From Chrysoperla carnea (Eukaryota; Arthropoda; Insecta; Neuroptera; Chrysopidae): a stretch of DNA of 64,000 nt. Location of the stretch: positions 15,906,640 to 15,970,639 of the forward strand of contig NC_058342.1 in NCBI RefSeq assembly GCF_905475395.1, read 5' to 3'. The notes beneath the pieces are model-generated. The model was given only the letters and a program-made list of their open reading frames with translations, ran no database searches and was not told the DNA's origin. The position numbers and the translations under genes are program-made. Below are positions 1 through 64,000 of this stretch, one piece after another. Within the stretch, counting starts at the first letter, position 1; each line of letters starts with the position of its first letter.

Positions 1-1200
1 GACTATTATACATATACCATATATTCTTTTCAAAAGACTGTAGTTCCTCACTACTGATTCTAGTATACATATAAGCACACACACTATGACATATGCCTTT
101 AACATTAGTCTTCATATCTTTTCCACAAAAATCATCGCTAAAACGAGTTATTTATTTAAGTTTTTTATCGAAACTATATGGTAAATAATTTTTATTTTTA
201 TTTATATATTTTCTAAATATAGTATTCTACATTATATTAGTTTTTCATAGAGATGGTGGACGTCATTCATTGGTAAATAAATATAATATTTGTAAATTTG
301 TGTATTTTTATACACTTCTCCCATGTACACGTACAAATTGCGTCACTTTTAATTGCTAATATCTCATGTATGGCATGGTAAATCATCTTCTAATTTTAAC
401 AGCAAGTGTATTATGAATTAAATATTTTATATTCTGAGTTTTGAGAAATTCTTGGAATATCACTTTCGTGTAGGTACTACCTTAAGTGTGAATTTAAGAT
501 TTCATTACAAATTTAAGAACCTTTTTAAAGTATAATCTTTTAGTCTCCCACAAAGTTAAAAAAGCACTTTTTAACTCTTGCCGTTTTAACTTTTTTCGTT
601 AAGGTAGTTGGATCATTCCAGCAAAATCTTACGAAATTTTCAAAACTTTTAATATAAGTAATTAAATGAATAATACACACTTTGTTAAAATTTAAAGACA
701 ATTTATCGCGCCTAACATGAGATACTTGCAATTAAAAAGGGCATTTTTAACAAGCACGTAGCATAGGAGAATAAGCAAACGGAAGCTAGCAGACAAAATT
801 CTCCTATTATGAATATACGAAACTCCCTGTACATTATTATAAATTTGAAAAAACCCAAATATTGAAAAAAATAATTTTTATAAGTTTATAATAATAAATT
901 TTAAAAAGGTTCAAGTCTCTAAAGTGGTGAAAATCCCATATATTGCCATCCTATATAGACTTTAAATCCCATATAGACTTTAAATATGGAATATCGGGAT
1001 GCATGAAGATGAGTGTGGAAAAATCAACTAAATGATTTTCTTCTTTCACGATTTTTATTTTATTTGATTTATGATATACTAAAAAAATTTTCTGAGCATA
1101 TTAAGACATTAAATGGATTCAAAAATATTTTTCAGACTCTTTAACTTAAAACTGAAGCTAGCAGATAAATTTAAAATTCAAATGGATTAGTTGTATATTA
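1..1200. other. AT-rich stretch, no gene seen
   Basis: No reading frame with protein-like composition is visible on either strand. Near 955-1020 the sequence begins to resemble the tandem repeat unit that follows. Confidence 0.5.
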
Positions 1201-1760
1201 AAAAAGGTTTACTGAACGTTTCCACTTTTTTTTAACGATGCAAACCCTTTTAATAGGGACTCTAAATATGGAATATCGGGATCCATGAAGATGGGGTTGG
1301 AAAAATCAACTTAATAACTTTTCTCCCTAATAATTGTTACTGAAATTTATTGATTATATTTTATATACTAAAAAAGGGTTACTGAACGTTTAAAGTATTT
1401 TAAACGATGCAAACCATTTTTATAGGGACTCTAAATATGGAAAATCGGGATGCATGAAAATTCGTTAAAATACATTTATAGGATTTCCACCGTAACAATT
1501 TTCATTAAAATGGATTAATTGTATATTAAAAAAGGTTTACTGAACGTTTCCACTTTTTTTTTAACGATGCAAACCCTTTTAATAGGGACTCTAAATATGG
1601 AATATCGGGATCCATGAAGATGGGGTTGGAAAAATCAACTTGATGACTTGCGTCCCTAATAATTCTTACTAAAATTTATTAATTATATATTTAAAAAGGA
1701 TTACTGAACATTTCAAGTTATTTTAATGATGCAAACGCTTTTTATGGCGACTCTAAAGAA
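1201..1760. repeat. Tandem array, about 165-bp unit, dimeric higher order
   Basis: The phrase GGTTTACTGAACGTTTC or a close variant recurs near 1207, 1378, 1537 and 1700, a spacing of 159-171 bp. Copies one and three, about 330 bp apart, are nearly identical across the GGGACTCTAAATATGGAATA stretch, while copies two and four are a diverged second type. The array is therefore ABAB. A stray partial unit sits near 2757. Confidence 0.75.
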
Positions 1761-1798
1761 ATTGAGGTCAAAATATACGGGTTTTTTTTTTCTTTATA

Positions 1799-2230
1799 TC
1801 GAAAACGGTGAGGTTTGGAAAAAAATTGTCAAAAAGTGTTTAGAATAGTCCAAAATAAAATGTCATATAGTTTTCAAATCCAATTTTTAACCAGAGCAAC
1901 AAAAAAAATCTTCATTTTTGTCAATAACGAATTTTTGGCAAAATTTCGTAATTTTTTTTTTTTTCAAACGGTTATATATCAAAAAGGAAGAGGTTTGGTG
2001 AAAATTGTCAAGAGTACAAAAATGCTTAGAATAGTCCAATTTATAAAATCTTATTACTTACAAATTAAATTTCTGACCAGAACTAAGAAATAATCTTTAT
2101 TTTCGTCAACGAGTTTTCGGAAAAAATCCGAATTATTTTTTTTTAAATGCTTATATCTCGAAAACGGTGAGGTTAAGTAAAAAATGTAAAGGATCCAAAA
2201 ATGTTTAGAATTGTCCAAAATATAAAATCC
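1799..2230. repeat. Tandem array, about 180-bp unit
   Basis: The segment TCGAAAACGGTGAGGTTTGG recurs in diverged form near 1799, 1979 and 2158, each followed by a run about fluctuating AAATTGTC and AGAATAGTCCAA. A more diverged copy is near 3658. No coding potential is apparent. Confidence 0.7.
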
Positions 2231-3073
2231 GTATATATAGTATATACAGTTTATTTAAATGTTTAGTGAAGACAACATGGTGTCCGGGGCTAGTAGGGAA
2301 CTTCTGCCCCGCCGCATGGGTGTAAATCGAAAAAGCACAGGTACTCGTGTATATGACATTTTTCACTACACTCAGACAAAATTTTTCATCGGCTCCCATA
2401 AAAATCTACTGACGAGGAGAGAATTCCTGAGTCAACAGCTTCATTTCCCACAGTATATAGGCTGTCCTCCGTAACAATTTTCATTAAAATGGATTAATTA
2501 TATATAGACCTTTTCATCATGTCATATGCGCAAGTGCAGAATTTATTTTTTCGTACTGACAGCAATAAGTAGGACTAAGATAGAAGATATTTGTTATGCA
2601 TTTTATCACATTGGTTATAAATCATTTAGTACGAAACAAATGTGAATCGTGATTTTAAAATGAAAAGCCCTATTTGTAGAATTTATAGTTCATTTTCAGC
2701 AACCAGCCGCGCTGTCGTCGGTAAGTAGTATATTAGCGCACAACAGCCCTATCAAAAAAGGTTTACTGAACGTATCAAATTTTTTAAACTATGAAAGAAA
2801 CGTCTGAAATAAGCTTATAATATTTTTTAATTTTTTTTTTTTTTGGAAGGAGAGTGACCGTTTTTACAAAAAACTAATATTTGGAAGATTATTATATTTA
2901 GAATCATTGAAAATAAAAATATTCATTAATAATAAAAGTATTATTTTTAATTGAAGGATGTATGCCTGCATTAATTGTATTGCATTTGATTGTAATAGTG
3001 TACACTACAGTAAGTAGTAAAAAAATTTAGTTGTGTGAAGTTTAGTTGTATAACTATGTATATACGTATCGAA

Positions 3074-3377
3074 CATAAAGCTTATAAGAAGGAGAACGAT
3101 CGCTATAGAAAATATTGTCCCCGAAATATGGATAAAATAAGTGAGGCGCTGCGACCGCTAAGAAGTATCAATGAAGGCAGGCTGTTGTTCGCTAATTTGA
3201 AATGATATATCAATTTGTACATTATGCAACTAACTTCATCCACTTCGCAGATACTACTTCTTGATGACAGCGCGGCTGGTGGCTTAAAAATTAACTATAA
3301 ATTCTACAAATTTTCAGGGACAGGTGCGCTATTGCTTTAGTACATAGCGATCTTTCTCCTTCATTATAACCTTCATG
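3074..3377 (+). mobile_element. hAT-type MITE, copy 1
   Basis: This is a non-autonomous element of about 300 bp. It is flanked by a perfect 8-bp duplication GTATCGAA (3066-3073 and 3378-3385). Its terminal inverted repeats follow the pattern CATGAAGSTTATAARGAAGG, and both ends lead into GATCGCTAT. The internal sequence is shared almost base for base with the reverse-oriented copy at 17409-17712. It has no coding capacity. Confidence 0.85.
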
Positions 3378-4002
3378 GTATCGAATGTGTAATAAGCCAA
3401 TAATTTTATACTGGATTGTAGGGAAAGGAATACCTTGATCTTCTGTTTATAAAGGGATTTCGAAAATAATTAAACAAATTTTTTTTTCCAATTTACTATC
3501 TTTATTATTAAACATTTATAGTTCCACGTTTATTTCATTTTAAAATCTGAAAAAAAACATAAATATTCCCTCAATAGGCCGTACATCCATTAATGTGTAT
3601 ACAGAAAAAGAAAATCGTAAAAATCGCGTTTTTTTTTTTAATTTTACGAATTTTTTACTCGAAAACTGGAGGGTTTAGAGAAAAATGTCTAAGAACATTT
3701 TTTGTTAGTTTTGAAACCAATTATATGTTAAAAACATTTGGTCGATATTGTTGGAATGAGAAAATTATTTTGTACACATTCTATTAATAAAAATATGTGT
3801 TATTATTAAGTTGGCACTAGTGTAAAAAAGCCGCCTTATATTTTTTTAGTTGTCAATATACATAATGTAACAGAGTTGTACATTTTCAGTTTATTTTTAC
3901 TTTAATTACAAATCATTAATTATTACTTGTGTTATTTCAATTATCCTGTGATCATCAAAACCGACATTCCAAGAGATATTTCTCTTTTCTTTAAAAAAAA
4001 TT

Positions 4003-4985
4003 AGTTTATACAAGTGAAAACAAACAATTGACTGAGTTAATTGTTGAAATACCATGCATAGGCAGTGTTGATTACTCTATTACATTATACATACATACAT
4101 GTCACACATACATAAAGTGATATTCCTATATAATACATACTACAGTGCAACCTCGATATAACAAATCTGAAGGGAACCAGTAAATATTCGTTATATCAAG
4201 TAATTCATTAAACTGAGGTTTGTTATATTGAGGTTAAGTTGGTCTAAAATTCGTTATAAAGAGGAAAAAAGTGTCGGAACCTCTCGCGACATGAATTACA
4301 TACTATGGAGTATACTAACTGTCATATATTGGTGGGACTTTATACGTTATATAAAGGTTTTGAATTGACGAATTTCGTTATTTAGAGGTATTTAAATTTT
4401 TTATGTAGTTGAAAATTCGTTATAAAGAGACTGTTCGCAAAAAATATTCGTAATGTAGAGGTATATTTTATATTGACTCTTATGGACAATTCAAGGGGAT
4501 TGCGAAAAATTTGTTAAATCGAGGAATTCGTTATATTGAGGTTCGTTATATTAAGGTTGCACTGTATAAAATTTACGCCTAATTTGCGCCCTCACGGATA
4601 AACAGTGATGTTTACGAAAAATGTTCCAAACAAAAGTTGGTTATTTTTTATAGGGAATATTTTAACGTTTAAACTTTTGTTCTATCTCTAACGGTTTATA
4701 AGATGGATCCTACGGACCCAATTGACCTATGTTGCTCATTTACGAGCTCGACCTCATTTTTTACGCCTTGAGCACGCTATAAAAATTTCAGCTTGCTATC
4801 TTTTTTCGCTTTTGATTTATCGTGTTCACAGACGGGCCGGCGGGCGGACAACCGGAAATGGACTAATTAAGGTGATTTTATGAACACCTATACCAAAATT
4901 TTGTGCGTTCTATATTTTTAAGCGTTACAAACTTGGGACTAAACTTAGTATACCTTGCATATTACATATATGCATGATATAACAA
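4003..4985 (-). repeat. Dispersed repeat R1, interrupted copy
   Basis: R1 is the commonest interspersed repeat of the window. Diagnostic phrases, in its forward sense, are TTTAGTCCCAAGTTTGTAAC, a GTCTGTCTGTC-rich middle, AACAACTTTTGTTTGAAACA, and an end reading CAATTGTTTGTTTTCACTTG. This copy runs in reverse and is split by the pogo-like MITE at 4143-4564. R1 encodes nothing recognisable and could not be assigned to a class. Confidence 0.75.
4143..4564. mobile_element. pogo/Tigger-like MITE nested in R1
   Basis: Inverted termini CAGTGCAACCT are flanked by TA dinucleotides (4141-4142 and 4565-4566), the target duplication of the Tc1-mariner-pogo superfamily. The interior repeats GTTATA and GAGG phrases. 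Both flanks are R1 sequence, so it inserted after R1 was in place. Confidence 0.8.
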
Positions 4986-5295
4986 TATCCTATCGGGTTA
5001 CCCGCCGGCGATCTGCACTTTTACGTTCAAGAGAATGTTTTAAACCGGATCATGTGAAAATTAATCATGCTCAATGACGAATTTTGTAGGGGCTGTATAC
5101 AAGATGTTCATAACGCAATCTTTTTTTTTTTTACGTTTAGTAAAGAGAGATAGCCATTCTTAGAGAGCCACAGATTTAGAAAAAAAAATTTCTGTACCTC
5201 GCATAATTAACTGATTGAAAAATTTTGACCTAATCAAATGTTATCTCACTCAGAAAAGATGATAAACAAAATTTTGAATCCTTCCCTTGGATAAC

Positions 5296-5805
5296 AGGGT
5301 ATTCTACTATATTTGAAAAAGTATTTCAAAATGTTGATTTTGCTAATAAAAAGCCACCAAAAATTTTTTTCGGAAATATACACACGCTTTCTTGCCAAAA
5401 ACTTAAATTAAATTTTAAACCTTTTTTAAACTGTCAAAAACGCGGGCATCCAATTTGGTGGCGTAATATCGGTATCATTATACGAAATAACACAAATAAG
5501 TTTCACAAATATATTCATAGACATCTGATTATAATAAATATAAATACTTATTATCTATGTATATATTATACCCAGCTGTCTACACTGAACTGATGGTCTA
5601 TGGTTCATACCGATATGACATCACATCAGGGCTTGCCCGCGTTTTAGGTCACGTGATATACAGTTTAAAATTACGATTTTTAATTTTAATATTATAAAAG
5701 AAAAATGTGCTTTGGAAATGAAATCAGAACATTTAAATATATTTTTACATAAATTTTAACTTTATTCAAATTTCATAATTTATTTTTCACTACCGAAAGT
5801 ACCCT
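5296..5805 (+). mobile_element. Dispersed element R3, copy 1
   Basis: An element of about 510 bp that begins AGGGTATTCTAC and ends AGTACCCT, so it has short inverted termini. The interior includes AAACTGTCAAAAACGCGGGC and GACATCACATCAGGGCTTGC. The second copy is at 20337-20986. No protein-like frame is seen; the class is unknown. Confidence 0.65.
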
Positions 5806-5929
5806 ATTGTTGCGTACGGGACTGAACAAGTGCAATTGACAGAGTTGTTGCAGTGAAACCTGCAATCAGTATCGTTGTTACAAAATTAATTATTTTATAA
5901 ATGATTTAAATCCTGGTTATTATCGCTAG

Positions 5930-7712
5930 GAAATATTGATGATACGAACGAAATTATGGTATTGGTGTTCATAAAATCACCTAATTAGTTCATTTCCATT
6001 TGTTCGCCCGTCTTTCAACAGGATAGCTCAAAAACGAAAGGAGATATAAAGCTGAACTTTTTAAAGCGTGCTTGGGGCGTAAATAGTGAGTTTGAATTCG
6101 TAAATGAGAAACATAAGTCAATTAGATCTACGACCCGTAGGACCCATCTTGTAAACCATTATAGGTAGAACAAAAGTATAAAGGTAAAAAAATTTTCCAT
6201 ATTACAAAATTAAACAACTTTTGTTTGAAACATTTTTTCGTAAACATCATGATTTACCCGTAAAGGCACAAAATTAGGACAAAACTTTGGTGTCGATTTT
6301 CTTCAAAAGTATAAAAGATAAGAAGTTGAAAATTTGCAGATAGCTTCAACTAGTTGTTTTGTGAAAAATTTTCGAAAAACCTTATTAAAAAATTAAACAA
6401 CTTTTGTTTGAAATATTTTTTCGTAAACATCGCTGTTTATCCGTTAGGGCGCAAATTAGGAAAAAACTTTGGTGTCCATTTTCTCCAAAACTATAAAAGA
6501 TAAAGGGTTGAACATTTACAGGTAGCTTTAACTAATGGCCTGTTTCGAAAACCAAATAAAGGCCGTACAAAATTGTGTTGGTTTTTTAAACTCTTCTAAT
6601 TTTATAAAAATATAATGCAAGCACTGGCATTCAATACTGTCTATACATGGTAATCAACAATTAACTCAGTCAAATGTTTATTTTCACTTTTTATACCAAG
6701 TTTGTAACGCTTAAAAATATTGATGCTACGAAAAAAATTTTGGTATAGGTGTTCATAGAATCATCTAATTAGTCCATTTCCGGTTGTCCGTCCGTCAACT
6801 CGATAACTCAAAAACGAAAAATGATATCAAGCTGAAATTTTTACAGCGTGCTCAAGACTGGTTTGTAAACCGTTCCTTATCAAAAAATAAACAACTTTTG
6901 TTTAAAACATTTTTTTCGTAAACATCAGTGTTTACCCGTGAGAGCGCAAATTGTATAGTATGTATTATATGGCTATATCAGTTATATATGTGTGACATGT
7001 ATGCATGTGTAATGTGACAGAGTAATCAACACTGTCTATACATGGTATTTTAACAATTAACTCAGTCAATTGTTTGTTTTCACATGTTTTTATACCATGT
7101 ATATGAAATATACATAGTATATTATGTTTAGTCCTAAGTTTGTAAGGCTTAAAAATATTGATGCTATGCTACGAAAAAAATTTTGGTTTAGGTGTTCATA
7201 AAATCACCTAATTAGTCCGTATGTCTGTCTGTCTGTCGTCTGTCCGTCTGTCATCACGATTACTCAAAAACGAAAAAAGATATCAAGCTGAAAATTTTAT
7301 AGTGTGCTAAGTACGTAAAAAGTGAGATCGAGTTCGTAAATGAACAACATAGGTTAATTGGGTCTTGGGTCCGTAGGACCCATCCCGTAAACCGTTAGAG
7401 ATAGAACAAATGTTTAAATGTAAAAAAATGTTCCTTATAAAAAAATAAACAACTTTTGTTTGAAACATTTTCTTGTAAACATCACTATTTACTCACGAGG
7501 GCGCTAATTAGGTGCAAATTTCGTAGTTTTTCGTAGTATGTATTAATATGGGAATATCAGTTATGTGTGTGTGGCTAAATAAGAGTGGAAATCTTTCTTT
7601 ATTAACGTGACGTCAAAAAACAAACGATTGCGTCATTCAAACTGTCTTTACATGGTATTTCAACAGTTAACTCAGTCAATTGTTTGTTTTCACTTGTTTA
7701 AATAATTTTATT
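5930..7712 (+). repeat. Chain of R1 repeat copies
   Basis: At least two R1 copies lie head to tail in the forward sense. The older part (5930-6700) is decayed and includes two adjacent degenerate copies of the AACAACTTTTGTTTGAAACA segment. A fuller copy runs from about 7085 to 7712 and ends just 3' of the zinc-finger gene that follows on the other strand. Confidence 0.7.
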
Positions 7713-7721
7713 GTGCTACCA

Positions 7722-10358
7722 TTATTCAAGATCTTTATAAATCATTTGTCCAATATGAGTGTGATTATGTCGAACAAAACTGGGTCTATCACCAAATTTT
7801 TCACCACAAATAACACATGAAAATGTTTCTTTCACTTTTTCTCTTGCATAATGATAACGTTTATGATTCAATAACGTACTATTTTGTGTAAAAGCTCTAC
7901 CACAAATTTCACAAGAAAATGGTTTTTCTCCTGTATGGATACGTTTATGCTCAATAACACTTCTTTTTGCTGTAAATTTTTTGTCACAAAGATCACACGA
8001 ATACGGTTTGTCATCGGTATGAACACGTTTATGAAGCTCCACATTTTTCTTATATTTAAATTTTTTCCCACAAATGTCACATGGGTAAATTTTTCCTTTG
8101 TTATGCATCAGATTATGGCTGTCTAAACAATTTTGGGTAGTAAACGAACTGTGGCAAATATCACAGGAGAAAAGTGTTCCATCTGTATGAATTCGTTGAT
8201 GGCTTAAAAAAACGAATCGATATTGAAATTTTTCACCACAAATTTCACACGCATATGGTTTTTCGATTTCTTCTATATTCTCCATTTGTTTCTCATTCAA
8301 GTTTTTCGAAGATTTTCCAGTATGAGAACGTTTGTGCACAATTAAATTCTTTTTAAATCGAAATTTTTCCTCACAAACATCACATGAAAAACGTTTTTCA
8401 CTGTGAATTTTCTGATGTCTATACAGAAGACTTTTACTTGTAAAGATTTTTCCACAAACACAACATTTTATATTATGAATTCTTTTATGACTAATCAAAT
8501 TTTTTTGATCCGTAAATAATTTACGACAAATATTACATGCAAATGGTGTTTTTATATTCGCATTTCCACCTGAATAATGATTACGTAATCGTTTATGATT
8601 TAATAAAGTACTACGTTGTGTAAATGATCGATTACAAATTTCACAAGAAAATGGTTTTTCACCTGTATGAATTCGTTTATGTTCTGCTAAACTACTTTTC
8701 ACAGTGAATTTTTTCTCACAAACATCACATTGAAAACGTTTTTCTACGGAACCACCATCGATTGAATCATTTGTACGTGAAAATTGTTTTTCTAGAGAAG
8801 TACCGTCTGTTGAATCACGTGAAAATTGTTTTTCTTTACTTGAATCATGAGTACGTTTATGTCGAATTAAAGTACCGTATTGGGTAAAAGCTTTATAACA
8901 AATTTCACAGGAAAATGGTTTTTCACCCGTATGAATTCGTTTATGTTCAATTAAACTACGATTTACGGTAAATTTTTTATCACAAACATCACATGAAAAC
9001 GGTTTTTCTATCGTAACACTTTCTTCTAAATCATGAATAATTGTAGGTTCTTCTGAATCGTGTATATTTGAAGGTTCTCCCGAATCATTTGTAGATTTAT
9101 TTTGAGTAAAATTTTCACTTAAAAAATGTTTTTCTAAAATACTTTGAACACTAAATGGAGAAATATATGAAAAAGTAGCTTCACCAGTATGGCTTCGCTT
9201 ATGGCTAAGAAAAACAAAACGATATTCAAATTTTTCACCACACACATCACATGTATAAGGTTTTAAACTGCTTTGTTGAGAAAATTTATCATTATGCGTT
9301 CGTTTGTAATGTTCGATTAACACATTTTTTCGTGAAAATTTCAACTGACATATATCACATGAAAATGGTTTTTCACCGGTATGAGTTAGTTGATGTCTAT
9401 CTAAAACGAATTTTCGTGCAAATTCTTTACCACAAGTATAACATGGAAATCTTTTTTCGGGGTTATGGACCTGTTTAGCACCGGAAAAACTTGTGTCGCC
9501 ATGATGAGTTTGTTTATGATGCACTAAACCACTTTGTTGAATAAATTTTTCATCACAAATATCACAAGAATACGGTTTTTCTCCAGTATGAATACGTTTA
9601 TGTACAACTAAATTCTTTTTGTACATAAATGTTTTTCCACAAAGATCACAGGAAAATCGTCTTTCACCGGTATGAGTTAATTGATGCCGTACTAAAACGA
9701 ATTTTTTTGCAAATGCTTTGCCACAAATTTCACATGGAAAAGTTCCAATATGCGTCTGTTTATGCGCATCCAAAATGTTTTGATCAGTAAATATTTTATG
9801 ACAAATATTACATGAAAACGGTTTTTCTAAGTGAACGGTTTCTCTTGAATAATGATTAAATGCTCGTCGATGATTAATTAAAGTGCCATTTTGTCTGAAA
9901 GCTTTACCACAAATTTCACATGAATAGGGTTTCTCTCCTGTATGGATTCGCTTATGATCAATCAAACTGCCTTTTACGGTAAATTTTTTTTCGCAAACAT
10001 CACACGAATAGGGTTTTTCTGAAGTATGGATGATTTTGTGAGCAAGTAGACTTGTACGTTTAGTATATGTTTTATCACAAAGATCGCATGCCATCGAATT
10101 TTGCCCGGTTTCACAAGCAGAATGTTCTTTGAATGTTTCATCAAGATTTTCATTTTTAATCTTTAATTCTGTATATAAATTTTGTTCGTTTTTAACGTTT
10201 ACATTTGGGCCTTGCAGAGTATCATGAGTATCATGTGCCATTGAAACATTGTCGTCCATTTTATCTTTCATTAATATTTCGGGAAGTAATTGTTCAATTT
10301 TCATATGTTCCGCAATAAATTGCGGAGTTTTAACGTCGTAAAATGAATCTGTATTCAT
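7722..10358 (-). CDS. C2H2 zinc-finger protein, 23 fingers
   Basis: An intronless frame of 878 codons starting at the ATG at 10358. An in-frame GTG lies ten codons upstream, but the ATG aligns with the start of the paralogue at 12922. The N-terminal 90 residues are acidic and contain KIEQLLPEIL and the SUMO-type site IKNE. About 23 CX2C-X12-HX3-5H fingers follow, many joined by TGEKP(Y/F)SC linkers, which is typical of sequence-specific DNA-binding proteins in the nucleus. Fingers 3 and 14 have longer His-His spacing (HRRAFNH, HKRLRNH). Several multi-finger blocks are repeated inside the array, for example TVKxSL, then TQxxTL, then TDQ. The targets cannot be read from sequence. It is transcribed away from its paralogue 2.6 kb off. 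All fingers seem intact, so it is probably functional. Confidence 0.9.
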   Translation of the reverse strand: MNTDSFYDVKTPQFIAEHMKIEQLLPEILMKDKMDDNVSMAHDTHDTLQGPNVNVKNEQNLYTELKIKNENLDETFKEHSACETGQNSMACDLCDKTYTKRTSLLAHKIIHTSEKPYSCDVCEKKFTVKGSLIDHKRIHTGEKPYSCEICGKAFRQNGTLINHRRAFNHYSRETVHLEKPFSCNICHKIFTDQNILDAHKQTHIGTFPCEICGKAFAKKFVLVRHQLTHTGERRFSCDLCGKTFMYKKNLVVHKRIHTGEKPYSCDICDEKFIQQSGLVHHKQTHHGDTSFSGAKQVHNPEKRFPCYTCGKEFARKFVLDRHQLTHTGEKPFSCDICQLKFSRKNVLIEHYKRTHNDKFSQQSSLKPYTCDVCGEKFEYRFVFLSHKRSHTGEATFSYISPFSVQSILEKHFLSENFTQNKSTNDSGEPSNIHDSEEPTIIHDLEESVTIEKPFSCDVCDKKFTVNRSLIEHKRIHTGEKPFSCEICYKAFTQYGTLIRHKRTHDSSKEKQFSRDSTDGTSLEKQFSRTNDSIDGGSVEKRFQCDVCEKKFTVKSSLAEHKRIHTGEKPFSCEICNRSFTQRSTLLNHKRLRNHYSGGNANIKTPFACNICRKLFTDQKNLISHKRIHNIKCCVCGKIFTSKSLLYRHQKIHSEKRFSCDVCEEKFRFKKNLIVHKRSHTGKSSKNLNEKQMENIEEIEKPYACEICGEKFQYRFVFLSHQRIHTDGTLFSCDICHSSFTTQNCLDSHNLMHNKGKIYPCDICGKKFKYKKNVELHKRVHTDDKPYSCDLCDKKFTAKRSVIEHKRIHTGEKPFSCEICGRAFTQNSTLLNHKRYHYAREKVKETFSCVICGEKFGDRPSFVRHNHTHIGQMIYKDLE

Positions 10359-10560
10359 TTTTTTTAATTTAAGTTCACAATTTTTCACTAATTAATCAAG
10401 AAACTATAAATTATCACGAATGTTTTGTTTGACAGTTATACATAGCTTGTTTAATATCATGTATATATGATATCTATGTAGTACCACAAACCTGAATAAA
10501 ATATAGACCAATATAGACTCGTGAGCAAGAATGAACAATAGACGTACGTTAAGTATAGAC

Positions 10561-10910
10561 CATGGAGGCTATAAAAAAGGAAAACGATTGCTATAGAAAA
10601 TATTGTCCCCGAAATATGGACAAATAAGTGAGGCGCTGCGACCGCTAAGTTATCTCATTAAAAGTGGGCTGTTGTGCGCTAATTTCCAATGGTCTATCAA
10701 CGTTTAATATACGTGTAAATAATATCATTCAATTTTTACATTATGCAACTAACTTCATCTACTTGTACTCATAAACAGCTAACTTCGCAGATACTACTTA
10801 CCGACTGTTGGCTGAAATACGAACTATAAATTATACAAATTTTCAGGGACAGTCGGGGGTAATGCTTTAGCACGTAGCGATCGTTCTCCTTCTTTATAAC
10901 CTCCATATTG
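10561..10910 (+). mobile_element. hAT-type MITE, copy 2
   Basis: It has the same ends and core as the element at 3074-3377 but is more diverged. The flanking 8-mers are GTATAGAC on the left and GTACAGAC on the right, matching at 7 of 8. It lies in the shared upstream region of the two divergent zinc-finger genes. Confidence 0.75.
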
Positions 10911-10989
10911 GTACAGACGAACATTCGTACAGGCAATGCATGATACTTGTAACTATCTAAATTCACGTGAAATGTGAAGTATATATGAA

Positions 10990-11545
10990 GCAATTGAAAA
11001 CAAACAATTGACTGAGTTAAATGTTGAAATACCATGGATAGACAGTGTTGATTATTCTATCACATTACACATACATACATGTCACACACACATAACTGAT
11101 AATAACCCGATATAATACATATTATACAATTTACGCTTAATTTGGGCCCTCACAAGTAAACAGTGATGTTTACAAGAAAATGTTTCAAACAAATATTGGT
11201 TATTTTTTTATAAGGAATATTTTTTACACTTAAACTTTTGTTCTATCTCTAACGGTTTACATTGTAAACTTTACAAGACCCAATTGACCTATGTTGCTCA
11301 TTTACCCAATTGACCCATGTTCCTCATTTTTAACGTCCTGAGTATGCTGTAAAAATTTCATCAGTTTTTCATATCTTTTTTCGTTTTTGAGTTATCGTGT
11401 TGACAGACAGATGAACAGACAACCAAAAATGGACTAATTAGATGATTCTATGAACACCTATAGCAAAATTTTGGGCATAGCATCAATATTTTTAAGCGTT
11501 GCAAACTTGGGACTAAACTTAATATACTATGTATATTTCATAAAC
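10990..11545 (-). repeat. R1 repeat copy, reverse
   Basis: It runs from GAAAACAAACAATTGACTGA to AACTTGGGACTAAACTTA, the complement of the R1 ends. An isolated R1 end fragment also lies near 11670-11735. Confidence 0.7.
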
Positions 11546-11739
11546 ATGTTATAAAAACAGAAATATGCTATTTGGACTTATATAATCACAGATCAATAAA
11601 ATTTAAAACTGTTTATCTATATGTGCAATTTTGCCTATAGATGTTCAGTCTCATCCAGTGACAGTATAATCAACACTTTCTATACATGGTATTTCAACAA
11701 TTACCTCTAAATTGTTTGTTTTCATTTGTGTTAAGTTCA

Positions 11740-12480
11740 TAAAAACATGCTCATATATGTTGACTATGTGTGAAAATAGTAATGTTTCTGTACATAATAC
11801 TTAGACGTAGTGTATATACATATATTCAATAACACACACACAACTGCATATTTACAATTTTTTTTTTCTTCAAAAAATCGATTTAAAAAAATAATTTTGT
11901 TTAATTAAGGTTGTAGAGCGCCAAGTTTTCGATCAGAGTGCAATCTAGATAAAAAGCAGTGTCAAATTTGAGCGTCAAGCGTCAGGTGATTTTTCGATCT
12001 ATGTTATTCCCTAACCTACTTGGATCAACAACAACACATAGTTATATAAACAAAATATGTTTTTTATAATAATGTTTTATAAATAATGATTAAATAATAT
12101 CTAACAAGCGCAACTGTCTGTTTGAAGTATTATAAAAGTGCTTCATATTATTGATTGTTAATGATACCAGCGTCAATTAATTGAAGCTAAAATATTTTCA
12201 GCTTTATCGCTCCTTTTTATCTAGACGATACTCTGATCGAAATTATACCATGTGATCAAATTTGACGCTAGAAGCTAGCGTCAAGCGTTACCATGAAATC
12301 GCACCTTTATTCAAACTTCAATGTATTATTAATCATCTATTCAATTGTGAGTCAAATATTTAAGAACAAAAACCCCTTCCAATAAAGTACTTATTAAATA
12401 AATATACATAAATTTTTTTAAATAGAATTTGTAAGTCACTTACTAACACTAAAGTGCCTAAATCTGTAAATTACATTACA
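11740..12480. other. Intergenic, no gene seen
   Basis: AT-rich sequence with several AGCGTCAA-type phrases near 11970 and 12275 and no coherent frame. It forms part of the possible bidirectional promoter region of the two zinc-finger genes; no core promoter element is clear. Confidence 0.4.
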
Positions 12481-12482
12481 GT

Positions 12483-12777
12483 GGGTGAGTTTGGCAGAAA
12501 AAAGCGCTTGAGAGCGCTTACTAGCGCTGAAAAACAAACTGTACAGTTTTCGGCTATCTCTTCTTCATCATTCACAACATTATTTAATATATTATTCATT
12601 ATTGGTAATTTTTTAATATGAATAATTTACAAACATATATTTAAATTAGGTTAGGTTCCCCGGTTAAAGCTAACTTAATTTCCTAGAGGAATATTACTAT
12701 TTGACAGCGCTTACCGCTTAACAATCGCCATTTTGCTTACAAGCGCTTCCTAGCGCTTTTTTCTGCTAAACGCACCC
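12483..12777. mobile_element. Harbinger-like MITE, copy 1
   Basis: A 295-bp element with inverted termini GGGTGMGTTTRGCAGAAAAA and a perfect 3-bp duplication AGT on both sides (12480-12482, 12778-12780). The GG...GTTTGG start and 3-bp duplication match PIF/Harbinger habits. AGCGCT-rich subterminal sequence is present at both ends. It is 145 bp upstream of the next zinc-finger start codon. Confidence 0.75.
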
Positions 12778-12921
12778 AGTAATTACAAATGACAGTCTAC
12801 ATGTGCAAGCAGCATAGGGCATATCTGGTCTATACTTGATATAGGTCTATGCAAGTAATGAACTGTCAGTTAGACACAAGGTACATTTATAAAAAAAATT
12901 GTAAACTAAAAGTGAAAAAAA

Positions 12922-15399
12922 ATGTCTACAGATTTGTTTAATGACTTTCAAAATTCGCTATTAATTCCGGAAGAACATATAAAAATTGAAGAATTACTTC
13001 CTGAATTATTAATCAATAAAAAAGTATTAGATGACACAGTTTTAACGCAACATGATCCTCTCGAAATCGAAAATGGAAACATTGAACAACTTTTACAAAC
13101 AGAATTGATAATTAAAACTGAAGATATTGAGGAGACATTCGAAGAAAATTCTACTAGTGAAATCGAGCAAAACTCATTTTCGTGTAATCTCTGTGGTAAA
13201 ACATATTTCAAGCGTAGCAGTTTACAAACGCATATCGGAACTCATACAAAATCATTTTCATGTGAAATTTGTCATAAAAAATTTGGACGATTATACGTTT
13301 TAGACAGACATAAACTCATTCATACCGGGGTTAAACCATTTTCATGTGACATTTGTGACAAGAAATTTATACAGAAAAATCACTTCTTTAAACATAAACA
13401 AACTCATATTAGTGACAAAGTTTTTACGTGTGAAATTTGTAATAAAAAATTTACTCAAGCCAATACTTTATCGAAACATAAACAAATTCACAAAAAAGAA
13501 ATAGAAAAATGGATTTTAAGTGATATTTTTCAAGGCGAAATATCTGATATTTCTCAGATTCATACTGGAGGAAGACGTTTTTCCTGTGATGTATGTGGTA
13601 AAAAATTTACGAGAAAATTCGTTTTACTTAGGCATCAATTAACTCATACCGGTGAAAAACCATTTTCGTGCGATATTTGTGATAAGAAATTTATACAGAA
13701 AAATCATTTTATTAAACATAAACAAACTCATACTAGTGAAAAACTTTTTTCGTATGAAAGTGATAACAAATTTACGCAACATAGTACTTTATCGAAACAT
13801 AAACAGATACATACAGAAGAAAAAGAAAAATGGTTTTCAAGTGATATTTCTCAGATTCATACGGGAGGAAGACGATTTTCCTGTGATATGTGTGGTAAAA
13901 AGTTTACAAGAAAATTCGTTTTACTTAGACATCAACTATTACATACCGGTGAAAAACCATTTTCCTGTGATATTTGTGATAAGAAATTTATACAGAAAAA
14001 TCAATTAATTAAACATACACAAACGCATACTAGTGACAAAGTTTTGTCGTGTGAAATTTGTGATAAAAAATTTAACAGACTAAATAATTTACTTAAACAT
14101 AAACGAATTCATGCAAAAAAATCTGGAAAATTGTATGCATGTATTGTTTGTGATCAAAAATTTGAAAATCGTTACGATTATCTTAACCATAAACGAATTC
14201 ATACAGGCGAAACAAGTTCTTCAACTAATAATGGAGAGAAAAATTTTTCATGTAATATTTGTGGTAAAAAATTTTCACGTAAATTCGTATTTTTTCGACA
14301 TCAATTAGTTCATATACGAGAAAAACGATTTTCATGCGATGTTTGTGATAAAAAATTCAATTTTAAATATAAATTAATCATACATAAACGCTCTCATACT
14401 GGAGAAAAACCTTATTCGTGTGATATTTGTGATAAAAAATTTTCTGTAAACAGTAGTATGATTGAACACAAACGAATCCATACACGAGAAAAACCATTTT
14501 CTTGTAAAATTTGTGGTAAAACATTTGCTCAAAATGGTACCTTACTTAATCATAAACGTTTTCATTATTCAAAGGAAAATGTTTTCGAAAAAAAATCAAT
14601 AAAAAATAACTTAAATAAACGAAATCATAATGAGGAAAGACTTTTTTCATGTGATATTTGTGGTAAAAATTTTACAAGAAAATTCGTCTTACAAAGGCAT
14701 CAATTAATACATACCGGTGAAAAACCATTTTCGTGTGATATTTGTGATAAAAAATTTATTCAGAAAAATCATTTTATTGAACATAAACAAACTCATATTG
14801 GTGAAAAACGGTTTTCATGTGAAATTTGTGATAAAAAATTTACTCACCAAAAGAATTTAATGATACATAAGCAAATTCATCTTGAGGAAAAATCTGGAAA
14901 ATTGTATTCATGTGACGTTTGTGATGAAAAATTTGAATTTCGGTTTGTATTTCTTAGTCATATGCGAACTCATAGTGACGAAAAAACTTGTGTTACACAG
15001 ATGAAGAATGGAGAAAAAAATGGTAAAAAATTTTCCCACAAATTTATTTTTCGTCGACATCAATTAAATCATAACAACGAAAAACGTTTTTCATGTGATA
15101 TCTGTGCTAAAAAATTTAATTTTAAATATAAATTAATCATACATAAACGCTCTCATAGTGGAAAAAAACCATTTTCGTGTGATATTTGTGATAAAAAATT
15201 TACCGTGAAAACTAGTTTGATCGAACATACACGTGTTCATACAGGAGAAAAACCATTTTCTTGTGAAATTTGTTATAAAACTTTTGCTCAAAATGGTACT
15301 TTACTAAATCATAAACGATTTCATTGTTCAAGAAAAAAACGAATTAGTAATAAAGAAAGACGTTTTTCATGTGATTTTTGTGATAAAAAATTTTCATGA
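12922..15399 (+). CDS. C2H2 zinc-finger protein, array cut by in-frame TGA
   Basis: An intronless frame of 825 codons from the ATG at 12922. The N-terminus resembles the paralogue at 7722-10358 (KIEELLPELL; IKTE) and is acidic. About 21 intact C2H2 fingers with TGEKPFSCDIC-type linkers follow. Two fingers are degenerate: one near 13747-13806 has lost both zinc cysteines, and one near 15010-15075 lacks its CX2C. The frame ends in TGA at 15397-15399 in the middle of a finger (FS*KFVLDRH), where sister fingers have FTRKFVL or FSRKFVL. A single CGA-to-TGA change explains the stop, and intact fingers continue in the same frame to 15756 (944 codons if read through). It may make a truncated DNA-binding protein or be a recent pseudogene. 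Confidence 0.8.
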   Translation: MSTDLFNDFQNSLLIPEEHIKIEELLPELLINKKVLDDTVLTQHDPLEIENGNIEQLLQTELIIKTEDIEETFEENSTSEIEQNSFSCNLCGKTYFKRSSLQTHIGTHTKSFSCEICHKKFGRLYVLDRHKLIHTGVKPFSCDICDKKFIQKNHFFKHKQTHISDKVFTCEICNKKFTQANTLSKHKQIHKKEIEKWILSDIFQGEISDISQIHTGGRRFSCDVCGKKFTRKFVLLRHQLTHTGEKPFSCDICDKKFIQKNHFIKHKQTHTSEKLFSYESDNKFTQHSTLSKHKQIHTEEKEKWFSSDISQIHTGGRRFSCDMCGKKFTRKFVLLRHQLLHTGEKPFSCDICDKKFIQKNQLIKHTQTHTSDKVLSCEICDKKFNRLNNLLKHKRIHAKKSGKLYACIVCDQKFENRYDYLNHKRIHTGETSSSTNNGEKNFSCNICGKKFSRKFVFFRHQLVHIREKRFSCDVCDKKFNFKYKLIIHKRSHTGEKPYSCDICDKKFSVNSSMIEHKRIHTREKPFSCKICGKTFAQNGTLLNHKRFHYSKENVFEKKSIKNNLNKRNHNEERLFSCDICGKNFTRKFVLQRHQLIHTGEKPFSCDICDKKFIQKNHFIEHKQTHIGEKRFSCEICDKKFTHQKNLMIHKQIHLEEKSGKLYSCDVCDEKFEFRFVFLSHMRTHSDEKTCVTQMKNGEKNGKKFSHKFIFRRHQLNHNNEKRFSCDICAKKFNFKYKLIIHKRSHSGKKPFSCDICDKKFTVKTSLIEHTRVHTGEKPFSCEICYKTFAQNGTLLNHKRFHCSRKKRISNKERRFSCDFCDKKFS

Positions 15400-16245
15400 A
15401 AATTCGTTTTGGATAGACATCAATTAACTCATACCGGTGAAAAACCATTTTCATGTGTTATTTGTGATAAAAAATTTATACAGAAAAGTCATTTAATCAA
15501 ACATACACGAAATCATTATGGAGAAAAACCTTATTCTTGTGAAATATGTGATAGAAAATTTTCTCAACAAAGTAGTTTATCGAAACATAAACAAATTCAT
15601 ACAGAAGAAAAATCGTATACATGTGACGTTTGTGGTATAAATTTTGCGTATCGTTTCGTTTTTCTTAGTCACAAAAAAATTCACAAGGAGGAAAAACCAT
15701 TTTCAAGTGATATTTGTGACAAAAAACAAAAAAAATTTAGACTTTGTGAAAAATGAATGTATTTGTGATTCAAAAGATACGTAGAAAATCCTTTTTCATG
15801 TGATGTTTGTGAAAGAAAATTTACCATAAAAAGTAGTTTAATTAGACATAAGCGAATTCAGACGAGATAAAAACCTTTTTCGTGTGCAATTTTTTATTCC
15901 CCATGGAAACTGATTCTAGCGCTTTCTAGTGGTAGAAAATAGAAGCTGTCTATGGCAAGTCAAATTTATGCATATCTATGATTGAATTGTTTATTTATAT
16001 TTTGATAATGAGTGAAATAAAAATAAATAAATTTATTTCTGTTGAAATTTGACGTGTCATAGACAGCTTCTATTTTCTACCACCAGACAGCGCTAGAATC
16101 AGTTCCCATGGCGAATAGAGCTTTTACCCAAAGGAGTACTTTAATCAACCATAAATGGATTCACAATTCAAGTAAAGAAAAACGTTCTTCGTGTTCGTTT
16201 GAGATGAAAAATTTACCATGAAAATTTTTTTTAACTAAACATAGG
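15400..16245 (+). pseudogene. Decaying 3' zinc-finger array
   Basis: It continues the upstream array. In the same frame, 15400-15756 completes the broken finger and encodes three intact ones. After the stop at 15754-15756, finger remnants reappear in another frame (SCDVCERKF near 15797, then a stop after HKRIQTR). A MITE interrupts the next finger at 15897-16115, and NRAFTQRSTLINH resumes directly after it. A last remnant near 16180-16240 has lost its zinc ligands. The tail therefore shows successive stop, frameshift and insertion events. Confidence 0.8.
15897..16115. mobile_element. 219-bp fold-back MITE inside a zinc finger
   Basis: The arms are roughly 67 bp each and begin TTCSCCATGGRAACTGATTC. 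They are complementary with few mismatches and separated by an AT-rich loop. TA dinucleotides flank the element (15895-15896, 16116-16117), suggesting a Tc1-mariner-type mover. The finger coding sequence is split at the junctions. Confidence 0.8.
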
Positions 16246-16514
16246 ATAAATATAATGGTTGAATTTCTAAAATTGTTAATACGTTGTAAAAATAAAGGAT
16301 TATTTATTTTCATGATTTATTTATAGTTTTTTAATTTAGGTTTGATTTGTAATTTGTTATTTTTAACGTCAAAAAATACTCGAATAGGCTTGCGCACAAT
16401 TATCACATTCATTAGCCAAGCACTAGTCAACTGATGGAAGTTGATTGGCTAGCGCCACTACTACAATTTAACAGATACTGTGAACAGTATAAATTGTAGA
16501 CAAAAGAAAGTATC

Positions 16515-16672
16515 ATTGTACAGTCCGCCACCAAATTAGCAAAGAGTAACATTCATAATAAGAGTAATCACTAGCTAATTCTTACTGATGATTACTACTT
16601 GGTAATCGAAAATACGTATTTTAAAAATACAAAAAACTGATCTAGGAAATTGGGGCAAAAATCGAAATTTAT
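16515..16672 (+). mobile_element. Penelope-like terminal fragment
   Basis: From CCACCAAATTAGCAAAGAGT to AAATCGAAATTTATTTAA this matches, in reverse orientation, the non-coding sequence at 52670-52830 next to a Penelope-type reverse transcriptase remnant. It carries the hammerhead-like core described separately. Confidence 0.6.
16581..16625 (+). ncRNA. Candidate hammerhead ribozyme (Penelope-associated), copy A
   Basis: The core reads CTGATGA (16585-16591), then a potential weak stem II, then GAAA (16608-16611). A self-complementary AATACGTATT (16611-16620) could be a very short stem III, followed by U at the cleavage position 16621. Stem I pairs TTA (16582-16584) with TAA (16622-16624). Stem II is imperfect here. 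Hammerheads with minimal stem III are known from Penelope-like elements. Compare copy B at 52715-52760, where paired positions co-vary. Confidence 0.5.
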
Positions 16673-17400
16673 TTAAATATAACGGTGTATCTACTTCAAA
16701 TTCTGTTAGCGTGAGACTCACGCTAAATACACGATAGTGTCCGAATAACCTCACCCTAACTTTTATCCAAAAATAAAATTGTATAATTGAGCAAACTTAC
16801 TGAGTTGTCTCGATATACAAGGCCCACTCTTTGAGACGTACAATAACGATAAACTCTGATGTTGGATGACGTCGAAATAAACTCTGGTGTTGATTCAATA
16901 TTGAAAAAACTTAAATAGATACTAACGAGAAATACAACATCTCGTACAACCGTTATTTTTAATTTAAATAATAATGAGCGTGGTAAGCCAAAACGACACA
17001 CACCTTTAGCGGAGACGCTTTATTTAGATTGATAGCACGTCATATGACTGACTGACGTCGTTCTTAAAAAAATTCATTGTATTGGGTAACAGCGAAGAAT
17101 ATGTATATTAATTTAATTATGTAGAATAAATATTTTTGAGTTGACTTATCTTATTTTTACTTACCTAAATTATTTAATCCCTTGGTCTAAGAACAATTGA
17201 CGACTTGAAATATGTTTAATTTATTCATTTTGAGGATGTTGTTTTCAGAAATACAAATCACGAGCTGAATGTAATCTTGCATCAAGATACTTCAAAATAT
17301 TATGATTTGACGGAAAGGCTGGCTAAGTTATCGAATACATACAAAGTATTGCAATAGTATTTAAATTAATCTACTAACTATAAAATTATTAAAAAAAAAG
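16673..17400. other. Intergenic, no gene seen
   Basis: No coherent coding frame. The 81-residue open frame at 16756-17001 has no recognisable composition or splice context. Confidence 0.4.
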
Positions 17401-17408
17401 GTCGACAT

Positions 17409-17712
17409 CATGAAGGTTATAAAGAAGGAGAAAGATCGCTATGTACTAAAGCAATAGCGCACCTGTCCCTGAAAATTTGTAGAATTTATAGTTAATTTTT
17501 AAGCCACCAGCCGCGCTGTCATCAAGAAGTAGTATCTGCGAAGTGGATGAAGTTAGTTGCATAATGTACAAATTGATATATCATTTCAAATTAGCGAACA
17601 ACAGCCCGCCTTCATTGATACTTCTTAGCGGTCGCAGCGCCTCACTTATTTTATCCATATTTCGGGGACAATATTTTCTATAGCGATCGTTCTCCTTCTT
17701 ATAAGCTTCATG
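17409..17712 (-). mobile_element. hAT-type MITE, copy 3
   Basis: It is a near-identical reverse copy of the element at 3074-3377. The flanking 8-mers GTCGACAT and GTCGACAC match at 7 of 8. The high identity to copy 1 implies recent movement of this family. Confidence 0.85.
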
Positions 17713-19370
17713 GTCGACACTATCCATTCACCCGGAACTTATTGTCGAGCGTGCGTGAAGTTCAAAAATATTTATTTGAATACATTTAATCATATACACT
17801 TAAGGGGTAACGATCTTTCTAATTCATATGGGCGCGGCCATGTTTTTTTCCTATTGCTGACATCTGGCATCGAGAAGAAAACATATATATAAAGCTACCT
17901 ACATTTTGACATTATGGAAACGAACCTTTTTGAAAGTATTTTGTGAAAAATACAAAATTTGTATCTTGTCTGATTTAAAATCATAACTTAAATTAAAATG
18001 TAAGTCGACATCCTCGTAATAATATTGTACTCTTACATATAAATTTAAATAAATAAATAATAAATTTCTACATAAATTAAAAAATTTGTAAATAATTCTA
18101 TTTTATAAAAAAATAACCCTATAAAAACCAAGTTTTTAATATAAAGCTACCTACATTAGGGAAAATAAATCAGGTTACTGTTTTCACGTATGAAATTTTA
18201 TATGATCAATTGAAAATTACAGATCTGACCCAATTTGAGAAAAAATTGACTCAAATTATAACTTACATATCCTATAAAAATGTAAGTCGGTATCCGATCA
18301 ATATTTTTTATAAAAAATTTATTTGTAACTAAGGTCTGGCCTAGTTAAATATAGAATTAAAATTAATTTTAAGCAAACTTAACTTACATAAAAATAAACT
18401 CGTTAAAATTTACGAGTACATATATACAATTATTAATATAAAATATAATTATAACCCATGATAAATATAATTATAATCTATTTTATTTCGGAAATTGACT
18501 GTTTACCATATATGTGGAGTATTACATATATGCTGTTTAACTAATGTAAATTTTTTTACTCAGATGTTGATTGCCATGCCTATAACCATGACTATAGCCC
18601 CTTAACAAACGTTAATGTACTAAATCATTGACAACCATTGATTAGCATTAAAATTTTTCAAAATACTCTAAATTACTATTAAATAAGAGTCGACAACTTT
18701 TACTTGCCCGAAACTCGTTGACGCCTTCGTTTTAATTACCAAGACGCCTATAAAAATTTTTCCAAAATCCAATAAAATTGGTTCGTTTTTTTATACAGAC
18801 CAGGCAAAAGCTAGACTTTTGCGATCAATTACTGTCTAAACTATTCGGTTTATAAACAAATGTTTCAAACAAAAAATGTTTGCCTATTTATAAAGAACAA
18901 CTTTCTAATTTAAAACGTTCATATAATTTTGATCAGTTATTAATCAGAGTGAGGTTTTAATTGAACCTGAAAACTTAGATCAAATTCAATGCCAGTATGT
19001 GTCCCTTTGAAGCTAATATTTTTCGTTTGAAGCATTTCCGTCGATTATACATTTATCGAGTTTCAAGTATATTGTCAAGTTAAAAAAGACGCTCTTTATA
19101 TCGTATGAGTGTGAAGGACGGCAAATATTTTTTTTTACCCGTAGCGGCTAAATAACTAGATCGGGCCCTGTCTGCCTGAGTGGCGATCTTTTTTTGTAAA
19201 TAAAAAAATCAATTAACTTAGCAATTTTATTTATTTTAACAAAAATTCATTTAAAAATTTTAACAAAAAGAAATGCTTTGATGAGATATTTTTATTGTTA
19301 GTTAGTTTAACACATCATCATTATTTAGATAAATAGAAAAATTGGATAATTAACAGGAGGAAAATTTATT
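17713..19370. other. Intergenic, no gene seen
   Basis: AT-rich. The phrase ATATAAAGCTACCTACATT recurs near 17886 and 18142 and ATGTAAGTCG recurs near 17999 and 18280, suggesting an old repeat. No gene is supported. Confidence 0.4.
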
Positions 19371-19371
19371 A

Positions 19372-19484
19372 TTAATTGGTAATATGTTTGGCTGTATCAA
19401 TTGCAGTTTGGATAACAGTCTCGTCAAAATCGGACGATCCAACATCAATGCTAGATCTATGGAAAATAGATTTCTGATGGGAAT
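19372..19484 (-). CDS. Possible terminal exon of an unidentified gene
   Basis: On the minus strand TTTTATTTTCCAG precedes a 36-codon frame. It is soluble and helix-like: it includes SSIDVGSSDFDETVIQTAID, ends AKHITN, and stops at TAA with AATAAA immediately after. The composition is unlike the surrounding noise. No upstream exon was located and the family is not recognised. It could be a chance frame. Confidence 0.3.
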
Positions 19485-19921
19485 CTGGAAAATAAAAGAA
19501 TGAATCGAATTAAATTTTAAGGGATAGATAGATAATGGACCGCACCAGTTTTTATATCTAAATTGAATTTTACTCAAAATTTTTGAAACTATAAGCTCTA
19601 GGAATAGTTCTTGATAAATTCTCCACAAGCACAAGATCCTAAAAAAATAACTCATTGAAAAGTTACAAGGGGTTCCAAAATTCAGAGGGCGCAATTTTAA
19701 TTTTTGGTTGGTAAGAGAGGATTAGTGTTAAGTTGAATCCATGTTTGTGGAGTCACAACTCTTGTCCCGTGATCGTCATATGGTAAAAACGGGGTGCGAA
19801 TGGTTTTTTTTGCTATGCCGGGCAAACAATTCGTGGCCCAGCAAATTTGTTATAGTAAATTAAATTCTCTACAACTTTAGTTTTGTAACTTTTAGTCGTA
19901 AAACCAAAAATAAGATAGCTA

Positions 19922-21153
19922 TTAAGGATGTACGAGCGCCAGGGCAATTTGGGATAAAAGGCTTGATTTTTTTTATGAAGTTGAACTAAGTCTAAATCAA
20001 TTTTAGATGGAGATTGTCTCATTATTTAAATAAATAAATGACTTTAAAAGTAAGTATATTTAAAATTGATCTTATGAGAAAACGGTAGATGGGTGATATG
20101 TTTTCATAGATTTCTACAAAACTAGTCGGTGGAAATTAAAAAAACTATTTAAATTAAAGTTAAAACCTTAATAAATTATTAATTTAGGATGTATGAGCAC
20201 GGTAGTGGGAACACAAATGTTAAAAAACTATTTTTATTTTTTAATTTGGAAGTGAATTATGTTATAACTTGACAATAAAATTATTCGATTTCTGGAGTAA
20301 TTTTTAAAATATCGCAAATTGAAAATTTTATTTAATAGGGTATTCTACTATTTTTTAAAAAGTACTTCAAAATGTTAATTTTGCTAATAAAGTCACAAAA
20401 AATTTATTTCTGAAAAATACACACGCTTTCTTGCCAAAAACTTAAATTAAATTTTAAACCTATTTTAAACTGTCAAAAACGCGGGCTTCCAATTTGATGA
20501 CGTAATATCGGTATCATTGCACGAAATAACACAAATAAGTTTGACAGATATATTCATAGACATCTGATGATAAGAAATATAAATACTTATTATCTATGGC
20601 TATATTATACCCAGCTGTCTTCATAGAACTAACTGATAGTCTATGGTTCATATTATACGAAATAATACAGATAAATTTGACAGATATATTTATAGACAAC
20701 TGATTATAATAAATATAAATACTTATTATCTATGGATATATTATACCCAGCTATCTATACTGAACTAATTGATAGCCTATGGCTCATACCGATATGACAT
20801 CACAGCAGGGCTTGCCCGCGTTTTAGATCACGTGATATACAGTTTAAAAATTACGATTTTTAATTTTAATTTTTTAAAAGAAAAATGTACTTTTATGACT
20901 CGAAATCAGAATATTTCAGTATATTTTTACATAAATTGTCACTTTTTCAAATTTCCTAATTTATTTTTGACTAACGATAATATCCTATTATTTAGCTTTC
21001 AATATTTCGAAAACCAAGGCAGATATGGAAAAATTTTATTCCTATTTTTTGTCTAGATTCATGAAGTTATAACAAAATTCCTCATGTTGAAAATAAGGTA
21101 AAAAGAATTTCAACCCTAAATCTAAAATTGCCTCTGTATCCGTATTACCTTAA
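19922..21153 (+). mobile_element. Composite MITE a+b, split by R3
   Basis: It begins TTAAGGATGTACGAGCGCCA and ends ACCTTAA. A second start-like motif, AGGATGTATGAGCACGGTAG, lies inside near 20187. The same a-then-b order is seen at 22129-22755 and 58603-61199. Element R3 is inserted in the AT-rich centre of the b part. Confidence 0.7.
20337..20986 (+). mobile_element. R3 element, copy 2, with internal tandem duplication
   Basis: It matches the element at 5296-5805. An internal stretch of about 128 bp (GAAATAACACAAATAAGTTT through the TATACCCAGCT phrase) is present twice in tandem (20522-20650 and 20657-20785). The uninterrupted target can be read in the sister MITE near 22585 (TTTAATTATTTAGC), which fixes the insertion point. 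Confidence 0.65.
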
Positions 21154-21166
21154 ATAGAACAGTATA

Positions 21167-21459
21167 CAGCAGACCCGCGGTAATCCGACCCCAGTCTAAT
21201 CCGGCAACCCTTGTAATCCGACATAACTATAACGGTAATAACAATGCAGATTTATTATAAATACACTAATTCTTCGTGGCTGAAATTAGACAATGATTGA
21301 AATCTTATCATTTTGATGTGTAATTTGTCGGATTACCAGGTATTCTTTATCAAAAATTTTCTGATTACAGAGGGTTTGTGGCAGTACTCTATTATCCAAC
21401 AAATTCGATAATTCGAAACCACCTTGCAATATTTTTGTCGGATTACCGCGGATCCACTG
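21167..21459. mobile_element. Tigger-like MITE
   Basis: The inverted termini are CAGCAGACCCGCGGTAATCC on the left and CAGTGGATCCGCGGTAATCC on the right, read inward. TA flanks both ends (21165-21166, 21460-21461). The 293-bp element has no coding capacity. Confidence 0.75.
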
Positions 21460-22128
21460 TAGTTAACAATTAACTATATTTCACTGCAAGCTTGTACTCT
21501 TGCTCTTACTGTGTGTCCAAAATCCACAATTTTTGCAAAATTGTATTGAGACAAACACCTTAAGAATGATCAGTTTTAAAAATTTTGAGTAAAACGAAAT
21601 TTACATATAAAAACTATTAAGCGAAGTCAACCAGGGACATGCGTCCGTGCAAACCTCGCAAAAAAAATGGAAAGGTAGATTTCGATTACAAAAATCAGTA
21701 TGCGTTTTGCTCTTGGAAAAAAATACAAAATTTCAACTCTTTTTGCAAATTTTTAAACGAATGACAACAAAAATCGATAAAGTAATACATTCAAGGCAAA
21801 GGATATTGTTATAGGAATTTACTAAAAAGTTTTTAGTTTTCGAGTTACACGCAATTAAAACGTCAATATTTAATTAAAAAAATGCATGCTTTTGAATGAT
21901 TTTTCACGAAAACATCATATTTTATTGAAAAAACTGTTGTTTAACTACACTTTTTTCGATGAAAAATCAGTTTTCAAGGTTGAATTTTTTGTATTTTTGA
22001 TTTCTAATTTTATTAAATTTATACAGGGTATTAGAAATGCACCGAAAAAGCAAAATAACTCGAAAAATAAAAAGTTTAGAAAAAAATTACCAAAAAACTA
22101 AATCTTATTTTTACGAAATATTTTTCGT

Positions 22129-22755
22129 TTAAGGATGTACGAACGCCAAGGCAATTTTGGATAAAAGGCTTGATTTTTTTTTATATGAAGTTGGGCTAAC
22201 TGTAAATCAATTCTGAATATTTTAGGTGGGGGTCGCTGATGACCTCAAAAGCAGGCATATCTAACATTGAGCTTATATGGGGAACGATAGATGGAAAATA
22301 TGTTTTCATAGATTTCTCTAAAACTAGTCGGTGGAAATTGAAAAAAATCTGTTTAAATTAAAGTTAAAACCTTAAAAAATTAATGAAAACAAAAAAACTC
22401 GTTGTGTCCGACTAATTAAGCATGTATGAGCACGGTAGTGGGGACACAAATTTAAAAAAATATATTTTTTCAAATTTGATGGTGAATTATGTTATAACTG
22501 GACAATATAAGATAAAAAGTAAGAATGAAATTTTTCGATATTTGGAGTAGTTTTCAAAATATCGAAAATTGAAAATTTTGTTTAATTATTTAGCTTTCGA
22601 TATTTCGAAAACCAAGGTAGATTTCGAAAAATTGTATTATTATTTTTCGTCTAAATTCGTGAAGTTATAACAAAATTCATTATCAAAGCTGAAAATTAGG
22701 TACACATAATTCCAACCCAGAGTCTAAAATTTCTTAGGCGCTCGTACTACCTTAA
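22129..22755 (+). mobile_element. Composite MITE a+b, complete copy
   Basis: It runs from TTAAGGATGTACGAACGCCA to GGCGCTCGTACTACCTTAA. The b part begins internally at TTAAGCATGTATGAGCACGG after GTTGTGTCCGAC. The TTAA-like termini are compatible with a TTAA- or TA-targeting transposase. It has no coding capacity. Confidence 0.7.
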
Positions 22756-23272
22756 ATGATCATTTTTCGATTTCTTTAGCTGTTTCGGTATTTTTCCAAC
22801 ACCCCGTATACCAATAACCAAATTAGCATGGATTTCACAGATTGATATTTACGTTCCATGTTTTTTTTTTTACTAGGTAATATCTCTGGTTAATTCGCCT
22901 AGGAGAGGTCCTTTCTAGGATCAACAAAATAAAGTATTTTCTTTAAAAATTAACAACTAATCTTTTTATTTAATTACATTTTGTTTTAACATAAATGCAA
23001 AAAAAAATATATTTATTAACAACTAAAAAAAATTATACAAAACGAGAATTGTATCCAAAAATGGGGGTGTTGGCTAAACATACCTAATTTACATAAAAAA
23101 GAATAACAACCAACACTAGGGTGATGTTAGCTGCATCCCCCCATTGAGATTAAAAACAATTCAAAATATTTTGGATACAAGTTTCGTTTTCGCTTTGCGT
23201 TTTTATCTGTGTGTGTTTTAGACTGCGAAATATTAGAAAATTTGTTGGATTTTATTTTAAATATTTGTAGGC

Positions 23273-26200
23273 TCAATTCTTACTTTTCAATTTCTCTGAA
23301 AGATCATCGAATGCTGGATCTTGAATATTTAACATTAAGGCATTTCCATTTAGGTATACACGATTTTTCGAAGTTGCAATCTAAAAATTTAAATATTTAA
23401 TTTAATATAATCCAGTAAATAAGATCTAAAAAAATTTTCGATTCTCGACACAAAACAAAGTGGCACACGAACCAATTTGCATGAAATTTCCTGACTTTTC
23501 TAAGTTTTCCAGTTGATAATTATAAAATTCCCTGCCAAGTTATTATTTCAAGATTTCTTTGAAAGAAGATGAAACGAAAATTTTCCAAAATAACGAACAA
23601 CGAAGATTATAAAATTTTTTTTAGAATTTTCTTACGAAAATAATAAAATTCCCCGGGTTTTCCCTTTTTCACGGAATTTCCTGACATTGCCAGGTTTTCC
23701 CTTTTTCACGGAATTTCCTGACATTGCCAGGTTTTCCACTAATGTGGTCACCATGATAATTTTGATTAGAATTATGGAAATTGTCAAAAAATGATTGACT
23801 TAAAGAACCAATATTATTCAGCAGAACCTAAAAAGTCACGGTGAAATCTGAGTTGCTTGTAGAAGACGTTCTTGAGCAAGAGGAAGAGGGGGAGAGAATA
23901 AATGACAATATCCGTTTCATAATATCAAAAAAAAATGTTTCTTTTCCCCCATTTAAAATTTTTGGAAAATAATTTTGTATTGTTTCTTACATAAGTTTAC
24001 GCGATATTTTGGAAAGCGTTTTTACTAACTCAGCACTCGCGTTATGAGCATTGTTCTCACGCTCGATTTAACACGTATATAATTTTATTTTTCAAATGGT
24101 ATATGTTGGTTGAAACTTTTTTTATCTTCTAATAATTTTATCTTTTTTCGAATTACGAGTTTTGAACCTATCTACAGTTTTAAAAAATACCTTCAAAAAA
24201 TTGTGAGAACTTCTCTCACCACGAGATTAAATGTGTAAGCAAAAAAATATTAACTTCGGAATTTTCCGAATCTGTTCGTATACTTTCATCGTAATAATTG
24301 TAATAGAAATATGGTGAAATTAGTTCATTAGCATTGCATTAAAAATTAATTATGTAGAGGTTATGGTTTATAAAGTTAAAGAATATTTAACGCGAAATAT
24401 TGAAAGCATGTGCAGAACGTGTGAGTAAATCTCTCATATCGCGACGAAAAATTACTTAACAGTTGACATGAGTGCTGGTGGGCATATTATCCTCCCATAC
24501 TGTAAACGAAAATGGTTTGTGCGACGCTACTTTGGAGTAATTAAAGAAAGTTTTGTTAATTATTTGGTTATTAGAGTAATATTTTCTCAGAATATGACTG
24601 AAATCGCTCTTCAAATTGAATCTTAAAATTAGCTTGAGTACTGAATTTTATCGAAATTGAATAAAGCCATTTTTGGTGATTCTTTGTAAAGGGCCCCGTC
24701 AAAATCTGATTAACTCTCAATAGGTATGATAATCCAAATGTAAATCTTCCTGAGTTGTGAGCGTCAATGGAACTTCAATAATCACTAAACGTATTTGTGT
24801 TTGTGTAAAAAAAAAAGTGTTACTGATGGAGTGTGAGCGTAAGTGATTTTATCCGACTGAGCAACGCAAAGGAGTGGTAATGTATTTATCAGTCTGTCTA
24901 TTCCTATGTGGCACACTAGAGGCCAAACGCGTCGATCGATTTTGATGATTCTGACGTCAATCGATTTGTGTTGACCTTGCGTGTGCTACTGAAGAAATGG
25001 CAGTAATGAAAATCAATATGGCGACCATCAGGCGCCATATTGTGAAAAATAATGCGTGTTCCTATGTGGCACACTAGAGGTCAAACGTGTGGGCCGATTT
25101 TGATGATGATGACGTCTATCGATTTGTGTTGACCTTGCGTGTGCTACTGAAGATATGGCAATAATTAAAATTCAATTCAAAAAGTCGGCGAACTATGTCG
25201 AGTGGGGAACCATTGAATAGGTATTAAATAGACAAATCGATAAACGTTATAATTATATCCTTCCACATTCCACAGATTCAAACAAGGCAAAAGAAATTAT
25301 TACAAACAGATTTTCACAAATTTTCAAGTCTGCCTAGATCAGTAAGCAATGCAAGTTTGCTTCCTCATCACATAGACATATTTCATAACTCACTGTCACA
25401 AATTAAAAGTTACCTAAATAGCATTTAATCTTTTTAATGAAGTTTATTCTTGTTTTTAATTCAAGTTTTAGAAAGAAAAAAAATAAATTGTTAATATTGT
25501 TGTTATTTTTTTATTGTTGTTGTTATTGTTATTGTTACTATTATATTTATTTTATTTCTTTTTTTCAAAATTTTAATAACTTCATTTGTGCTATTACCAT
25601 CATTTGTGTTATTTACCTTCATTTGTGTTATTTTATTATTCTACGCTGTTAAAGCCATCATATTGTTTATAATTTTAGTAACTATTGTATATTTAAATTT
25701 GTAACTGGGTATTACCCATAAATAAATAAATCATCAAAATCGGTTCACAAAAGTCGACTAACTATGGGAAGTGGGGTTTCGTTGAATTGGTATTTGAAAA
25801 TCCTTACTAAAAATCCAAAAACCCGACTGAGTTAAATATAAACTGAAAATAAAAAAACAAGTCCAGCAGTTTATACAGCGACTTTAACAGTTGGGACCCA
25901 TTATTGTGTAGATTCAAGTCGGTGTATATTTTGAAGGGTTCCGACTATTAAAGCCGCTATGTAAACTGCTGGACTTGTTTTTTCTTTTCAGTTTATATTT
26001 AACTCAGTCGGGTTTTTTGATTTTTTAAATAATTTTTTTTATTCCTTTTACACAGTGATTAATGAATCATATCCTTTTACACAGTGATTATTGAAATTCT
26101 AACGTCCATAATTTCGCCATGCTAAGAATGAGACCAGCAGCGGCATTAGCCAACGCGAGGCCATGGGCTGTTTTCTCTTTTTGCGAGGCCTTTTTAGACG

Positions 26201-29200
26201 TAAAATTTAACCTTACGAGCTTTTGGTTTTGCAAATATGTCGAAATCAGTAGTACGCGAAATATACTTGAGCCATAGTTGATCTTAAATAGTTTTTGATC
26301 AATTTAAATTTTGAGACTGATCTTTCAGGACTCAATTTTTGAAAACTCTATATCATTTAAATTACTCATATCTTTTGTGTGAAGAGGTCTTTCTTAGCAC
26401 GAGGCCCTGGCCGGTGATCCAGGTTTGCTGCAACTAAAACGCTGTTGATATGTGCCACCATTGAGGTGGCACATATCAACATCTTGTTAGATAATTAGGC
26501 CGCATTCATACACAATCAAGGATAGTCCATGAATGCTTCGAGTAGCTGAATCTCCTGGCATCGAACAACACAGTTATTTGAGTACCGGGCCAGTCTAGTG
26601 TTAAAGGGAATGGAGCAGCAGACTCGTTGGCACGAGAAGTGTTGTCTCAAACACCCCTTTCATCTGAGCCTATCATTCCCACAGCAATATGCTCCGTAAT
26701 TTGCCGAATTAAGGGATGACTACGACAAGTACATCTTAATTACAGGCCAAACTTTGTATAACCACAGCTGGGCCATTTGGCTGTGCTCGCCTTAAAGTAA
26801 CTAGAGCACAGTTGAGAAGGATGTTGGGACTCAGTCCCAAGGGACAGGATACTGTCGCTTGAACTACCACCTTCAAAATATGGGAATATATGATAATCCC
26901 ACTTTTAGGAAATGTATGAAGGACGACAAAACCTAAATAAATGTTATTTGCATCTGCAAATTTCTGGGAGTCAGATTCAGAATGTTCGGGTCCGAAAAAT
27001 TGAATCCATCAATCTTGGAAGAGATCCCGACGGAGAAGCTGTGAGCTTTTTCATAATATGAGCAAATTTGACACCGGCGAATTCTCGAGAAAGACTATTT
27101 ATCTACCCTACATATTCACTGAGCGGGGAGGGATGATGCAAACTCTAATAAAATATAATTCATTTCCTGAGATCTAAAGCTATAGAAATTCAAGTTTTCT
27201 TCATAATTTCCCTTTCTTTGTGTCGAGTTTTTATTATTATATATTTTTTAGTAGTAAAAATAGTTATCGTTACCGTTCTAGCAATGCTTTGGGCAGCACG
27301 TATTTTACGTAATTTTAAATAACCAGGATTCCTAGAACATGCAAGACCTAAGTAAACATATCATTAAGGAAACCTATTAAAAAAATTTGAAAAAGTTACG
27401 ATATCGCTAAATATATTAAAAAGGATATCATTTTAGCGGCTTCAGCTTCACCCTCAGCTTGTACAATTTTCTGTTGTCTTTCTTGTCTTGCACGCTCAAC
27501 AACAAAGGCAGCACGTTGAGCTTCTTGTTGGGCAACTTGTTTTGCTTCTACAGCAGCCGTATATTCTTTTCCTATAAAATAAAAACGATAATTTGAAATT
27601 TTTATGTATACTTTTTATTATTAGAACGTTTTATTTTTGGTATTTGTAGTCAAATTTTCCCCGAATTATGAAGACTTATGTATCAAAGGTCAACAGAGAG
27701 AAATTAGTGTGCTTTTAATGTTCGTTTTATAGTCCCTAGAATTCAATTTTTCGAGTTTTGAACGGATAATATACAGGGTGATCCAAGTTAAAACAGCAGG
27801 ACTATAACAAATGGTAGATAACGTTAAAATAATGATGAGTTTTCCTACACATATAGCCCGGAAAAGTCTCCTTTTCTAGAACCAAGGTGTCACAATTTTA
27901 GAAAAATGGCTTTTTTTGGTATTTCCAAAGCAGCTGTTTAGAAAAATTGGAAATTTGACATACGATATGAAGTAAGAATTCTTCTTACAAAAACCAGCGC
28001 TGAACACTTGGACATACCATATGATCGAGGAAATAAAACCGAAAAAACAGTCTGATCCAGGAAATGGCTTCGCGCTAGTAGATGTTTATGGGAGTCGGTG
28101 GCAAATGTTTCTGTCTGAGTGTTCTTAGCAAAATCATATTCTTGTGAACAATTTTTTCGATTTACGCCTAAAGTGGGACAGAAGTATCCTATTTTCGAAC
28201 ACATTTTTTTATTTCACATTAAAAAAAAAAAAAAAAAAAAAACTATTAAATTTTATATTTTGGACCATTTTAAACACTTTGATTTGAAAAAAATTTGATT
28301 TAAAAATCATATGATATTAGGTAAAACAAAAACAAACCAAACAAGACTTAATTATTGAAATACGCACTAGTTACTTAAGCTACCTGCAAATTCTCAACTC
28401 CCTATCTTTTATAGTTCTGGAGAAAATGACATCAAAATTTTTGTCCTAATTTACGCCCCCAAAGGTAAACAGTGATGCTTACGAAAAAATTACGGACCCA
28501 AGACCTTAACCTATGTTGCTAATTTACGAAACTTATATTACCTTGATATATATTACATATATACGGGGGTATAAAAACGTCAAAGAATTTAGATAAAAAA
28601 TTTCAGGGATAAAAAAAAATCCAATAGTTTTTTTTAACTGTTAAATAAAGCATGTGGTGTCCGGAAATAGAATACTTCTGTCTGATGGATATGTTAAGTA
28701 CACTCAGACAAACATTTTCCACCGGTTTCCATAAAAATGGAAACCGGTGCGAAGTTGATTTCTGGCTCAAATGTCTTATTTCCTCGATTAATAACCTTGT
28801 TTCGAAAAAATCTCTTACGCCACTAGAGAGACGTAATAAATTTTTTCGAAACAGGATTATGACATGCGAAAGCCTCTACCGCTGGTTTTCGTAATTTATC
28901 AACATAAGCTTTAAATCATGAAGGATCGTTAGGTCATACTGTGTGCCAAGATTTTAATTTTTCTAAGAATCCGATTTGGTAATACATACTTCCAAAAAGT
29001 CATTATTTCCAAAATTGTATCTAAAACCCTCTGTATTTAGAAAAGAAGGCTTTAGCAGCGATAAATGTATTTTTAAATTATCAAAATGAATATATCTATT
29101 TATTTCCCGCTAGATTTTGAAACCAGTTATCTTTCATGAAATCATCGGTACGTAGAAATATAGATTACTAAAACGAACAATATTAAAAAAGCGGGGGTAT

Positions 29201-32200
29201 ATTTCAGTAATTTGGAGGCAACTTACAAAGGAAAAACAGCATTTTTCGACGTTTTAAAATTTTCCACAGCTCTACGTATTCTACAGCCCCTACAAATTCA
29301 GCTATAGGATTGAAAATTTGAATGATTTGAGTTAGTATCAACGAAGAGTTGACTTCCCAACACAGATGCCCCAAATTTTATGTCGAAACAGTAAAGGGAG
29401 GAGGGGTCACATACATTTAACTAACAATATAGTCCTGTAAATGCATTCATTTAGGAAACGCATTTCCACTGACTACTCAAATATCCATGCATACTTTAAG
29501 CTTGGTGCATTCTTTGACTTTTTCTTTTGAGGCGAGTACTTCAAATACAAAATCTGAATCTTGACGAGGCAATCGAACTGACTGATACTGCGAAGTAGCT
29601 TTTGATTAAAAGGAGTGGAAACGCTGGAAAAGAGTTCAGAAAAATTTTCAAAACCATTAACGAAATCTACGATGAATACAACATGGAATTGCGGAAGCCA
29701 AGGCTAACGTCAAAACAGACTCAATGCTCGAATATACAGGGCTCATTTAGTTTTAGATTTCCGAATCACAATCTACATATCGTACATCAATTTATTTCTA
29801 TAACATTTACAGGGTCAATTTTTGAATCATCGCAATATTTTATCAAATTTTGCTTGTATCGTTCTCAACAAAATGAAGTTAGATGAAGTCTCATGCTCAA
29901 CTTTTTTAACTGGACTAATCAATTTTGCATTATGATTGCCGTGATATCTGAGTCGATGAAGTTCAACTTAAGCGAAAGCCCGTACAAGATGTCAAAAATT
30001 TACTCGTATATTTGCAATGAAGATGCGTTTCCAATTGTATATCAAATGCTTTACGTTTTGGCAGTTTGGCCGATGATAACAGCGACGATGAATGCTCCTT
30101 TTTAACTTTGCATCGTCTCATAACATTCCTTAGATCGCAAAGTCTGAAGATCAGCTAAACGGCTTGACCTCACTTAATATACATCGAAATGTAGAGGTCG
30201 ATGTGTACAGAGTTTTGTTAAGTTTTTTTTTTTTTGTATTTCGCAGAATTAAATTATTGAAAAATAGCGACTGAATGTCAAATTTTAGCCAAAAAAAAAA
30301 ATTATTGACTTGATGATCTAACATGATGAAAAAAAGTTTGACCTCCCCCTTGAATGAATCCTGCGCACGAGCCTGTGTCGAAATATGGTTTTTTTCGCGG
30401 CAACAGAATAATATTATAGAGGTTCCATTTTTGCATATTTTGAGTAACTTCAATAAAGAAAAGCAGAAAAAATAAGAATAAGTGAAATTTACAAAATTTA
30501 AAAAACTGCAGAAAAATTTTTCGGTGCGGAACCCTAAACTAGCACTTGAAACGTAGCTAAGAACATTCTCCATTAAATTACCTTTCAAACGAAACAAAAA
30601 AAATCAAAATCGATTCATCCGTTTAGGCTCTACGATGCCACAGACAGACAAACTTTTATATCTTTTTTTTAGTTCGAGAGTTAAAAATGATTCAAATGGG
30701 AGGCATAAATTCAGGATTCTGGTGCATGTAGTAAATAGCAAAAAGTAGGTAACTTTCTTTCGCTGGAATTCTATAAGTACAGAACTTTTCATTTTCGCTA
30801 CGTCAATCGTGTGGAATACCAATTAAGCCAGTAGTGCAGTATTGTTGAATTTAGTCCCCGAATTCGTGATCGGCGAAACAAAAAAATCCCTTGGGAGAAA
30901 GTCTTGCAGTAAAATGTTAAAATTTCAATTTAATCCCAAAAAGTGAGTTTTTTGTTCAAAAATGGCAAATCCCGTACTAAAGTGTGATTTGTGAAAAAAC
31001 CCCGGATTCATGACTAGCGAACAAACAAAAAAAACCTCGTAGAAATTTTCACAGTAAAATATTTTATATAAAAAGGTGAGTTTTTTGGCAAAAAATGATT
31101 CTTGATCAATGACCAAAAAAACTCTCTGGAACTAATTTCGGAAGAAAATATTTATTTTATAGACAATTTTTTGTTGGGGTGGTTTGGGGGTCCTGAAATT
31201 CCGCCAATTTTCAAATGAATGGGGAGGTGTTGATAAATGTTCTTTTTAATTTCTTAAAATAGCGACACTAAAAAGTATCGCCACCTAGGAAAGGATCAAT
31301 TGATTATGTTTACTTACCAAAAGATAATTCTGTAATTGACACATCATCCAAAATTATATTGAAATCCTTGGCTCTTTCTACCAAAGATCTTCGGACTAAC
31401 AATGAAACCTAAAAAAAAAAGAATAAAAACAAAGTTAGCTCGATGATTTTTTTTTTTTGAAAATTTTATTTGAAATTTACCTGGGCACGTTGAGTAATTA
31501 ATTGAGATGCGTTAAATTTAGCAACGACGGATTTTAGTACTTCATTACAAATTGAAGGCAATACTTTTTCATCGTAATCCAAGCCTAATTGTCGGTACAT
31601 CACAGGTAATGTAGAGGCATCTGGTCGAGACAATACACGTAAGGAAATATTAACCATTTGTAAATCTTTGGAACCGGTTGGTGAAGAAATTTTTCTTGGG
31701 CGTGATCTGGAAAATGATTGATAATTATTAAATTTCTTTATTAAAATCCTGATTACGGGAAAAATTTCTTGACTATTTTCTAAAATCTTGTAATACATAC
31801 TTAAAAAAATATGAAAAAATTACAAAAAAAAAAAAAATAGTTTGACCGATATGTGACACCGTAGCTCTTAAGGTAGTACGAGCACCAATGCAATTTTAGA
31901 TTTACGGCTGTAATTATTTGTACCTTATTTTCAACTTTGATGATGAATTTCGTTATAACTTCATGAATGTAGACGTAAACTAAGAAAAAATTTTCGATAT
32001 CTTCTTTGATTTTCGAAATATTTAAAGGTAAATAATTAAACAAAATTTTCAATTTTTTTCTATTATCTAACTTAACGTCCCCAAAACCGTAAATGAGTCC
32101 TAATTGACGTATCCAGCTATTGGCCCAAATTCATAAATACTACAACTACAATATTTAGGTATAAGAACATATTTAACCAGCTAAGTACGTAGATAGTCCA

Positions 32201-32976
32201 GGTCCAAGTCTAGCCCCCCTCGATACGCCCACTTGAGTCCTATTCTTTCAATTTCAACAACAAAAATTTCGGTCCAAATCATAATGGGACAGATCTAATT
32301 AGTGTTTTAAATTGATTTCACAATAAAACATAATTTTAACTCAAAATTTCATTTTATTTAGGGTGTGTGTGTGTGTGTACAATTGCACATACAGCACCCT
32401 ATACTCGAATCTATCCCTGATCCGATTGATTATTTTCTAAATTTATCTTTGGAAAAATCAATTAAGTCCCGTTTATTATAATTACTTCAATAATTTGATA
32501 CACATCGTACTCAAAATTTAAAATGAAATACTTTAAACGAAAATTAGAATTAGACACAACCTTGATAATATCTGACTCCCTGACATACCTTATCCCAAGT
32601 AGCATTACAACAACTTGACAAAAACCTTACCGAATGTCATAGATGATTGGGTATTGAAACCAGGGGATGCGGAAATGTAATCCTTCAGCATAAATTTCTT
32701 TTTGGATTCCACCAAGTCGAGAGAAAATAATTGCTCGATGACCACCCTCAACTGAAACAACACAATGTGAGGTTAGATATAAAACTACTTTCTTCTTTAA
32801 AAAATTCATAAAATATTCCATGCAAATAAAAAAATTAATTTACCGGTGTATAAAGATTGAGAGATTCCATAAACTCCAGCACCAACGGCAGCCAATATTT
32901 TCAAACCCGTTGTCATGCCGGGTGGTCCCCCACGCGAAAATTTTCCAGCTAAATCATTTAATTTACTTTGTGCCAT
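23273..32976 (-). CDS. Phb2: Prohibitin-2, complete, seven exons
   Basis: Prohibitin-2 forms ring complexes with prohibitin-1 in the mitochondrial inner membrane and supports cristae and protein quality control. Exons read from the start: 32976-32844, 32751-32631, 31706-31481, 31408-31318, 27571-27429, 27351-27274, 23380-23273. They join in frame to 299 codons, the usual family length. The protein begins [20 protein letters not shown] and has an N-terminal hydrophobic segment (about residues 26-45). It continues with [17 protein letters not shown], then the SPFH/band-7 core ([40 protein letters not shown]), then a helical region [20 protein letters not shown], then [16 protein letters not shown]-type sequence, ending [20 protein letters not shown]. 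All introns are GT-AG except the AT-AC intron at 27428-27352. The intron between exons 4 and 5 carries a hAT transposase remnant. Confidence 0.95.
23645..23745. repeat. Short tandem duplication, about 41 bp
   Basis: GGTTTTCCCTTTTTCACGGA followed by ATTTCCTGACATTGCCA occurs twice in direct succession. It lies upstream, on the minus strand, of the last prohibitin exon, inside intron 6. Confidence 0.7.
24899..25165 (+). repeat. Direct duplication, about 160-bp spacing
   Basis: TTCCTATGTGGCACACTAGA through GCGTGTGCTACTGAAG appears at about 24900-25000 and again at about 25058-25153 with a few differences. It lies in intron 6 of prohibitin-2. No frame is conserved between copies. Confidence 0.75.
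25437..25652 (+). repeat. Low-complexity TTATTG-rich tract
   Basis: T-rich simple sequence with TTGTTATTG and ATTTGTGTTATTT runs. The open frame across it is an artefact of composition. Confidence 0.6.
25806..26030. mobile_element. Fold-back element of about 225 bp
   Basis: The arms AAAAACCCGACTGAGTTAAA and complement are near-perfect over about 80 bp and include AAGTCCAGCAGTTTA. They are separated by a short loop near 25900-25935. No target duplication could be settled. Confidence 0.7.
26100..27270. other. Intron 6 repeat debris, GC-richer than surroundings
   Basis: A relatively GC-rich stretch without a coherent frame. Part of it (about 26920-27060) is homologous to 38640-38790 in the PGAM intron (CAGAATGTTYGKGTCCGAAAA; GAGATCCCGACGGAGA-like), so it is an old dispersed repeat. 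Confidence 0.5.
26444..26480. repeat. Perfect 16-bp hairpin
   Basis: GTTGATATGTGCCACC and its exact reverse complement are separated by five bases. It stands alone in the GC-richer stretch of intron 6. It could be a fold-back remnant; the loop is too short and the stem too perfect for a typical microRNA precursor. Confidence 0.75.
27352..27428 (-). other. AT-AC, U12-type intron in prohibitin-2
   Basis: The intron begins ATATCCTTTT directly after the ATG methionine codon of GAAGCCGCTAAAATG. It contains TTCCTTAAT (27371-27363), which matches the U12 branch-point consensus TTCCTTRAY. It ends in AC 12 nt after the branch adenosine (27364 to 27352). Splicing here restores [16 protein letters not shown] in frame, matching the family; no GT-AG alternative does. 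Length 77 nt. Confidence 0.93.
27572..29480. other. Intron 4 repeat debris
   Basis: It contains a decayed reverse R1 copy (about 28330-28580). It also has related short stretches at 27960-28200 and 28640-28760 with inverted similarity to each other and to 2270-2480 (TGTCCGG, CACTCAGACAAA). No gene is supported. Confidence 0.45.
29485..30235 (+). pseudogene. hAT-family transposase remnant, C-terminal part
   Basis: Broken frames on the plus strand, antisense to prohibitin-2, resemble hAT-derived DUF4371/ZMYM-type proteins. They are an [12 protein letters not shown]-like stretch near 29560, then [20 protein letters not shown] and [13 protein letters not shown] at 29630-29735. Further on are [20 protein letters not shown] near 30015-30075 and [17 protein letters not shown] near 30150-30200. 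The latter two match the C-terminal dimerisation region, where intact proteins have an ERSFS-type sequence. Stops and frameshifts separate the pieces. No intact transposase or terminal repeats were identified. Confidence 0.7.
30380..30660 (-). repeat. Old interspersed repeat tail
   Basis: The stretch CGATTCATCCGTTTAGGCTC followed by a CACAGACAGAC run resembles a repeat tail I recall from several insect genomes. The 148-residue open frame on the minus strand here is unsupported. Confidence 0.35.
31868..32060 (+). mobile_element. Half copy of MITE b
   Basis: It begins TTAAGGTAGTACGAGCACCA and runs to the AAACAAAATTTTCAATTTTT centre, then stops. It is in the prohibitin-2 intron between exons 2 and 3. 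Confidence 0.6.
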
Positions 32977-32999
32977 TTTATTGTATATATTTAGCAATG

Positions 33000-34200
33000 G
33001 ATTAATTAAAGTGTTATGTTATTAATTCTATTTTACAAAAACTAAAAACTAAACACGACTTTATTTAACCCAAAGATATTTTAACTGGTCAAAATGGATT
33101 ACTATTTTTGTTTCATAAATAAGTGCTCAAGACTTGCATGGCTAACTAGATTTTACTATCTCTTACAGTGTTTCAAAACTTTTTTTTTATGAACATAATA
33201 CTATTAATACTTCTATTTAAATAGGCTTATTTTATTGATATGATCAAAATTGGTTCAATTTCTTCCAAAAATTATTTATATATTGCATGAAAATAATTAT
33301 TTTTCAATTTAAAAGTATAATTGTTAAATTAATTAAATTAAATTATTTTTATTCAAACATTTTTGTTTGAAGTCACTGGTTTTAATATTATATACGCAAG
33401 TCTTGATACAAAGTTCATAATTAAATCAATACCGCGAAATTCAAATGAATTTTAGTCTTTTTTTTAATATAATAAATTGGTTTTGCATAATTTCTCGTTA
33501 TGCCGTATTGTAAAAAATTTCGTTTTGATTTCTCTTTTCTTGTTTTATTAAATTAATTTTGATTTCTTTTTTATAAAAAATTAATGAGTGTTATATAATT
33601 AACCATAAATATACAGATTGCGCAATAAAAATAATATCTTACAGAGTGGTTAAGTTTTGAGAAATTTTCCATATTACGATTTACGAATTTGTGTACAATT
33701 TACTTAATATAACTTTCTTTAATTACTTCAAAATCGAAAATTTTGTAATATTCTTACTTTATTAGGTGTCTACGTGTTTATAAATTTTTAAAAAATGTGA
33801 ATTTCCATTCCATCAATTTTTCTGCCCAATTCAGGTAGAAAGGAATAGTTCAGTTGAAAATGAAATATTTTTTGTAAGAAACGTTGAAAGTTCTATATTC
33901 AAAGTTGTCTAAAATAAATTCTACGGCAATTTTTTATCTGATCATTTTTCATGCGTCTGATTGCAAATAATAGTATTTTTTTAGTAGGGTGAGTACCCAA
34001 ATGTTGACACTAAAAAGTTAATTTTTTGTTTAATTTTTGCTTTTTTAATACTTTTTGGGTAAATAAACATTCAATCTCCGCGTTGTGGGCTTTTAGAGAT
34101 TGTAGAAAAAGTTGATTGAACATCTTTTTGGAATTAAGCATGTACTAAAATAAAAAATGTATATGTAAATATTTTTTCTTTTCCGACTTATGTTCATATA
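33000..34200. other. Upstream region of prohibitin-2, no gene seen
   Basis: AT-rich sequence with no coherent frame. It presumably includes the prohibitin-2 promoter just above 32976; no clear core element is visible. Confidence 0.4.
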
Positions 34201-34204
34201 TACT

Positions 34205-34495
34205 ACTAGTTCGATTTACATCTAATCATATAACTATGACGAGTATGACAAAGTACACACGTTAAGCAATGCATCTAAGTAAGAGGTATTATAGATGTTA
34301 CATGAAATTGAAAAAGTGACTTTTATCGTGGCTTCGATGTCTTTTAAGTTATACGATAGTTCTTCTGTTGTGTGATTGCAGAGAGTGGGGATCAAGACAT
34401 GTATATAATACCTCTCACTTAGATGCATTGCCTAACGCATGTATTATATCATACTCGTGATATTTATTATATGCCTAGATATAAATCGAACTAGT
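34205..34495. mobile_element. Fold-back MITE starting ACTAGTTCGATTTA
   Basis: The arms of about 90 bp include ACTAGTTCGATTTAYATCTA, GCAATGCATCTAAGT and AGAGGTATTATA on both sides in opposite sense. The 100-bp interior is unrelated. Target duplication not resolved. Confidence 0.75.
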
Positions 34496-34586
34496 GGTGC
34501 ATGAAATCCGTGTGAAGCAAGAATTAAAAAGTACTTAAGATCAAGTACACGTTGGGCGCTTTCAAACCCCCTCGAATTTTGCTAAA

Positions 34587-34841
34587 GTGCGTTTTGAGAA
34601 CCAGGAGTTATATATTGAAGTGCACACATCTATATTGAAGTGTGCACTTCAAAAGATGAAGCAAAAGCAAGCTCATGCTTGCATGTGTCAATTGAATAGA
34701 ACTCCTCGTTCTCAAAACGAGAATTTTCTTAAAAACCGCGCTCCTAAACGTCAGAAAAAATCTCAAATTGTGTTTTACGTAGATTAGGATTCTGATTGCG
34801 GAGATGGTGAAAACTTAACAGTTTTTTTTTTTTTTTTTTAA

Positions 34842-34862
<21 letters not shown>
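34587..34862 (+). other. Possible gene fragment or retrocopy
   Basis: A short frame ends with RAPKRQKKSQIVFYVD then TAG at 34785-34787, and the same frame continues DSDCGDGENLT before a T tract. The charged composition and continuation past one stop hint at a decayed exon, but the family is not recognised and chance cannot be excluded. Confidence 0.2.
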
Positions 34863-34872
<10 letters not shown>

Positions 34873-34944
34873 GATAATAGTTTCAATTTTCAGAATGTCT
34901 ATTAAAAAAAATCTTACTAAAATTTACTCAAAAAATGTTTTAAT

Positions 34945-35357
34945 GGCTGCGTTTGGCAGAAAAAAGCACTAGGAAGCGCTTGTAAGCAAAATGGCGATTG
35001 TTAAACGGTAAGCGCTATCAAATAGTAAATAGTTATTTTCCTCTAGGACGCTAAGTTAGCTTTAACTGGGGAACCTAACCTAATTTAAATATATGTTTGT
35101 AAATTATTCATATTAAAAATTTACCAATAATGAATAATATATTAAATAATGTACAAATATACTAATTATATAATTTTACAAACAACTTAAGGAGTATAAA
35201 GCTATTATTTAAATAAATGTTTGCAAAATAAATAAGCAAAATGGCGAATTGTGCCAGCCCAACTGAAGTTACCAAACATGTCCTGGCCGAAAACTGTACA
35301 TTTTGTTTTTCAGCGCTAGTAAGCGCTCTCAATCGCTTTTTTCTGCCAAACGCACCC
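34945..35357. mobile_element. Harbinger-like MITE, copy 2
   Basis: It has the same family termini as 12483-12777 (GGCTGCGTTTGGCAGAAAAA left; complement of GGGTGCGTTTGGCAGAAAAA right) with a perfect AAT duplication at 34942-34944 and 35358-35360. It is longer than copy 1 because of extra AT-rich sequence near 35155-35215. Confidence 0.8.
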
Positions 35358-35525
35358 AATGTATCGAAGCCTATGATTTAAACTAATATATATTATATCC
35401 ATGCCTATAATACAATATAAATAAACAATGTAAATATACAGGTGGAGTCACGAATTGAGAATTTTCTCTCTCATAGTCTCATCCTCTAATCCGCAGGTTG
35501 ACCATGCCTTTATTGTGGTAGAATT

Positions 35526-35758
35526 AGCATGGATTTGGGGGTTTTTTGACCCTTGTATTCACCCTGCGTTTAATTTCACTCTGTGTAAAATTAAAGACTC
35601 GGATATCCGTGGTTACAGCCATGGTGACAATAGCACCACTCTTAATGTATTTATCTATTTTCTTATTCGTTGTGTGCGTAGTCATGGTAGGGACAATAAA
35701 ATCGATGCCAGCGCTTCCAGTGAAAAAATTTGGCGTTAAAGGAAGCTGTTATGACTAA
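35526..35758 (+). CDS. Possible last exon of a small membrane protein
   Basis: After a possible acceptor GTGGTAG at 35527, a frame of about 77 codons contains a strongly hydrophobic segment (VTIAPLLMYLSIFLFVVCVV). It ends VKKFGVKGSCYD then TAA at 35756-35758. If the hAT MITE at 35793-36489 is removed, AATAAA (36502-36507) falls about 50 bases after the stop, as expected for a 3' UTR. Another frame is open over 35455-35739, so the choice is uncertain. No upstream exons or family were recognised. Confidence 0.3.
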
Positions 35759-35792
35759 TTTGCAATTCTTTACATGTAAATATTATAGAAAT

Positions 35793-36489
35793 CAGGGCCG
35801 GATTTAAACTTCTGCCGCCCTTGGGCACTGAAAAAAATGCCGCCCCATCATTGAAATATCACTAAAAGTTATGTAGTTTTGATATCTTATTTAAAAAAAA
35901 TTAAAATATGTATTGCAAATAATTTATTGTATACTTTGATATGATATAAAAAAATATTTGTTTTTGTTCTTAGAGTTATACATTTAGCACTCAGCTCGAC
36001 TCATAATTATATTGTAATAACTTTTTTTACAGGCAAACACGCCTGACTTTTTGAATTGCGAATTGGTCGATTAAATCTTCACAATCTAAAAGTTGAAGTA
36101 CCTAAGTTCGAGTCGATGCATAGAATAGCTAAGCTATTGGCCTATTTGCAAAATGAATTCAAAAACATTATTAAATTTTCCAAAGAAAAAAAAAAAAAAG
36201 AAATTTAAATTTTATAATTTCAGCAAATTAAAAAAATCAAATATTACCATTTCAAATCTTCTAAGAAATGAATTAATTTATTTATTTCGATTTGACAAAT
36301 ATTGTATGAGTCGAATTTTTTGAATTATCTATTAAATGATGTATGATTAATTAAAAGAATAAAAATTTTCTATTGAGAAATTTTGATGACAATAAAAATT
36401 TTTTTTTCCACTTTCCAAATTTTGCCGCCCCAGAAAATTTGCCGCCCTGGGCACTAGCCCCGACTGCCCCTAGTGTAAATCCACCGCTG
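35793..36489. mobile_element. hAT-like element, CAGGGCCGGATTTA end
   Basis: A perfect 8-bp duplication ATAGAAAT (35785-35792, 36490-36497) flanks it. The termini are CAGGGCCGGATTTA and CAGCGGTGGATTTA, read inward. GCCGCCC-rich subterminal stretches lie at both ends and an AT-rich middle carries no transposase. It is a non-autonomous hAT derivative. Confidence 0.8.
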
Positions 36490-37044
36490 ATAGAAATGTC
36501 AAATAAAAATTATTGAAAAACACTTATTAATTAAACTTAATGCATTGAAATTGTGAAAATAAGAAACCAAATTGCATAAATATTATTTTTTAAATGTAAA
36601 TTATCATAATTATTTATTTAAATTTATGAATCCATACATTCATACAATTCTATAATTAAAGTAGTGTATCGTTACCATGGAAACGGCTCCTATAAAACTC
36701 ACTCACGATGCGAATAGTGATTTTTTTATTAATTAATAAATTCACATCAAAATTCATAATTTAATTTAATGTTTCAAATACATACAGAGTATTCAAACAA
36801 TTAACTGAGTTTATTATCTCTACTTGTTTTTTTTTTAGTATCCATCACCTGCGTGAGTCACCCTATTTGAATAGATCTATTTGGCCATCCCTGTTTATAG
36901 TAAAATATGTTATAAATACAGTTTGAAAATTTAAATCGGTAACCTTCATGAATGTCATTTGTATAAGAAGAGCCGAGAAGATTGACTTTAGTCCGTTTTA
37001 AATATAAGTTTTTGAAAATTTCATTTATAAAAAATCTATTGAAA

Positions 37045-40000
37045 ATGTCTGGAAAATATCGTGTAGTTATGGTACGCCACGGTGAGAGCGAATGGAATGA
37101 AAAAAATTTATTTTGTGGATGGTATGATGCAAATTTAAGTAAAAAAGGTAAGTAGACTTGAAAATTTTTGTGTTTAGCTTACTTAAAACCTCGTTTCTAA
37201 CTTAATTATATCACAAATATCTTCTTACTATTCGTACGAAAATTACATGTTTTCTCAGAAAAATCTTTGCTATCTACTATCTTTAATTTCATGTTTTGGG
37301 TAAAATATCACGGACATGAGAGAGTGAACGAATTTCTGGAGTGAAAATTTGTAATTCCAGTAAAAGGGTAATAATAATTGTAATCAGTCTGAAAGTTGTA
37401 ATACTCTAAATTTTTTAACTTTAGAAATTGAAAAATTCATAGATTTTTTTAACTTGTCGTGCCATAAAAAATTTTCTTTTGAAGGAGAAAACCCCGGCTA
37501 TGATAATTTTTTCGTTGAGAAAAAAGTTGTTAAATATGACCTTAATAATTACTTAAATTTCCAGCCGTTCTTAAATGACTACTAAATATTACGGCTGGCC
37601 GTAGTCATATTATCGATAATATCGTCTAATTTTCCAAGGAAGTAACATAATTGTGTATTTTCAGGTGAAGAAGAAGCTGTTAGTGCTGGAAAAGCTTTGA
37701 AGGAAGCTGGATTTAAATTCGATGAAGCCCATACATCTGTTTTGAAACGTGCACAAAATACATTGGCAGCAATTTTAACTGAAATTGGTCAAAATGATAT
37801 TCCTATAAATAAAACATGGCGATTAAATGAACGGCATTATGGTGGACTCACTGGTTTAAACAAAGCCGAAACTGCTGCCAAATACGGTGAAGCACAAGTA
37901 CGTTATTTTATTTACGTTATTAATTTGGTTCACTTCACATAATGTTTAAAAAAGAAATTCTTCGGATAGGATAGGATTCCGAACTAGTTTGAATTTTCCT
38001 TTTTGTTTTTCTCCTGTACATAATGATCGAGTTCCTGTGTCGAGTGTCCTGAAACTATAAGAACAGACGAACAGAGTCATATAAAAAATCGCATATTATA
38101 TGCCCCAAATGAAGCTGACTCACTGACACACTGGCTGATCTATATTTTCGGCGTTTGGCGTGGGATTTCTTGAAATCTGCGGGAAAAATCGGAAAACTTC
38201 AATTTCTCCCCAAAATTACGTTTTTCTGTTATATAAATGCTAGAAAGACGAGATTTTCACCAATAGACTCGAAATAAAGCCTATTAACAGAATACTTCGT
38301 AAAATTTCATTACCTATATCACAATTCTCCGAAAAATGGGAAAAATCTCCCCAAAACTAATTTTTTTTTTCTATACATGTTAGAGAGATGCAGTTTTTTA
38401 CATTTGGTGGAAAATTTGCTCCAATTAATGAGGATATTCGAAAACTGTTCATCGCTACTCCCTCAAAATGGGAAAAGCACCTCCTAATCTACATTTTTAA
38501 CTTCTATTCATGCTAGAAAGGATTGATTTTTACATTTGGTGGGAAATTTCTTCAAACTAATGAGGTCATACGATAAATTAATTTTTTTCATGAGAAATTG
38601 GAATCTTTGATGATTCCATTTGTAGGACAATGACTTGTATGGAGGACAATGACACCTCCATATACGTTATTTGCACCAGCAAAATTCTGCCAGGGTGTTA
38701 AGTTCAGAATGTTTGTGTCCGAAAATTTAGATTCATAAATCCTGGGAGAAATCCCGGCGGAGATGCTGCGAGTTTTCTACGTGGCGTCTGTCCTCAACAG
38801 TATACTATAGCTACATCTACATAAAATAGCTCTTACCCGGAGACGTCTTGCCTTCAGATAACAGATTATTCTCAAGGAGGGTACAGAGTACCTCTTGGTC
38901 TAGGTACTAGGGACCCATTTGCGGTATACTTCTATGCTTTTATTATTTATTTCTAAGTGGAACAATATAAATAATATAAAAGCAGGATATATTTCAGTCA
39001 TGTAGAAGACAATCTTGTGGGAAAACTGCTTTTCGATGTTTCTAAGACCTTGCGTTGCCCTAAAACCTCCTGAGATAGATGGTTACATATTTTTAATTTT
39101 GGTGTGCCTTATGAGGTTGTCAACTTCTCAGTCGCTTTTCCACTTTTTTATACCGTACTACATATTTTTCGTGTTTAATATAGTAGTGTCAACTCCACAG
39201 GCCCTTTTTATGTAGATATTTCATGTGTTTAACGTTTTACCATAACGATGGAGCTTTGCTGCTCACGTATTTTGTTCTTCGTAAATATCCGAAAAACTGA
39301 CTTTTTTTTTATTAATTGAATTTATATTAGGTTTTTGGTAGTACATACTATATTATAATAAATAATTATAATAATAATAAATAATTTTATTATTAGTGTA
39401 TGACTACAAGTTTTTTTATTTGAACTCAAAATTTTTCGAACTTGCGTTCATTCTCGATTCGTTCATTTTTTTAGGCCAGCGGGATAAAAATTAATTTTTG
39501 TATACAATTTATTTATAGGTTCAAATTTGGCGTAGAAGTTTTGATGTACCACCACCTCCAATGGAACCAGATCACCAATATTATAAGGAAATAGTTGAAG
39601 ATCCACGATATGCATCAGAACCCAAAAAAGAGGAATTCCCAATGTTTGAAAGTTTAAAATTGACAATCCAACGTACACTACCTTATTGGGACAATGTGAT
39701 TGTGCCAAAAATTAAGGATGGTAAAACCATTTTGATTGCAGCTCATGGTAACAGTTTACGAGGCATCGTTAAACATTTAGACAGTAAGTTCATAAAAAAT
39801 TTAAAAAAAAATCAAATGACAGGAACTTTGAGTTATACTCAATGTTAAGTAAAATAAATCCACGTATCTTTCACATTTTTGGCCAATATCTAGGAAACCA
39901 TCAACATTGAGAAAAATAGTTTTAAACAAATATATAATTAACAATATCTTGAAACTAATTGTTTTTATAAAACTATTCAACCAAAAGTTGTTTCCTAAAA

Positions 40001-43000
40001 AAATGTAGAGTGAACAATTTCGATATCTTAAGTCGTTTTCACAACGATCAATTTTATTATATATTTTTCGTTAATTATCGAATCATTATCCTCGAATTAT
40101 GTGTAAAAAGTCCTGAATTTTGTTGCTCGGGGGTTTTTGAGGTCCCTGATTGCGAATATAACGATAATAAGAATATAGTTTAAAAAACTAAAAAACACGC
40201 TTGTTGCTTGTTCTAAGTATGTATGTATAGTATGGTTATCGCACAGTGTTTCGTTTAATGCTATCTAGCGGGACAAAAGTCATGACGCAATTTCAAAAAA
40301 ATGATAAGGCCATGTTGTAAACAACCCTTTGTAGGTACCAAATTCGAAAATATCATTGGGCTAAACCACCTACCCAGGTAGGTGTTTGTGTTCAAAGTAC
40401 AGTGATAACAAAGGTAGTTTTGTATTTGCAAATCAGTTGAATTTTTCGCACACTTACGATAGCATCTCTTTAAATTTGTGGTTTAGTGTTAAGTGATTTT
40501 CGTGATGGATTATTTTGTTGAAGGTATGTACTCTATTTTTATGTTTTTTATTTTATTCAATTACTCATATTTTTAGTGTACCATGGCTAAGAGTAATATG
40601 ATAGAAATAATTAATTTTTTTTGCTAAATTTAAACTTTAAAGGGTTGCAACTTTTTGTATCCACATGTATCCAGCTAGATTTTTCTGTATGTTATATTTA
40701 CAACATTTAAGAATAGATTCATGTAAATTTTAACGCCCGAAAATGCCCGCAAGTAAAAATATTGTCCTTTTTTCAGAACGAGTCATAACTATGACGAAAT
40801 CGGATTTTTTCGACGAATGGCTTAAACATGAAAAAAATGATAGAATTCATCACATTTTTGATGTTTTATGTGAAAAACATAGGCTAAATGAAATGTCTGA
40901 AGAATCCACACGAAAACTTAAAATGAAAATTTGAAGTTTTTCCGCGAAATTTAGCGAAAAGTGGGCATCATCAAAATGCAACAAGGAAATGTTTTTAATG
41001 AAACATAAAAATTGGTTGGATGGTTGCGATATGGAATTGACAGTATGTGTAAACCAGCCGTGCCCTTCAACGTCTTCTACGTCCTCAGGAGGTCAGAATG
41101 TAGGCCGACCAAAAAAATCATTTGATGACCTATCAATAAAAACAAAGAGACGAAGGGTCGAAGATTTGTTGGCTTAATTACAGCTGCCGAATTAGCCTCC
41201 AGAAAAGAAAGGCACCGAAGTATTGCTCAGAAAATAAAAAAAGTCAGCGAAAGCTCAAAAAAAAACACGAGCTGTGAGGAAAGTAGGCAGTTAACTGCAG
41301 ACGAAGCTTTGGCTTATTACGTAGACTCTAAATCGACTAGTGACGCGTACAAAAAAACTAGGAAGTGGGCAATGAAAGCGGGACATAAAGTGTTTCCATC
41401 ATTCTACAGTTTACGTAAGTCCAAAGCCTCTTGTTGTCTTTCTGACGAACACATTTCTATAACAGAGTCTCGAGCTGAAATTAAACTTCAGGCGATTTTG
41501 AATAAAACGGCTGAACGTTTAGTTGCAGCTCAGTCTGAAGTTATCAGAAGTGTGTTACCTCGTTCATCCTACACTTTGATCAGTAAATGGGGCTGTGATG
41601 GTAGTTCGAGGCACAGTATATATAAGCAGAGATTCGAGAACAGCAACGCTACAGACGAATTTTTGTTCGTGTTCTCATTTGTCCCACTGAGGCTACTTGA
41701 TGGTGAAATTATCATCTGGCAAAATCCGCGGCCTTCCTCTACCTCATATTGTCGTCCAATCAAGAAATAAAGATAGTAGATTCCGTGAGCACAACACCAG
41801 AAAGAGGTCACGTGTTGCTACGAATACAGATCTTTTGAGAATGCTACTGATTACTTCCGATCCTGTAATAAACACATTTAGGGAGCTATCGCGAAAGAAG
41901 TTCAGCTCTTGCCACCGGAGATTGTGCAGTTGATTGTCCCACCTTCAATGCCACCAAAATCGACGTCATTAGTAGGCGAAATTAGTGAAGAAGATTATTT
42001 GTTTTCAGACTCTACAGAATGGGAGAGTAATGACGATGAGTCTGATGACAATTATTAAGTTTACATTTTTTATTGATTAACTTTTTTTAATATATATATT
42101 TTTTATTTAGTATTATTATTTTTTTTAATATAGTATTTGTTACATATTTTTAAGTTTTTTTTATATTTTTAGCTTATTTCTTATTACCTAAGTTATTTAT
42201 TTTATTTTTACGATATTTTAGTTAATTTAATATATAAAAATTTGAAAATTATTGAAACCTAATCAAATATAGTTTTTGACAATTCATTTTTATTTTTTTA
42301 ATATTAAAATCTACCTGAAGTAGGCATAAATGATAAATTCTACCTAAAGTAGGTAGTAAATAAGGTACGTCGGTAGGTATATACCTCTAATTACAACGTC
42401 CTCACCTACATTTCACCACGGGAATGGTGTTGAAACGTGCGAAATTTAGATATCAATACCGATCTAGGCTTTATATACATTACAGTATCCAAATTGTTTC
42501 TTCTCGCTTAAAATAGCACAGTCTACCTGGAAAATACATAAAAAATGAAAATAAGCCAAAAAATAATTTTGTCCCGCTAGCTTCATATAAACGAAACACT
42601 GTGTATCGGTAGTATAATAAATGTATATAACTGATGATGTCCTATGCATGGGTATGATATTAGTTGCTGTGATAGAGTTGCATAAATTTTTATTACAAAA
42701 TTTTCGTTTTCGGCTTCGATTCACGTTAGTGAATGTTTTTTATCAAAATATGACGCATAAAGAGATTTCTCTATTTTCCGCGCTATTTTCATGCATAAAT
42801 CGGAGAATTTCACAAAACTGCTACTCTGACTTCTAAGAGTTAAACATTATCTATTTTCCAAAGTTTATATCTAATTTTTTTGTTTAATATGGCTGAGAAA
42901 TTATAATTTTCGTTTTTTTTCTAGAATTATCCGATGAACAAATCATGTTATTAAATTTACCAACTGGAATTCCGTTCGTTTATGAACTCGATGAAAATTT

Positions 43001-43091
43001 ACAACCAGTCGTTTCAATGAAATTCTTAGGAGATGAAGAAACTGTTAAAAAAGCTATCGAATCAGTAGCTGCACAAGGAAAAGCTAAATAA
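37045..43091 (+). CDS. Pgam: Phosphoglycerate mutase (cofactor-dependent), complete
   Basis: It interconverts 3- and 2-phosphoglycerate in cytosolic glycolysis through a phosphohistidine. Exons 37045-37147, 37665-37897, 39519-39783 and 42925-43091 join in frame to 255 codons, the normal length. Exon 1 encodes [20 protein letters not shown] with the catalytic RHGE histidine at residue 12 and [10 protein letters not shown]. Exon 2 has [11 protein letters not shown] and [16 protein letters not shown]. Exon 3 has [15 protein letters not shown] and the second active-site histidine in [16 protein letters not shown]. Exon 4 has [19 protein letters not shown] and ends VAAQGKAK. All introns are GT-AG. 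AATAAA at 43213-43218 is a likely polyadenylation signal. Intron 3 holds a Transib-like transposon. Confidence 0.96.
37900..39518. other. PGAM intron 2 repeat debris
   Basis: Short internally repeated segments (CTAGAAAG..GAT TTTTACATTTGGTG near 38240, 38390 and 38515) lie beside an old dispersed repeat at 38630-39220 that is also present in the prohibitin-2 introns. No gene is supported. Confidence 0.45.
40242..40281 (+). repeat. Left Transib end resembling a recombination signal
   Basis: Heptamer CACAGTG (40242-40248), 24-bp spacer, then ACAAAAGTC (40273-40281). The heptamer is the vertebrate recombination-signal consensus, and the second block matches the nonamer ACAAAAACC at 7 of 9. Confidence 0.75.
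40504..42058 (+). pseudogene. Transib (RAG1-like) transposase remnant
   Basis: A likely first exon MDYFVE (40504-40522) with donor GTATGT joins the acceptor TTTTTTCAG at about 40777. It continues [20 protein letters not shown] to an in-frame TGA at 40932-40934, beyond which the same frame resumes ([20 protein letters not shown]). A frameshift follows near 41175 (after [11 protein letters not shown]). The next frame has [16 protein letters not shown] and [20 protein letters not shown], then [19 protein letters not shown] with the first catalytic aspartate, then [14 protein letters not shown]. At about 41760 the sequence jumps to [17 protein letters not shown] and [16 protein letters not shown], which belongs near the C-terminus. 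The second Asp and the Glu of the DDE triad are therefore deleted. A further frameshift precedes the acidic tail ending DDESDDNY. Confidence 0.85.
42564..42603 (-). repeat. Right Transib end resembling a recombination signal
   Basis: Read from the outside inward: CACAGTG, a 24-bp spacer, then ACAAAATTA (6 of 9 to the nonamer). Spacer length equals that of the left end. Confidence 0.7.
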
Positions 43092-43940
43092 AAATTCTAA
43101 ATCGAAGTATTTAAAAAAAGAATTTATTTATCAAATTTTAATTTATGTTGTTGAATTTATTGTTCAACAAAAAATGTTTAAACAAGTTGTACTGTACATT
43201 TAAAATTAAACAAATAAAATTATTAATATATTGATTATGAAAATTTGTTTTTAGTTATATTTTCCCCGAAAATGTAGTGTATTAAAGGTCAATGGGAAAG
43301 GGTGGAGGTATGTTATAAATCTATTTCCATTTCATTTCGTTTTTGGAGATGTATATTAATAAATATTCTTTTCGCGTACTTTTGTTCATCTCCAGGAACC
43401 CCCTTCAATTCAAAGGAGCTGAAATTTGGTATGTAAGGGTAAGGGTTTTTATGACATAAAGAGCTGAAACAGTAAGTAGGTTGGGTTAGTGTAAAGAATT
43501 TTCCTTTGGGGATTTTGGGAGAGGGGGTTGTCAACTTTCCCGATCCATTTGCCTGCAATTTATAATAAATATTATGTTTCGTGATTTATATGGTTTTAAA
43601 TATCTGTACAGCCTCTCAAATTAACCTAGAAGCTTGAAAATCGGTATGTCAAAAAATAATATTTATTCGTAATTTTTAAAAATTTTCGCAAACCTAAACT
43701 ATCTTGAAATGGGGTTAGACCTAAGGAGTGGCGAACCTTAATGTATCAAGCGCCATTTATTATAAATAAATGGTTAATGAGGCCATACTGCCGTTTAATA
43801 ATTTTGACTTCGTGATTGTAGTCGCTATTAATGCTTCCTTAATGACGTTCCCTACGTAATATCGAGCAAAAACAGCTAAACGCGCAGATTTCATGAAGTC
43901 ATTGCTTTCGTCAAGATATAGCGATATAAAAGGAGTGGGG
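43092..43940. other. Downstream of PGAM, no gene seen
   Basis: It contains the PGAM 3' UTR and its AATAAA at 43213-43218. The rest is AT-rich and shows no coherent frame. Confidence 0.45.
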
Positions 43941-44588
43941 TTAAGGATGTATGAGCATGACAACAATGTTTGATTTAAAGGCTCAAAATTTGTTTGTAGG
44001 TAGTCTTTTACTCAAAGAATATGTGGTTAAAATTTCAGCTTAGGTATCCGTGCAAATTTTTAAGAAAAAAGTCATTAAAAATCGATATAAAATACATTGG
44101 CTCTTATGGAGGAATCTCAAAAAACGACATATTTTGGAAGTTTTTGATAATTTTCATTTGGAATGAATGAAAACAAATTAAAAAAAAAACTTTTTAATAG
44201 AAAGTAAACATATTAGCAATGAATTAGAAAAGAAAAAAACTAAGTGTCACCGTCCATATAAGGGATGTAAGAGCAGGGTAGATTAAGGGTTGAAATTATT
44301 TTTATCTTATTTTCAACTTTGATGATGAATTTTGTTATAACTTCATGAATGTAGACGAAAAATAAGAATAAAATTTTTCGATATGTGTCTTGGTTTTCGA
44401 AATATCGAAAGCTAAATAATTAAACAAAATTTTCAATTTTCGATATTTTGAAAATTAAGCCAGATATCGAAAAATTTTATTCTTACTTTTCGTCTTATAT
44501 CGTCAAGTAATAATATAAATTTATCATCAAAATTGAAAATATCTATTTTTAAATTTGTGCCCCCACTACCATGCTCATTCATCCTTAA
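43941..44588. mobile_element. Composite MITE with b-type right half
   Basis: It begins TTAAGGATGTATGAGCATGA and ends ACCATGCTCATTCATCCTTAA. From about 44269 the sequence is the b type with strongly self-complementary halves around 44430 (TCGATATTTT and AATATCGAAA). Confidence 0.65.
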
Positions 44589-44924
44589 TGTTAATTTTTT
44601 AGTAATCTGTTGTTACATTTCCGGTCAGTCTTAAGATTATTTCTTTTATTGTGTCTCTAGATAGATAAGTTTGAGTATCTTTAGTTCACGCATGATTGTT
44701 CGTAATATAATACTTCATGGTGAACTTTTTGGCGATGGCGTCCCCAAAATATTGTGTCGCATGTCATTGGTACGCCTCTGGGTAACACGATCAAAAATTT
44801 GTATGTGAATTTAGTTCAGTTTTCAAAAGCATGAAAATACAAAAATTCGTTTTCAATACAAAGCATCTTATATTAAGAAATGTATAATGAGGGAAATTTG
44901 ACATAATAATTATAATGAGGTTTA

Positions 44925-45185
44925 ACCTCCGTTTTTCAGATATCCATCTATGACAGAGGCCACCCACATCTTTTTTTTTTTAAATCTTTATTAATTTAAT
45001 TTAAACTACATAAAATGTACAATTAAATTTGTATGATTTGAGTGAGTCGGTTACTTCGTTTTTATCCAAGGGACGACAAAGTGATCAATTTTACTACTCC
45101 ATTAATTATATTTGCTCATAATGCCGCTGTCTGGATTCGAACCCGCAACCTCCCAGTCAGTAGCCGAACGTTTTAAAGACGATTT
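44925..45185 (-). mobile_element. tRNA-Leu-derived SINE, copy 1
   Basis: Read on the minus strand it has the B-box GGTTGCGGGTTCGAATCCAG, then body sequence shared with 51611-51888 and 63250-63545, then ATGTGGGTGGCCTCTGTCAT and GGAGGTTAAACCTC. Its head is truncated and diverged. Confidence 0.75.
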
Positions 45186-45329
45186 AGAACGCAGATGAGA
45201 GCGCGATGAAAACGGCATCTGACGGCATCATTAAATAATGCTTTTGGAACATTAGTTAATATGTGTTGGAAGTCAATTATTTATTAAAAAGTAGAATTTA
45301 AAGTAAAAAATATATTCTTTCTATATAAT

Positions 45330-45625
45330 ATATATAGTCCCAAGTGTGTAACACTTAAAACTATTGATGCTACCAGCAAAATTTTGGTATAGGTCTTCCT
45401 AAAATCACCTAATTAGCAAGCTGAAATTTGTCTAGTGTAAGGAGGTAAGAAATGAGGTCGAGTTCGAAAATGAGCAACATCAATTGGGTCTTGGGTTCGT
45501 AGTACTCATTTTGTAAACCGTTAGAGATAGAACTAAAGTTTAAATGTAAAAAATGTTACTTATAAAAATGAAATAACTTTTGTTTGAAACATTTTTTCGC
45601 AAACATCACTGTTTACCCGTATTGT
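45330..45625 (+). repeat. R1 repeat copy
   Basis: It runs from TATAGTCCCAAGTGTGTAAC through AAATAACTTTTGTTTGAAAC, with the final part missing. Confidence 0.65.
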
Positions 45626-45821
45626 ATATATGTACTTGTTTGTTTATTAACATTTCAAACTGAGAAAGAGAAAAGAAAGATACTCATATTACTTTGTGTG
45701 TAAGAGTCGCTACCTTTCTTTACTTACATGTCGAAAGAAGCAAGCGATTGTATATTTATAAAGTTTTGTATAAATTGATCAATTCAGGTGGTTTTTTTCC
45801 TGAATGTCTTGTTTTATTTTT

Positions 45822-46250
45822 TTATTTTTGTAGATTTATAAAGTTGTGTAAATTAATCAATTTAGTGGCTTTTTTTTTATCTCTATAACGCTGACTGTTT
45901 TGTCTTTTTTTTTCTTTACGAAGTTTAATTTTTTCTTCTTCTGTTGCTGTTAGTGGTCTAGAAATCTGTGAATTCACTAATGCTTCAGCTTTTTTCTTAG
46001 CTCTATATCGCTGGCATCTAATTCTATTTTGGATTTTTCGTTTTTCCTCTTCTGTTATTGGTAGTGGTTTAGAAGTTTGTAAATTAAGTATTACATCAGT
46101 TTTTTTCCTAGTTCTATTTTCATCAATTTTGTTTGGACTTATGTCATCATCAGAGGATTCTAGAGATTCTTCGCCATCTTCTTGTCTTTTTCTTTCATCA
46201 TCGTCTGAACCGGAAGGCATTTTCAATTCTTTCCACATAGGGTCCAGGAT
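45822..46250 (-). CDS. Unidentified basic-region protein or exon
   Basis: The frame of 138 codons from the ATG at 46238 is also open upstream to a possible acceptor TTTAG at 46251 (reading ILDPMWKELKMP). It begins acidic (SGSDDDERKRQEDGEESLES). It then carries two tandem copies of a similar unit: TEEEKRKIQNRIRCQRYRAK and TEEEKIKLRKEKKRQNSQRY. The NRIRCQRYRAKKK segment looks like a bZIP-type basic region, but no leucine zipper follows. AATAAA lies just after the stop. A nuclear, nucleic-acid-binding role is only a guess. It may be one exon of a larger gene or a decayed mobile-element gene. Confidence 0.45.
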   Translation of the reverse strand: MLDPMWKELKMPSGSDDDERKRQEDGEESLESSDDDISPNKIDENRTRKKTDVILNLQTSKPLPITEEEKRKIQNRIRCQRYRAKKKAEALVNSQISRPLTATEEEKIKLRKEKKRQNSQRYRDKKKATKLINLHNFINLQK

Positions 46251-46374
46251 CTAAACAATTAAGGAAAATAAATATTTAGAAACACTAATTAAATTACAAC
46301 TAGATATTCAAAGACACTTAAGGCACCTATTTAAAAATACTAAATATAACAAATACTTGAATTTAAGGCAATTG

Positions 46375-46505
46375 AAAATTTTGTTTAATTATTTACTTCC
46401 CTTTAAATATTTCGAAAATCAAAGCAGACATCGAAAAATTTTATTCTTATTTTGCGTCTACATTCATGAAGTTATAACAAAATTCATCAACGAAGTTGAA
46501 AATAA
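46375..46505 (-). mobile_element. Half copy of MITE b
   Basis: GAAAATTTTGTTTAATTATT through CATTCATGAAGTTATAACAA matches half of the b-type MITE seen complete at 22129-22755. Confidence 0.55.
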
Positions 46506-46516
46506 CTTAAACAAAA

Positions 46517-47052
46517 ATTGCAGAGTTTGATGGGGGACATCATGTTCTGGCATTAGATTGCACCTAGTTCTTTGAGTATCTTCAATAACCAATTTAGATC
46601 ATAAATGGTAAGAGATAGAATTATTCTTTAAATTATGAAGTTGATTCTCATAAAAAAACTAACAAAAAATTCGTCTTAAAAATATGTCATTGTTGCATTT
46701 AATCGAAAGAAAACACACTAACTACGGAAAAATACTGTAGCCAAAAGTTGTCAAGGACAATAGGGGACATTCGCCTGTGTCCATGACTTTGACCAACAGT
46801 TATCAATAAACTTTAAGCGTATTTCTTTCGATAAAATGCAAAAATGACATATTTTTAAGTCACATTTCCTCCGAAAGTTAACGATTTTCAATAAAAAAGG
46901 GTTTTAATCAAAAATTTTTTAAGATCAACTTTCTACTTTAAAGTGTTATTCTATCTCTTACCGTTTGGGTTCAAAATTTTCTATTAAAGAAACCCGAAGA
47001 ACTAGATCCAATCTGATGTCAGAACATGATATCCCCCATCAAACTGTGCAAC
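46517..47052. mobile_element. Fold-back MITE of about 535 bp
   Basis: The arms TTGCASAGTTTGATGGGGGA, continuing ATCATGTTCTG and CTAGTTCTTYG, are repeated in opposite sense at both ends. Inner stretches (TAAGAGATAGAAT, TTTAAAGTGTTATTCTAT) also mirror each other. It has no coding capacity. Confidence 0.75.
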
Positions 47053-47139
47053 TTTTCTTTAAGTTATTTTTCGATTGGTTACCTCAAAAACGAGATATTT
47101 AGGTGTACAGATTAAAACAGCGAAACTTGCATTTGAAAT

Positions 47140-47570
47140 ATATCAAGGTATACTAAGTTTAGTCCCAAGTTTGTAACGTTTAAAAATATTTATGCTATGA
47201 ACAAAATTTTAAGATAGGTGATTATAAAATCACCTAAAGAGTCCATTTCCGGTTTCTGTGTGTCCGTCCGTGTTCATGATAACTCGAAAAGAAAATAGAT
47301 ATCAAGCTGAAATTTTTATAGCGTTCTTAGGAGGTAAAAAGTGGGGTCCACTTCGTAAATGAGCAAGATAGGTCAATTGAGTCTTGGATTTGTAGGACCC
47401 ATTTTGTAAACCATTAGAGTTAGATACTCTTATTACTTTGTGTGTAAGAGTGGCTACCTTTCTTTACTTACATGACGTAAAAAAACAAACGATTGCATAA
47501 TTAACACTGTCTATACATAGTATTTCAACAATTAACTCAATCAATTGTTGATTTTCACTTGTTTTTAATA
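47140..47570 (+). repeat. R1 repeat copy
   Basis: It opens with TTTAGTCCCAAGTTTGTAAC and ends TCAATTGTTGATTTTCACTT. The central AACAACTTTTG block is deleted. It lies just downstream of the next zinc-finger gene. Confidence 0.7.
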
Positions 47571-47693
47571 GTTTTTAGCTAATTATTGACAAAAATATTA
47601 AGTGGTGAAAAATTTTACAACTTTTAATTAAAAATTTGGGTTTTTTCGTTTTGAGTTAATTTTGGGACACCTTCATTACAAATATTACTGGGT

Positions 47694-48926
47694 TTACTTA
47701 AATACGTTTTCGTCAGCGTGTCTCCGTTCATGTTGAACTAAATAATATTTCCTGCTAAATGTTTTTTTACAAATATCACACGAAGGTTTTTCTTGAATAT
47801 GAACCATTTTATGCCGAACCAAATAATCTTTAATACTAAAAGATTTTTCACAAATATCACATGAAAATGGTTTTTGTCCTGAATGAATGGATTGATGTCT
47901 AGCTAAAGTGCTTCGATCCGTAAATGTTTTGTCACAGTCCTCACATGGAAATGGTTTATCTCCAGTATGAATCATTTTATGTCTAAGAAAATTACTTCGA
48001 ACGATAAATTTTTTATCACATACCTCACATGAAAATGGTTTTTCCTTTTCATGAGTCTTTTTATGTTTCACTAAACTACCTCTTTGATTATACACTTTAT
48101 CACACACATCACATGCAAAAGGTTTTTCTATTGTATGAATCATTTTATGACGAACTAAATCACTTCGAGTCCGAAAGTATTTTTCACAAACATCACATGA
48201 AAATGTTTTCTGTCCCGTGTGAATCAGTTTATGTCTGGTTAAACTATCCGGTCTGTTAAATCCTCTTTCACAAACATCACAATGATAATCAAAGTCTCCA
48301 ACATGAACTCGTGGTGATTCTGAAATATTGTCGTCTAAGATTTCATCTTTAATAATTAACTCCGTATTTAATTCGTTTTCAAGTTTAATATTTTCGTAAT
48401 TAAGTAAATGTGCTCCATTTCCACGAATTCGTCCATTAACACTGTTTTCTGGAATTACATTCTTAAATTCCACATTTTCTATTGTAACACTAACTTCTGG
48501 AATTTCAATTTTAACTTTTACTTCTTCCATGGTAACACTGTCCTCTGAAACTTCATTTTTAATTTTCCCATGTTCCATTAAAATACCATCTTCTGAAACT
48601 ATATCTTTAAATTGTCCATGTTCCATTGTAAAATGTTTTAATATACTGTATTCTAGAATTTCATTTTTAATTTGGTTGTGTTCAGTTTCAATATTGTCTT
48701 CTAAAATTTCAGTTTTAATTTGGACATTTTCATCATCGCCTTCGCCTAATATCTTATCTGTGTTTATTTGTTGTTCATTCGAAAATGAATAATTATTTGC
48801 ATCATAATCATCTAATATTTCACTTTTAATTAATATTAATTCAGTATCTTTTGGCTTTTCAACTTCCATATTTTCTTTTTTGATAAAAATATAATTTTTT
48901 ACATCAAAACATGAATTACTTGTCAT
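47694..48926 (-). CDS. C2H2 zinc-finger protein, 7 fingers, SUMO-motif-rich tail
   Basis: An intronless frame of 410 codons from the ATG at 48926. Residues 1-210 are acidic with no known fold. They carry at least eight matches to the SUMO acceptor consensus (hydrophobic-K-x-E): IKKE, IKSE, IKTE, IKNE twice, VKIE, IKLE, IKDE. They also show a loose 20-residue internal repeat (EVSEDSVTMEE, EIPEVSVTIEN, VIPENSV). Seven C2H2 fingers follow to the C-terminus, with linkers such as TGQKTFSC, TGDKPFPC and SGQKPFSC. The penultimate linker is shortened (QEKPSCDIC). A nuclear DNA-binding regulator is likely. It is related in style to the genes at 7.7 and 12.9 kb. All zinc ligands are present. Confidence 0.88.
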   Translation of the reverse strand: MTSNSCFDVKNYIFIKKENMEVEKPKDTELILIKSEILDDYDANNYSFSNEQQINTDKILGEGDDENVQIKTEILEDNIETEHNQIKNEILEYSILKHFTMEHGQFKDIVSEDGILMEHGKIKNEVSEDSVTMEEVKVKIEIPEVSVTIENVEFKNVIPENSVNGRIRGNGAHLLNYENIKLENELNTELIIKDEILDDNISESPRVHVGDFDYHCDVCERGFNRPDSLTRHKLIHTGQKTFSCDVCEKYFRTRSDLVRHKMIHTIEKPFACDVCDKVYNQRGSLVKHKKTHEKEKPFSCEVCDKKFIVRSNFLRHKMIHTGDKPFPCEDCDKTFTDRSTLARHQSIHSGQKPFSCDICEKSFSIKDYLVRHKMVHIQEKPSCDICKKTFSRKYYLVQHERRHADENVFK

Positions 48927-48929
48927 TTT

Positions 48930-49515
48930 CGTTATTTTTTTTTGTTTTACTAAAATTTCATTCTATTTGAGACTGCTGCCAAACTCTTTTGACTTTTTTA
49001 TCTATAAGTCTGTGGTTGTTTATTCAATGACTTTTAATAGAACTCGGTGAGTAAGATCGTTCGCCATGTTGATGTTAATAATAGTAAAATAGGCAGGTAT
49101 GGACTATGGAGCATCGAGGTAATGTAAGATAGAAGCGTAATAGATAGGTAATATAAGTGAATTATTGACCGCTTAAAAAGAGTACACGTACATATAAAAA
49201 TCTGCCAAATTCAGTTTACTGCAAATGATTTTCATTGAAATCTGTAGCAATTAATTAGAATAACCTTTTTTGAATGTTTTTGTTCTTCCAAAATTTTGGC
49301 TATCAGAAGCCATACGATAAAATTATGATTAGCTATTTAGGAGCCACAATGGCAACAAAAATCGCCACAATGGCAAACCCGATTTAGAGGCGAAGACAAC
49401 TGTTTTTTTTTAGGCGAAGACAGCTGTTTGGATAGCCACATTACGGTTCTATATTATTACTTCTATGGTTATACTCCATATTTGGTGCTTGTGAAATAGC
49501 AAACGTAACAAAATG
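48930..49515. other. Upstream of zinc-finger gene, no gene seen
   Basis: AT-rich with a short repeat of GGCGAAGACARCTGTTT near 49390 and 49412. No coherent frame. Confidence 0.4.
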
Positions 49516-49519
49516 GTAA

Positions 49520-49790
49520 AACCGTTTAAACGTAAAAAATGTTCCTTATTGAAAAATAAGCAACTTTTGTTTGAAACATTTTTTCATGAACATCACGGTT
49601 TATCCGTGAGGGTGCAAATTAGGCCCAAATTGTATAGTATGTATTAATATGGGAATATCAGTTATGTATGTGTGACATGTATAGGTGTAATATGTGTATA
49701 TGTGTAACAGGTATATGTGTAATATGATAGAATAATCAACACAGTATTTCAACAATTAACTGAGTCAATTGTTTCTTTTCACTTGTTTTT
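49520..49790 (+). repeat. R1 repeat, 3' half
   Basis: It begins at AAACGTAAAAAATGTTCCTT and runs to CAATTGTTTCTTTTCACTTG followed by a T tract. The 5' half is missing. Confidence 0.7.
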
Positions 49791-50072
49791 TTTTTTTTTT
49801 TTTTTTACACACGTTAATAATTTTAATTATTCATACTATAATTAATTAAAAAAAACATGGTTATTCCAAAGTTTGAAGTTTTCACTTCCGTCGATAGTGC
49901 CCAAGTCGAACTACCTTTTGTTACTTAAAAAAAAAAAAACTAAAGACGAACAAAAAAAACTTTTTAGTACAATAATAAATAATAGTTAAAGAATTAAAAT
50001 ATAGCTAAAAAAACCCAAAAAATTGATTTTCCTTCGTCCATTTAAGAGAGCTATTTTCTCTCTACCCTCCAT

Positions 50073-50560
50073 ATCATAAATCTATACAAAGTAGCAAAAT
50101 TTTATAAGTGGCGTAAAGAATTTATTGTTATCCTAAATTGTTCTCAAATAAGTAAATGTCCTTAAGATCCTTACAAAATGTACGAAAAACATCTATTTAT
50201 AACATGTACAATATGAATATCACATAAACGCAACGATGTTCAGTTCGATTTGCAATTATTTTACCAAAATCAAATCGTCAAATTTTGTTGCCCCAAAATC
50301 TCATAATCTATTCAATAATACATTAATAATTTTATATAAATGTATGGGTACAACCCTGGCAACAATCATGATTGATGATTTTTCTATGATCGCACATATC
50401 ATAAATGTATACAAAGTAGCATAACCTCAAAATTAGTGTGAAAAAATTTATTTTTAGCCCAAAATTGATCTCAAATAAGTAAATGTCCTTAAGATCCTTA
50501 CAAAATGTACGAAAAACATCTATTTATAACACGTACAATATCACACAAACGCAACGATAT
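50073..50560 (+). repeat. Tandem duplication of PDPR first-exon start
   Basis: About 190 bp from CATAAATNTATACAAAGTAGC through the leader codons occurs twice, 327 bp apart (50073-50260 and 50399-50560). The upstream unit retains an ATG at 50156 and the codons for MSLRSLQNVRKTSIYN, but stops at TAA (50225-50227) after 23 codons. The downstream unit begins the real coding sequence. If transcribed together, the upstream unit would be an upstream ORF. Confidence 0.8.
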
Positions 50561-53500
50561 TCAGTTCGGTCTGAAATTATTCTACCAACTCAGGCACGAA
50601 TTGTAATTGCCGGTGGTGGAGTTGTTGCAAATTCTGTTGCCTATCATCTTGTGAAAAATGGTTGGAGCGATGTACTTATTTTGGATCAAGGTAGAATTGG
50701 TAGTGGCACATCTCATTTTGGATCTGGAACTTTGGGTTTGTTCAAACCGATTGCGGATAGAAATTTGATTTTATACAGTATTAAGCTTTATAATAAGCTA
50801 CAAAAAATGGGATATGATATCGGTATTAAACAGTGTGGGAGCTTAAATTTAGCACAAACTAAGGATAGGGTGATTGCGTTAAGACGACGCATGGCGTATA
50901 ATATACCTACTGGTTTACATTGTGAGCTTGTTTCTCGAAAGGAGTTGCAACGATTACATCCTCTGCTACGGGTTGATGACATTGAAGCAGCTGTTTGGGT
51001 ACCTGAAGATTCTGTTGCAGGTAAAATTTTTAGTACACTCATTTTTAAATATTTTTGTTAACAATCGCCACACAAAGCCGCTTAATTATACCACTGCACA
51101 AAGGCTATTAACATGGTGAGAGTTATGGATTAGATGTATGAATTTTCAGAAATTAAGAAAAAAGTACTGATAACTGTTACTGTTACTAATGGATCCACGA
51201 GCGTGGATCCACCGTTGTGGGCACGATGGGCATGTCCACAACCCTAATAGACTTGTGACCTCACAATTTTCTTAAAAATACTGTAAACTCTCCCGGTCAG
51301 GTAGAACGCAGAGAGGTCCTTTTCTACTCTTCACAGAGTAAAATCTTGGTTGCATGCCCCAATGGCAGACAAAAGATTGTCCAGGCTAGCTCTCCTAAAT
51401 ATATACAAAGATGTGAACCTAAACCTTGAAGCTGTACAAATTTTATCAAAATCGATTCAATATTTTGTAATCGTTTGATGACATAGTTTAGAGTCTAAAT
51501 TTGACACTTTGATGTGCAAACAAACACACATTTACTGTTATAATTTTCGTGAGCGAACTAACTAACATTTTACAGGTTTGTTAATTTATAATTAGTGTTA
51601 GAGCCCCACGTTAGTCTTAGAACGATGGACTAGTTAGACTTAGGTTGTGGGTTCGAATCCAGGCAGCGGCAGTGTGAACAATTTATAATTAATGGGAGTG
51701 CAGAATTGATCACATTGTCGTCACTAGGATAAGAACGAAGTAACCGACTCCACCCACATCAAAAATGTAATTGTAAATATGTTTGTAATTGAAAAAATAA
51801 AAGATTAAACGATGTGGGTGGCCTCTGTGATAAGGCGTATGTCATAAATACGGAGGTTAAACCCCCATTATTATTATAATGTATAATAAGTGTTAGAGCC
51901 TCACGACTTTGCCATGTGGAATTATACACAATACAGAATCTTTGCCAGGGCGTTATATAATTTGTAAACATCTCTTTTGTAGCAATGCAGGAATGCACTA
52001 TATCGATAATGATGAAGTTCATATTCCGACTCACATTTGGCCGATTTGTATACCCTGTATATATGAAATATATATATAAAGGTACACTAAGTTTAGTTCC
52101 AAGTTTGTAACGCTTAAAAATATTGATGCTACGAACAAAATTTATTGTTTAGGAGTTCATAAAATTACCAAATTAATCCATTTCAGGACGTAAAATGTGA
52201 AGTTAAGTTCGTAAATGAGCAGCATAGGTCAATTGGATTGTGGGTCCGTAGGATCCATCTTGTAAATCGTTAGAGATAGAACAATAGTTTAAGTGTAAAA
52301 AATATTCCTTATAAAAAAATTAATAACTTTTGTTTGAAACATTTTTTCGTAAATATCATTAAAAATTAGGATAAAACTTTGGTGCCCATAATCTCCAAAA
52401 ACTGTAAAAGATAGAGAAGTGAAAATTTGCAAGTGATTTGTGATTTTATGAACACCTATACCAAAATTTTGTTGGTAGGATCAATATTTTTAAGTGTTAC
52501 AAACTTGAGACTTAACTTAGTATACTTTGATATATACACAGGGTATAAAAATAGAATCACTAACATGCAGCACTTACTATACAGGTTATTTCAACAATTA
52601 ACTCAGTCAATTAATTATTTGTATAAATATTATCAAAATAATAAATGAGAACTGTAGGATGTCTCGAAATAAATTTCGATTTTTGCCTTAATTTCCTAGA
52701 TCAATTTTTTGTATTACATAAATACGAATTTCGACTACCAATTAGTCATCATCAGTATGAATTAGCTAATCGTAATTACTATTATTGTGTATGTTACTAG
52801 TTGCTAATTTGGTGAGGGGCTGGTGCTGTTCGCCACTTTTACCTACACATTTCTTCGAACAAGTTTGACATCCAATGCAATAGATTCCCGATTGCTGTTC
52901 GTTGTTCACCATATCTTTTGGATTTTCAAGTAATTGTTTCGATTTCGTTCAACTGATGGGAGCTATTTTCAGGTTGTTCTCCAAGTTCTTTTGTTATTTT
53001 ATTGATGCATTGTTGAAAATATGTTAATTTGTGCACCATTTCTTCTTATCGATGCTGTTCTGTTCTTGTTTCAATGTTGTTGAATTGTTTCTTAATATTT
53101 TGAATTTTATTTTTCGGGTCATATTCTTTATTATTTTTGGATCAAAACCGTTGTATATTGCGACTTGCTGGATGTGCTTCAACTCTTTGAAATAATTTTT
53201 GTTGGATAATGGTACTTTTATTAATCTGTTCACTAGGAAATTGAAAATGCCTAGTTTGTGTTGTGGCGAGCTGTTTTAATCTGCTGTAATGTACCTTTCA
53301 GTGTGTGTTAGTTTCCTGTACATGTCGAATTCTAGTTTCCTAGAATTGGTGCTTTTAGAAATTCTTATGTCTAGGAACGGAATTGAACCGTCTTTTTACC
53401 CCGGCTATACAATGACGAGGGTTATGTGTTTGACCGATATGTATGTATGGTCATCTGTTCGGACCTAGCTTCTAAACTACTTATCATAATTTGACAAATG

Positions 53501-56500
53501 AGGTACCTTTAGAAGCGTCTTGATCGCCCGCTGGTTATAGGCTGTGCTTAAATTGAATATGGCGCCCTCTAGAGGATATAAAGTTATGGTCGAAAACCAA
53601 ATTTCGATTTAATTATAGCGTGTTTGGTTTCAAATTAATGGGCGTAATTAGCACTTTTCAAAAATATATATATTGCTTTACCTAGTTACGAAACTATAAC
53701 CGCAAAATAGTTAAAAATATATTTATTTTCGTCTGTTCCCTCCTAGCTTCTAAATTACTCGTCATAATTTGACAAATGAGGTATCGTTAAAATCGCCCGC
53801 TGGTTATAGGCTATGTTCCGTCACATTAAATTGAATACGGCGCCCTCTAAAGAACATAAAGCTATGATAAAACTTTTCAAATATATATTTGTTGTTATAC
53901 TTTCTCACGAATTTATAACACCAAAATGGTTTAAATAAAAGAAAGTTCGAAAACTAAAACCACGACAATTACAGAATCGCGCTCTTAATAGTATGAAAAC
54001 AAGAAAATAGTTTCATCTGAAATTGTTATGATAAGTAACATCGTCATTACAGTCGAAGACCTCTAAGTTTAAACAGTTTTCCACAGGACCGAAAAGAGGT
54101 CCTCCGACTGTTTTATAACAATTTCAGATGAAAATATTTTCTTGTTTTCATACTTTTAAGAGCGCGATTCTGTAACGGTCGGGGTTTTATTTTTCGAACT
54201 TTATTTTTTCAACTTCTGTTGTGAAATTAAGTCCCTTTACGTTAAACGAAGTAATTTAGAATTGGAAACATACAAGTTCCACAATTGACTGAGTTAGTTG
54301 TTGAAATACCATATATAGACAGTGTTGATTACTCTGTCACATTACACATACATACATGTCACACAATATAACTGATATTCCCATATAATACATACTATAC
54401 AATTTGCGCTCTCATGGGTAAACAGTGATGTTTACGAAAAAATGTTTCAAACAAAAGTTGTTTATTTTTTTATAAGAAACATTTTTCACATTTAAATTTT
54501 TGATGATAGACGGGCAAACGGCAGACAGACAGACAGACAACCGGAAATAGACTAATTAGGTGATTTTATGAACACCTATATCAAAATTTTGTTGGTAGGA
54601 TTAATATTTTTAAGCGTTACAAACTTGGGACTAAACTTAGTATACCTTGGTATATTTCATATACATGGTATAAAAACCTACAAATTTACGTAGAACTACT
54701 CGTTTCCGAATTTAAACAAAATTCACTAATAACCAATTGCCAATTTGCTTGTAGTAAAAAGTAAAAGATCTTTTCTCGTTTCAGATCCTAAAAAAATATG
54801 CAACACATTGGCTGAACTTGCTGAAAAAGGTGGAGCAGTTTTTCAAGAACATTGTGCTGTGGAACGAGTCCTCACTGATAATGGAACTGTGAAAGCTGTT
54901 CAAACAGAACATGGCACTGTCCATTGTGAATATTTCATAAATTGTGCTGGTATGTGGGCACGAGAATTAGGCCTAAAATGTCAAATACCCGTGCGTATAC
55001 CAGCATATCCAGCCGAACATTTTTACGCTATTACAACCGGTTTGGCAGTTAATGAAAATTTACCATGCATCCGAGACTATGATGGTTTCACGTATGCGCG
55101 AGCTTTAGATAAAGGATTAATGGTTGGATGGTTTGAAAAGGAAGCTCGTCCTGCATTCTGGGATAAGAAAGTGCCTAGGGATTGGAAAAAACATGTTCAA
55201 TCGAATTTTCAACATTTTCGTAAGTAAAACTTAATTTTATAATTTTTGCTTAAAACGATCTTTCATTAATTACTTAAAGGTCCCGAGGGGAAGGAGTGGG
55301 TAAAAAAAACTCTACATGCCCTTATCTTGGGGAGAGCGCAGGGTTAAAACGCATTCTTACGTAATATTTTGTAATTCAAAATTTAATATTAGAAATATAA
55401 TTCCATTTCAAATTCCGAATGGTTTTCTTCATTCTATAACGTACACTTTCATTTATATTTTATTTTAAACAAGTGAAAACAAACAATTGACTGAGTTAAT
55501 TGTTGAAATGCCATGTATAGACAGTTTTGATGACGCAATCGTTTGTTTTTTGACGTCACGTAAATAAAGAAAGATTTCCACTCTTAAATAGCCACCACAC
55601 ACATAACTGATATTCCCATATTAATACATACTGTGGATAAACAGTGATGTTTACAAGAAAATGTTTCTAACAAAAATTGTTTATTTTTTTATAAGGAACA
55701 TTTTTTACATTTAAACATTTAAACAAACCCCAATTGACCTATGTTGCTCATTTACCAACTCGACCTCACTTTTTACGTCTAAAGCACATTATAAAAATTT
55801 CAGCTTGATATCTCTTTTCGTTTTTGAGTTATCGTGATGACAGATGGACAGACGACAGACGACAGACAGACAGACATACGGAAATGGACTAATTAGGTGA
55901 TTCTATGAACACCCAAACCAAAATTTGTTTATTTTTTATTAAAATTTTAAAATGTTAAATGTGATCATTTTTATCTAATTTAATTTTATAAATAATAAAC
56001 TGTGAATTCTAGTGTTACTGATTCTTTTCTAACAATATTTTATTATTCTAACAAACGAAAGAGAATCTTACATATGAAGGGGGGGGGGATTCCAAATTCA
56101 TGAAAATCATCCTTATGTAATTAATGTATGGCCCCAAATATGTTTTGACATTTTGTAATAGATTAACTTACAAAGCGAGAGCTAGTTTCAAATTACAAGT
56201 TTGGAATTTCCAATATATCTTTAGCACCTAAACCTAAAGGTTATTCTTGAGAATTCGTCATCTGGAGGTGAAACGGCTACAAGCAAAAAGTTCTATTTTA
56301 AGCATAAGAAACAAAAATATTCTGTCGAGGACAGAGGCACCTTAGAAAGCCCACAATTTCTTTGGTGGGATTCCTCTAAGAACAAATGGGTCTAACGGGC
56401 AATGGACGCAAACATTCTAGAAATACCTGTAGGCTTCTGCAGGTCCAAGGGTGCTTCAAACTAACCCTAAAAGTGGGACGCACTAGAATTCTCAACTATA

Positions 56501-59500
56501 TTCTAACCCCTATAAAAATGGCCAGCTCAACTTAAAAATATTGAATTTGGATTACGTGAAAATTAGTAGATTTTAAGGTGCAATTTAGGTGCGTTAACGT
56601 TAAATTAGGTGCATAAACGATTTTCCAACAATTACAAAATTTAAACAATAGTACTTAAAAAGCTCGTAATTTTCACCTAATCCAAATTCAATATTTTTAA
56701 GTCAATCCGTTGTTCACAGAGTTTACACCATCACAAAGTGAACGCAAGAGCTAAAAACTCGTAGACTGGTGTGTTCCCCCCAGTGGCTGTATCCACTCTG
56801 TGATCCACTGGTTGGCCATGTTTTTGGTGAGGTTGAGCCAGCACGGGTATACGGGTTTTTTTGGCCCTTGCGTTCAAAAAACGAAAAAAAAAAAATTAAT
56901 AGCCCAACTTAAAAAGAATGAATTTAGGTTAAGTGAAAATTAGGAGCTTTTTAGGTGCTATAGTTTAAATTTTTTTAGGGTTTCGGAAGCACTTAATCAG
57001 CACTTAAATGTTACGCCTAGGAAAAAAGAAAATATCTATTTTTATACGACAAACTGCTAGGTTATTAAATCCTGGTAAAGCTTTCTTTTTTATCAATTCT
57101 TGGAAAATTGTTTGTGCACCTAATTTATAGTTTACGCACCTAAGTGGCACATAAAAAGCTCCAAATTTTCACCTGATTCAAATTCGATATTTTTAAGCTG
57201 GGCTAATCATTTTTATGGATATTTTCAACCGGATACGGACAAATATATTTGCTCCCGGAATTCATAAACTACAAACTGGCATAACTCAACCAATTTTCAA
57301 CCAAATTAGATCATCGGTATGTTCCATGTTCCTAGACTGCTTCATTCCACCGTACTAAGGATAAGCTCTTGTATTCTCAAAAATTTGTGTACCAAAAAAC
57401 GACTTTGAATAAAAAAATTAAGATTTAAAACCTTTACTAACTGATTTTTTTTTACTTTATTATATTATAAATAGATTTTTCTTAAACTCGATACATATGT
57501 TCAGTTTGGTCATAATTCCAGACGATTTTTTCCGTAGGCCTTTTTTCAAGGGTACTTCCCTCTAGGCCAAAACAGGATTTTTGGGGTTTTCTCAAAAACG
57601 GCTTTAACGATTTCGATTAAACTTGGCACAAGACTAGACCTTAAGGTGTTCCTAAGTTTGATATAACTCCCGTCTGGGACCCCTCCCCCAGAGCCGTGGA
57701 GCTGGAGGGGATGAAATCGTCAAAAGTGGTGAAATAAATCCTACCCAAATTTGATAAAATATCATTTAAAATGTCTTTTTAAGTAACTTTTGTAACTTGA
57801 TAATCTTTGCTTAACCTCACCCTTACCAAACTACATCCTTCTAAATATTATATTAAATCCAATAAATACCTAAGCTGTTCCTCATTACTTGTTTTTTAAT
57901 AATTCTCACAATTGGCTGCTTTCAATAAAAATATTATAAGAATAATATATCAATTTTATAATATAATAAAGTCTTGTCCGGTGTTTCGGACCGTTTATTA
58001 ATTTTAGTGCCATTATGGGAAAATGCTGTACATCGTTTACCAATATTGAAAAGTGTTTCGAGACCACAATTAACAAATTCACCAGATAATTTTACACCAG
58101 ATGGGAGATGGATTTTAGGTGAAACTGCTGAAGTTAATAATTATTTTGTTGCTGTTGGAATGAATGGCAATTCATTACAAGGTGCTGGCGGTATTGGGAA
58201 AGCGGTAGCCGAGTGGATTATTGAGGGAAAACCTACCCAAGAGTTATTACCATTTAGTGTACAAAGATTTTTAGATTTGCATAATAATCGTCAGTATTTA
58301 CAACAACGAACTAAAGAAGTTGTCGGAAGGTATTTAAATTCTTTTGAACGAAATGAGTTTTTTTATAGAACTCAATCAAACAATTAAAGGAACAAACTGT
58401 TTACATAAAATTTCAAACAGCTGTATCTCTGTGAAAAATCATCATATTTAGACCCAAAATAGCCGATTCGAAAATTTATTTTTTATAGTTTTAGAATCCA
58501 TGGCTTAAAAACCACCACTTGCCGCTTTGAATGGAGGGTTGAAAAAGTGAGAAATGTTATCACTAAATTTTATTTGAAGTTTAGAATCCAATATGCCAGG
58601 GCTTAAGGATGTAGGAGCACCAAGCCAACTTTTAATTGAAAAGCTTGATTTTTTTATATGAAGTTGGACTAAGTATAAATCAATTCTGAAAATTTTAGGG
58701 GGAAACGATCTAAAGTAGACATATTTAACATTGGTTTTATGGTAAAACGAAAGATGGATGATATCTTTAATAAATTGATGAAAACAAAAAAAAACGTTGT
58801 GTCCGACTAATTAAGGATGTATGAGCACGGTAGTGAGGACACAAATTTAAAAAATAATATTTTTCAGTTTTGATGGTGAATTATGTTATAACTTGACAAT
58901 ATAAGACGAAAGGTAATAATAAAATTATTCGATATCTGGAGTAATTTTCAAAATATCGAAAATTAAAAATTTTGTTTAATTACACAGGTCTGCGACTAAA
59001 AAACTGCATAGGATTTTTTTACATTATCTTATAGATTTCGAACTCCCAAAAACAGGAAAACTATTCAAAACATTCTATCACATAGGTTTTTATAGATATT
59101 AGTAACTAGTCTTTAAATAGCAATATATAGTATTTTATAGTAATATTATGTAAAACTAGTCTTAAAGTATTATTATATAGTATTTTATAGTAATATTATA
59201 TTAAACTAGTTTTAAAGTATTATTATTGCACAATAAAAATAAATTAGCATCGCTTCCAATGAGTTATTCTGTGTATATGGAAGAAAACTAACTATAACAA
59301 TTTGGCCATTTCCCTGGAAAGAATCTAATATCAGGACCATCAATGGATGGATATTGTTAAGAACACTCGAAAGCTTGTTTATTTCTTTTAATAAATGAGC
59401 TATAAAAAATTTCGTTATGAGCTTTTTGGACTAAGATATTTCCTTTCCAAGCAAAATTTATCCTTCTGGATTTAAAATCCTGTATCTTCTGGACTAATCA

Positions 59501-62409
59501 TCGCACTGAAATTTTTATCAAATCGTATGAAAACTGTCTTCTTTTAAGGTAGCATGAGAACCAGGGCAATTTTAGATTTAGGTTTGAAATTATTTGTGCC
59601 TTTTTTTCACTTCATGAATGTAAACGAAAAATAAGAATACAATTTTTCGATGTCTGTTTTGGTTTTGAAATATCGGAAGCTAAATAACACAGGTCTGCAA
59701 AAAAAAAAATTTTTTGTCAGCTGCATGAGAAATTTTTACCAAATTATATGTTTTAGAATGCGCTAATTTCAGAATTGATGGCCATTTTTTTCTATCACGT
59801 AAGGTAAAAGCACTCGTTTATTAAAAATTATATAGTAGCCTGCAAGCATAGTGACATCCCATATTGCCTGGTACCGTCTCTCGATATCGCGGGCATCCTG
59901 ATGAAACCGCTCCCCCTGTTCTTCACTGTAAGCTCCCAGGTTTCCAGAAAAAGATTCTATGTGGGAGTGTAAAAAATGGACTTTCAGGCTTATCTTGCAG
60001 CCTTGAGCTTTGTATGCTGCTAGTTAAACAATGTTTTTGTAGTCAGGATCCTTAGTATTTCCCAAAAACTTTCGCACTACATCCTTGAACGATACCCAAG
60101 CTTCTTTTTCCTTCTCAATCATACTTTCCAGAAAGAGGGTGCCAGTTAAAAGCCTTCTTATGTCGGGGACGGTGAAAACTCCCTCTTTCAACTTTGCTTC
60201 TGACAGCTTCGGAAATTTTGTACATAGATAAATCAATCCCAATTTGATGTGGAGAGGTGGAAACAAAACTTTTTCTGGCGGCACCAAAGTAGTATTGATC
60301 ACATTTTTCTCCCCAGGTTTATAAGTTTCTCGGGGTGGCCAATCACTTTTAGTCCATTCCTGTTTTCTGGCTCTACTATCCCATAAGCATAAGAAGCATA
60401 GGTATTTAGTATAGCCTGCCTGCTGACCCAAAAGCATCGTGAGTATTTTGAAGTCGCCATAAACTATCCCTTAATGGTCCTGATATTTGATTCTTTCCAG
60501 GATAATGGCCAAATTGTTAAAGTTAGTTTTCTTCCATATGCACAGAATATCTCATTGGAAGCGAAACTAATTTATTTTCATTGTGCAATAATAATATTTT
60601 AAGACTATTTTAATATAATATTACTATAAAATACTATATAATACTACTTAAAGACTAGTTTATGTTGTTACTAATATCTATAAAAACCTATGTGATAGAA
60701 TGTTTTGAATAGTTTTCCTGTTTTTGGGAGGTCAAAATCTATAAGAAAATCCCATGCAGTTTTTTAGTCGCAGACAAAATTTTTAATTTTCGATATTTTG
60801 TGTTATATTGTCAAATTATAACATAATTCACCATCAAAATTAAACATTTTTTAGAATTTGTGTCCTCACTACCGTGCTCATACACCCTTAATTAGTTGAG
60901 CACAATGGATTTTTTTGTTTTCAATAATTTATTAAGGTTTTAACTTTAATTTAATTAGTTTTTTTTTAATTTCCACCAACTAGATTTGGAGAAATCTATG
61001 AAAATATATCATCCATCTACCGTTTCCCATAAGCTCAATGTTAAATATGCCTACTTTTGAAGTCATTCATTTATTTAAATAATCGGGCAACCCTCTTCCC
61101 CCTAAAATTTTCAGAATTGATTTATACTTAGTCTAACTTCATATAAAAAAATAATCAAGCTTTTTATTTAAAAGTGCCTTGGTGCTCGTTCATCCTTAAA
61201 AACTTAGCTCCTTTGTATTCTCGCGCCTGCAGGCACGTGTCTACTTTGCCTTACGGGTAATCCGCCTCTGACTATAATTAGGTTTCCGTTCCTAAATGAC
61301 AAGTAATCCTTCTAATTTTACCAATCACGCCTGAATATCAAAATCAATTTTTTTAAAACTAGAATTCTTATAACTTAGCTATCTGATTTATTCTTTTTAG
61401 ACATTACGCCATTTTGTATCCACATCAGTGTGAATATAAATATGCAAGGAAACTTCGTTGTTCACCGTTGTACATTGCACTAGAAAGTCGCGGAGCTGTA
61501 TTTGGTATTAAGATGGCATATGAACGAGCATTATATTTCGATACTTCTTATAAAAGTATGTAATTCATTTTATGATTTTAATCGATACTATTTTTTTGTG
61601 GAAATAAATCTGTTCTGGAACTCAAAAAAAATTTGTGAAGTAAAACTACCTTTGAAAAAGTCTGAATATATCAAATAAATTGTTATTAATCAATCATTTA
61701 ATGACAGAAAATGGTAATAAATTGAGACTCTTTAGGAAGAAATATTCTGAGTTCTCCTAGAAGACTTTTTCAGAATTAGGCAGAGATTTTATGGAAATTT
61801 AGTTAGCAAAATAGAGAAAAGTGCATATGGCCATTCTTTTGACGAAATTTTTCAACGGAAATGTATTTCATAGGAATGCTAGAATGATGTCAGATACCGA
61901 ACGATCAAGCAGGCTTTTTTAGGCCTGAAATTGATGCTGTGGGCGTGGACGACGTTTATTTTATGAAGACGGAGACGCAGGCCATACAACTAACTGGTGG
62001 AAAATGGTTCTATTGCGTAATTTCTCTCTAAATGGAAATTTTTATTGGCCGCCGAGATCGTGTGAATTAAAAAAAATTTCATCAAAAGAATGGTCATATG
62101 CAAGAAGAGTCGCGGCTGATATTTGACCGATATTGTGTTCCAGTACTAATCTCAGAGCTTGTACTATGGATTAAAATAAAATTATCAGCTCTTTTCACAA
62201 AAATGACACCTTTTATTGAAAGACACTATACTTCAAACTTTGAATAATATGTTACTATGATATTTTTAGGAGGTGATAAATTACCAACTATGCCACCAGG
62301 TAGTTTTTTTAAGCCCAAGTTTTTCGATTTTATGAAACAAGAATATTTAGCATGCAGAGAAGGTGTTGGCGTAATTGATATGTCTTCATTTTCAAAAATA
62401 GAAATTAAG
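50483..62409 (+). CDS. Pdpr: Pyruvate dehydrogenase phosphatase regulatory subunit, 5' part
   Basis: A mitochondrial-matrix flavoprotein relative of dimethylglycine and sarcosine dehydrogenases that tunes the pyruvate dehydrogenase phosphatase. Exons 50483-51020, 54785-55219, 58008-58329, 61401-61555 and 62270-62409 join in frame to 530 codons. The family is near 880 residues, so the C-terminal GcvT-like part should lie beyond 64000. The start MSLRSLQNVRKTS is Arg-rich and acid-free, as in mitochondrial presequences. An FAD-binding motif IVIAGGGVVANSVAYHL follows near residue 40. Further matches are INCAGMWARELG, PAEHFYAITTG, NYFVAVGMNGNSLQGAGGIG, LRCSPLYIALESRGAVFG and EGVGVIDMSSFSKIEIK; the last favours PDPR over DMGDH. 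Introns are GT-AG and repeat-laden. The third GxG position (GGGVVA) differs from the usual G. Confidence 0.9.
51021..51590. other. PDPR intron 1, proximal part
   Basis: No coding frame. A short palindrome TGGATCCACGAGCGTGGATCCA lies near 51190-51212. Confidence 0.45.
51611..51888 (+). mobile_element. tRNA-Leu-derived SINE, copy 2, with target duplication
   Basis: Flanked by a 17-bp direct repeat AGTGTTAGAGCCYCACG (51594-51610, 51889-51905; one mismatch), the mark of LINE-driven insertion. The 5' head lacks the A box, and the B box GTGGGTTCGAATCCAGGCAG is clear. The body and the tail GGAGGTTAAACCCCCATT match the other copies. Confidence 0.88.
52040..52640 (+). repeat. R1 repeat, rearranged
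   Basis: Forward R1 sequence from TTTAGTTCCAAGTTTGTAAC to a break near 52400, then a reverse-sense fragment (AACACCTATACCAAAATTTTG), then a forward R1 end. This suggests internal rearrangement of one or two copies. Confidence 0.6.
52655..53400 (-). pseudogene. Penelope-like element remnant
   Basis: On the minus strand, 53400 to about 53000 reads DGSIPFLDIRISKSTNSRKL, EFDMYRKLTHTERYITAD, a stop, then SPQHKLGIFNFLVNRLIKVP and FKELKHIQQVAIYNGFDPK. The FLDI...YRKxTHT...HK...RL pattern is the thumb-side region of Penelope-type reverse transcriptases. The frame ends at 53024. The 3' non-coding part (to 52655) contains the hammerhead-like core and matches 16515-16672. The catalytic RT fingers and palm are absent, and no GIY-YIG motif was recognised. 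Confidence 0.75.
52715..52760 (-). ncRNA. Candidate hammerhead ribozyme (Penelope-associated), copy B
   Basis: Minus strand: stem I CATA (52759-52756), CTGATGA (52755-52749), a bulged T, stem II GACTA/TAGTC with loop ATTGG, GAAA (52732-52729), a short stem III region, U at 52721, then TATG (52720-52717), which pairs fully with CATA. Relative to copy A, the third stem I pair changes from T-A to A-T, preserving pairing. Confidence 0.55.
53400..53930. repeat. Direct repeat with GGCGCCCTCTA motif
   Basis: TAGCTTCTAAAYTACT, CATAATTTGACAAATGAGGT, ATCGCCCGCTGGTTATAGGC and TGAATAYGGCGCCCTCTARA recur in the same order about 290 bp apart (about 53466-53580 and 53747-53865). Confidence 0.7.
53942..54208. 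mobile_element. Fold-back MITE of about 265 bp
   Basis: The arms of about 90 bp share AAAGTTCGAAAAMTAAAACC, TTACAGAATCGCGCTCTTAA, GTATGAAAACAAGAAAATA and TTTCATCTGAAATTGTTAT in opposite sense. The interior contains GAGGTCYTC phrases. Confidence 0.8.
54275..54690 (-). repeat. R1 repeat copy, reverse
   Basis: From ACAATTGACTGAGTTAGTTG to TTTCATATACATGGTATAAA. It lies 95 bp upstream of PDPR exon 2. Confidence 0.75.
55472..55925 (-). repeat. R1 repeat copy, reverse
   Basis: From ACAAGTGAAAACAAACAATT to AACACCCAAACCAAAATTTG. It carries the variant block with TTGACGTCACGTAAATAAAG also seen near 7600 and 62960. Confidence 0.75.
56524..56708. repeat. Fold-back repeat, ACTTAAAAATATTGAATTTG
   Basis: ACTTAAAAATATTGAATTTGG with GTGAAAATTA is mirrored at 56665-56700. 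A related, more diverged fold-back lies at about 56895-57215. Both are in PDPR intron 2. Confidence 0.65.
57220..58007. other. PDPR intron 2, distal part
   Basis: No gene apart from the acceptor TTTATTAATTTTAG at 57994-58007. The open frame that starts at 57974 is only the exon plus intron sequence. Confidence 0.5.
58988..59346 (+). repeat. Left inner arm of nested palindrome
   Basis: It pairs with 60470-60775, sharing CCAAAAACAGGAAAACTATT, CATTCTATCACATAGGTTTT, AGTATTTTATAGTAATATTA and CTGGAAAGAATC. A TAGTATTTTATAGTAATATTA stretch is duplicated in tandem only in this left arm. Confidence 0.8.
59547..59690 (+). mobile_element. MITE b half, inverted within palindrome
   Basis: TTAAGGTAGCATGAGAACCA to GGAAGCTAAATAA is the other half of a b-type MITE, in the sense opposite to the half at 58813-58985. 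Both halves abut the phrase ACACAGGTCTGC, suggesting an inversion between these points. Confidence 0.5.
59750..60437 (-). pseudogene. Decayed gene of a mobile-associated unknown family
   Basis: The longest frame (137 codons, 60437 to 60024) reads LLGQQAGYTKYLCFLCLWDS, VPPEKVLFPPLHIKLGLIYL, FLESMIEKEKEAWVSFKDVV and FLGNTKDPDYKNIV. After a frameshift the minus strand continues with LGAYSEEQGERFHQDARDIE, RRYQAIWDVTMLAGYY to about 59825. I recall this FLCLWDSR...LGLIK...GERFHQD...RYQ pattern from repeated uncharacterised proteins of aphids and other invertebrates. The CX2C and GERFHQD features hint at a nuclease-like fold, but the function is unknown. The N-terminus is missing. Confidence 0.6.
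60470..60775 (-). repeat. Right inner arm of nested palindrome
   Basis: Reverse complement of 58988-59346 with scattered differences and a few short indels; it ends GTCGCAGAC at 60767-60775. Confidence 0.8.
61556..62269. other. PDPR intron 4, no repeat recognised
   Basis: No gene seen between the donor after 61555 and the acceptor TATTTTTAG at 62261-62269. Fragments GGCCATTCTTTTGACGAAAT (61829) and its near complement (62075-62095) suggest an old fold-back. Confidence 0.45.
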
Positions 62410-62554
62410 GTTTGTAAAAAAATTCAAATATTAATTGGTCTTATCTTTATTCCAATTTTCAAGTAATCTTGATTTCGAACCCAAATTCTGCACCTGACAA
62501 ATGACATGACAAGTGAGAATTAATTTTCGATTTTGGTCTAATTTCCAGATAATT

Positions 62555-63055
62555 TTTATACCATGTGTATATGAAATATTTCAAGGTATACTAAGTTTAG
62601 TCCCGAGTTTGTAACGCCTAGGTGTTCATCACCTAATTAGTTCATTTCCGGTTGTCTGTCTGTCTGTCGTCTGTTCGTCTGTCATCACGATAACTCAAAA
62701 ACGAAAAAAAATATCAAGTTGAAATTTTTACAGCGTGCTCAGGATGTAAAGTGTGGTAGAGAACGTAAATGAGCAACATAAGTCAATTGGGTCTTGTCAA
62801 ATGTAAAAAATGTTCCTTATAAAAAAATAAACAACTTTTGTTTGAAACATTGTTTTGTTAACATAACTGTTTACTCACGAGGGCGCAAATTAGATGCAAA
62901 TTTTATAGTATGTATTATATGGGAATATCAGCTATCTAAAAGTGGATATCTTTCTTTACTTACATGTCATAAAAAAACAAACGATTGCGTCATCAACACT
63001 ATCTATACTTGGTATTTCAATAATTAACTCAGTCAATTGTTTGTTTTCACTTGTT
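62555..63055 (+). repeat. R1 repeat copy
   Basis: A nearly complete forward copy from TTTTTATACCATGTGTATAT to TCAATTGTTTGTTTTCACTT. It includes GTCTGTCTGTCTGTCGTCTG and the AACAACTTTTGTTTGAAACA block. Confidence 0.8.
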
Positions 63056-63065
63056 TTGTTTTCAA

Positions 63066-63852
63066 TAGTGTCCGACGGAAACTGAAATTTCTATCGATCC
63101 GAAACCGAACCTTCGGTATCTGCCACAGTTTCGGCCGAAACCGAAACTGAAACTTTTTTAGATATGTTAAAAATTGATTGAATTATACACGTGTTTTACA
63201 CGTGTTAAATCAAATAAAAAACAATAATTGAGTTTAATTAATATAAGAATAATGGGGGTTTAACCTCCGTTTTTGTGACATGCGCCTTATTACATAGGCC
63301 ACCCACATCATTATTTGTTAATCTTTATTTATTCAATTTATACAAACATATTTACAATTACATTTTTGTTGTGGGTGGAGTCGGTTACTTCGTTCTTGTC
63401 CAAGCGACGACAATGTGATCAATTCTGCACTACCATTAATTATAAATTGTTCACACTGTCGCTGCCTGGATTCGAACCCGCAACCTAAGTCTAAATAGTC
63501 CAACGTTCTAAGATAACGCCTTAGACTGCTCGGCCGTTTAGGTTCTTAAACTGTCACTTTAGGAGTTTAATTTAATGAATAAACTAATAATAAAATAATA
63601 CTGTGTTTCCTCACAGTTAAAATCAATAAACAAGTATAGCGATAGCAGGCAGTTGTTTCAATGTTTGGGTGGTTAAATTAAATAAAACCAAATCCAAGAA
63701 CGCATACACAACACAACACATAAAGTCACAACAAAATTACACCGAACTGGTCGGCAAACTCGTTTCGGTGTGGCTGAAAGTTTGGTAGATTTTCTGCCGA
63801 AACCGAAACTGGTGCCGAAAATTGCCGAAACCGAACCTTCGGTTAGACACTA
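63066..63852. mobile_element. hAT-like element carrying a SINE
   Basis: A perfect 8-bp duplication GTTTTCAA (63058-63065, 63853-63860) flanks termini TAGTGTC. Both subterminal regions are rich in CCGAAACCGAA and AACCTTCGGT in opposite sense. The tRNA-derived SINE at 63250-63545 has inserted inside it. Confidence 0.85.
63250..63545 (-). mobile_element. tRNA-Leu-derived SINE, copy 3, full head
   Basis: Read on the minus strand the head includes ACGGCCGAGCAGTCTAAGGC (A box of a tRNA-Leu type) and TTGCGGGTTCGAATCCAGGC (B box). The body follows, with a tail ending GGAGGTTAAACCCCCATTAT. It is not a functional tRNA gene because the cloverleaf 3' half is replaced by SINE body. Confidence 0.88.
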
Positions 63853-64000
63853 GTTTTCAATAATTTATTAAGTTTTTAACTTTAAATAATTTTTTTTCCA
63901 CTTACTAGTTTTGGAGAAATCTATGAAAACATATCATCCATCTATCATTTTACCATAAAAACAATTTTAAATATTATTACTTATTGTTGTTGTTTACTTA
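63853..64000 (-). mobile_element. MITE a fragment, runs off window
   Basis: CAATAATTTATTAAG...TTTTGGAGAAATCTATGAAAACATATCATCC matches the reverse a-type sequence at 60925-61030. It continues past 64000. Confidence 0.55.

Follow-up and report, generated by a model that had tools for sequence, protein, structure and literature searches.

A segment of 2362 bp (40242-42603) in the 64-kb window, by which we mean the whole stretch of DNA analysed, is very probably a decayed, non-autonomous copy of a cut-and-paste DNA transposon of the Transib superfamily. It has the three marks of this superfamily, namely homology to a Transib transposase, inverted ends that start with CAC and resemble the signals of V(D)J recombination (RSSs), and a 5-bp duplication of the target site. 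Judged from the sequence, its coding part is without most of the catalytic domain. The features on which this description is based are collected in Table 1.

Table 1. Features of the element and of the intron in which it lies (window coordinates)
Feature	Positions	Strand	Basis
Host intron, phosphoglycerate mutase gene, element in sense orientation	39784-42924	+	1yfk matches and splice sites
Left target site duplication, TATCG	40237-40241	.	read from sequence
Left inverted end: heptamer CACAGTG (40242-40248), 24-bp spacer, ACAAAA (40273-40278)	40242-40278	+	motif search and end comparison
Predicted first coding exon (ATG..., donor GTATGT at 40524)	40505-40523	+	splice consensus only
Predicted second exon, N-terminal region, closing at in-frame TGA 40932-40934	40777-40934	+	transposase membership inferred from position
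Open frame beyond the TGA, holds GRP-type motif	40935-41177	+	nonamer-binding-domain-like by eye
Main transposase piece, 213 aa	41129-41770	+	residues 58-212 match HzTransib chain 11-163
C-terminal transposase piece, different frame	41691-41933	+	residues 22-64 match HzTransib chain 418-461
Putative internal-deletion junction (CRPI ... SRNKD)	41750-41774	+	alignment to HzTransib
Right inverted end: CACAGTG, 24-bp spacer, ACAAAA	42567-42603	-	motif search and end comparison
Right target site duplication, TATCG	42604-42608	.	read from sequence

Inverted ends and target site duplication

The two inverted ends are 37 bp long and identical at 31 of the 37 positions. An earlier note on this DNA had described the termini as CACAGTG, 24 bp and ACAAAA, flanked by a duplicated TATCG, and this was borne out exactly at both of them. 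When the 64 kb were searched for CACAGTG-N22..26-ACAAAA two sites were found, both being the ends of the element (0.03 were expected), and none of 100 shuffled windows contained at least two. The end-to-end identity finishes with the A-rich block, since the next 100 positions match at 23. All six mismatches fall within positions 17-23 of the inverted ends, a span so short that random placement of six would produce it with a probability of about 1e-4. In this single element, such clustering suggests two constrained blocks flanking a freer middle.

Inverted 37-mers are common in this repeat-rich window. With at least 31/37 identical positions and a distance of 300-6000 bp there were 2837 overlapping placements (0 in the four simulated windows, at the same threshold of identity), and eight of the 2837, the pair of the element being counted among them, had equal 5-bp flanks. 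The element is therefore identified by its RSS-like motif in combination with the transposase. By our own estimate a 5-bp duplication would match by chance roughly 1 time in a few hundred. From inspection of their ends, we take the other seven equal-flank pairs to be probable copies of dispersed repeats in inverted orientation. No further copy of the element was found elsewhere within the 64-kb window.

The register of the nonamer was also analysed, trying spacers from 10 to 27 bp against the RSS nonamer ACAAAAACC. The best one has a spacer of 24 bp, with 7/9 matches at the left end and 6/9 at the right, while a spacer of exactly 23 bp gave 4/9 and the 12-bp register 3/9 at each end. Because the match peaks at 24 bp and not at 23, the label "23-type" is true only within one base. 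With this tolerance the symmetric ends proposed before are supported, the spacers being equal at both termini. The heptamer is at both ends the exact RSS consensus CACAGTG, as the consensus is given in the part of PMC8289069 cited here. The combination of an exact heptamer with a nonamer of 7/9 and 6/9 at 24 bp is mildly notable.

Just inside both ends (40331-40418 and 42311-42528) there are clusters of ACCTAC and CTACCT motifs, several of which pair as small palindromes, for example CCACCTACCCAGGTAGGTG and CTACCTAAAGTAGG. The counts were 6 ACCTAC in the element versus 12 in the remaining window, 7 versus 23 for CTACCT and 3 versus 0 for CACCTAC. These clusters are possible subterminal repeats, the motifs having been picked post hoc.

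Remnants of the transposase

The assignment to Transib made in the earlier note finds support in the protein comparison. Specifically, two pieces located between the RSS-like ends match the HzTransib transposase (6pqn), the 213-aa piece with an E value of 2e-24 and 39% identity over the aligned part and the C-terminal piece with an E value of 1.1e-9. Both stand in the correct order, in different frames, and residues 164-417 of the HzTransib chain (254 residues) have no counterpart in the element between them. The catalytic residues of HzTransib, D126, D225 and E436 (PMC6941560, in the part cited), correspond to positions 109, 208 and 419 of the 6pqn chain by a single offset of 17. The first Asp is kept in the motif WGCDG (41588-41602), the second is missing, inside the gap, and the Glu position aligns with a Gln beside the junction.

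Upstream, a predicted intron of 253 bp (40524-40776) would follow a first exon of 19 nt, both drawn from splice consensus only, and the next predicted exon closes at an in-frame stop. More frame breaks are inferred near 41175 and 41890 from adjoining open frames, in a single copy and in regions free of homologues. A Pfam scan of four frame pieces of the element gave nothing above the cut-off. The earlier note had presented the element as a clean example and made no mention of the internal deletion, the change of frame or the in-frame stop in the coding part; that description has to be abandoned. According to the part of PMC4411706 cited here, most inactive, fossilised transposons typically carry stops and frameshifts, and an autonomous Transib typically has a single copy or at most a few.

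Upstream of the main piece there is a GRP-type motif that, by eye, can be likened to the GGRPR of the nonamer-binding domain of RAG1 (PMC6941560, as excerpted), and the available part of PMC9435367 describes an equivalent domain with a conserved GRP in both Transib subgroups. A sequence search of the PDB with the piece that holds the motif gave no relative, RAG1 chains being absent from it up to E 10. One could imagine a Transib lineage that reads its ends in a bipartite, RAG1-like manner, the GRP-type N-terminal domain touching ACAAAA 24 bp away from an exact CACAGTG. The confinement of the six mismatches to the spacer would fit such constraint on two separate blocks, and we regard this reading as rather unlikely. 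If it were true, the ends of the element would be nearer to the vertebrate signal than those of HzTransib, and yet symmetric.

We searched for relatives of the transposase in several collections. Among the viral_contigs, 4 stretches matched the pattern in the protein search and 54 in the alignment search, and none was confirmed in either. Among the genome_contigs, the protein search gave 104 matching stretches, with none confirmed, and the alignment search 17, one of which was reported (in Alkalibacterium, with an E value of 1e-4 among candidates). This locus (L003) is a bacterial frame of 383 aa with the string LISKWGFD, presumably a mannitol-phosphate dehydrogenase, and was rejected as matching the search pattern by chance. 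A tblastn search in phages and plasmids gave no match. Loci with the pattern of the inverted ends in the viral_contigs (2 + 2) were taken as chance, the tblastn matches with the two transposase pieces being no better than E 1.0.

The host intron and the rest of the window

A gene for phosphoglycerate mutase holds the element in one of its introns. The coding piece before the element matches residues 112-199 of Phosphoglycerate mutase 1 (1yfk) and the piece after it residues 199-253, so that both join at residue 199. The intron has a donor GTAAGT at 39784 and an acceptor CTAG with the AG ending at 42924, and the joined reading frame is continuous. Its length is 3141 bp, which becomes 774 bp when the element and one copy of the duplication are subtracted. 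We propose that the element is tolerated because it would be spliced out along with the intron.

Several other features were observed in the window. Large arrays of C2H2 zinc fingers are found in long frames at 7722-10391 (-), 12916-15756 (+) and 47694-48962 (-), identified by Pfam in the last case and by eye from the translation in the other two. Three frames at 50483-58387 (+) match FAD-dependent oxidoreductases (each of them DAO, and the last also FAO_M); they are probably exons of one gene, perhaps, judging by eye, a relative of sarcosine or dimethylglycine dehydrogenase. A frame at 31466-31819 (-) matches Band_7 (SPFH) with an E value of 5.4e-7 and looks prohibitin-like by eye. Dispersed repeats occur in both orientations (4011-7705, 11083-11559, 45414-45620, 47128-47424, 54281-54677, 55460-55930 and 62628-63056) and are approximately 78-94% alike among the matches listed (60 of 346). 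A frame of 148 aa at 60024-60470 (-), with no Pfam match at E 0.01, may be a piece of some other mobile element. Scans of the window with Rfam (at gathering scores) and for tRNAs gave 0 matches.

Alternative readings and comparison with known Transib elements

The intact ends and duplication are what a potentially autonomous Transib, the picture given in the earlier note, would have. An autonomous copy would also need an intact DDE triad in an open frame, whereas here the pieces are in different frames with chain residues 164-417 missing between them, the second Asp is absent, the Glu position holds a Gln and a stop interrupts the reading frame, apart from the probable further breaks. For the copy as assembled this refutes autonomy, and an assembly error would need to account for every defect at once; we consider an autonomous element highly unlikely. 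It is also very improbable that, instead of a Transib, the element is a RAG-like (RAGL) transposon with genes of both the RAG1-like and the RAG2-like kind. The CAC start and the 5-bp duplication are shared with RAGL elements according to the part of PMC7204232 cited here. However, the aligned part is 39% identical to HzTransib, whereas in that work the RAG1/RAG1L proteins analysed share less than 22% with Transib, and no RAG1 chain appears among the three PDB matches of the 213-aa piece up to E 10. Kelch and PHD domains are absent from the four frame pieces scanned, although the internal deletion could have removed a RAG2-like gene. Finally, since seven more pairs of inverted 37-mers in the window also have equal 5-bp flanks, the ends could be a chance inverted repeat, unrelated to the transposase pieces. 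Against this, the RSS-like motif is unique in the 64 kb to the pair of the element and brackets Transib transposase pieces, which makes such a coincidence extremely improbable.

Under the preferred reading, a decayed Transib copy, a transposase of the same family, coming from the element itself or from another copy, would have bound both ends. It would have cut by nick and hairpin at the CAC, as reported for HzTransib, with insertion at TATCG following. The internal deletion could have arisen before, at or after insertion. This copy would now make no working transposase and would at most be mobilisable in trans, and its ends might still serve a transposase of its family as substrates.

Earlier work on Transib has already described symmetric RSS-like ends, a start with CAC, target duplications of 5 bp and a nonamer-binding region of the GRP type (PMC8289069, PMC8355894, PMC7204232 and PMC9435367, in the parts cited here). 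Actually, end symmetry is not unusual in this group. Most Transib families are said to have symmetric inverted ends (PMC8289069), Subgroup II has symmetric as well as asymmetric ones (PMC9435367), and both symmetric and 12/23-asymmetric Transibs are described in PMC8355894, the asymmetric ones with heptamers and nonamers of which some are identical to canonical RSSs. Transib ends with both heptamer and nonamer identical to the RSS consensus are also reported in PMC6941560, so the RSS-identical heptamer found here is not new. The symmetric families listed in the cited part of PMC8355894 (after Kapitonov and Jurka, 2005) have, like the element, equal spacers, heptamers and nonamer-like blocks; their spacers are of 20-22 bp, whereas that of the element is of 24 bp in the register of the earlier note.

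Compared with the V(D)J signals themselves (12-RSS and 23-RSS), the element has the consensus heptamer (PMC8289069, as excerpted) and, roughly 23 bp further in, an A-rich block. It differs in having 24 bp at each end instead of one 12-bp and one 23-bp spacer, in reaching its nonamer matches only at 24 bp and in the absence of any antigen-receptor context around it. The closest comparison is HzTransib of Helicoverpa zea (6pqn and related entries), to whose transposase that of the element is homologous over chain residues 11-163 and 418-461. The two also share inverted ends with a 5-bp duplication (PMC1852546, in the part cited) and ends that resemble the RSS heptamer (PMC8289069). HzTransib has 3518 bp and is described as full-length in that part of PMC1852546, whereas the element is deleted. 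According to the passage of PMC8289069 used here, the ends of HzTransib have little or no similarity to the nonamer, in contrast with the ACAAAA found 24 bp inside each heptamer of the element. The element is one more copy of a family known to be related to RAG1, and its two ends are rather RSS-like. Should the host contain intact copies that share these ends, they would offer a useful natural substrate to find out which portion of the RSS (heptamer, spacer and nonamer) predates vertebrates.
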